The notes below the pieces were generated by a model that was not told where the DNA came from, ran no database searches, and saw only the letters and a program-made list of their open reading frames with translations. From Planctomycetota bacterium (GTDB lineage: Bacteria; Planctomycetota; Planctomycetia; Pirellulales; Pirellulaceae), in contig JAPLNL010000115.1 in NCBI GenBank assembly GCA_026692905.1, positions 29,172-65,264 of the forward strand: a stretch of 36,093 bases of DNA, in the 5' to 3' direction. Position numbers and translations under genes: made by a program. Of this stretch, positions 1-36,093 are shown piece after piece. Within the stretch, counting starts at the first letter, position 1. Every line of letters begins with the position of its first letter.

Positions 1-90
1 GACGAGAACGGATCCGACGAGAACGGATCCGACGAGAACGGATCCGACGAGAACGGATCCGACGAGAACGGCTCCGACGAGAACGGCTCC
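1..90 (+). repeat. 15-bp tandem repeat encoding DENGS, six units
   Basis: Six head-to-tail copies of a 15-base unit beginning GACGAGAACGG fill bases 1-90. The first four are identical and end GATCC; units five and six end GCTCC, which keeps Ser. A degenerate seventh unit (DGTGT) follows. The array runs off the left edge, so the copy number is a minimum. It is in frame with the coding region that ends at 654 and gives an acidic Asp/Glu/Asn/Gly/Ser linker that could bind calcium. Confidence 0.95.
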
Positions 91-654
91 GACGGCACAG
101 GGACAGATGAGGACTTCGCCATCCGGATTATCGTTTGCGATGGGGTTTACTACTATGGGGACGGAATGGAGCCTCGGTCAGATGAATCTTTATCGAACAA
201 TGGTCTGAGCGATGGAGAGCCTGGAGAAGAATCTGTCCAAGGTGGCGTTCCCTTGCGAATGCACAACGAAGCAATGCCCGCCGATGTGGATGGGGATAGT
301 AGGCTGACGCCACTCGATGCTTTGGTGCTCATCAATCTGCTCAATACGCGCGGCAGTGGGCAGGTAAGCAGTTTTGCCCCTTCGCAAGAATCGCCGGATC
401 GTTCCTCCGCGGGGAAGATGTTCATTGATACCAATAACGACAGCTTCCTGAGTCCGCTTGACGTTTTGATGGTCATCAACCAACTCAATGTTCAGATGCC
501 AGAAAACGCGAGAGGAACAAGCGTTGGGGAGGGAGAAGCGGATCGCAAGGATGCAGTATTTGCAACGGCGATAGACTGGACTTTCTTCTCGGGGGAAGAT
601 GAAGAAGATGAGTCGGGCCTGTTCGGCGATGTTCATTTGCTGAGTAGGATCTAA
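1..654 (+). CDS. Dockerin-type surface protein, C-terminal fragment
   Basis: The reading frame is open from the first base to the TAA at 652-654, so the gene starts outside the window. An in-frame ATG at 166 exists, but the Asp-rich repeat before it reads in the same frame, so 166 is unlikely to be the real start. The visible protein has a DENGS repeat (six units), an acidic linker, then two dockerin-like calcium-binding segments: one around bases 280-350 (DVDGDSRLTPLDALVLINLL) and one around 418-490 (DTNNDSFLSPLDVLMVINQL). Both have the D-x-D/N-x-D pattern followed by an xPLDxLxxINxL helix. In planctomycetes such pairs usually end very large LEPR-XLL/cadherin surface proteins, and dockerins bind cohesins. 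A cohesin-like protein lies at 13034-14206, but pairing between them is only a guess. The tail is acidic (EDEEDESG). Confidence 0.8.
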   Translation, partial: DENGSDENGSDENGSDENGSDENGSDENGSDGTGTDEDFAIRIIVCDGVYYYGDGMEPRSDESLSNNGLSDGEPGEESVQGGVPLRMHNEAMPADVDGDSRLTPLDALVLINLLNTRGSGQVSSFAPSQESPDRSSAGKMFIDTNNDSFLSPLDVLMVINQLNVQMPENARGTSVGEGEADRKDAVFATAIDWTFFSGEDEEDESGLFGDVHLLSRI

Positions 655-750
655 TGCAGTCGCTCGTTGGTGCGGACGCAATGCTGCTGCATCAAAATCT
701 TCATCGACATTCCGAAAAGCGGGTTCAAAGGAACTCGCTTTTTGTGTTTT

Positions 751-812
751 GTACCTGCCGATGAGTCATCGGCGTACCTGCCAGGCTGTGCCTGGGTCTG
801 CCGTGGGGGCAG
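751..812. repeat. Cluster of three adjacent short hairpins in the 655-986 intergenic region
   Basis: Three inverted repeats follow one another. CCGATGA (758-764) and TCATCGG (766-772) flank a single base. CCAGGC (781-786) and GCCTGG (790-795) flank TGT. CTGCC (798-802) and GGCAG (808-812) flank five bases. The word GTACCTGCC occurs before the first and second hairpins (751 and 774). It resembles the dispersed intergenic hairpin elements of planctomycete genomes, but copy number cannot be seen here. I see no credible gene in the rest of 655-986. Confidence 0.6.
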
Positions 813-986
813 TTGCTCGGAACTCGATTATGAATCCATTTTTCGTGCTGGCTGTTGTGAAGTTAACCACACGAAACGCAATGAGTTCGGGGATTTTGTT
901 CCATTACAAAGTCCTGATGTTGCATCCTGGACTTTCGATGGAAGTGAAAATTTGCCATACTCGCCCACAGGCCGAGGCAGTTTGGA

Positions 987-1433
987 ATGACCGCAATCAA
1001 TGGAGTTAAGCTTTTGGAGTTTGCTACGAATCAATTTGGAATTGACCAACTAGGTCCAAGAGCAATCGCAAAGATTAGCGGAAAGGCTTGGGATGAACTC
1101 AGGTTGAACTTCCTGGTCGTATGCGGGATGTTGCTTGACGTGTCTCCTGATGCTTTTGGAGAGCTAATAACGACTTACGTCAAATTCACGATTGGCAACA
1201 CTCACATCAGTCGAGTTTATGCTGCCATGTGGGTCAAAAACTCGAAGTCATTCACTGTGGGCTTTGCTTTACCTGATGATTGCATACACCCGATGTTCAC
1301 TGACGCACTCAAAGGGATGTCCTACAAAGGGCTTACCAAATACGTCACCATCACGTCGGAAGATTCAATCCCAGAAGAATTCAGTCAATGGGCTGAGATC
1401 GCTTACAAGGTGCGATTGAGTGAATTGGAATGA
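987..1433 (+). CDS. DUF5655-like hypothetical protein
   Basis: A 148-residue cytoplasmic protein with no signal peptide or membrane segment. The ATG at 987 follows a GAGG at 974-977 with 9-base spacing, which supports this start. The C-terminal half has a beta strand with YVKFTIG, a charged or aromatic strand, the pattern SFTVGFALPDD, and then a threonine- and tyrosine-rich strand leading into a TSEDSIPEEFSQWAEIAYKV helix. That order resembles DUF5655 domains, which have no firmly assigned function. The stop overlaps an upstream in-frame ATG of the next gene (ATGA at 1430-1433), but that gene probably starts later, at 1511, so the two may be co-transcribed with a short gap. The family assignment is tentative. 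Confidence 0.7.
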   Translation: MTAINGVKLLEFATNQFGIDQLGPRAIAKISGKAWDELRLNFLVVCGMLLDVSPDAFGELITTYVKFTIGNTHISRVYAAMWVKNSKSFTVGFALPDDCIHPMFTDALKGMSYKGLTKYVTITSEDSIPEEFSQWAEIAYKVRLSELE

Positions 1434-1510
1434 ATTTTGGATTCGGGCCCGATTCTTTGGATGCAATCCTGCCGTATCGTTTCCATCGCCAACTGGCAGA
1501 AGACGCGGAT

Positions 1511-4189
1511 ATGACCATGCGGAGCTTACTTCCTCTCCTCACCTTATTCTTTTTTGTTACAGCGCCTTCAATAGCGGAAGAGCCGATTCGACTGCCGGTG
1601 ACCAAAGACAACTCGATCGTAATGGTTGAGGGCGAATGGTCCTTGAACGCCGGACAACAAGGGCGCATTCGCATCAAAGGTAACCAGCATATTGTTGCCA
1701 TCGCGTTCGACATGTCTGGCATCGCTGGGAAGCGAGTGAAGAAAGCGACATTGGTTTGCGTGAAGGGTGACCAGGAGATTTCCGGGGTTAGCATTTCCAC
1801 CATCGCCACCCCGTGGGATGAACATCGATCCAATGGCATGACGGCAGGAATGAATGGCGTTGAAGATTGGGGCTATCGGGGAGCCAGGTTTCCTGCCGTC
1901 TCCGGAGGAAGCGGATTTACACTGGTACATCAGACGAAATCAGGTATCCATGATGGTCAGTATCACTGGGACGTGCCGCCCGACATGGTTCATGCGATGG
2001 CGATTGGAGTCGCACATGGGCTGGCCATCCATGAACATGATTCAGACACAGGACGCAACCCGACGATCTTTTCGCGTGAACAGTCAGGAAAAGTGCCGCA
2101 ACTAATCGTTGAGGTTGATAATCAGGTTGAAGCCAAACCGGAAGCAGCGACTGAACTTCGGATGGAGTCGGTAGACAGTCGATCGGCAAGACTCACGCTG
2201 ACATCGTCAATGCATGGGTTTGCCTACGAAGTCAGCATTAATGGTACGTTGCTTGGTCAGCACAACATCCCGCTTGTTAGCAACGGCCATCAGCAAGCCG
2301 TTCTGCTACGCGACCTTCCGTCATCGATCGTGGCAGATCAAGAGTATGTAATTCAGGTCGTCACTTTGGATCGCACAGGTCAGCGTTCGCAGCCTGCGTT
2401 ACTCCGCAGCGTGATTCTGAAATCAGGTTCGATCCCGAGCCCCAAAGTGACTTTTGCGCCGCCGCATACGTCACGTGTGGCCGACCTGAGTGTGATTCCG
2501 ATCACGGATAAGTATGATGCATCAGGAAACGCAGTCGGTGACCTGCCGCCCAATTACCGGACTCACAATTCGATCTTCGACGGTCACACAGTTCGCCTCA
2601 CAGCTGCTGCGGGTGAAGTCGTCGGATTTCAGTTGCTGCTGCGATCTCAGCAGGGCGAGCGCGATAAAAAAGTGTCTGTCAAAGTTCAGCTTGACGAAGT
2701 GAGTCCGCGAATCGATTTGTATCAAGCCGTGTACGTTCCAGCAAAAGATGCCGGGATACGCCTGATTCCCGATCCGCTGCTTCCGATGCCCGATTCCATT
2801 TTGCTTGAGCCCGATGCGGATTGCTCAGTAGTTGCCGATATCTATGTTCCATTTGAAGATGTTGCCGGCGTCCGCAAAGGTAAGATAACGATCTCCGATG
2901 GCCGCGTAGTGGCGCTGGAAATGAAGGTTCTTCCGTTCGGATTGCCTCGTGAGGCGACGTTCTTCTGCGAGATGAATGGCTACGGCTTGCCGGATAACGT
3001 CAATGAGTACTATGCATTGCAGCAGATCGCATACGACCATCGCGTTCACGCCAATATCCTGCATTACTCGCACAACACGGCAGCCGCTGGTTCCAGGAAG
3101 AGCAACCTTGATATGCGTCTTCGTTCGGGGCGGCGGATGGATAATAAGAAGTACGACAGCATTGAACCGGGTTCCACGACCGGATATTGGGACGATTTTG
3201 TGGAAGCTTTTGGGCCGTACATTGATGGCTCACTTTTCAAAGACGGACATCGCGGACCGATTTCGGCACCGGGTTTTTATCTGACCTTTCATGAAAGCTG
3301 GCCATTGAATTGCCGCGAGTATTTCAATGGTAATCCGGACGCGTATCAATCGTTCGTCGATCGACCTGAGTATGCAGCAACATACGTCAACATCTTGCAG
3401 GATTTCGCTCAACTTGCCCAATCCAAGGGATGGAAGCAAACCGGCTTTCAAGTGTACTTCAATAACAAGGGCTCTCTCGCCGAAAAGACTAAGTCCCCTT
3501 GGATACTGGATGAACCATCGGGCTTCTGGGACTACCGGGCATTGCAGTTTTATGGAGGGCTGACCGATCGCGGCCGCAGGGTTGCTCCGGACGTTCAGAT
3601 CCATTATCGCATCGACATTTCACGACCAGAATACTGCCGAGGCCAGTTGGATCAACGTGCGGACTTGTGGATTGTGTCCTCATCGGCGTTCCAGGCTTAT
3701 CGTCGTCTGGTAGCCGACCGAATGCAGAATGACGGGCTAAAGGCGTGGGTTTATGGGTCATCGAATTCTGTCAATGAAACGAATCGCAATATTCAGGCGT
3801 GGGCTCTGGACGCGTGGCAGGACGGAGCGACCGGCATTGTTCCCTGGCAGACGGTCGATAAATCGGGTAACGCGTTGAAAGAGGCAGATCAGCTGGGCTT
3901 GTTCATCTTCGACAAGGATGCGGCTGGCGAAACTGTCATCCGGCATTCGATGAGGCTCAAAGCGTATCGCGATGCTCAGCAGTTGATCGAGTATCTCAAT
4001 CTGCTGAAACATCGTCGAAGCTGGTCACAGGATCAGATGCGTCGTTTCGTCAATCAATACGTGAGTTTGAATGTTGAGATTACGAAAACCAGTGAAGAGG
4101 ATGCTGGCACGGCGGCGTATGGTCGGCTGTCCGCTTTGGGGCTTGATACACTAAGATTGTCAGTCGCAAAGCTACTGGAAGAAAAATAG
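1511..4189 (+). CDS. Secreted DUF4091-like (glycoside-hydrolase-like) protein
   Basis: A large exported protein of 892 residues from the ATG at 1511. An in-frame ATG at 1430 would add 27 residues before the signal peptide (MTMRSLLPLLTLFFFVTAPS, then IAEE), so 1511 or 1517 is preferred. Residues about 25-190 look like a carbohydrate-binding or DNRLRE-type beta sandwich (strand-rich, with TPWDEHRSNGMTAG). A fibronectin-like segment follows at about 200-300. The C-terminal half resembles DUF4091/GH123-type catalytic regions: LPFGLPREATFFCEMNGYG near 470, and GLKAWVYGSSNSVNETNR near 735 followed by a Trp-rich ALDAWQDGATGIVPWQT segment. The family is generally linked to glycan breakdown; the substrate is unknown. 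A short inverted repeat lies in the 56-bp gap before the convergent gene at 4246. Confidence 0.75.
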   Translation: MTMRSLLPLLTLFFFVTAPSIAEEPIRLPVTKDNSIVMVEGEWSLNAGQQGRIRIKGNQHIVAIAFDMSGIAGKRVKKATLVCVKGDQEISGVSISTIATPWDEHRSNGMTAGMNGVEDWGYRGARFPAVSGGSGFTLVHQTKSGIHDGQYHWDVPPDMVHAMAIGVAHGLAIHEHDSDTGRNPTIFSREQSGKVPQLIVEVDNQVEAKPEAATELRMESVDSRSARLTLTSSMHGFAYEVSINGTLLGQHNIPLVSNGHQQAVLLRDLPSSIVADQEYVIQVVTLDRTGQRSQPALLRSVILKSGSIPSPKVTFAPPHTSRVADLSVIPITDKYDASGNAVGDLPPNYRTHNSIFDGHTVRLTAAAGEVVGFQLLLRSQQGERDKKVSVKVQLDEVSPRIDLYQAVYVPAKDAGIRLIPDPLLPMPDSILLEPDADCSVVADIYVPFEDVAGVRKGKITISDGRVVALEMKVLPFGLPREATFFCEMNGYGLPDNVNEYYALQQIAYDHRVHANILHYSHNTAAAGSRKSNLDMRLRSGRRMDNKKYDSIEPGSTTGYWDDFVEAFGPYIDGSLFKDGHRGPISAPGFYLTFHESWPLNCREYFNGNPDAYQSFVDRPEYAATYVNILQDFAQLAQSKGWKQTGFQVYFNNKGSLAEKTKSPWILDEPSGFWDYRALQFYGGLTDRGRRVAPDVQIHYRIDISRPEYCRGQLDQRADLWIVSSSAFQAYRRLVADRMQNDGLKAWVYGSSNSVNETNRNIQAWALDAWQDGATGIVPWQTVDKSGNALKEADQLGLFIFDKDAAGETVIRHSMRLKAYRDAQQLIEYLNLLKHRRSWSQDQMRRFVNQYVSLNVEITKTSEEDAGTAAYGRLSALGLDTLRLSVAKLLEEK

Positions 4190-4212
4190 TCCTCCCAACT
4201 GTGGTCAAAACC

Positions 4213-4246
4213 AAGCCTAGAGCAACTGCGTGCGAAGCTTAGGCTT
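4213..4246. terminator. Candidate bidirectional terminator between convergent genes
   Basis: AAGCCTA at 4213-4219 and TAGGCTT at 4240-4246 form a perfect 7-bp stem with a 20-base loop, between the stop of the plus-strand DUF4091-like gene and the stop of the minus-strand gene. The long loop and short T tract make this weak. Confidence 0.35.
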
Positions 4247-5634
4247 TATTGACCGGACTGGAACTGCAGAGCAAACAGGTCCGCCTCCTGCATCACGAAG
4301 CGTAGGCGAACTGGTCTGCCGATATAGGCGGAGACGTCGCCACCTTTGTTCCAAGCAACAGGCTGCTCGATGGCATCGCCGACTAGATTGCAGCAATCGG
4401 CGAGGGCGAAGCCTGGGATCGCTTTTCCAGCGGCGTCTTGCAGCTCGACTTTCATACTGCCGCCGGCGCTGGTTGAGTAGTTGACCACGAGTTCCTTGCC
4501 GGAGAACTTGAACGGTTTCGTGACCATCTCCCCGACGTCCGCGCCGACATGCACGGACGCGAATCCGTCAAGCCGCAGTGTAAAGCGACGGAAGGGAGTC
4601 GCGTAGATCGACATCTCCGTTGGGCTAGTGGGAACTATGTTAAGCGCCGCGTAATTCGAGCGATTCCCCCAGCGGGCCGGGTCCAGGCCCGGGCGGATGA
4701 AGGCTTCGCGAAATGTACGATCGAAAGGGGCGTTGCCGCGAGCCGTCATGAATAGGATGTCCGTGCTTTCGCCACGACCAGGATGAAAGCGTGTTGGAGT
4801 TGCGATGTAGATATGCGTCGCACGAAAATAGGGATGCGTTAGCGTGGTGTAGATATGCTCGCCGTCGAAGTTTGGTTTGAGTGGTACTGGTTCCGTCCAC
4901 GTTACAAAATCGAGAGATGTTGTGCGGCAGACTGACCGCAGTTCTTTGTCTAGGAAATGGCGGAAGTAGCAGACGTAACAACTCTCGCTCTCGGACCAGA
5001 ACGAGACGTTTTGCGAGTCGAAAGCGTATTCCTTTGTGTAAGTGACGACTGGTTCGGACTGCAACTTTCGCCAGCGGAGCCCATCTCCCGAAACAAACGC
5101 AACGAGCCCTGTTTTTATTGTTCCCGCCAGCGCTTTGAATCGCTCGTCCGGTGGCACTTTGGGGCGGCGGTCGAGAAACGGCGAGAAGTTATGGCAGAAC
5201 GGCGCCTCGTGCAGGATGACGTTGTTGTCCTTGCTACCGTCAATCTCAACTAGCCCAAGCTTCGGCTTGGCCCAATGAATGCCGTCGCGGCTTTCGCAAT
5301 AACGCGTGACCTCCGGGGTATCACCATCGAACTTCGCTCCGCGGCCTTCGCGCGTGTAGAGCCGAAAAAGTTCGCCGTCCTTGATTACCGTCCCGTATTC
5401 GAGGTTGTCGGCTGGTTCGGTCATGGCTTGAGCAAGGCGTGGTTCATGAAGCTTAAGCGTCGCGTTGTCGAGTCGTTCGATTAAGTAGCGATCAACGAAC
5501 AGCTCGCGACGCGAGCTGATATCGGGCGCATTGGCTTCGATTGGTACCTCAATCGGTGCGGCGATGCCAGTCAACGCCAATAAAGCTGGCACCCATGCGA
5601 CTGCACTGAATCCGGTAATTGTTCTTTTGTGCAT
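4246..5634 (-). CDS. Secreted beta-propeller glycosidase-like protein (GH32/GH43 superfamily)
   Basis: A 462-residue protein with an N-terminal signal peptide (hydrophobic segment VAWVPALLALTGIA, cleavage near residue 26). The segment SRRELFVDRYLIERLDNATL and the following LKLHEP are typical of a planctomycete/Lentisphaerae family usually annotated as glycosyl-hydrolase-like five-bladed propellers related to GH32/GH43. Repeated blade-like motifs carry SRDGIHWAKPKLGL and SGDGLRWRKL, which resemble the D-G-x-x-W turns of such propellers. The C-terminal about 110 residues (from VTKPFKFSGKELVVNYSTSAG) form a separate beta-sandwich that could bind carbohydrate. It is divergent from the oxidoreductase at 5896. 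A role in degrading extracellular polysaccharide is inferred; catalytic carboxylates cannot be assigned with certainty. Confidence 0.75.
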   Translation of the reverse strand: MHKRTITGFSAVAWVPALLALTGIAAPIEVPIEANAPDISSRRELFVDRYLIERLDNATLKLHEPRLAQAMTEPADNLEYGTVIKDGELFRLYTREGRGAKFDGDTPEVTRYCESRDGIHWAKPKLGLVEIDGSKDNNVILHEAPFCHNFSPFLDRRPKVPPDERFKALAGTIKTGLVAFVSGDGLRWRKLQSEPVVTYTKEYAFDSQNVSFWSESESCYVCYFRHFLDKELRSVCRTTSLDFVTWTEPVPLKPNFDGEHIYTTLTHPYFRATHIYIATPTRFHPGRGESTDILFMTARGNAPFDRTFREAFIRPGLDPARWGNRSNYAALNIVPTSPTEMSIYATPFRRFTLRLDGFASVHVGADVGEMVTKPFKFSGKELVVNYSTSAGGSMKVELQDAAGKAIPGFALADCCNLVGDAIEQPVAWNKGGDVSAYIGRPVRLRFVMQEADLFALQFQSGQ

Positions 5635-5852
5635 TTGAACCGATCTAACGTTGTTATGAACCGAGAACCGCTACCCTGAAATCGAATGTTGACCGACCTC
5701 TAACCTCCCCGAGTCTGGCCAGAAATTCAACCAAGTTCCTCAAGTCAAGGTGTTTGCGCGTCGTACTAGGGGATGCATTATTCCTAAGTTGGACGGCTTT
5801 TGCATGCGATCAGGTTCTCGTAAGATATTGGGTTCGTAAAAGATACGGTTCA

Positions 5853-5864
5853 GTGCAATTGCAC
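5853..5864. promoter_or_regulatory. 12-bp perfect palindrome, candidate operator
   Basis: GTGCAATTGCAC is a perfect palindrome ending 31 bases before the ATG of the oxidoreductase at 5896, inside the 261-bp divergent intergenic region 5635-5895. Position and symmetry suit binding of a dimeric regulator. No regulator gene is nearby and no second copy was noticed. I see no clear promoter boxes in the rest of this gap. Confidence 0.35.
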
Positions 5865-5895
5865 CATTTTCTCCCCGGACACAGGATCTCAATCG

Positions 5896-6936
5896 ATGAT
5901 ACGAGTTGGCTTGGTTGGCATTGGATTCATGGGTTGGATCCATCAGCTTGCGTATCGGCGTAGCGAGGTAGCTCAACTCGCTGCTTTTTGTTCGCGCGAT
6001 GCCAAAAAGCGGACAGGCGATTGGCGGGGAATTCAAGGGAACTTCGGTCCGCCTGGCGATCAGATTTCGTTGGACGGAATCGATGTGTTTGAAACGCTCG
6101 AGGCGATGGTCCGTTCTCCGAACATTGATGTCGTCGACATCTGTTTGCCCCCGCATTTGCACACCGAAGCGGCGATTATGGCGATGGAGCATGGAAAGGA
6201 TGTTTTGTGCGAGAAGCCTCTCGCATTGAATTCCGAAGATTGTTTTCGGATCATGGATACAGCCAAGCGATTGAATCGGATGGTGATGGTGGCTCATGTG
6301 CTGCCGTACATGGGGGCCTTTGCTTATGCGACAGAGGTCGTGGCAAAGAAAACATACGGTGCCCCGATAGGCGGCTACTTCAAGCGGATCATTTCCGATC
6401 CGACTTGGATTCCCGATTTCTATGCCAGGGGCAAAGTGGGCGGGCCGCTTGTTGATTTGCATGTTCATGATTTGCATTGGATTCAGTTGCTTTTTGGCAA
6501 GCCGTTGGGGGTCCATGCGGTGGGGCGAATGCGGGGAGATGTGGCCAAGTTTTCGCATGTTATCTATGACTTTGGAAAAGCCGACATCGCCGTTTCGAGT
6601 AGTTCGGGGGTTATTGACGGTCCTGGTCGCCCGTTTACGCATGGCTTCGAGTTGCATTTAGAAAATGCGACGTTGCAGCACGAGTTTGCCGCCTTTAGCG
6701 ATTCAGCCGAGACGATGCCGCTTAAAATTGTGACGCGAGATGGACAAGTGATTCGCCCAGAGTTGCCAGCTAGCGATGATGTCGATGCATTTGTGGCCGA
6801 GATCGACGATATGGCCGAAAGTGTAAGAACGCGGGTGGTTGCACCTCGTTTGGATGGCATGCTTGCAGCGCAGGCGGTGGATTTGGCGATTACCATACAA
6901 GAGCAGCTTGCTAAGGCGAGTACGCTTCGGGCTTGA
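5896..6936 (+). CDS. Gfo/Idh/MocA family oxidoreductase
   Basis: A 346-residue cytoplasmic NAD(P)-dependent dehydrogenase. The N-terminal Rossmann motif is VGLVGIGFMG (G8, G10, G13), followed by the family hallmark CEKPLA with E106, K107 and P108; the lysine is the usual catalytic residue. The second domain carries GGPLVDLHVHDLHW (about 182-195), equivalent to the substrate-binding GGxxxDxGxHxxD segment, here with His in place of the usual Gly. The start is supported by AGGA at 5883-5886. The family typically oxidises or reduces sugars, inositols or amino-sugars; the exact substrate cannot be read from sequence. Planctomycetes carry many paralogues, often beside glycan-degradation genes, and here the propeller glycosidase-like gene is divergent. 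The length is normal. Confidence 0.9.
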   Translation: MIRVGLVGIGFMGWIHQLAYRRSEVAQLAAFCSRDAKKRTGDWRGIQGNFGPPGDQISLDGIDVFETLEAMVRSPNIDVVDICLPPHLHTEAAIMAMEHGKDVLCEKPLALNSEDCFRIMDTAKRLNRMVMVAHVLPYMGAFAYATEVVAKKTYGAPIGGYFKRIISDPTWIPDFYARGKVGGPLVDLHVHDLHWIQLLFGKPLGVHAVGRMRGDVAKFSHVIYDFGKADIAVSSSSGVIDGPGRPFTHGFELHLENATLQHEFAAFSDSAETMPLKIVTRDGQVIRPELPASDDVDAFVAEIDDMAESVRTRVVAPRLDGMLAAQAVDLAITIQEQLAKASTLRA

Positions 6937-7023
6937 ATAACGCAGCCTGCAGATAGCAAAAAAGCCGTAACAAATCACTGGACCGGAGATTTGCAAGTGA
7001 CAGTTCTACCCCTCACCCCCCGG

Positions 7024-7052
7024 CCCCCTCTCCCCGAAACGGGGCGAGGGGG
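7024..7052. repeat. REP-like C/G-rich hairpin
   Basis: The left arm 7024-7036 (CCCCCTCTCCCCG) and right arm 7040-7052 (CGGGGCGAGGGGG) pair over 13 bases with a single mismatch around an AAA loop. A C-rich leader with CCCTCACCCCCC precedes it at about 7010-7020. This design matches the C/G-rich extragenic palindromes dispersed in many bacterial genomes. It lies upstream of the metalloprotease-like gene, and reading through it from a TTG gives a spurious N-terminal extension (PLTPRPPLPETGRGG). Dispersal is inferred; only one copy is in the window. Confidence 0.75.
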
Positions 7053-7089
7053 AGTAAAAGATATCGCGTTCCATCGATTCCGATGGTCG

Positions 7090-8382
7090 ATGCGTCTTTC
7101 CATTTCATGCATGGCTTTCACGTTGCTGTCGCATGCTGTTTTGGCACAAGTTGTGGAACGAAACTCGCAGGGTTTGTACGAGCTACAGTCTCCGAGACTG
7201 ACCTTGGTTACGGATATTCCGATCGATGATGAGCTCAAGAGTTGGCCGGGCTTGGTAGAGCAAAGTTTGAGGCAATGGCAAATCTATTTCGACGTTAGCG
7301 AAGAGCGAATGGCAGGATTGAAGGTACATGCCACATTGATTGGGGATCGACCTGGACTTACGAAGCTTGGTTTGTTGGATGGGGTGCCAGGTTTTGATGA
7401 GGGGTATCAATACGCGAAGCGTATCTATCTTCGTGAGCAACCGACCATCTATTTTCGTCGTCACCTATTTCTCCATGAGCTGACCCATTGGATCGTGTGG
7501 GAGTTGTATGGCGGTGGCGGTTCGCCTTGGTTTATGGAGGGGATGGCCGAGATGCAGGCAACTCATTTGATGAGTGGAGGAAAGCTAATGCTGTGCATGA
7601 TACCTTCGTCGAAAGAACAAGTATCCGGCTGGGGGAGATTGAGGATGGTCCATGAGACCCTGGAGAGAGGCGAAGCACCGTCGCTTACTCAGATTTTTGC
7701 TTATGGAGATGAACGCGAGGATCATATTATTCGCTATTCATGGAGTTGGGCTGCATGTGTTTTTTTTACGAATCATCCCAAATACGGTCCTGTGTTGCGA
7801 GACTTGTATCGTCAAAAACTGGACTACTCCCAATCGTTGTCGCGACGTTTCAAGGAATTGCTTGTGAGCGATTGGGAGAATGTCCAGATAGATTGGAACG
7901 CGTTTGTTTCCGATTTGGATTTCGGATACGACATCGCGAGGTCGACGGTAAATCGTAGCTCAATGCCAGCTGCGAAAGCACTCAGACTAGGTGAGTCGAT
8001 TCGGCTTGATCTAGCTTCGGACCGCGGCTGGCAATCGACTGGGATTTTGCTGGACGGGGGAACTTCGGTTCGAGTCAGATGCAGTGGAAGTTTTCAGGTA
8101 ATGCGGCCGGACCAGGGTGAACCAACGACCTGGAACGTTGAGCCGAACGGGGTCACTTTTCAATATTATCGCGGAAACCCTTTGGGGTCGGTTTTGGCGA
8201 GCGTGGTGGGTTCTAATGAGCCTGAGCAAACGAAACGTTGGGAAACGCAACGAATCGGCCTTGAGACGACGATTACTTCTGTCAAAAAAGGGGAGTTGTT
8301 TCTAAAGATCAATGAGCCATCCAAGGGTTTATCGGACAATGTAGGGACAATTTCGGTTGAGATTTCTGTCACGAAACCTTAG
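7090..8382 (+). CDS. Secreted gluzincin-like metallopeptidase with C-terminal lectin-like domain
   Basis: A 430-residue exported protein. An in-frame TTG at 6991 would extend it through the C/G-rich palindrome; the ATG at 7090 opens directly on a signal peptide (MRLSISCMAFTLLSHAVLA) and is preferred. Residues 129-133 are HELTH, and PWFMEGMAE follows with E150 and E153 about 20 residues downstream, the arrangement of a gluzincin zinc site (HExxH plus a distant Glu). From about residue 300, a beta-sandwich (WQSTGILLDGGTSVRVRCSG, later QYYRGNPLGSVLAS and ELFLKINEPSKGLSDNVG) resembles PA-IL/LecA-like galactose-binding folds. The enzyme is probably an extracellular or periplasmic peptidase; substrate unknown. 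It precedes a second, unrelated metalloprotease gene. No named family is certain. Confidence 0.65.
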   Translation: MRLSISCMAFTLLSHAVLAQVVERNSQGLYELQSPRLTLVTDIPIDDELKSWPGLVEQSLRQWQIYFDVSEERMAGLKVHATLIGDRPGLTKLGLLDGVPGFDEGYQYAKRIYLREQPTIYFRRHLFLHELTHWIVWELYGGGGSPWFMEGMAEMQATHLMSGGKLMLCMIPSSKEQVSGWGRLRMVHETLERGEAPSLTQIFAYGDEREDHIIRYSWSWAACVFFTNHPKYGPVLRDLYRQKLDYSQSLSRRFKELLVSDWENVQIDWNAFVSDLDFGYDIARSTVNRSSMPAAKALRLGESIRLDLASDRGWQSTGILLDGGTSVRVRCSGSFQVMRPDQGEPTTWNVEPNGVTFQYYRGNPLGSVLASVVGSNEPEQTKRWETQRIGLETTITSVKKGELFLKINEPSKGLSDNVGTISVEISVTKP

Positions 8383-8790
8383 CTCGCTCTGGCGTTGGAA
8401 AAGACAACGAAAAAGCTTTGTTTGCGACGACTCGCTAGAATCTGGACTTCCTTGCTGCCCCTGAAATTTTCCCGATTATCGCCAAGGCAGGGTTCCCAAT
8501 CCCTGGACCTCTTGGTGGAGTCGGTTCATAATCCATACTCAGCATACGTTACGGATTGGGTCGAATTTACGGGTTACGAGATTTATCCCGACTTCTCTCA
8601 AAGTTAGTTCGAAACAAACTTTTTCGTTTGCTGACTTGGGCGTGAAGTTGACGTAGGCTTCGCCCATACCCACCTCCCTGTCGCCATCCACCCCTCTTCT
8701 TGGTTTGCATTGTGGCGGTTGGTTTGACGCCGAATCTGTCTTGAATTGGTAGTTTGGAAGTATCGTTTACAACCTTCTTGGAACAATCTA
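8383..8790. other. Intergenic region, no gene recognised
   Basis: About 400 bases lie between the two metalloprotease-like genes. Short frames here have no signal peptide, domain or ribosome-binding site and are not called. GGGCG near 8639 and CGCCC near 8662 could pair weakly. It presumably holds the promoter of the downstream gene, but no clear boxes were seen. Confidence 0.5.
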
Positions 8791-11700
8791 ATGAAACTGG
8801 ATCGTCGAATTGTGATGCGAACTCTGTCGCTGCTTGCGGCGTTTGGAGCGAGCTTCGTGCAGTGGCAAGTTGTTTCGGCACAAGATGCCGCGGCCGTACC
8901 CGTACCTGAGTATCCTCCTTTTGAAAAGGTTACGGAAGGATTTGTCAAAGCGGATTCCAAGTCTCCGGACAAGCAGTCACTTTGTGGCATTTGGACCCGC
9001 GAAAAAGATGGACAAATGCTTTTGGAACTGCCAAAAGACTTTGCTTCCAAAAAATACTTCATCGCGCTGACTGTCAGTAGTGGCGACAAATATGCTGGCC
9101 TTCAGTCGAACGATTTTTATGTTTACTGGCGACAATACAACAAGCGTCTCGCGTTGATCGTCCCGAACATGGACATTCGGTCCAACGGTGAGCCAGAATC
9201 GAAGGCATCGGTTAAACGTCTGTTTACGGATACTGTCCTCTTGGATGTTCCGATCCTGACCATGGGGGCCCGTGGGGGCGGACCTGTGATCGACGCAGAT
9301 GCGTTCTTCGTCGGGAATGCGTCTAAGTTCTTTGGCCCCTCCGTTCGAGTCCAAGATCTCCAGTTGATCAAAATTGCCAAAGCCAAGTCGTTTAGCAAGA
9401 ACGCGGAGGTTGCGTTCGAAGTTGTGGCGGCTGGTGGAAAGCTACAGACGCTCCACTTCTCCTTCAGCGAAGTACCTGAAGAGAACGGCTATCGACCACG
9501 CAAAGCAGATCAGCGGGTCGGTTACTTTTTGACGAACTATTCGGATTTGGGCAGTTACGATGAAGACAAGAAGCTCGTTCGCTATGTCACGCGATGGCGT
9601 CTAGAAAAGCGCGATCCTAGCCTTAAGATCAGTCCGCCCGTAAAGCCGATTCGATTCTACATTGAGCACACCACACCGGTTCGTTATCGCCGATGGGTCA
9701 AGCAAGGCATCGAATACTGGAACAAGGCATTTGAGCAAATCGGTTTTTCCGACGCAGTAGAGGTGTTCTACCAGGACGCCAAGACGGGCGACAACATGGA
9801 CCTTGATCCAGAAGACGTTCAGTACAACTTCGTTCGTTGGCTCAACAATGATATCGGCACGGCCATCGGTCCAAGCCGCGTTCATCCGCTGACAGGCGAA
9901 ATCCTAGATGCCGACATTATTTTGACAGACGGGTGGATTCGTCACTTCAATTTCCAATACCATGACTTGATGCCTGATCTTGCTATGGAAGGAATGAGCG
10001 CCGAGACGGTTTCGTGGCTGGGATCGCATCCAAACTGGGATCCGCGATTGCGACTTGCACCGAACTCGAATCGAGATCACTTGAAGAATTACTTTTCTAA
10101 CCAATCGAAGCTTCCATTTGGCGGCCATCCGCTGACCAAAGTGGATACTGCATTGCTTGGCGATCAACCCTTCGACGGCCTTGTGGGTAGAACCAGCCAA
10201 GTGAACGGTTACTGTAGCGCTGCGGTAGGCAAGCAGATGGACATGGGAATGGCTCGTTTGGCTTTCGATCTGTTTGACGACGAAGGCAACTTGCCAACTC
10301 AAGAGCCTGCAAAGAAAGAGGAACCAAAGCCCGAAGAGCCGAAAAAGGTAGAAGGCGTTAAGGAAGAGCCAAAGAAGGAAGAGCCCAAGGTTGAGGAGAA
10401 GAAACCTGAAGCGAAAAAACCCGAGAAGGCCAAAGAAAACCTTTTGGATGGTATGCCCGAAGCGTTCATCGGACCGCTCTTGGCTGAATTGGTCGCACAC
10501 GAGTGCGGACATACGCTCGGTTTAAGGCACAATTTCAAGGCTTCTAGTATCCACACGCTAAAGGAAATCAATTCCGAAGCGGTCAAGGGCAAGAAGACGG
10601 TAGCTGCTTCGGTAATGGATTATTTGCCTATCAACATGCCGTACCAAATCGAAGGCGGAATCCAGGGCGATTACACGATGACTGGCATTGGCCCGTACGA
10701 CTTTTGGGCGATTGAGTATGGTTACACGCCAGAGGAAGCGAAACTCGCTGAGATTCTCAAGCGAACAGGCGAACCTGAATTGCAGTACGCAACGGACGAA
10801 GATACCGGTGGGCCGGATCCATTGGCACGGCGTTATGACTACAGCAAAGACCCATTGGATTACACCGAGAATCAGATGCGGTTGGTCAAGTTGTATCGTT
10901 CGCGATTGCTCGACAAGTTCGTGAAGGACGGCGAAAGCTGGGGTAAAGCGCGAAAGGGTTACGAACTAACTCTTGGCGAGCAAATGAAGTCCGTCAGCAT
11001 GATGGCCAATTGGGTTGGCGGTGCTTTTGTTAATCGCGATAAAAAGGGTGATCCAGGCAACCGCCGATCGCTCGTTCCTGTGCCTGCTGATCAACAGAGA
11101 CGTGCGCTGGCTTTTGTTTTCCAGAATGCTTTCCGAGATGATGCGTTTGGTATCACTCAGCCAATTCTGGAGCGATTGACCAATGACAAGTGGATTGACG
11201 AAGGAATGCGTTCGATGGGTGAGTCGACATTCCCAATTCACGATCGAATCCTTGGTTACCAAGCTTCGACGTTGACGATGTTAATGAACCCGAGTACTCT
11301 ACGTCGCGTTTTTGACAACGAGACGCTAGTGCCTGCTGACCAGGATGCCGTTACTCTTCCTGAGTTGATGGACAAGCTTTATGCTGAAATTTGGTCTGAG
11401 TTGGATGCCAAGCCCGAAGGCGAAGTCACTGCTCGAAAGCCTCGAATCAGTTCTTGGCGTCGCAATTTGCAACGTGAGCATTTGGAGCGTTTGATCGACT
11501 TGGCTATTCCAAGCGATTCGAATGCGATCTCCAAGCCTGTCAAGGCACTTGCCCTGATGCAGTTGAAAGAGCTAAAGCGAAAGTTGGACGCGACCTTGGA
11601 AGGTCGAAACAGTTTGGATTCCTACTCGCTAGCTCATTTGGCGGAAGCTCAAACACGGATTGTGAAAGCGATCGATGCGATCTACGTCTACAACATGCCG

Positions 11701-11796
11701 ACCAGTTTCGGCGGCGGTGGCGGTTCATTTCTTCTTTTTGGTCAAGAAGGACAACCGATCCAGGCCAAGGAAGTTCCAGAACCAGACATGCCGTAG
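8791..11796 (+). CDS. Zinc-dependent metalloprotease, DUF5117/DUF4953 (met-zincin) family
   Basis: A 1001-residue exported protease. The ATG at 8791 gives a signal peptide (RTLSLLAAFGASFVQWQVVSA, then QDAA); an in-frame TTG at 8746 would only add residues ahead of it. The N-terminal portion matches the DUF5118/DUF5117 arrangement: LLELPKDFASKKYFIALTVS, then VGYFLTNYSDL, RWRLEKRDPSLKISPPVKPI and a YRRWVKQGIEYWNKAFEQIG helix. The DUF4953 region holds the metzincin zinc site HECGHTLGLRH (H570, E571, H574, H580), with SVMDY near 609 as the likely Met-turn. An unusual Lys/Glu/Pro-rich stretch (about residues 504-551) lies just before the zinc site. The family is common in Bacteroidetes and Planctomycetes; the role is extracellular proteolysis, substrate unknown. 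A strong terminator follows. Confidence 0.9.
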   Translation: MKLDRRIVMRTLSLLAAFGASFVQWQVVSAQDAAAVPVPEYPPFEKVTEGFVKADSKSPDKQSLCGIWTREKDGQMLLELPKDFASKKYFIALTVSSGDKYAGLQSNDFYVYWRQYNKRLALIVPNMDIRSNGEPESKASVKRLFTDTVLLDVPILTMGARGGGPVIDADAFFVGNASKFFGPSVRVQDLQLIKIAKAKSFSKNAEVAFEVVAAGGKLQTLHFSFSEVPEENGYRPRKADQRVGYFLTNYSDLGSYDEDKKLVRYVTRWRLEKRDPSLKISPPVKPIRFYIEHTTPVRYRRWVKQGIEYWNKAFEQIGFSDAVEVFYQDAKTGDNMDLDPEDVQYNFVRWLNNDIGTAIGPSRVHPLTGEILDADIILTDGWIRHFNFQYHDLMPDLAMEGMSAETVSWLGSHPNWDPRLRLAPNSNRDHLKNYFSNQSKLPFGGHPLTKVDTALLGDQPFDGLVGRTSQVNGYCSAAVGKQMDMGMARLAFDLFDDEGNLPTQEPAKKEEPKPEEPKKVEGVKEEPKKEEPKVEEKKPEAKKPEKAKENLLDGMPEAFIGPLLAELVAHECGHTLGLRHNFKASSIHTLKEINSEAVKGKKTVAASVMDYLPINMPYQIEGGIQGDYTMTGIGPYDFWAIEYGYTPEEAKLAEILKRTGEPELQYATDEDTGGPDPLARRYDYSKDPLDYTENQMRLVKLYRSRLLDKFVKDGESWGKARKGYELTLGEQMKSVSMMANWVGGAFVNRDKKGDPGNRRSLVPVPADQQRRALAFVFQNAFRDDAFGITQPILERLTNDKWIDEGMRSMGESTFPIHDRILGYQASTLTMLMNPSTLRRVFDNETLVPADQDAVTLPELMDKLYAEIWSELDAKPEGEVTARKPRISSWRRNLQREHLERLIDLAIPSDSNAISKPVKALALMQLKELKRKLDATLEGRNSLDSYSLAHLAEAQTRIVKAIDAIYVYNMPTSFGGGGGSFLLFGQEGQPIQAKEVPEPDMP

Positions 11797-11821
11797 TTAG
11801 CAATCGAATGGTTTAAAAAAC

Positions 11822-11855
11822 AAAAAAGGCCCTGCGATCTCGCAGGGCCTTTTTT
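11822..11855 (+). terminator. Rho-independent terminator
   Basis: GGCCCTGC at 11828-11835 pairs with GCAGGGCC at 11842-11849 around GATCTC, flanked by A6 on the left and T6 on the right, so it can work in both directions. It begins 25 bases after the stop of the metalloprotease gene. The rest of 11856-12057 shows no convincing gene. Confidence 0.92.
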
Positions 11856-12057
11856 GTTTTCCCGTTGGTATCCAAGAGGTGGAAAACCCCAAGAGTTCCT
11901 GGATTGCAACGAGGTGTTGACATCCTTATCGCTCGTAAAAGTTATGCTCATTCTCGTTGCTTCGAAGCCTTGATCCAAGCCCTGACCCTTTAGCGGACTT
12001 GCGCACCGGTTCACTTCGCTGCTTGAACTGTGGCGACGCTTTTCCATTTTTCCAAGC

Positions 12058-12939
12058 TCACCGATAGAGCGGGCTGCCTGGTGCTAGGTAGCGTTGCCAA
12101 CCGCCTGTGTTGGCTGTTTGGTAAGGATAGTTCTGCGCAGAGGTGGTGCCGTAATTCGAGCCAGTGTGGTAACCATTGGAGTTGAAGGCGGTCGAACCAG
12201 TTCCGTTGCCGAACAAAGACTGCTGCGGAGGGTATGGTTCATAGGCACTGTAGGGATTGTTGCGTGCACCCGAGTAGCTGCTCAACTGGTAGGCTGAGTT
12301 CGGCTGGTAGTTTACGCCATTGTTCGCATAGAGGCCTGAGCCAGACGAAGCTGCCGAGTAACCGGAATGGGCTTGAGCAACGTAGTTTGCTGGGTTTGGC
12401 CAGGCGATCTGATTCTGCTGATAGGTTGTTTGTACAGGCTGTTGGTACTGCTGATAGTTTTGTTGCGCCGCGAGATTTTGTGACTGAGGATATGACTGAA
12501 GATTAGTTTGTTGTCCGAAACTTTGTTGGCTAAAACCTGTCTGCGCGCTGGGTTGATTGTAGCTGAATTGCGGCGTTGCTTGATATGCGTTTTGCCCGGC
12601 AGGAAATGCTTGTGACAGAATGGGCTGACTTGAATAGGCTTGGGAGTCGTTCGATAGTAAATAAGAAGGATTGTAGGCAGCTTGTGTAGAGAGTAGCTGC
12701 TGTGTGAACGCACCGAGTTGGCTCGTGTTATGCGTTGGGGGATACTCTGAGTAACCGGATGCTGGTCGACTTTGGTAAGCTGATAAATAGGGATCGGTTG
12801 CGGCGGAAAATTTGGTTTGGCTAGGTGTAAGAAGGCTTGTAAAGAGGCCTGGCTGCAAACCGAAGAGGCCGAGCGCCATGAACCCGAGTTCCGCCCAATA
12901 CGTTTTTGTTTGCCGTTTCTGGCGAGCAAAGTGAGCCAT
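12058..12939 (-). CDS. Q/Y/N/S-rich low-complexity (prion-like) exported protein
   Basis: I do not recognise a family. The best start is the ATG at 12939-12937 because AAGGA sits about 8 bases upstream; an in-frame ATG at 12981 is possible. The 293-residue product has a short basic N-terminus (ARQKRQTK), one hydrophobic segment (about residues 14-35: AELGFMALGLFGLQPGLFTSLL) that could be a signal or anchor, and then about 250 residues of almost uninterrupted Gln, Tyr, Ser, Asn, Ala, Gly and Pro, with recurring QNYQQYQQP-, SYNQPSAQ- and YSAY-type words and no Cys. This composition resembles prion-like or amyloid-forming, phase-separating or matrix proteins. It lies 94 bp downstream of the cohesin/SdrD_B-like gene on the same strand, so co-expression and a cell-surface role are plausible but inferred. 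Confidence 0.75.
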   Translation of the reverse strand: MAHFARQKRQTKTYWAELGFMALGLFGLQPGLFTSLLTPSQTKFSAATDPYLSAYQSRPASGYSEYPPTHNTSQLGAFTQQLLSTQAAYNPSYLLSNDSQAYSSQPILSQAFPAGQNAYQATPQFSYNQPSAQTGFSQQSFGQQTNLQSYPQSQNLAAQQNYQQYQQPVQTTYQQNQIAWPNPANYVAQAHSGYSAASSGSGLYANNGVNYQPNSAYQLSSYSGARNNPYSAYEPYPPQQSLFGNGTGSTAFNSNGYHTGSNYGTTSAQNYPYQTANTGGWQRYLAPGSPLYR

Positions 12940-13033
12940 CCCGTTTTTCCTTCCCTTGTTGGGGACCATACTCGAAGTCACCCCTCAACGAATAGAGCAA
13001 TCCGTCTCGGAAGGATAAAATATTATTGCGAGG

Positions 13034-14206
13034 CTACTCAAAGGATGATGTAGTCGAGATCACGTTATCGATGAGTTCGGCATTGCCCTTGGCTTTGGTG
13101 CGTTTCGTCAATTGTGGAACCGACAAAGATGCAGGCTGAGCGGCTGGGATTTTGCTTTCGACGCGCTGGTTTCCTTCGCCCTCACCTTGTGAAACAGCCG
13201 GTGCACTCAATGATGACAGGGACTGTAATTGGTTGACGGCCGGATTGTTGGGGCTCAATTGCGCTCCAGATGGATCTGTAGAAAGTGAATTCAAAGCTGG
13301 AGTGGAGTCTGCAGTCTGGGAGCTTTGGGCAATACTGTTTTGCCAGTTGGTAGATCCGACTGGCATGACGAGTGTAGTGAGAAGTCGATTGCTAATAAAT
13401 GCAGGCTTAATCGCAATCTCACGAAAATTTTGATTCGTCAGAATCTGGTTTGAGGTCACGGAAATGACCAATTGATTTTGGCCTCCATCGACGAAGGCAT
13501 TCGGATGGGCTTGCTCAATTCGAAAGTTGCCTGCGGCGAGATTTGCAAATTGATAACTACCATCCGCGGCCGTTGTTGTAACCAGCTTATTTCCTGTGCT
13601 AACGTCTACGAGAGTGACTTGGCAACCCGAAATTCCTTCGAACGAACTAACCAAAGAATCCTGATTGGAATCTGCATACACAAATCCTGTTATCTGCGCA
13701 GCCAAATCCGTGGTAGGTGAAGAGACCGTGATGGAACCATCCGTAGAGTCTATCCCTGCGATGGGAAGTGGAGTCACAGCAATTGCTCCTTCGTTAAGTC
13801 GTACTTCAGTAAGGTCGATTTTCGAAACGATTCCGGCGGATGCTCCGGATCGAACGACAAAACCAAACTGCACGAGGGAGGCATTGGATGCTGTCAGGGC
13901 CGTTGACGCGTTCAAGAAGACGACAGCCACCCCAGTCGTCTGATTAACATTGGTGGTGATCTGCGTATCCGTAGCAGAACTCCAGGCGGAGCCTGCGGTT
14001 ACATTTTCTTGGGAGAGGGTTAAAACAGTCGGGTCGTAATGGATACGAATCGTTGCCGCACGTACGCCAAGGGCGCTATCGATCGATACCGGAGCGGCGA
14101 CCAATGCACCAACTTGGCCGCTCAAGTTTCCTGAAAAGCCGACTGCGGCCAAGAGCTGACGACTCTCAAGCTGTTCCAAAGCAAATCGTTTTCGAGTCGG
14201 TTTCAT
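13034..14206 (-). CDS. LEPR-XLL-like surface protein with cohesin and SdrD_B-like domains
   Basis: A 390-residue protein. Near the N-terminus is LEQLESRQLLA (residues 10-20), a variant of the LEPR-XLL motif found at the start of many large planctomycete exported proteins. Residues about 22-160 form a cohesin-like beta-sandwich (GQVGALVAAPVSIDSA, IRIHYDPTVLTLS, VQFGFVVRSGAS). Residues about 168-265 resemble the SdrD_B/Cna-B fold (ITGFVYADSNQDSLVSSFEG, then TTAADGSYQFANLAAGNFRI). The C-terminal about 120 residues are Ser/Pro/Gln-rich and probably disordered. It is divergent from the cadherin-repeat gene at 14582 and is followed on the same strand by the Q/Y-rich protein. Cohesins bind dockerins; dockerin-like segments occur at 1-654 and 14582-17593, so self-assembly on the cell surface is possible but untested. 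Confidence 0.8.
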   Translation of the reverse strand: MKPTRKRFALEQLESRQLLAAVGFSGNLSGQVGALVAAPVSIDSALGVRAATIRIHYDPTVLTLSQENVTAGSAWSSATDTQITTNVNQTTGVAVVFLNASTALTASNASLVQFGFVVRSGASAGIVSKIDLTEVRLNEGAIAVTPLPIAGIDSTDGSITVSSPTTDLAAQITGFVYADSNQDSLVSSFEGISGCQVTLVDVSTGNKLVTTTAADGSYQFANLAAGNFRIEQAHPNAFVDGGQNQLVISVTSNQILTNQNFREIAIKPAFISNRLLTTLVMPVGSTNWQNSIAQSSQTADSTPALNSLSTDPSGAQLSPNNPAVNQLQSLSSLSAPAVSQGEGEGNQRVESKIPAAQPASLSVPQLTKRTKAKGNAELIDNVISTTSSFE

Positions 14207-14581
14207 AGCGAAATCTCATTCAAAGGGAGCGGAGCTGAACTTAGGACCATTCATTCGATTCGAATCCTATTTGTCTGCCTATTCGATATCGGCTGATCGC
14301 AAATGTTTCCTGAGGAAGGAACCATTTTGTATTTTCCAGCAACGAAAGGAAGCGATCCAGTGTGTTTACGTATCTCAAAAACAATGTCAGAATGGGAGGG
14401 TTGGGTTTTTTCTTCCTATAAAACAGGTTGTTTGTTGCCAATTCGTGTTTCTTCTTAAAATTTCGCTCCCTCGAAGAGTCTGTGACTGTGTTTTTGCTGA
14501 TTAACATTCGGGGGATACGTCGCTTTTTCGTTTTGCCCACTGTTTTAGCAAGCAAATTAAGCCTTCCGCTGAAAGCCTAAG
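14207..14581. other. Divergent intergenic region between two surface-protein genes
   Basis: About 375 bases separate the starts of the cohesin-like gene (minus) and the cadherin-repeat gene (plus). It must carry both promoters unless the genes are read from far away. I found no convincing -35/-10, sigma-54 or operator pattern and no coding region with domain support. Confidence 0.5.
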
Positions 14582-17500
14582 ATGTCACAAGTTTTACGAA
14601 TCCGAAATTGGCTCTCTTCAGTCCAACGCGCATTGTTACGAGATAGGCTTGCAAAAGACATTTGCTCGACTTCGGTTCGAAATGGGCTGAGGCTTGAAAA
14701 ACTCGAGGATCGAGAATTGATGGCAGTTGCGGTCAGCAGTTTTTCTCCGACACCAAGTGGTTTCACTGCTCAGTTCACGGAAGAAATCCGCGTCGGAAAT
14801 CTCAATCTGTTTGATGCACAAAATGGAGCTCTTGGAGCTGCTGACGTGACACTGCGAGGCAATTCGACCGGCGACATCAAGGGTTCATTGGTGATAAACG
14901 GGACAAGCCTTTCGTTTGTTGCTACGGGTGGTACGCTCGCACCGGATACTTATACAGCGATTCTCAAGAGTGGTGCAAATGCGATCGTCGATGCTGCTGT
15001 CGGGCAACTTCTCGACGGTGAGAATAGCGGCACACTTCCGTCGGGCAACGGCACACCTGGCGGCGATTTCTCGTCTACCTTCACAGTCACATCGTCGTCT
15101 CTAGTGGTTAGCCTGCCTGACTTCGCTCGGGGGCCGACGCAGACCGTGAACGTTCCTGCGGTAGGGAGCGGACAATCGCCTCAAACAGGGCTCCCGATTC
15201 GGCTTAGCAACGCTCAAGGGGTCACGTCAATGACTCTGACGCTTGCATTCGACTCCAGTCTCTTGAATGTGTCCGAGGTTAAGCTTGGTCGAAACGCACC
15301 TACGGGCAGCCAAGTACAATCCAATCTAACCGTACCCGGCCAGGCAACAATCTCGTTCTTTGCTCTCGCCCCGCTAGCTAGCGGTGCAGCCGACATCATC
15401 GAATTGGTCGCAACAGTTCCATCCGGAGCCACCTACGGGAAAACTCAGATAATCCGTCTTCAAAATCTCGAAGTCAACTCAGGGGCATTGCAAGCGAGAG
15501 CTGACGATGCTGTTCATGTCGTTGCTTATTCGGGAGATGCAAATGGCAATCGCCGATATGACGCTGAAGACGCACGCTTGATTGCACGTGTCGGTGTCGG
15601 ACTTGACTCTGGCTTCGTTTTAGCAGACCCATCGGGCACCGTGAACAGCTCCGCGGCGCGTATATTCCCGTTAACAGATCCCTTGGTTATTGGCGACGTG
15701 ACTGGTCAGGATGGGCTAAGCCCGCTCGACGCAAGTGACGTACTTCGCAGAGTTGCTGGACTTCCAACATTGAATATTCCAGCCATACCATCATCACAAG
15801 CACCGACCGCTCTATCCATATCCAGTTCAACCGTTGCCGATAGCGTGCCCATTGGGACGACGATTGGCAGCTTCACTACAACAGATTCAGATGCAGGCGA
15901 CACTTTCACTTATAGCTTAGTTTCAGGAACCGGCGCTACCGACAATGCATCCTTTACCGTGGTCGGCAACCAGCTTCGAACAGCAATCACGCTCAATACA
16001 AGTTCGAAGAGTTCGTATTCCGTTCGCGCGCAAACCACCGATTCAACTGGCAACACATTTCAACAAATAATCACAATCACTGTTACGTCAACCAATCGTG
16101 CCCCGACCTCCATTTCGCTCAGCAACTCAACTGTTTCTGAGACTGTTTCGAGTGGAACAACTGTCGGCACCTTGTCGACGACCGATCCTGATGCTGGCGA
16201 TACCTTTGTGTACACGCTGGTTAGCGGTACGGGCAGTACCGACAATGCTTCGTTTGCCATCGTTGGCGGGCAGTTGCAGACAGCATCCGCACTTAACTTT
16301 GAAACGAAGTCGAGTTACACGGTAAGAGTGCGTAGCACCGATGGGGCGGGTTTGTTTGTCGAATCCGCCTTTGCGATAACCGTCAGCAATGTGAATGAAG
16401 CTCCCACTGTGATCGCGTTGAGCGCCAGCTCCGTGGCTGAGAACGCAGCGAGCGGAACGACTGTCGGCACCTTGTCGACGACCGATCCTGATGCTGGCGA
16501 TACCTTTGTGTACACGCTGGTTAGCGGTACGGGCAGTACCGACAATGCTTCGTTTGCCATCGTTGGCGGGCAGTTGCAGACAGCCTCCGCACTCAACTTT
16601 GAAACGAAGTCGAGTTACACGGTAAGAGTGCGTAGCACGGATGCTGGCGGATTGTTCGTGGAGGCTCCATTTGTCATTTCAGTTACCGACGTTAACGAGG
16701 TACCGACAGGTGTTGTGTTGAGCAATGCAGTTGTAAATGAGGTTGCCTCGATTGGAACGATCATTGGGTCGCTTTCGGTAGGCGATCCTGATGCTGGCGA
16801 CAACCACACATACTCGCTTGTGGCGGGTACCGGCGACGACGACAATGCGAGCTTCTCTTTAGCGGGGAGCGACCTGCAAACAGGTACGGCACTTAACGCG
16901 GCTACTCAGCCGACATACACGATTCGCGTTCGTGCAACGGATTCAGGAGGACTGTTTGTTGAGTCCGTTTTTGTGATCACGGTCAGCGATACCAATGCGG
17001 CCCCCACATCCATCGCTTTGAGCAGTAACACGGTTGCTGAGAATGTGACGAGCGGAACCACAATTGGTTCCTTTTCAACGGTCGATCCGGATGTTGGCGA
17101 TTTCCATTCCCAGTCCTTGGTTAGCGGGACCGGCGATGCCGACAACGCCTCTTTTGATATCGTGGGTGGACAGCTCCAAACTTTCTCGGCACTCGATTTT
17201 GAAACGCAATCGAGTTATACAGTTCGAGTTCGAAGCACGGATGCAGGCGGATTATTCGTTGAGAATGTCTTTGTGGTCACGGTAACGAACATCAATGAGG
17301 CGCCGACTGCGATTGGTCTTAGCAATAGCTCGGTCGTGAATAACCCTGGTACGGGTACGGTCGTCGGTCAGTTGTCTTCCACTGATCCAGATGCCGGCGA
17401 TTCACAAACGTATGGGTTGGTGTCAGGTACGGGCGACACCGACAATGCGAGCTTCGCCATCGTGGGAAATGAACTGCGCACATCAGGCCCGTTGGACTTT

Positions 17501-17593
17501 GGTTTGCAGTCGAGCTACAGCGTACGCATTCGAAGCACCGACGTTGGTGTTCTTGTTGTGGAATCGGTTTTCGTTATTACGGAAACAGTTTAG
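14582..17593 (+). CDS. LEPR-XLL-like surface adhesin with cohesin, dockerin and six cadherin-like repeats
   Basis: A 1003-residue protein. It has LEKLEDRELMA at residues 38-48 (a LEPR-XLL variant), an Ig-like region at about 52-165, and a cohesin-like domain at about 175-305 (TSMTLTLAFDSSLLNVSEVK). A dockerin-like pair follows at about 313-395 (GDANGNRRYDAEDARLIARV and GDVTGQDGLSPLDASDVLRR). From residue 407 there are six cadherin-like repeats of exactly 100 residues. Each starts with an APT-type motif and contains a DxDAGDxxTYSLVSGTG segment and DNASF, with acidic residues placed as in calcium-binding cadherin linkers. The protein ends five residues before the sixth repeat would close, without any recognisable anchor. 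It probably acts in cell-cell or cell-surface adhesion. It is divergent from another cohesin-like gene and convergent with an outer-membrane barrel gene. Confidence 0.85.
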   Translation: MSQVLRIRNWLSSVQRALLRDRLAKDICSTSVRNGLRLEKLEDRELMAVAVSSFSPTPSGFTAQFTEEIRVGNLNLFDAQNGALGAADVTLRGNSTGDIKGSLVINGTSLSFVATGGTLAPDTYTAILKSGANAIVDAAVGQLLDGENSGTLPSGNGTPGGDFSSTFTVTSSSLVVSLPDFARGPTQTVNVPAVGSGQSPQTGLPIRLSNAQGVTSMTLTLAFDSSLLNVSEVKLGRNAPTGSQVQSNLTVPGQATISFFALAPLASGAADIIELVATVPSGATYGKTQIIRLQNLEVNSGALQARADDAVHVVAYSGDANGNRRYDAEDARLIARVGVGLDSGFVLADPSGTVNSSAARIFPLTDPLVIGDVTGQDGLSPLDASDVLRRVAGLPTLNIPAIPSSQAPTALSISSSTVADSVPIGTTIGSFTTTDSDAGDTFTYSLVSGTGATDNASFTVVGNQLRTAITLNTSSKSSYSVRAQTTDSTGNTFQQIITITVTSTNRAPTSISLSNSTVSETVSSGTTVGTLSTTDPDAGDTFVYTLVSGTGSTDNASFAIVGGQLQTASALNFETKSSYTVRVRSTDGAGLFVESAFAITVSNVNEAPTVIALSASSVAENAASGTTVGTLSTTDPDAGDTFVYTLVSGTGSTDNASFAIVGGQLQTASALNFETKSSYTVRVRSTDAGGLFVEAPFVISVTDVNEVPTGVVLSNAVVNEVASIGTIIGSLSVGDPDAGDNHTYSLVAGTGDDDNASFSLAGSDLQTGTALNAATQPTYTIRVRATDSGGLFVESVFVITVSDTNAAPTSIALSSNTVAENVTSGTTIGSFSTVDPDVGDFHSQSLVSGTGDADNASFDIVGGQLQTFSALDFETQSSYTVRVRSTDAGGLFVENVFVVTVTNINEAPTAIGLSNSSVVNNPGTGTVVGQLSSTDPDAGDSQTYGLVSGTGDTDNASFAIVGNELRTSGPLDFGLQSSYSVRIRSTDVGVLVVESVFVITETV
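15800..17593 (+). repeat. Six tandem 300-bp cadherin-repeat units
   Basis: Units start at 15800, 16100, 16400, 16700, 17000 and 17300, an exact 300-base period with no net insertion or deletion. Units two and three are nearly identical at base level across 16161-16338 versus 16461-16638 (two differences noticed), while the other units are much more diverged. Confidence 0.93.
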
Positions 17594-17674
17594 CAACGGT
17601 GAACCGGAGGCCTATGGCGAGCGGCAGGACAAATTGCACCACGAATCCAACTGCGGTAGCATTTTGCCGGAGGC

Positions 17675-19060
17675 TTAAAAGCGAAAGACCAGGCCGGTCT
17701 GCAAGCCATGGATGAGCACGGCTTCTTTTTGAAACGGAAATGAGGGGTGTTGGTCGCCCGTGGGTGTCTCAGGTGGAAATTGGGACAGGTGACGGTCTAT
17801 TTGTGATTCCGATCGAACCGCGTTACTCCAATAGTGAAGATTGTAGCCAACATTGAATTGCCAATTCGTGTATAGCTGGGTTTGCAGGCGGACGGTCAAC
17901 TCGGGAATGGCTACTAATTTTCGGTCCGAATAGGTACCGACATTCGTTGTTTGCGCGAGGAGACCACCTTCGAACTCGGCGCTGCCCGCGTTGGGTACGG
18001 TATTCGTTGTGCTACCACGAATGTTGACTTTGGCTTCATTCATACCGAACGCCACCCCGGGCCGGACACTCAATACGGAAAGACCTATCCGTTCTCGATA
18101 CTCGATCCCCATAAGTCCACCGTAAAACTGGTTTCTAGCTTGGAAATGATCCGAGATCTGCTTGGTAGTCCCTACGAGAATTGGCCCCTGGCCAGTTAGA
18201 TACTGAGAAACCTGATCGATGGAAATGGTGTTGTGCAAACCGGCATACTGAGGACCGAATAGCACATCGATTTGCGATTTTGGACCGCGCATCCATCGCT
18301 CGCGAAAGAGGCCACTCACGAACTGCTGTTCAGCAGCGGCACTCACCGTAACATTGCCGCTAAGAATGTTTGGATACGCGATCAAGCTTGCGGCTTCTTG
18401 GCCGGTCGCGGAATCAAAAACGGGCCTCGCAAGAATAGGTAACTGGTCGCTCGTAAACCGATTTCGCTCGACTTGAGACGGTAGTCCCATGTAGTCGATT
18501 TCAAACCCAAGCTCATGGGAGCTGTCAAACCATCGGCCTACACCTATCTTAAATCCAGATTGCATGGAGTTTCCAAAATCCGAATCGACCAAGGACCTTG
18601 TGTTAGGAAAGCCCAAAACGCCAGCATTATTCGGCGATGTGCCCAAAGGACTAGCTGTGATCAATTCAGGAGAAGATTTATGACTTATCGACCATAGCAA
18701 GTACTCAGCGTCGACCCACAATAAACTTGACTGGGAATAGCTAGCGATTCCATCCGGTGGCTGCATGCACTCGAAGTCGTGGCTATGTTGGGCAAGAGGG
18801 GCAGGAAGGTCATTGTCAATTTGAGCGGACGAATAAGATGCGTTGATTGCGTCTGCATTTGGCTTGTTTCTGGTTTTCTGTTGACCGTGAACTGGGGAAA
18901 CCAAAATCAGGATTGCAAACAGGCAAGCCGTCAGATTTGACACCAAGGAATTGCCGATTGCCAACGGATAAGTTGGTGCTGGCTTACCATTTTCTTTTTG
19001 CGTGCTTCCTACGCCATCGTTGCGTCTTAGGAAGTACGGATTGAACCGTGAGGTGATCAT
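17675..19060 (-). CDS. BBP7-family-like outer-membrane beta-barrel protein
   Basis: A 461-residue protein from the ATG at 19060; the frame is open back to 19135, and the real start could also be a GTG or TTG close to the hydrophobic segment, so the start is uncertain. A signal-like segment (NLTACLFAILILVSPVHG) is followed by a polar linker. Then comes the family signature order: WVDAEYLLWSIS, ELITASPLGTS, GVLGFPNTRSLV and SGFKIGVGRWFDSSHELGFE. These match planctomycete BBP7 (DUF1551-type) barrels. Alternating strands continue to the end (FNVGYNLHYWSNAVRSE), and the last residue is Phe (FRF), as expected for barrel insertion. A pore or structural role in the outer membrane is inferred. The gene is convergent with the cadherin-repeat gene, with an 81-bp gap. 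Confidence 0.8.
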   Translation of the reverse strand: MITSRFNPYFLRRNDGVGSTQKENGKPAPTYPLAIGNSLVSNLTACLFAILILVSPVHGQQKTRNKPNADAINASYSSAQIDNDLPAPLAQHSHDFECMQPPDGIASYSQSSLLWVDAEYLLWSISHKSSPELITASPLGTSPNNAGVLGFPNTRSLVDSDFGNSMQSGFKIGVGRWFDSSHELGFEIDYMGLPSQVERNRFTSDQLPILARPVFDSATGQEAASLIAYPNILSGNVTVSAAAEQQFVSGLFRERWMRGPKSQIDVLFGPQYAGLHNTISIDQVSQYLTGQGPILVGTTKQISDHFQARNQFYGGLMGIEYRERIGLSVLSVRPGVAFGMNEAKVNIRGSTTNTVPNAGSAEFEGGLLAQTTNVGTYSDRKLVAIPELTVRLQTQLYTNWQFNVGYNLHYWSNAVRSESQIDRHLSQFPPETPTGDQHPSFPFQKEAVLIHGLQTGLVFRF

Positions 19061-19200
19061 TTGAATGCTAAATCTGTAGGTAGCCCCCCTACATATTCTT
19101 CTTTGAGCATCGGCTGATTCAGCCCGCAAACTCAACTCAATCTTCCTATCTTTAGCGTGATTTTGAGTCCCCCTACGACCGCAAGGGCGTGAAGTATTTT

Positions 19201-19227
19201 GTAGCGAAACTCGTCAAGAGTTTTTGG
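19201..19227 (+). repeat. Hairpin repeat, copy A (GTAGCG family)
   Basis: GTAGCG followed by AAACTC, loop GTCAA, then GAGTTT. It lies upstream of the sialidase gene and is paired with an inverted copy at 19245-19270. A third copy is at 30852-30874. Confidence 0.6.
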
Positions 19228-19244
19228 TAGTTTAGGCAATGCAG

Positions 19245-19270
19245 CCGAAAGTTTTGACGACTTTCGCTAC
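19245..19270 (-). repeat. Hairpin repeat, copy B (GTAGCG family, inverted)
   Basis: Read on the minus strand it is GTAGCG, CGAAAGT (overlapping the last CG), loop CGTCAAA, then ACTTTCG. It has the same loop core as copy A but a different stem sequence that still pairs. No other feature is seen in the remainder of 19061-19389 apart from the two copies and the ribosome-binding region of the sialidase gene. Confidence 0.6.
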
Positions 19271-19389
19271 ACAAAAGCCTGTCTTTGGCGCGAGATGTTT
19301 CACAGCGTTGCTCACCAAAGCAATTCGCTTTTTTCGAAATTGGTTGCTATTGTTAGATTTGTCTGGAGTACTTCAACGGAAAGAAATCA

Positions 19390-20598
19390 ATGATCCCTCA
19401 GAATCTAAAACAGCGTGCTCTTTTTGCTTTTTGCTTTTTGCTTGCAACCAACGGATACTTCACCGCGGCTGGCGAACCAGGTTTTGTTTCCGAACTGTTG
19501 TTTCCGCTCAACGCCAAACACAACCATGCGCCTGGCATCGTAGAGTGCCCGAACGGCGACCTTTTTGCAACTTGGTATCGCGGTGCAGGGGAACGCCAAG
19601 CGGATGATGTGGCGGTTTACGCTGCGTGGAAAAAGCGTGGCGAAACCACTTGGTCGGAACCTTTTGTCCTCGCTGATACGCCGGGTTTTCCCGATTGCAA
19701 TACCGCTGTGTTTGTGGATCGAGACAAAAAGCTATGGCTGTTTTATCCCACTATCCTTGCAAATAGCTGGGAGTCCTGTTTAACCAACTTCAAAATCGCG
19801 AAACAATTTGCTGCACCCGAGGCCCCGAAATGGGAAAGGGAATCGATGATCTTGCTCAAGCCGGACGACTTCTCAGAAGAGGCTCGAACGAAGCTTAATG
19901 TTGAACTGGAACCCTATTGGGACAGTCTTTCAGCCAAAACAAAAGAAGGGATTCGCGTCGCACGCGAGCGCCTTGGCGAAAAGCTTTACCAGAGACTCGG
20001 CTGGCAACCGCGATGCAAACCGACACAACTGCCAAGCGGGCGCATCTTGTTGCCTCTCTATACGGACACTTTTTCGATCTCCATCATGGCGATTACAGAC
20101 GATAGTGGCGTGACGTGGCACGCCAGCAAGCCGCTCTTTGGTTTTGGAAATATCCAGCCTAGCGTCATGCGTCGCGATGATGGAACTCTTGTTGCTTTTA
20201 TGCGAGAAAATGGGGTCAAAGAAAAAGTACGAGTTTCCGAGTCGAGCGATAATGGAGAGACCTGGGGGCCGGTCGGAGTATGTGAGCTGCCCAATCCAGG
20301 GTCGGGAGTCGACGGGATTCGACTCGCAAGTGGCAAATGGCTACTGGTTTATAACGACACAACACAAGGTCGGAACAGGCTAGCGGTTTCGCTATCGAAG
20401 GACGAGGGGCACACATGGCCAATCACAAGGCACTTGGAAGATCAGCCGACTGGCTCGTACCACTATCCAGCAATAACGCAGGGATCCGACGGAACGATTC
20501 ACGTCATCTATAGTTATTTCGTCGAAGGTGGGAAAAGCATGAAGCACGCTGCGTTCGATGAATCTTGGATAGGCACGTCGGCTCGAGACGTTGAGTAG
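19390..20598 (+). CDS. Secreted sialidase-family (BNR/Asp-box) protein
   Basis: A 402-residue protein with an N-terminal signal peptide (ALFAFCFLLATNGYFTAAG). The ATG at 19390 follows GGAAAG with about 8-base spacing. Three Asp-box motifs (S/T-x-D-x-G-x-T-W) are visible: TDDSGVTW (236-243), SSDNGETW (285-292) and SKDEGHTW (336-343), the hallmark of six-bladed sialidase propellers. HNHAPGIVECPNGDLFATWYRG near residue 41 matches the N-terminal part of the exo-alpha-sialidase family (BNR_2). Members act on sialic acids or related acidic sugars, and planctomycete paralogues are numerous and often of unknown specificity. The gene is convergent with the aldo/keto reductase (19-bp gap) and preceded by paired hairpin repeats. 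Confidence 0.88.
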   Translation: MIPQNLKQRALFAFCFLLATNGYFTAAGEPGFVSELLFPLNAKHNHAPGIVECPNGDLFATWYRGAGERQADDVAVYAAWKKRGETTWSEPFVLADTPGFPDCNTAVFVDRDKKLWLFYPTILANSWESCLTNFKIAKQFAAPEAPKWERESMILLKPDDFSEEARTKLNVELEPYWDSLSAKTKEGIRVARERLGEKLYQRLGWQPRCKPTQLPSGRILLPLYTDTFSISIMAITDDSGVTWHASKPLFGFGNIQPSVMRRDDGTLVAFMRENGVKEKVRVSESSDNGETWGPVGVCELPNPGSGVDGIRLASGKWLLVYNDTTQGRNRLAVSLSKDEGHTWPITRHLEDQPTGSYHYPAITQGSDGTIHVIYSYFVEGGKSMKHAAFDESWIGTSARDVE

Positions 20599-20617
20599 AT
20601 GAACGCCGGTACACCAA

Positions 20618-21574
20618 CTATGTTTGAAGCCTGTTCGTAATCTCGTCGATGCATTCCGGGACGAGTTTCATGTACATGGCTTGGGCTGATTCTATGATCT
20701 GTTCTGGGCGTTTTGCGCCCAGCAGTGCCACGCTAACGCCAGGTCGAGTCAGTGACCAAGCGACCACGAGTTGCGAGACTGTTATATCGATTTCGTTCGC
20801 GATCCTTCGAAGATGATCTAAGACATCTTGTGCGTCCTGCCAAGCTTGTCCTTGGAAGATTGGGTAAGAAAGTCGCCGGTCCGTAGGATCAAAGACGTGG
20901 TCGCGGGCCATATGGCCAGACAATAGTCCCTTCATCAATATCCAGTAGCAGACCATCGAGAGATGGTTGTGTGTGGCGAAGGGTTGCAGCTCCTCCACGG
21001 CCTCCTGTTGAAACATGTTGAAGTAGGGTTGGATAGCCACGATGGGGCAAATGGTCGCGAACGTGTTCGCTTCTTCGAGCGTCACATTTGAAACGGCAGC
21101 ATAACGAGCCCAACCGCGCCGGCAAATTTCTTTGATTGCTCCAGCTGATTCCTCAATCGGAACTTTTGGGTCAGGACAATGCAAATACATGACATCGACA
21201 TAGTCCGTCCCTAACCGCTCTAAACATTCCTTTGCATGTTGGAGCAAAGTCTCTGGTCTACCGTCCACCACACGCTGTTTCTGAGCATTCCAATGCGTCC
21301 CAACCTTGTGGGCGATAATCGCTCGACTACGCTGTTGGCCTAACGCTTGACTTAGGACTCGATCGCTACGTCCGTCGTAACCGTAGGAGTAGGCCGTATC
21401 AAAAAAATTGATTCCCTGGTCCAATGCGGCTCGGATAGTGGCAACCGATTGCTCGTCGGTTACCCCCAGTGAACTAATTCCGGACATCGGCCAGCAGCCT
21501 AACCCGATCCGACTGACGTACAAGTCGGACGTTCCTAATCGAATTAAGTGCGCATTGTCTATTTGGTTCGGCAT
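20618..21574 (-). CDS. Aldo/keto reductase
   Basis: A 318-residue NAD(P)H-dependent oxidoreductase of the AKR superfamily (TIM barrel). The full catalytic tetrad is visible: D59 and Y64 in FFDTAYSYGYDG, K90 in IIAHKVGTHW, and H132 in MYLHCPDP. The N-terminal LGTSDLYVSRIGLGCWPMSG and the C-terminal VALLGAKRPEQI (cofactor phosphate-binding region) are typical. It is cytoplasmic with no signal peptide. The substrate cannot be read; members reduce aldehydes, ketones and sugars. It is convergent with the sialidase gene, and upstream lies the 39-bp repeat block. ATG start at 21574-21572 with only a weak Shine-Dalgarno. Confidence 0.93.
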   Translation of the reverse strand: MPNQIDNAHLIRLGTSDLYVSRIGLGCWPMSGISSLGVTDEQSVATIRAALDQGINFFDTAYSYGYDGRSDRVLSQALGQQRSRAIIAHKVGTHWNAQKQRVVDGRPETLLQHAKECLERLGTDYVDVMYLHCPDPKVPIEESAGAIKEICRRGWARYAAVSNVTLEEANTFATICPIVAIQPYFNMFQQEAVEELQPFATHNHLSMVCYWILMKGLLSGHMARDHVFDPTDRRLSYPIFQGQAWQDAQDVLDHLRRIANEIDITVSQLVVAWSLTRPGVSVALLGAKRPEQIIESAQAMYMKLVPECIDEITNRLQT

Positions 21575-21638
21575 AAATGACTCTAAGGGGCGAAACGAAG
21601 TCGAGCTTTAGGCAAAGGCGAGCAGCAGAATGAACTAC

Positions 21639-21925
21639 CCTAGCACGACGCGCTAGCTAGTGAATCGACTATCCTACCCTAGCACGACGCGCAAGCTAGT
21701 GAATCGACCACCCCACCCTAGCACGACGCGCAAGCTAGTGAAGCAACCACCCCAGCCTAGCACTACGCGCAAGCTAGTGAATCACCTACCCCAGCCTAGC
21801 ACGACGCGCAAGCTATTGAATCAACAACCCCAGCCCAGCACGACGCGCAAGCAACCACCCCAGCCTAGCACGACGCGCAAGCTAGTGAATCAACTATCCT
21901 ACCCGAGCACGACGCGCAAGCACCG
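21639..21925. repeat. 39-bp tandem repeat array (about 7.5 units)
   Basis: Units begin at 21639, 21678, 21717, 21756, 21795, 21834, 21864 and 21903 (partial). The spacing is 39 bases throughout except for one 30-base unit at 21834. The conserved core is CTAGCACGACGCGCAAGCTAG, in which CTAGC and GCTAG are inverted; the rest of the unit is C/A-rich and slightly variable. The plus-strand frame stays open for 95 codons from a GTG at 21660 because 39 and 30 are multiples of three, but no ribosome-binding site was seen, so coding is doubtful. Confidence 0.93.
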
Positions 21926-21962
21926 ACGTAGCCATCTAGAGGACTGAAGTTCATCGCGGCAA

Positions 21963-21988
21963 TTTGTTTCGATATGAAGCGAAACAAA
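21963..21988. other. 9-bp inverted repeat downstream of the tandem array
   Basis: TTTGTTTCG (21963-21971) and CGAAACAAA (21980-21988) are perfectly complementary around an 8-base spacer. It could be an operator or a weak hairpin. The surrounding 21926-22254 has no recognised gene and leads to the pstS promoter region. Confidence 0.5.
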
Positions 21989-22157
21989 GCCAGGTGACTA
22001 AGGAAGAACTCCTTCGGTTTCAACGTCTACGAATCGTCGCGCCGTTGATTGAACGGTACTTGTGAGACCGCCTGGAGTGTATTCCTTGCAACTAGGCCGC
22101 GAGAAAGCAGCTATGGACATCGATGGGCCTTGTTGCTTGCGGTCCCCGGTTCTTGGG

Positions 22158-22179
22158 TACAATTAATCCTTTCTTAACA
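22158..22179 (+). promoter_or_regulatory. Candidate Pho-box-like direct repeat upstream of pstS
   Basis: TTAATC (22163-22168) and TTAACA (22174-22179) recur with an 11-base period, reminiscent of PhoP/PhoB-type boxes, 75-92 bases before the pstS start. An overlapping TACAAT (22158-22163) could serve as a -10 box. The planctomycete Pho consensus is not known to me, so this is only a candidate. Confidence 0.3.
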
Positions 22180-22254
22180 ATACCCTCCTAGTGATTTTCG
22201 GGGTTTCTGGAACAATTCCGAACAAAGTATGCTATCCAAACTTCGGAGACCGTA

Positions 22255-23241
22255 ATGACTGCTCGTTTTTCCTTTCCAGCCTTGATAACCGCTACCTTTT
22301 TTGGCCTTGTTTCCCTAGGAAATGCTTGGGCTGACGGGAAGGTGGACCCAAATCTTCCAGTATACAAGCCTGCTCCGGGCCTGTCCGGCCAGATCAAATC
22401 GGTCGGTTCGGACTCGATGAACAGTTTAATGACTCAATGGACCGAGAAGTTCAAGCAGTACTACAAAGGGGTTCGGACGGAAGTTGAGGGGCAAGGTTCC
22501 TCCAAGGCCATGCCGGCTCTGATCGAGGGAGCTGCTAGTTTCGGGCCTATGAGCCGCGATGCCAAAGCCAACGAAATAGCCGACTTCGAAAAGAAGTACG
22601 GTTACAAGCCCGTTCTTTTGCCAACATCGATCGATTTGCTGGCGGTTTATGTGAATCGCGACAATCCCCTGCAAAGCCTCAGCATGGAGCAAGTCGACGC
22701 GATATTTTCTAGTACTCGCAAATTGGGTAGCGAATCGATCGACAATTGGGGGCAGGTTGGGCTTAAGGGAGACTATGAAAAAGAAGCCATCGCTTTGTTT
22801 GGTCGCAATGCTGCATCGGGTACTTACGGCTTTTTCAAGGAAAAGGCTATGGGCAATGGCGACTTCCGAGACAAAGTCAACGAGCAACCGGGTAGTACTG
22901 CTGTCATCGCATCGGTGGGTGAAAATCGATTTGCAATGGGATACAGCGGTATCGGTTATAAGACCGAAGCCGTGAAAGCTCTTGCATTGGCACCGAAGAA
23001 GGGTGAACCAGCTATCGAGCCAACCGAAGAAAACGCTTACAATGGCAAGTATCCGTTGGGACGCTATTTGTTTCTGGCGGTGAATTACAAGCCAACGAGT
23101 AAGCTTGAGCCGCTTCGCAAGGAGTTCATCAAGTTTATTTTCAGCAAGGAAGGCCAAGAGATTGCTGTCAAGGATGGGTATTTTCCAGTGGATGCAAAGA
23201 CTGCGGCCAAAGCATTGAAGATGGTTGGCATCGATCCTTGA
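22255..23241 (+). CDS. pstS: Phosphate ABC transporter substrate-binding protein PstS
   Basis: A 328-residue periplasmic phosphate-binding protein, first gene of pstSCAB. The ATG at 22255 has CGGAG six bases upstream. The signal peptide is about residues 1-26 (LITATFFGLVSLGNAWA). Phosphate-binding loops are visible: SVGSDSMNSL near 49, VEGQGSSKAMPAL near 79, SFGPMSR near 95 and RNAASGTYGFF near 184. The last is the equivalent of the RxxxSGT loop of PstS proteins. It captures inorganic phosphate and delivers it to the PstC/PstA channel. A 60-bp gap separates it from pstC. Transcription probably starts within 22100-22250, possibly under a Pho-type regulator. No phoU or two-component genes are in the window. 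Confidence 0.93.
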   Translation: MTARFSFPALITATFFGLVSLGNAWADGKVDPNLPVYKPAPGLSGQIKSVGSDSMNSLMTQWTEKFKQYYKGVRTEVEGQGSSKAMPALIEGAASFGPMSRDAKANEIADFEKKYGYKPVLLPTSIDLLAVYVNRDNPLQSLSMEQVDAIFSSTRKLGSESIDNWGQVGLKGDYEKEAIALFGRNAASGTYGFFKEKAMGNGDFRDKVNEQPGSTAVIASVGENRFAMGYSGIGYKTEAVKALALAPKKGEPAIEPTEENAYNGKYPLGRYLFLAVNYKPTSKLEPLRKEFIKFIFSKEGQEIAVKDGYFPVDAKTAAKALKMVGIDP

Positions 23242-23301
23242 TCGGTACCAATCGCAGTCAGGCTTTGCCACCGATGACTCCCTACTCGTGACAAAGCACC
23301 T

Positions 23302-25968
23302 GTGAATAATTCGCAAAGACAGACGAACCGAAACCGCCGAGATCGCAATTCATCTTGGTGGGTTAGGGTTTCAGATCGCGTAGCCAAACAAGTGATTACC
23401 GTTGGTGGTGTCGGAACCATCTTGGTCGTCATGCTTGTCGTTCTTGTTTTGCTTGGCAACGTTCTGCCCCTTTTCCAAAGCAACTCGGCTACGGCATTTG
23501 CGCCGATATCCATTCGGACGGATTCTTCGAAAAATGTTGGCTCTGAGAAAGCAGCGATTGACGCAGATGGGGCAAGGCCGATAGCGGCGGGGGTTGATGA
23601 GTATGCTGAACTCCTTTGGGTGCTTCATCGCGGCGACTACTTGACGGTTCACTCCATTGCCACTGGAAAGCAGCTCAGTTCTCATCCAGCGTCGGGCGAG
23701 TCACTCGGCAATATCGAATGTTGTGCCGTTGCGGATAATGACGCCAGCATGGTGGCCGGATACTCAAATGGCTCGATCCGGCCCATTACCGTCACAATTC
23801 AAGTTGAGTTCATTCCACTGGCCAAGGTGCCAGCTGAAATCGCAACGGAACTCAAATCGGATGTCGCCTCGTCCGAAGGCGTTTTGTATCGGGCGATGGC
23901 GAGTGGTTTGGTTCGTAAGCAAGCTGTAAGCGATGTGAAGTTTCACCCGGCGGTTCCGCTTTTTCAGAAGCCGGTAACCTGCGTCGACTGGCGGAATCCG
24001 CAGGCCGCTTCTAGTTTTGACGAGTCGCAATCGTGGACTTGGGGGGCAACCGATGGCCATTCGATTGCGCTGGGAACGATCAACAATAAGGTCAACAGTT
24101 TCTCAGGGGCCATCAGTCAGGAAACAGCAACTTGGACGCATGTTTCCCAAGAGGCTGAGTCAGACAAATCTCCTTCGGTTCTTGCTCTGATGATTGGTTC
24201 TCGATCGGAGCAGGTACAAACGCTTGATACCAAAGGCAAAGTGGTTTCTTGGTTGCCTTCAGGCGAGAAAAATTTGGTTTCTGGATTGTCTCATACTTCG
24301 TTAGCTGGCTCCGAGAGCAAAGCAACGGTGGGAGTACCATTGCTTGGTCGATCTACCTTGATGATCGGTAGTCAATCGGGGTACATTGAAAGTGTCGCCA
24401 CCACAGCCACTAGCGGCGGCCAAGAGTTGTTATCGATTCATCAGTTTGGCGGCAAGGATGGTGCTATCGCTGATTTGGCGGCTTCACCAGAAAGCCGGAT
24501 CGTCGTTGCCCAATTCCAAAGTGGCAAAGGAGCCGCGTACTATGTGCCGACGAATCGCCAATTGATTTCCTGGGATGCGAAAATGGAAGGGAGCGACGGC
24601 TTCCGGCCTCGTGTTTTCTTTTCGGCGAATGCGGCCTGTGTAGGACTGGTAAACGAAACGCATGTCGATTTGTGGCGTCTGAGTGTTCCATTCCCCGAAG
24701 CGTCGTTAAGCTCATTCTTTAATCGCATTTGGTACGAGGGGTATGGATCGCCGCAACATATTTGGCAGAGCAGTACAGGAACTGTCGAAGGGGAATACAA
24801 GTTCGGCTTCTGGCCTTTGATTTTCGGGACGCTCAAGGCAACTTTCTTTTCGTTGTTGATCGGCGCCCCGATCGCATTGATGGCAGCCATCTTCGGTAGC
24901 GAGTTCATGAGTAGCCGCTGGCGTAGCCGAGTGAAGCCCGTGATTGAGTTGATGGCGAGTGTGCCCAGTGTTGTATTGGGGTTTGTAGGGGCATTGGTTC
25001 TTGCACCAATCTTGCGAGACAATTTGATGTGGGTATTGCTTTCGGTCGTTTCGATTCTCTTTTTATTCCTATTGGCGTCGCATGTTTGGCTTGTCGTTCC
25101 AGGTGGGATTGCCATTCGAATGCGACATTTTCGACTTCCTATCCTGTTTTTGCTGATCCCACTTGGGATGCTTTTGGCGAAGAATCTTGCTCGTACCGTG
25201 GAATCGGTGTTGTTTCGAGGAAACTTGATCCAATGGCTTTCCAACAATGATGGCTCAGGCTGGTCTGGATGGTTTTGCTTAGCAGTTCTGCCCGTTTCGT
25301 TGCTAGTTGCTTGGTTATTCTCGGGGCCGCTTAGCCCGCTGATCCAGACGCTATCGAAGAAGCTGAGTCCGATGCGATTTTCGTTTGTCAATCTCGGGCT
25401 GTTTGGTTGCGGAACGTTGGCTGTGCTTCTGATTTCGGCGCTGGCTGCGTGGGGTTTTACTCTGGTTGGCATGGATCCGCGAGGCTCGGTGCTTGGCCCA
25501 TATCAAGAGCGAAATGCATTATTGGTTGGGGGTATTTTAGGCTTTGCGATTATTCCGTTGATTTACACCATTTCCGAGGATGCGTTGCAATCAGTGCCTC
25601 AGCATTTGCGAAGTGCATCGTTGGGTTGTGGTGCAACGACCTGGCAGACGACGATTCGAGTGGTCGTTCCGACGGCCATGAGTGGGCTCTTTAGCGCGAT
25701 GATGATCGGCTTTGGTCGTGCGGTTGGTGAGACGATGGTGGTATTGATGGCGGCGGGCAATACGCCTGTAATGGACATCAATCCGATGAACGGCTACCGA
25801 ACGTTGTCCGCGACGCTTGCTACGGAATTGCCAGAAGCGGCTCGTGGCTCAACACACTTTCACGCCTTGTTTTTGGCTGCGTTTCTTTTGTTTTGCTTTA
25901 CGCTGGTTGCGAATACCATTGCGGAAGTCGTTCGATTGCGTTTCCGTAAGCGAGCGTATCAACTATGA
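23302..25968 (+). CDS. pstC: Phosphate ABC transporter permease PstC, enlarged with periplasmic propeller-like domain
   Basis: The protein has 888 residues, starts at a GTG and has no clear ribosome-binding site; typical PstC is about 300-320. There is one membrane helix at about 31-55. Residues about 60-480 follow as a predicted periplasmic region with WD40-like blade motifs (ELLWVLHRGDYLTVHSIATG, SMVAGYSNGSI, STLMIGSQSGYIESV, VDLWRL). The canonical permease part starts near 500 (FGFWPLIFGTLKATFFSLLI) and contains ASVPSVVLGFVGALVLAP and the EAA loop SASLGCGATTWQTTIRVVVP near 773. Between these is an insertion of about 165 residues with several extra hydrophobic helices (about 570-735). The gene overlaps pstA by 4 bases (ATGA). 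Enlarged PstC forms exist in some proteobacteria; the propeller assignment is by eye. Confidence 0.88.
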   Translation: MNNSQRQTNRNRRDRNSSWWVRVSDRVAKQVITVGGVGTILVVMLVVLVLLGNVLPLFQSNSATAFAPISIRTDSSKNVGSEKAAIDADGARPIAAGVDEYAELLWVLHRGDYLTVHSIATGKQLSSHPASGESLGNIECCAVADNDASMVAGYSNGSIRPITVTIQVEFIPLAKVPAEIATELKSDVASSEGVLYRAMASGLVRKQAVSDVKFHPAVPLFQKPVTCVDWRNPQAASSFDESQSWTWGATDGHSIALGTINNKVNSFSGAISQETATWTHVSQEAESDKSPSVLALMIGSRSEQVQTLDTKGKVVSWLPSGEKNLVSGLSHTSLAGSESKATVGVPLLGRSTLMIGSQSGYIESVATTATSGGQELLSIHQFGGKDGAIADLAASPESRIVVAQFQSGKGAAYYVPTNRQLISWDAKMEGSDGFRPRVFFSANAACVGLVNETHVDLWRLSVPFPEASLSSFFNRIWYEGYGSPQHIWQSSTGTVEGEYKFGFWPLIFGTLKATFFSLLIGAPIALMAAIFGSEFMSSRWRSRVKPVIELMASVPSVVLGFVGALVLAPILRDNLMWVLLSVVSILFLFLLASHVWLVVPGGIAIRMRHFRLPILFLLIPLGMLLAKNLARTVESVLFRGNLIQWLSNNDGSGWSGWFCLAVLPVSLLVAWLFSGPLSPLIQTLSKKLSPMRFSFVNLGLFGCGTLAVLLISALAAWGFTLVGMDPRGSVLGPYQERNALLVGGILGFAIIPLIYTISEDALQSVPQHLRSASLGCGATTWQTTIRVVVPTAMSGLFSAMMIGFGRAVGETMVVLMAAGNTPVMDINPMNGYRTLSATLATELPEAARGSTHFHALFLAAFLLFCFTLVANTIAEVVRLRFRKRAYQL

Positions 25969-28631
25969 GAACGCATGCACGCGCCAAGTCGACTGGCCAA
26001 AGCCTTATCGCACAAGGGGAGCCGATGGTATGGCTCACCGGTGGGATGTTTGCTATCGCTTGCTCCATGATTATCGCTTTGTTAGCGTTGATTCTGGTCA
26101 AGGGACTATCGACCCATTGGCAACGTCCATTTGCAATCTATCCGTTGCTGAGCGGCGAATTTGAGGCGGGTGAACTCCAGTATCAGCAGCCATTCAATAT
26201 CAGCCGCCAATCGCTCGGACAGCTCGATGAAAAAAGCAGAGTCAAGGCCGAAGAGGTCTTAGCTGGACGCGATCAAGCGGAGTCGACTCAACTGTATTTG
26301 CGAACCGGCAACTACGATGTGAGTAACCGGCACTTTGCCTTTGTGCCGACCGTCACGATGAGTAGTAGTCCTATCGATTTGGAGAACGGGCGATCGTTCC
26401 GTCCTGACGATATTTGGTTATTGGAACGCCGCGAATGGGGCGTACTTTATGGTTTTCCATGTCGACTAGAACAAGCATTTACACCCGAGTCAGATGGGAG
26501 CTTGGCAAGCCTGAAGGTTCTTTTGGAAAACCTTCCAGGCTTGACTGATGGTGCAGAGAATTCGGCAACGTGGGCGGCGGAGTTCGCGGGCGACTTAAAT
26601 GCTTCTTTGATTGCTGCGACCGGAGAGCTAAGAAGTGCATGGGAAAAGGATCTCGTAGGAGGCAAGTCTTCCAGCGAGACTATGAATACAACGACGGACG
26701 TGGCGGCATTGAAGAGCGCGGTAGAGAAGTCTCAGTACAGACAATCGCTGTTGATGGGCAAGATCGAAGCGGCCAAGCAGCGATTGGGGCGACTGGATCG
26801 TCAGTTGTCATCGTCGCGAGTGGGTGTTCGCAAGGCGGAACTTCGAGATAAAACCGATTTGCAGGCCATCGCGGATGAGGCAACTCAATTAAGTACTGCG
26901 AATGCGATTTCCGATGCGATGGGGGCTGATTTAATGGCATCCATTCAAGTCTGGAAAAAGCGATGGCAAAGCGTGCCGGAGAGACAAAGCCAATTGGCAA
27001 GCTTAGAGCTCGCAGCAAAGAAGCGGTTGGAATTGGAGCAATCTGATTTCGCTCCATCGCTTGCGGACCTAAAGACACGCATGTCTGCGATGCCTTATGC
27101 TTCCAAGCGGGCATTAGAAGCGGTTTTGAAGGTGGCCGACTCCGTCACTCGGACTCAATATACGCTCAATTTAGAAATAGCCAGGCTCGAAGCTGGACTG
27201 CAGTCCGAGGTGCTAGCCTTGCAAGTGCCGACGTTGGATTGGCTGGGAGAAGTTCCCCTCAATCCTGACTCTAGCAAAAACGCGAATGTTCCGCTTGCGA
27301 CATCCCAGATGACTTTGGATGCAGAGCTTGCGAAGGTGGTTGGCTTGGACACGGCCGAAGGTGGTGCTCAGCTCGTTGGCGATCGTATCAACCTGAGTGC
27401 AACGCAATCGTTGCTCGCCATTGATGCGCTGTCAGGTCGGAAGCGAGTTTGGCTTGTTGAAGATCCAGAAAAGAGATCAACGCGGGTTGCGTCCTTGAGG
27501 GAGAAAACCGTTTTGGTTTCGGATATCGTCCGATTGGTGGAGCCCAATCAGCTTGGTGTGTATGGCAAAGTGCGTCTCTACCTAATTCGCTGGCTTGAGT
27601 TTTTGTTTGGTCAGCCTCGAGAAGGTGGAATTGAAGGGGGCTTTTTTCCAGCTCTCTGGGGGACGATTGTCATGACGTTGATCATGTCGATTGCGGTGAT
27701 GCCCTTTGGTGTGATTGCGGCCCTTTATATGCGGGAGTACGCCAAGAGCGGATGGGTGTTGAGCATCATTCGGATCAGCATCAATAATTTGGCTGGGGTG
27801 CCAAGCATCGTTTACGGTGTATTTGGCCTGTCCTTTTTCTGTTACACGATTGGTGGTTATATCGATGGAGGTCCCATCAAGGCTGGCTTTGCGCCATGGC
27901 CATCGAGTCTTTGGTTTATCGCGTTAGCGGTGACTGCGTTTGCGGGGACAGGAGCCTTCTTTTTGGCCGCATTAGCCTCAGGTTCACCTGCGCAGATGTC
28001 ACCGTTTCGCAAGCGGTTGGCTAGTTTCGGCGGCTTTTTTTGGCTTTTTTGCTTGATTGGGCTAGTTTGCTTAGTTGTGAAGTCGCCGTTCTTCCATGGT
28101 TTTTATCAGGCAACGTTGCCGAATCCGACGTACGGCAAGGGCTGTTTGTTGTGGGCTTCCTGCACATTGGCCTTGTTGACATTGCCGGTCGTGATTGTCG
28201 CCACCGAAGAAGCTTTGGCGGCAGTTCCGAACTCGATACGGGAAGGATCGTATGCTTGCGGGGCCGGCAAGTGGCAGACGTTGCAACGCATCGTGCTACC
28301 GTATGCCCGACCTGGAATCATTACAGGTTTTATTTTGGCGATGGCTCGAGGGGCAGGAGAAGTGGCGCCGATGATGTTGGTTGGTGCGATACCGTTGGTG
28401 ACTGAGTTGCCACTCGACTTTGACTTTCCTTTTTTCCATGGTTCACGCTCCTTTATGCACCTTGGTTTTCAGATCTATTCGCTCGGATTTCAGAGTCAGA
28501 ATAGCGAAGCGGCCAAGCCTATGGTGTTTACGGCGACGTTACTATTGTTAACTATAGTCACGTTGCTCAACGTGACAGCGATCTGGCTCCGCGCGAGACT
28601 TCGCAAACGATTCCAAGTCAGCCAGTTCTAA
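25965..28631 (+). CDS. pstA: Phosphate ABC transporter permease PstA, enlarged with coiled-coil region
   Basis: The protein has 888 residues, against about 280-300 for typical PstA. Its ATG overlaps the pstC stop by 4 bases. One membrane helix lies at about 17-48, followed by a predicted periplasmic region with FRPDDIWLLERREWGVLYGF near 145. A long helical Lys/Glu/Gln/Leu-rich segment (about 190-420), likely coiled coil, comes next. The canonical permease core starts near 555 (FFPALWGTIVMTLIMSIAVM), with NNLAGVPSIVYGVFGLSFF and the EAA loop GSYACGAGKWQTLQRIVLP near 760. An additional hydrophobic segment (FFWLFCLIGLVCLVVKS) is inserted in the core. With PstC it forms the membrane channel driven by PstB. 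What the extra periplasmic parts do is unknown. Confidence 0.88.
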   Translation: MRTHARAKSTGQSLIAQGEPMVWLTGGMFAIACSMIIALLALILVKGLSTHWQRPFAIYPLLSGEFEAGELQYQQPFNISRQSLGQLDEKSRVKAEEVLAGRDQAESTQLYLRTGNYDVSNRHFAFVPTVTMSSSPIDLENGRSFRPDDIWLLERREWGVLYGFPCRLEQAFTPESDGSLASLKVLLENLPGLTDGAENSATWAAEFAGDLNASLIAATGELRSAWEKDLVGGKSSSETMNTTTDVAALKSAVEKSQYRQSLLMGKIEAAKQRLGRLDRQLSSSRVGVRKAELRDKTDLQAIADEATQLSTANAISDAMGADLMASIQVWKKRWQSVPERQSQLASLELAAKKRLELEQSDFAPSLADLKTRMSAMPYASKRALEAVLKVADSVTRTQYTLNLEIARLEAGLQSEVLALQVPTLDWLGEVPLNPDSSKNANVPLATSQMTLDAELAKVVGLDTAEGGAQLVGDRINLSATQSLLAIDALSGRKRVWLVEDPEKRSTRVASLREKTVLVSDIVRLVEPNQLGVYGKVRLYLIRWLEFLFGQPREGGIEGGFFPALWGTIVMTLIMSIAVMPFGVIAALYMREYAKSGWVLSIIRISINNLAGVPSIVYGVFGLSFFCYTIGGYIDGGPIKAGFAPWPSSLWFIALAVTAFAGTGAFFLAALASGSPAQMSPFRKRLASFGGFFWLFCLIGLVCLVVKSPFFHGFYQATLPNPTYGKGCLLWASCTLALLTLPVVIVATEEALAAVPNSIREGSYACGAGKWQTLQRIVLPYARPGIITGFILAMARGAGEVAPMMLVGAIPLVTELPLDFDFPFFHGSRSFMHLGFQIYSLGFQSQNSEAAKPMVFTATLLLLTIVTLLNVTAIWLRARLRKRFQVSQF

Positions 28632-28649
28632 AAACGCAACGATTTGATT

Positions 28650-29474
28650 ATGGACAGACTAAAAGCAATCGCAGATGGCCAACATATTGAGTCGGTTTTG
28701 CATGACGAAGTTTTGCAAGAAGACCCGGTCTTGAAAATTGTTGGTTTCAATTTGTTTTATGGTCGCAAGCAAGCGATACACAATATCTCGATGCCGATCG
28801 CACGAGGCAAGGTTACTGCGTTGATCGGCCCGAGCGGATGTGGTAAGTCGACACTGCTCCGAAGCGTGAACCGGATGAACGATTTGATCGATACGGTTCG
28901 GATCGAGGGAGATATGTTGCTGGGCGAGGACTCGATTTTTGCTCCGGGCGTAGACGTCATTCAGCTTCGCAAGAGAATGGGAATGGTGTTTCAGAAACCT
29001 AATCCGTTCCCGATGAGTATTTTCGAAAATGTTATTTATCCTCTGCGGATTGATGGCGAACGGAACAAGCAGCGGTTGATGCAAGTTTGCGAGCAGTCGT
29101 TGCGAGGTGCAGCGTTGTGGGAAGAGGTCAAAGACCGTCTTCACGAGAGTGGGCTAGGACTCTCGGGCGGCCAGCAGCAGCGGCTATGCATCGCGCGAGC
29201 GATCGCGAGCGACCCGGAGGTTTTGCTTTTGGACGAACCTTGTTCGGCTTTGGATCCGTTGGCGACTGGCAAGATCGAGGATTTGATCGAAAGGCTGAAA
29301 GGAGACTATTCGATTTTGATCGTGACGCACAACATGCAGCAAGCGTCCCGAATCAGCGATTTCACTGCGTTTATGTATCTCGGTCGATTGGTGGAGCTTG
29401 GATTGACCTCAAGGATATTTACGAAACCCAAGCTTAAGGAAACCGAAGATTACATCACGGGCCGATTTGGCTAG
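28650..29474 (+). CDS. pstB: Phosphate ABC transporter ATP-binding protein PstB
   Basis: A 274-residue cytoplasmic ATPase from the ATG at 28650 (a TTG two codons earlier is in frame), 18 bases after pstA. All nucleotide-binding motifs are intact: Walker [10 protein letters not shown] (60-68), Q-loop Q115 in [11 protein letters not shown] (typical of PstB), signature LSGGQQQRL (171-179), Walker B VLLLDEP (191-197) and switch His H227 in IVTHNM. It couples ATP hydrolysis to phosphate import through PstC/PstA. It is the last gene of the operon; phoU, which often follows pstB, is not present. The intergenic stretch 29475-29714 that follows has only a pyrimidine run (about 29680-29697) and no recognised terminator or gene. 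Confidence 0.96.
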
Positions 29475-29714
29475 GGGTGCACTTGAATTTAGAACAGCTT
29501 TTTCGTGTCATCGAGTTGGGGGCAGTTTGGTCAACTCTCTACCGTGAGCCCTGCGGCATGAAAGCGGATGGGAGTGTCCGGATTGGGAATCGGAACGCCA
29601 GGTATCAAAACGGAAGATTTTGATCTCTCGCAACATTGGTCAGTTACACACGATATACTTGAGGGAACAATTGGTTTGCTTTTCTCTCTCTCTTTCTGAT
29701 TGGTGGTGTGTCTG

Positions 29715-30749
29715 ATGAAGCGGAAATTTTTGCGGACTGGCTTTACCCTTGTAGAGTTGCTGGTCGTCATTGCGATTATTGGGATTCTAGTTGGTCTTTT
29801 GCTTCCTGCTGTGCAAGCCGCTCGCGAGGCTGCTCGAAGGATGCAATGCGGCAACAACATGAAGCAAATGGGGTTGGCGATTCACAATCACGAATCGACT
29901 TTCAAGAATATTCCAGCTTGGGGCCGCCAAATCCCTGCTATCGAGTATCCAACTTCGCCTAGTAACCCGTACGGGCAGCGAGCGACCTTCGGCGTTTTGT
30001 TTCGATTGTTACCGTACCTTGAGCAAAGTACGATTTATCAGTTGTTCGATTTGAAACGATCGTATATCGATCCCGTTAACATGGCTCCGCCGCTTGGAAC
30101 GCTTTCGATATCGGGATTCGCCACGGTTCCTGGTTTTATCTGCCCATCGACCCCAAGTAATTTTTCCGACTATGGGCCGTACTTTGCCGTCAGTGGATTG
30201 CCCATTTCGCCGACGACTCCTTACATCCTCCCACGTACAGATTATCGGCCAATCCGAGCCATTCGTGGAACTCTGAACCTCTGCGTTGGTTTGCCGAACA
30301 CGACGACCGACAATGCAATGCTTTCCGTTCCCAATGGCAACATCGAAGCAAAGAGCACGGTCCGGTTCAGCGAAGTGACCGACGGACTGTCCAATACCAT
30401 TTGTTTTGTTGAACAAGCTGGTATGCAAAAACGTTACTTCAAGGGTAAGCCGTTTCCTGGCACCACATTGCTCGACAATGGACTTGGCCTCAATTCCTTT
30501 TATGGGGACGTCAACATCGCGAGGCAGATTCGCGGGTTGAGTGGCGCTAACATTGCAGATCCGACACAGCAAGGCTGTACCGTAATCAACGTATGGAACG
30601 AAGAGAACCCATACTCGTTCCATACGGGCGGCGTGCAAGTAACTCGTGGCGATGGCTCCGTTTTCTTTATGAGCCAAAGCATTAGCAATGAAGTGCTAGT
30701 TGCGTTCGTTAGTCGCGATGGTGGTGAAAACGTCGGCGCTCCCGAATAG
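29715..30749 (+). CDS. DUF1559 domain protein with type IV pilin-like N-terminus
   Basis: A 344-residue protein from the ATG at 29715; an in-frame TTG at 29700 is less likely. The N-terminus is a class III-signal/prepilin motif: [20 protein letters not shown], with predicted cleavage after G9 and Glu at position +5. It continues into [17 protein letters not shown], the standard start of DUF1559 proteins. The C-terminus has [20 protein letters not shown], the typical HxGGxxxxxxDGSVxF motif. Hundreds of paralogues occur per planctomycete genome; they are thought to be pseudopilin-like and exported or membrane-anchored, with unknown role. It is followed by a terminator and then a small lipoprotein gene, a recurrent planctomycete pairing. 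Confidence 0.93.
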
Positions 30750-30767
30750 TTGGTGACAAGTTGTACC

Positions 30768-30798
30768 AGGCCGAAGCAGGCAACGGCTTCGGCCTTTT
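30768..30798 (+). terminator. Rho-independent terminator
   Basis: AGGCCGAAGC (30768-30777) pairs perfectly with GCTTCGGCCT (30786-30795) around an 8-base loop and is followed by a short T tract. It lies 19 bases after the DUF1559 stop. Confidence 0.88.
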
Positions 30799-30851
30799 CT
30801 GTATGCAAGTAGTGGAATCTCGTAAGAATTACTGACATGCCTCGAACTGCT

Positions 30852-30874
30852 GGAAGTTTTACAACTTCCGCTAC
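30852..30874 (-). repeat. Hairpin repeat, copy C (GTAGCG family, inverted)
   Basis: On the minus strand: GTAGC, GGAAGTT, loop GTAA, AACTTCC. It shares the GTAGCG flank and loop core with copies A (19201) and B (19245), with a different but still perfectly paired stem. It lies between a terminator and the lipoprotein gene. Confidence 0.6.
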
Positions 30875-30965
30875 GAGTACGGGCTTTATTCAACGCAATT
30901 GAGGGATGAACCCTGCCTGTCATTTCGCCAATGACCGAATCTTAGTACTCTTTTTCAAAAACAAA

Positions 30966-31403
30966 ATGACAACTCAATTTCAGAACTTTGGCTCTATTAG
31001 TGCAGTCGTATTTTGTGCCTTCATCGCTGGATGTGGCGGTAGCAACAAAATGGTACAAGTTTCTGGAAGTGTTGCTGTTGACGGCAAACCTGCCGACGGC
31101 GCTGCATTGCTTTTTTTCCCGTCCGGTGACGGGCCGGTTGCGACTGCGACTTGCAATGCCGAGGGGAAGTACAAACTAGTATGTGAAGGAGAGCCCGGCA
31201 TACCAAAGGGTAGCTACTCCGTTGCCATTCGGTGGCCAGATCCCTCTGTCAAACCAACAGCCGCCCAGAAAATGACCGGCCTGTTCAACGAGGGGCCAGA
31301 TCTACTGAAGGGAAAGTATGAATCCAAGCAGAAGACGACCCTCAAGGCAGAAATCACCGCAAGCACAACCGAACTGGTGCTCTTCGACCTCAAGTCGAAT
31401 TGA
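30966..31403 (+). CDS. Small lipoprotein with carboxypeptidase-regulatory-like domain
   Basis: A 145-residue protein from the ATG at 30966; an in-frame ATG at 30906 would place 20 polar residues ahead of the signal peptide and is rejected. The lipobox is IAGC with Cys at residue 23, followed by a GG linker. The mature part is a single beta-sandwich: VSGSVAVDGKPADGAALLFFP, GKYKLVCEGEPGIPKGSYSVAI and a C-terminal strand TELVLFDLK. This matches the planctomycete transthyretin/carboxypeptidase-regulatory-like lipoproteins that regularly sit beside DUF1559 genes. It is probably anchored in a membrane; function unknown. Confidence 0.88.
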   Translation: MTTQFQNFGSISAVVFCAFIAGCGGSNKMVQVSGSVAVDGKPADGAALLFFPSGDGPVATATCNAEGKYKLVCEGEPGIPKGSYSVAIRWPDPSVKPTAAQKMTGLFNEGPDLLKGKYESKQKTTLKAEITASTTELVLFDLKSN

Positions 31404-31476
31404 CCCTTTTCCAGAAATTGCGATGGTCCCACTTGCGAGCACGGATAGCCCATTTGTTTGTTGAGCGGCACAGCGT

Positions 31477-32805
31477 TTACAGATCTGCCAACGTTGCTTC
31501 GGCATCGCCAAATGTTTCGGCCGATACTCCCATGCGGTTCATCAGGGACAAATACAAACTGCAAAGCTTGCGCTCGGAGTCAGGTCGATGTTCGTAGTCC
31601 AAAACGCGGCCCGTTTTTAGCTCTCCGTTCAATCCGCCGGCAGTCAAAAGCGGCACCTTTTGCGAGTTGTGCGCACTACCAGACCACATGTTGTTGATGA
31701 ACAGCAAACAGGTGTGATCGAGTACCGTTCCGTCCCCTTCGGACATCGAGTCCAGCTTGCTAGCCAAGTACGCGTACTGGCTACAGTAATAGGTTGAAAT
31801 TCGTTCAAACTCATCGGAACGATCATTGTGCGATGCCGAGTGGTGAGCGTTTCGTGCGTCAAGGAACGGATAAAAGAGGCCGGAGATATCGCGGCAAAGC
31901 AACAAGGTGGCGATACGCGTTTTGTCGGTTTGGAACGCCAACGCAACGATGTCGCACATCAATTTCATGTGCTCTCGGATGTCCTCTGGCAATCCGTTAT
32001 CTGGACGTGCCATCCTCGCGATGGCTCGCAGATTGCCGTCAACACGAGCTTTGGCTTTCTCTTGAGCTTTTCTCTGTTGGTCAATTCCCTGTTCCACTTC
32101 TCGAACACTCGACAGGAATTCGTCCAGTTTGCGCCGATCGTCCAAGCTGGCTTGACGACGCAGATCTGCGGCATGTTCTCCCACACGGTCGAGGACGCTT
32201 TGATTGCGACGCGCACCGCGGTTTTCGAAGAGACTGTCGAAAGCAAGTGCGGGATAGACCTCCATCGGAACCGGCGACGTCGCGTTTTGCCATGATATGT
32301 GCGAGCTATAGGCCATGGAAAAGTTTGTCTCGTGGTAACCGGTAACAGGTTGTTCGCATCCCAGGACTAAGCTTGACTGGATCGTATCGCTTCCGATCTT
32401 ATTGGCTAGCAGTTGATCAATGCTGGTTCCACCGCCAAGCTCTGCTCCTTTTCTCAACGAGGCACCCGAAAGGATATTGCCCGTCTGTCCAGGGTGGATA
32501 CCGACGCCGGTTGCGTTCTTGTTAAACAAGCCGTTGATCACATTGACTTTACCCTTGATCGCTTCCAACGGTTTGAGGGATTTGCCGAGCTCCATTCCTT
32601 GTTCATTTGGCTTAGCCCACCAATGATCCGCATTGATGCCGCAAGCCATGAATAGTACCCCCAATCGCTTTGGGAAATCCGGAGAATCGCTGCTCTGCGA
32701 CGCCTCCTCACCCCACACCGGTAGCGATTGCAACCAAGGTAGGGTCATCGAAACACCCGCTCCTTGGAGAAGGATACGTCGGGACAACCTCTTTTTATTC
32801 GACAT
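31477..32805 (-). CDS. DUF1552 domain-containing exported protein
   Basis: A 442-residue protein. The ATG at 32805 is preferred because AAGGA lies about 8 bases upstream; an in-frame ATG at 32832 also exists. The N-terminus has a Tat-like twin-arginine signal (SRRILLQGAGVSMTLPWLQS). The body matches DUF1552: FMACGINADHWWAKP, GIHPGQTGNILSGA, TSIDQLLANKIG, DLRRQASLDDRRKLDEFLSS, then NAHHSASHND, equivalent to the family's HHxxSHH motif, and CLLFINNMWSGSAHNSQKVP. These proteins are always paired with DUF1592/DUF1588 cytochrome proteins, as here, where the start overlaps the end of the upstream gene by 11 bases. The biochemical function is unknown. Confidence 0.92.
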   Translation of the reverse strand: MSNKKRLSRRILLQGAGVSMTLPWLQSLPVWGEEASQSSDSPDFPKRLGVLFMACGINADHWWAKPNEQGMELGKSLKPLEAIKGKVNVINGLFNKNATGVGIHPGQTGNILSGASLRKGAELGGGTSIDQLLANKIGSDTIQSSLVLGCEQPVTGYHETNFSMAYSSHISWQNATSPVPMEVYPALAFDSLFENRGARRNQSVLDRVGEHAADLRRQASLDDRRKLDEFLSSVREVEQGIDQQRKAQEKAKARVDGNLRAIARMARPDNGLPEDIREHMKLMCDIVALAFQTDKTRIATLLLCRDISGLFYPFLDARNAHHSASHNDRSDEFERISTYYCSQYAYLASKLDSMSEGDGTVLDHTCLLFINNMWSGSAHNSQKVPLLTAGGLNGELKTGRVLDYEHRPDSERKLCSLYLSLMNRMGVSAETFGDAEATLADL

Positions 32806-35782
32806 TTTGTTTTTCCTTGTCGCTGGTTCCACGTTTTTCCAAAAATGGAGGACTCAATACAATTGTTTTAATCATCGATCCGAACCGAGAGCCCTCTCCC
32901 GATAAGTTTGATTGCATCTTTTCGATAAGCAATTCATCCGAAAGTCGCAAGGTTCGGCCTAGTCCAAATGCCAAGAGTTTCCGGCAAAGGTTTTCGCAGA
33001 AGTCGGTTTGCCTGTCGCTTTTGATGTACTTTCTCAAACCATCGATTCCGTTTCCTGCTTGTCCGTTTGGAAAAACCGCCGAGGCGTCGATAGTTCGTTC
33101 GCCCAGATCTCGATTTCGATGTTCCCCGATAGGCCCATAACTTTCGAAAGCCAAGCCGATGGAGTCGAAGCGGTCATGGCAAACAGCACAGCTTTCGAGT
33201 TGCCGATGTTGCTCTAAGGTTTGTCGCAACGTCCGCTCCCCGAGTTGCGATTCATCGACAGGCAACTCTGGAACATCAGGCGGAGGCGGAGGGACCTGCT
33301 CACCTAGCAACCGTCGGACCACCCAATAACCTCGCTTGACGGGGCTAGTTCGAAGCCCTGGGGCATTTTGAGTCATGAAGACGGCCATCGGAAGCAATCC
33401 GCCTCGCTGCGAATGGGGCAACTCCGATGCTCGCCACCAACGCGACTTTTCTCCTTTGCTTTCGTCAGGAAGACCGTAATGACTAGCCAGTTCCGAATTG
33501 ACAAAAGTATAGTCGGCATCCAGGCAATTTAGCACGGAGCGATTCTGCTGAATCAAATCGGTCAGAAACCGAATGGGTTCTTGGTACATGGCTTCACGAA
33601 GAGTATCGGTAAACTGTGGAAATCGAATGCGATCGACACTGTTGTGCGATTGAAATCTCTGGAAATCGAGCCATTGCGATCCAAATTCGATTGCGAGACC
33701 GCTTATCCGATCATCGCGCAGCATTCGCTCTACTTCAGCGGCCAAGATACTGGGGGTACGCAATCGCCCCTCTTTTGCGAGCGTCATCAACGGTTCGTCC
33801 GGCATACTGGACCAGAGAAAGTAGCTAAGTCGATTCGCGAGTGACAAGTCACTTAACAGTCTTCGTTCCGCTGTTTCTAACCTCAGGTCGATGCGGTAGC
33901 AAAACTCGGGCGACATCAACACGGAAACCAGTAGATCTTGAATTGCTTCCTCGTGCGAAAGACTTTCCTTTTGCCGAAGATCGGCGTAAAAATGCCGCAT
34001 TGCATCGCGATGTTGGCTAGTGAACGCTCCGCGAAAGGCGCGTTCCGCGAATCGTTCGATCGCTTCAAGATGAATCGCTTCTGAGCTGCGGCGAGTTTGT
34101 TCGACCCATCGTATTTGCGAATCGATATTGCTGAAGAACTCAGCGATTGCTTTCAAGTGCTCTTCCTTAGCATCCATCCGTTGCGCTTTCGCAAGATAGA
34201 GTTCGGAGAGTTTCAAGATTAGTTCAGCCGAACACGCTCCCTTGTTCTCAGGTCTTGCAAAATCGAACTCCGCGTTCCGTAAGAAATTGTGGTCCGTGCG
34301 CTCAAACCAAAGGAACCCCTGGTATTGACGGATGGGAGCAGCGGTTACGAAGTCGAGTTCTTGCCAAAGCTTGTCCAGCTCCGCACGGCCACTGACGTCC
34401 AAGATCCAGTCGCAAAGCGGCTTGTCATCTCGAAAATAGCCCATCATGCTGTGGAAGCCTGCGCTCAGCAACCGCCCTTTTTCCTGCTTCTCCTTGGGGA
34501 CACCGAGATAGTCACGCCCACGTTCTGAAAGGTAAAAAGCATCAGGAAAAATCTTGCAGAACAGTACAAGCTCACGATTGAGTTCAACGCGCAGTGGAAC
34601 CTCAGCTGGTGGCTTCAGAACATGTGCGACCTCTGCCGACAGTTTGTTAAAATCGATTGCATCAAGTGTGTTGGGGACGAAGGACTGACGGTGTTCAGCC
34701 GCTTGTCGATTCTTCCAAAGGACGAAAGCTTGGGCACCGTCGTGAATTCCCTTTAGCCGCAAATTGAATTTGGGTTCGAGCGAACGCCGAACATCGACGA
34801 TAAAGTCTCTCAATGCAAGACACTCGCTTCGAACCATGTTTTCATTTTGATTCGGCAACGCACGCCATCTTTTACGGATCTCTATATTTGGTCCGAGATC
34901 GGAAGAGACGCTGTTCGCATCGTTTAGAAAAACGTCCACCGCTGCTAAGTACTTTACGCTTACCCGGTGAAGTTTGGCAAGTTGCTCGAGTGAGACGGGA
35001 CGGCCCGAATCTCTGGCGACTTTCGCTTTCCAAGCGATGAAGAGGTAGTCAGCGATATCGGTGGGTTGTTGATAGTAAAAATCTACGATCCGCTGGACAC
35101 AATATTTGTCTCGGTCGGTATCGGTGGTCACTGGATGCGACGCAAAGGCGATGCCTGTCGGCGTTAAAACGAGATGGCTAGCGACAAGTCGCGCGGCGGT
35201 TAAGTACTTGTTCAAGAGTGCTGAGGACATAGACAGCGATTCGGCCGAATTGTCGAATCCTGCTTCGTTGGCCGGATCCACAGGGAACTCGCGAGCTGGT
35301 TTCAAATCAACTCCCGTCAGATCACGGAGCGTATTGTTGTACTCAGCATTGCTCAGTCGTCGGACAGAGACAATGCCCGGGTCGCCAGCCAAACGCGTTG
35401 CCTCTTCGCGGCGAAGGGAACTTGCAATTGCTGCGAACGACTTTTGCTCATCTGACGTTGGGCGCTGTGGAGCGTCTTTGGGGGGCATCGATTGATTTAC
35501 CACGCGTCTTTCGATCTCTTTCCATATGTTGAAATGATCGGACATTGAGCCGGGGCCGAATTCGCTGAGATTCAACTTTCCGTCGGGAGCCTCCCCCTGA
35601 TGGCAATCAATGCAATATTTCGAAAGAAAGGGGCGAATCGACGCGTCGAATGGATCATCCGCACTCGAAACCCCAATGGTTGCGAACGCGATCAACACCG
35701 ACCCTACTAAGACACGCATTGAGCAAGATGATTGGAAATCAAGTCCAAAAATGGGTAGGCAGCGCAAACGCATTCGTGACAT
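32795..35782 (-). CDS. Planctomycete cytochrome c protein (PSCyt1-DUF1587-DUF1595-DUF1592-DUF1588-DUF1585)
   Basis: A 995-residue exported protein; an ATG at 35719 (residue 22) is an alternative start just before the hydrophobic signal SVLIAFATIGVSSA. The N-terminal PSCyt1 domain has the haem motif C57-IDC-H61. DUF1587 is near 140-200 (VRRLSNAEYNNTLRDLTGVD). A long middle region (about 205-590) separates this from DUF1595/DUF1592 (LSLANRLSYFLWSSMPDEPL near 660). DUF1588 holds a second haem-type motif, C865-AVC-H869, with RFDSIGLAFESYGPIGEHR. DUF1585 ends the protein (LLAFGLGRTLRLSDE). This domain order is restricted largely to planctomycetes and relatives and is found with DUF1552 or DUF1501 partners. 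It is predicted to be periplasmic; the role in respiration or glycan breakdown is unproven. Confidence 0.93.
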   Translation of the reverse strand: MSRMRLRCLPIFGLDFQSSCSMRVLVGSVLIAFATIGVSSADDPFDASIRPFLSKYCIDCHQGEAPDGKLNLSEFGPGSMSDHFNIWKEIERRVVNQSMPPKDAPQRPTSDEQKSFAAIASSLRREEATRLAGDPGIVSVRRLSNAEYNNTLRDLTGVDLKPAREFPVDPANEAGFDNSAESLSMSSALLNKYLTAARLVASHLVLTPTGIAFASHPVTTDTDRDKYCVQRIVDFYYQQPTDIADYLFIAWKAKVARDSGRPVSLEQLAKLHRVSVKYLAAVDVFLNDANSVSSDLGPNIEIRKRWRALPNQNENMVRSECLALRDFIVDVRRSLEPKFNLRLKGIHDGAQAFVLWKNRQAAEHRQSFVPNTLDAIDFNKLSAEVAHVLKPPAEVPLRVELNRELVLFCKIFPDAFYLSERGRDYLGVPKEKQEKGRLLSAGFHSMMGYFRDDKPLCDWILDVSGRAELDKLWQELDFVTAAPIRQYQGFLWFERTDHNFLRNAEFDFARPENKGACSAELILKLSELYLAKAQRMDAKEEHLKAIAEFFSNIDSQIRWVEQTRRSSEAIHLEAIERFAERAFRGAFTSQHRDAMRHFYADLRQKESLSHEEAIQDLLVSVLMSPEFCYRIDLRLETAERRLLSDLSLANRLSYFLWSSMPDEPLMTLAKEGRLRTPSILAAEVERMLRDDRISGLAIEFGSQWLDFQRFQSHNSVDRIRFPQFTDTLREAMYQEPIRFLTDLIQQNRSVLNCLDADYTFVNSELASHYGLPDESKGEKSRWWRASELPHSQRGGLLPMAVFMTQNAPGLRTSPVKRGYWVVRRLLGEQVPPPPPDVPELPVDESQLGERTLRQTLEQHRQLESCAVCHDRFDSIGLAFESYGPIGEHRNRDLGERTIDASAVFPNGQAGNGIDGLRKYIKSDRQTDFCENLCRKLLAFGLGRTLRLSDELLIEKMQSNLSGEGSRFGSMIKTIVLSPPFLEKRGTSDKEKQNVE

Positions 35783-35957
35783 CTAACTGGGGTGAGGCGG
35801 GGGGGTGTGGAGGCCCCTCATTCTAATCGATCCAAGGCCATTCCACTAAGCGCTTCGTCATAAGTCTTACAGTGAAATGAAAAATTAGCCGTCCTTCTCG
35901 ACGAATGTCGAGCACATGCTAAGCACTTGGGCACGAGTCTTCGAGAGAAACACACCT

Positions 35958-35977
35958 TTAGCCGTTGGGCGCTAGCC
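35958..35977. repeat. Possible dispersed planctomycete repeat fragment
   Basis: TTAGCCGTTGGGCGCTAGCC resembles, from memory, short intergenic elements common in Rhodopirellula-type genomes. Only one copy is in the window. The remainder of 35783-36030 holds a seven-G run (35801-35807) and no recognised gene. Confidence 0.3.
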
Positions 35978-36031
35978 AAATGGCACTCTCTTTGAGATTC
36001 TAGTCATTTTTCGCAGGGACCCCAGGCCCTT

Positions 36032-36046
36032 TGGCACGATATTTGC
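36032..36046 (+). promoter_or_regulatory. Sigma-54 (RpoN) -24/-12 promoter
   Basis: TGGCACGATATTTGC fits the sigma-54 consensus TGGCAC-N5-TTGC. The GG at 36033-36034 and GC at 36045-36046 are exactly 10 bases apart. Transcription would start near 36058, giving a leader of about 32 bases before the ATG at 36090. A weaker similar site (TGGCACTCTCTTTGA) is at 35981-35995. Confidence 0.8.
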
Positions 36047-36089
36047 GCCGCTGTTTTGGTTTTCTTTTTACTGCCAAGAGAGAACCAGC

Positions 36090-36093
36090 ATGG
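36090..36093 (+). CDS. Start of a gene cut by the window edge
   Basis: An ATG at 36090-36092 follows the purine-rich AAGAGAGA (36075-36082) at 7-base spacing and lies 43 bases downstream of the sigma-54 promoter. Only the first codon is visible, so the product is unknown. Confidence 0.5.

Follow-up and report, generated by a model that had tools for sequence, protein, structure and literature searches.

Cellulosomes are not the only place where cohesin and dockerin modules are found, and elsewhere the partners and roles put forward for them are mostly proposals. The locus described here lies in a window of 36,093 bp (the whole stretch of DNA that was analysed) and raises the question whether such modules could serve adhesion, and which cohesin would hold which dockerin. 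These planctomycetes are often attached and form rosettes. A preliminary description of the window had proposed a non-enzymatic surface scaffold, formed by a chain with both modules that polymerises head to tail. Our analysis points to a conserved, enzyme-free surface-adhesion cassette, in which the cohesin of a small protein (P2) would clamp the dockerin of a cadherin-repeat protein (P3) and a BBP7-family barrel would be the membrane part; we put this forward tentatively as the best explanation. In more general terms, many aquatic Planctomycetes keep together the genes of three or four proteins, secreted or of the outer membrane, that consist of interlocking modules familiar from cellulose-degrading machines and include no enzyme; these proteins probably build a calcium-dependent adhesion rod at the cell surface.

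The open reading frames are those given before. P2 (390 aa; 13034-14206, minus strand) comprises a LEPR-XLL-type N-terminus, a cohesin, an SdrD_B-like domain and a tail of low model confidence. The Pfam scan identified the cohesin at 13817-14125 (PF00963, 49.8 bits, E 2.9e-12) and the SdrD_B-like domain at residues 171-245 (13472-13696; PF17210, E 5.2e-10), by which the expected combination of the two is borne out. The N-terminus of the Planc_extracel/LEPR-XLL type scores 25.0 bits within the whole protein and 26.3 bits as a separate part, at a cut-off of 25.5. The AlphaFold2 model has a mean pLDDT of 70.4; between residues 21 and 270 all blocks of 10 residues reach at least 70 except 161-170 (63), and residues 303-378 and 380-390 stay below 50. 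A fold search with this model returned cohesins and SdrD/UafA-type structures. Judged by these features, P2 is a cohesin and SdrD_B protein of the secreted type. It shares an intergenic region (14207-14581) with P3, from which both genes start divergently. Scans of positions 11900-19300 gave no clear excess of promoters (2 found, 5.5 in shuffled sequences, sd 2.7) or terminators (10 found, 8.6 in shuffled sequences, sd 2.7).

P3 (1003 aa; 14582-17593, plus strand) combines a LEPR-XLL-type N-terminus, an Ig-like domain (model residues 1-122; 14726-15091), a cohesin (model residues 124-269; 15095-15532), a dockerin-like domain (15521-15775) and six cadherin repeats with a period of 300 bp (15800-17590), all on the plus strand. 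Its N-terminal motif remains under the Pfam cut-off (16.5 bits as a separate part). The cohesin is missing from the Pfam list of the whole protein and was recovered when that part was scanned separately (42.9 bits, cut-off 24.1; 42.8 bits in the genome search), so that a P3 lacking a cohesin was rejected. The score above the curated PF00963 cut-off and the cohesin fold of the P3 model place the domain in this family. A PDB search with the single sequence of part of the head gave four chance matches and no cohesin. The tandem repeats exceed the PF00028 cut-off in six stretches (143.2 bits, E 3.4e-42) and are cadherin repeats; repeats 2 and 3 share 85% identity across 287 nt. Among complete ORFs the length of P3 ranges from 601 to 2707 aa, and the length of the rod is variable across cassettes. 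In P2, in P3 and in two second-cohesin proteins that were also scanned, no enzyme domain exceeded its Pfam cut-off; the enzyme names that NCBIfam listed for P3, accD among them, lay far below their cut-offs (31.7 bits, 317 required) and were rejected as chance matches.

The dockerin of P3 is divergent and lies below Pfam detection: the PF00404 scan of the window P3 gave no match. Within its family, 12 of the 26 members match PF00404 at E<=1 (best 8.5e-5), at least 5 of which are orthologs, since 7 of the 26 rows are paralogous modules. The profile of these 26 rows found only seven sequence matches in the PDB at E<=1, all of them dockerin chains (best E 6.4e-4 for the whole sequence, 0.22 for its best single stretch alone; 0.019-0.77 for the other six). 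Two F-hand loops, separated by a variable insert, are each followed by a helix (280-290 and 333-343) in the confident AlphaFold model. In loop 1, D1, N3, N5 and D12 are kept in 36-37 of 37 orthologs; in loop 2, D1, T/S3, S9 and D12 are kept in all 37, position 5 being variable and a non-acidic Q in the window P3. With two calcium loops and a helix after each, the domain appears to work like a divergent dockerin that falls outside PF00404. Thus the predicted single chain with cohesin, dockerin and six cadherin repeats does exist. The VIA-align comparison of the P3 model contains no dockerin rows; its rows span mainly residues 122-272 and are therefore uninformative.

Does such a chain polymerise? 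A cohesin fold and dockerin features in one chain would allow the cohesin of one P3 to bind the dockerin of the next. However, the cohesin (approximately residues 172-317) and the dockerin (approximately 314-398) lie side by side at the N-terminal end, in a head for which the model gives one confident arrangement. Being adjacent at the same end, they cannot join rods end to end; a polymer would have a backbone of heads, with the cadherin rods as side brushes. In addition, such a polymer would have no need of the small cohesin genes next to P3. We consider a P3 polymer improbable, and head-to-tail polymerisation is not supported by this anatomy. The neighbouring small cohesin protein would be an equally good partner.

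Conservation of the gene neighbourhood had been proposed as a check, and it is present. P3 orthologs were found at 40 loci in 39 genomes of 12 genera, including Rhodopirellula and Stieleria (threshold at least 439 bits for 37 loci and at least 473 for three added; paralogous modules reach at most 289). In 35 of the 40 loci P2 adjoins P3 in divergent orientation, the gap being between -13 and 768 bp; 25 of the loci have a second small cohesin gene next to P2. The genomes of the other five loci still have a P2-type protein: near P3 on the same strand (G252 locus b, G420), approximately 50 kb away in a single-contig genome (G262) or on other contigs (G035, G251). The lower limits for counting were 240 bits for P2 and 290 bits for BBP7, on models built from 5 cassette members each, which match by construction; one P2 barely passes (L105, 250 bits). 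The alignments comprised 45 modules (A2), 21 of 33 P2 proteins (A3), 26 of 45 dockerin segments (A4) and 19 of 37 orthologs (A5). Among the matches listed, the 6 of 72 family genomes with a P2 match of at least 90 bits are the same six that carry a P3 ortholog, uncorrected for kinship. The cassette was found in two neighbouring planctomycete families, one of them the Pirellulaceae, judging by its named members, and it is present in cultured species, e.g., Rhodopirellula baltica and Stieleria sedimenti.

The third member is encoded at 17675-19060 on the minus strand. By its sequence, the barrel described before is a predicted outer-membrane beta-barrel of the BBP7 family (PF07585, 306.7 bits, E 2.9e-91), above the cut-off and over the full profile (1-350 of 350). 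The frame is open to 19135, and comparison with the genome G026 makes a start at 19060 more likely. The gene was seen in 31 of the 40 loci; in seven of the other nine P3 runs off the contig end, and in two (L104, L158) BBP7 is missing despite more than 6 kb of flank on each side. In the tree, all 29 cassette BBP7s fall on one side of a branch (support 99/98) against 22 paralogs, and 5 of these 29 genes lie on the P2 side. For this tree, 8 duplicate rows were dropped, the cassette members L080 and L159 were left out, and of 45 places the 30 that have loci were included (8 cassette copies and 22 paralogs). P2, P3 and this BBP7 subfamily stay together across 12 genera as a solid cassette, which supports the proposal of a dedicated surface-type locus without enzymes, though not that of the head-to-tail polymer. 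The three genes might also be neighbours by common descent with no joint function, given that co-linearity decays slowly among close relatives and that G026 retains the next two genes as well. Linkage across 12 genera argues against this, as do the three loci compared in other genera, which have no flanking gene or other window protein in common, and a specific BBP7 clade that follows the cassette through rearrangement. We regard mere descent as very improbable.

The gene at 12058-12981 (minus strand, GTG start) encodes a protein of 307 aa rich in Q, S, Y and N, for which Pfam and NCBIfam gave no family at E<=1. Q and N make up 21.8% of all its residues, and "prion-like", as it had been called, is a label of composition only. 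Among the loci compared, the gene was found only in the window genome and one congener (the ortholog in G026 is 61% identical), and it occupies the place of the second small cohesin gene that is present in 25 of the 40 cassettes.

How could the three proteins fit together? In the favoured explanation, P3 would be secreted and consist of a rigid Ig-cohesin-dockerin head and a cadherin rod that varies in length and is stabilised by calcium. The P3 dockerin, which is highly conserved, would be clamped in trans by the cohesin of P2 and, at 25 of the 40 loci, also by that of the second small cohesin protein. The dedicated BBP7 barrel would be the outer-membrane part, which exports or holds the complex, and the P3 cohesin may either belong to the head structure or remain available to some other dockerin. 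Within the P3 head, conservation is highest in the two helical parts of the dockerin (mean entropy 0.41 and 0.54 bits in 37 orthologs; cohesin 1.06, Ig 0.97) and lowest in the insert that separates the loops (1.74 bits). E281, R284, L285, R288, D338, L340 and R341 are invariant in the 37 orthologs and mostly different in 8 paralogous modules. This stricter conservation within the cassette suggests a cassette-specific partner.

The cohesin and dockerin of P3 could instead pack together in cis or be plain structural modules, with P2 and BBP7 using other contacts. Across the 45 aligned modules, some of them from other giant proteins, the two always stand in tandem, which together with the single confident arrangement of the model agrees equally well with a cis structure. 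Paralogous giant proteins contain the whole Ig-cohesin-dockerin unit again, but their dockerin helices are different. The head model (357 residues) has a pTM of 0.89, where we would expect a value under approximately 0.8 for a free dockerin (an estimate from the pTM formula); the dockerin of about 80 residues thus seems confidently placed relative to the rest. Distance correlation over 36 of the 40 loci gave no special signal for the P3 dockerin and the P2 cohesin (partial r 0.24 given Ig; 0.33 for the P3 cohesin and 0.32 for the P2 SdrD_B control), the cis pair being slightly higher. The stricter helix residues of the cassette speak against a cis head, and in family f8 the match of extra copies is confined to Ig and cohesin (query 3-271), which shows that the tandem is not a strict requirement. 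A cis head seems rather unlikely to us, although it is the strongest of the alternatives. A more far-reaching version of the clamp model is a dedicated surface organelle of the Pirellulaceae, in which a cadherin rod, calcium-dependent and of tunable length, would be locked through a cohesin-dockerin clamp by the barrel together with one or two adaptors that have a single cohesin each. An adhesin, instead of an enzyme, would then be all that the system carries; we consider this version possible but doubtful.

The window also begins inside a protein that had been described as ending in a dockerin. A canonical dockerin was confirmed (bases 280-489; PF00404, E 3.2e-10), but it is followed by 54 residues and is not terminal. 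Dockerins are common in this group: there are 27 matches at E<=1e-4 in the window genome and 5-43 in each of 27 same-genus genomes. Cassette cohesins might gather the many dockerin proteins of the genome, that at the window start among them, in an enzyme-carrying complex like the planctosome proposed for other planctomycetes (PMC6461901). A protein of 2563 aa upstream on the same contig has a domain of peptidase family S8 and matches the dockerin profile weakly (24.1 bits). However, dockerins occur in 27 of 27 congeners, a Pfam cohesin at E<=1e-3 in 7 (divergent cohesins could escape) and a P3 ortholog in 2, the window genome included. Four of the five generic dockerins aligned have a PLDxLxxINxxN-type helix, unlike that of P3. 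We judge such a complex quite improbable; among the explanations considered, only mere descent is less likely. Four dockerin ORFs elsewhere in the genome, the only ones domain-scanned, had no glycoside hydrolase match at E<=0.001. The window-start dockerin was rejected as a part of the cassette, as it is of the generic type and does not track Pfam cohesins.

In the literature searched no published description of the cassette was found; some of its proteins may be listed in the review by Peer et al. (2009). Being compact and syntenic, with a single dockerin against two or three cohesins, and occurring in cultured species, it turns the question into one of direct binding and knock-out, and it is a concrete candidate for the attachment of these bacteria. 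In cellulosomes, a scaffoldin has several cohesins and a CBM. P2 and P3 differ from scaffoldins and anchoring cohesins by one cohesin each and an outer-membrane barrel as neighbour, and Pfam gave no CBM or enzyme match in either; elsewhere in the genome, two ORFs have two cohesin matches each. The non-cellulosomal cohesins of Archaeoglobus fulgidus (2xdh) and Clostridium perfringens (2vo8) belong to other organisms and, to our knowledge, differ in architecture, with neither cadherin rods nor BBP7 next to them. The planctosome is a hypothetical complex of the lineage Nemodlikiaceae (Andrei et al., 2019). It is similar (PMC6461901) in combining cohesin and dockerin in one adaptor chain of a planctomycete, in being non-cellulosomal and in its proposed outer tethering, but it has a lamin-tail anchor with P-domains and HYR repeats and binds peptidases. 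The cassette instead has cadherin repeats, SdrD_B and BBP7 and no peptidase among its proteins; HYR, lamin-tail and P-domains were absent from P2, P3 and BBP7 at E<=1. For ANME-SRB consortia, cohesin/dockerin complexes were proposed to act in cell adhesion and not in polymer breakdown, and cadherin and Ig domains are among those listed for their adhesins; these organisms are unrelated, and the part of the article available does not describe such a gene cassette (PMC10553843). Similar, too, are giant cadherin-like proteins of planctomycetes, e.g., those in a table for Stieleria varia (PMC7717043), which are large and of the secreted type and have cadherin-like, calcium-binding and putative adhesion domains. 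P3 is distinguished from them by its length of 601-2707 aa in complete ORFs, its cohesin-dockerin head and its recurring neighbours.

A profile built from five P3 heads, the Ig-cohesin-dockerin part of the protein encoded at 14582-17593 (+), was applied to 241 family genomes (E ≤ 1e-10) and matched 50 of them. These matches include 37 ortholog loci at 439 bits or more, in 36 genomes of 10 genera; the remaining ones reach at most 289 bits and mostly represent the same module within other large proteins. Three further P3 orthologs, from another family, were found among 396 genomes drawn from the order. The 18 loci that could be named include Rhodopirellula baltica BR-MGV, R. europaea, R. rubra, R. 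solitaria, R. sallentina and R. maiorica as well as Neorhodopirellula pilleata, Stieleria sedimenti and Aporhodopirellula aestuarii. P2, a cohesin and SdrD_B protein (13034-14206 (-)), is divergent and located upstream of P3 in 35 of the 40 ortholog loci; the other five retain a P2-type protein, either close by on the same strand or at another place in the genome. In 25 loci, P2 is adjoined by a further small cohesin gene. The BBP7 barrel gene (17675-19060 (-)) is present in 31 loci, 25 times downstream and convergent and six times on the side of P2. Of the nine loci lacking it, seven have a contig that ends inside P3. The conserved neighbourhood expected by the preliminary description was thus found, with P2, P3 and BBP7 linked across 12 genera. 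Within the genus, the cassette is patchy, since only 2/27 genomes, the window's own counted, carry a P3 ortholog. On the single contig of genome G262, P2 and a second cohesin-like match are located approximately 50 kb from P3 and BBP7 (C1:6536094-6538056 versus 6586557-6587600). This rearrangement could test whether the linkage matters.

A tree of 29 cassette BBP7s and 22 paralogs out of eight cassette-bearing genomes contains one branch which parts the two groups (support 99/98). Five of the 29 are located on the P2 side and yet group with the cassette clade. By sequence, a specific BBP7 subfamily travels with the cassette.

In the window (C115:29172-65264, from a genome assembly with 148 contigs and 5.96 Mb in total), a Pfam scan gave no dockerin match in P3. 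In 37 aligned orthologs, loop 1 keeps D1, N5 and D12, with N3 in 36, and loop 2 keeps D1, T/S3, S9 and D12, with position 5 variable; a canonical-looking GDVTGDGTLS loop is present in relatives of genus g10. A 26-row family profile (19 orthologs, 7 paralogous modules) matched seven PDB sequences at E ≤ 1, every one a dockerin chain, with 5m2o_B at the top (whole sequence 6.4e-4, best stretch 0.22). PF00404 matches 12 of the 26 members, and comparing the family profile with five generic dockerins from the window's genome gave a probability of 82% (E 1e-5). The predicted structure of the head models the dockerin helices. Each line is modest; in combination they lead us to conclude that P3 carries a dockerin of divergent type. 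Within the head, conservation is strongest in the two helical parts of this dockerin (mean entropy 0.41 and 0.54 bits, against 1.06 for the cohesin and 0.97 for the Ig domain) and weakest in the insert separating them (1.74 bits).

The analysis shows that P2 and P3 both have true cohesins, that P3 also has the divergent dockerin and a cadherin rod, and that their genes are linked to one particular BBP7 barrel in 12 genera. This linkage, the strictly conserved dockerin helices and the single-cohesin genes beside the dockerin gene suggest that the P2 cohesin would clamp the P3 dockerin, with BBP7 as the candidate membrane part of the complex. Against this reading, distance correlation gave nothing specific for the P2 cohesin-P3 dockerin pair (0.24 vs 0.33 and 0.32). 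P3's own cohesin and dockerin, which stand in tandem in all 45 modules aligned, may instead act in cis, although copies with only the Ig and cohesin part also occur among the order-wide matches. Head-to-tail polymerisation of P3, as initially proposed, is disfavoured because both domains lie at the same end of the chain. The P2 C-terminus holds a possible docking or sorting signal: W or F is the last residue in 28 of 33 P2 proteins, and many have a short VDxVFAxxLW-like motif before it, preceded by a poorly conserved tail. The window P2 ends with SSFE (13034-13080 region).

Among the 40 loci, complete P3 ORFs encode between 601 and 2707 aa, and in the five proteins compared the repeats recur about every 100 residues. 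Repeats 2 and 3 of the window P3 share 85% identity over 287 nt, so the repeat number may change by recombination or, alternatively, may have been collapsed by assembly. The Ig-cohesin-dockerin module also occurs inside very large open frames of up to 16321 aa (embedded or related sites: L035 8678-12298; L036 7247-10804; L006; L008 in G015; G260:C1:4164897). One 1185-aa protein combines a beta-propeller with a dockerin and a cohesin, the last of these matched twice, once weakly.

The gene at 12058-12981 (-) is rich in Q/S/Y/N, as confirmed by a composition count; "prion-like" is a label for this composition. Its only match among the cassette loci compared is an ortholog (61%) in the same-genus genome G026, there too positioned after P2, and both loci lack the second cohesin gene. 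A Met-zincin (DUF4953/DUF5117) metalloprotease-type gene (8746-11796) adjoins the cassette and has no match in three other-genus cassettes compared. When 20 window proteins were compared with three other-genus regions of 20 kb each (L031-L033), those outside the cassette gave no match at 1e-4. A probable phosphate-type ABC transport operon (22255-29474) encodes a PBP-like binding protein, an ATPase and two unusually long permeases (888 aa each).

The dockerin-bearing protein with which the window opens, initially counted as part of the system, was rejected as a cassette member or client. Dockerin matches occur in 27/27 same-genus genomes (5-43 each), whereas Pfam cohesins at E ≤ 1e-3 occur in only 7/27, with five over the cut-off, a count which divergent cohesins could escape. 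The presence of dockerins thus does not follow that of Pfam cohesins, and the protein is best read as unrelated. Its gene (window 1-100; L039 9085-9266) contains about 12 tandem copies of a 15-bp unit (DENGS). On the longer contig, an N base within this repeat breaks the protein into two frames, which most likely reflects a gap in the assembly.

Giant cadherin-like proteins are tabulated for Stieleria varia (PMC7717043), and the main text of an R. baltica stress transcriptome paper (PMC2754498) does not contain the words "cohesin", "dockerin" or "cadherin". Related cohesin-dockerin systems have already been proposed, namely a complex resembling the cellulosome in Cloacimonadota (PMC8542988), adhesion via cohesin/dockerin in ANME-SRB consortia (PMC10553843) and a "planctosome" carrying peptidases in freshwater planctomycetes (Andrei et al., 2019; PMC6461901). 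The planctosome is proposed to carry peptidases; the one cargo visible in the cassette is an adhesin. The cassette is thus a new non-cellulosomal variation on a known type of cohesin-dockerin system.
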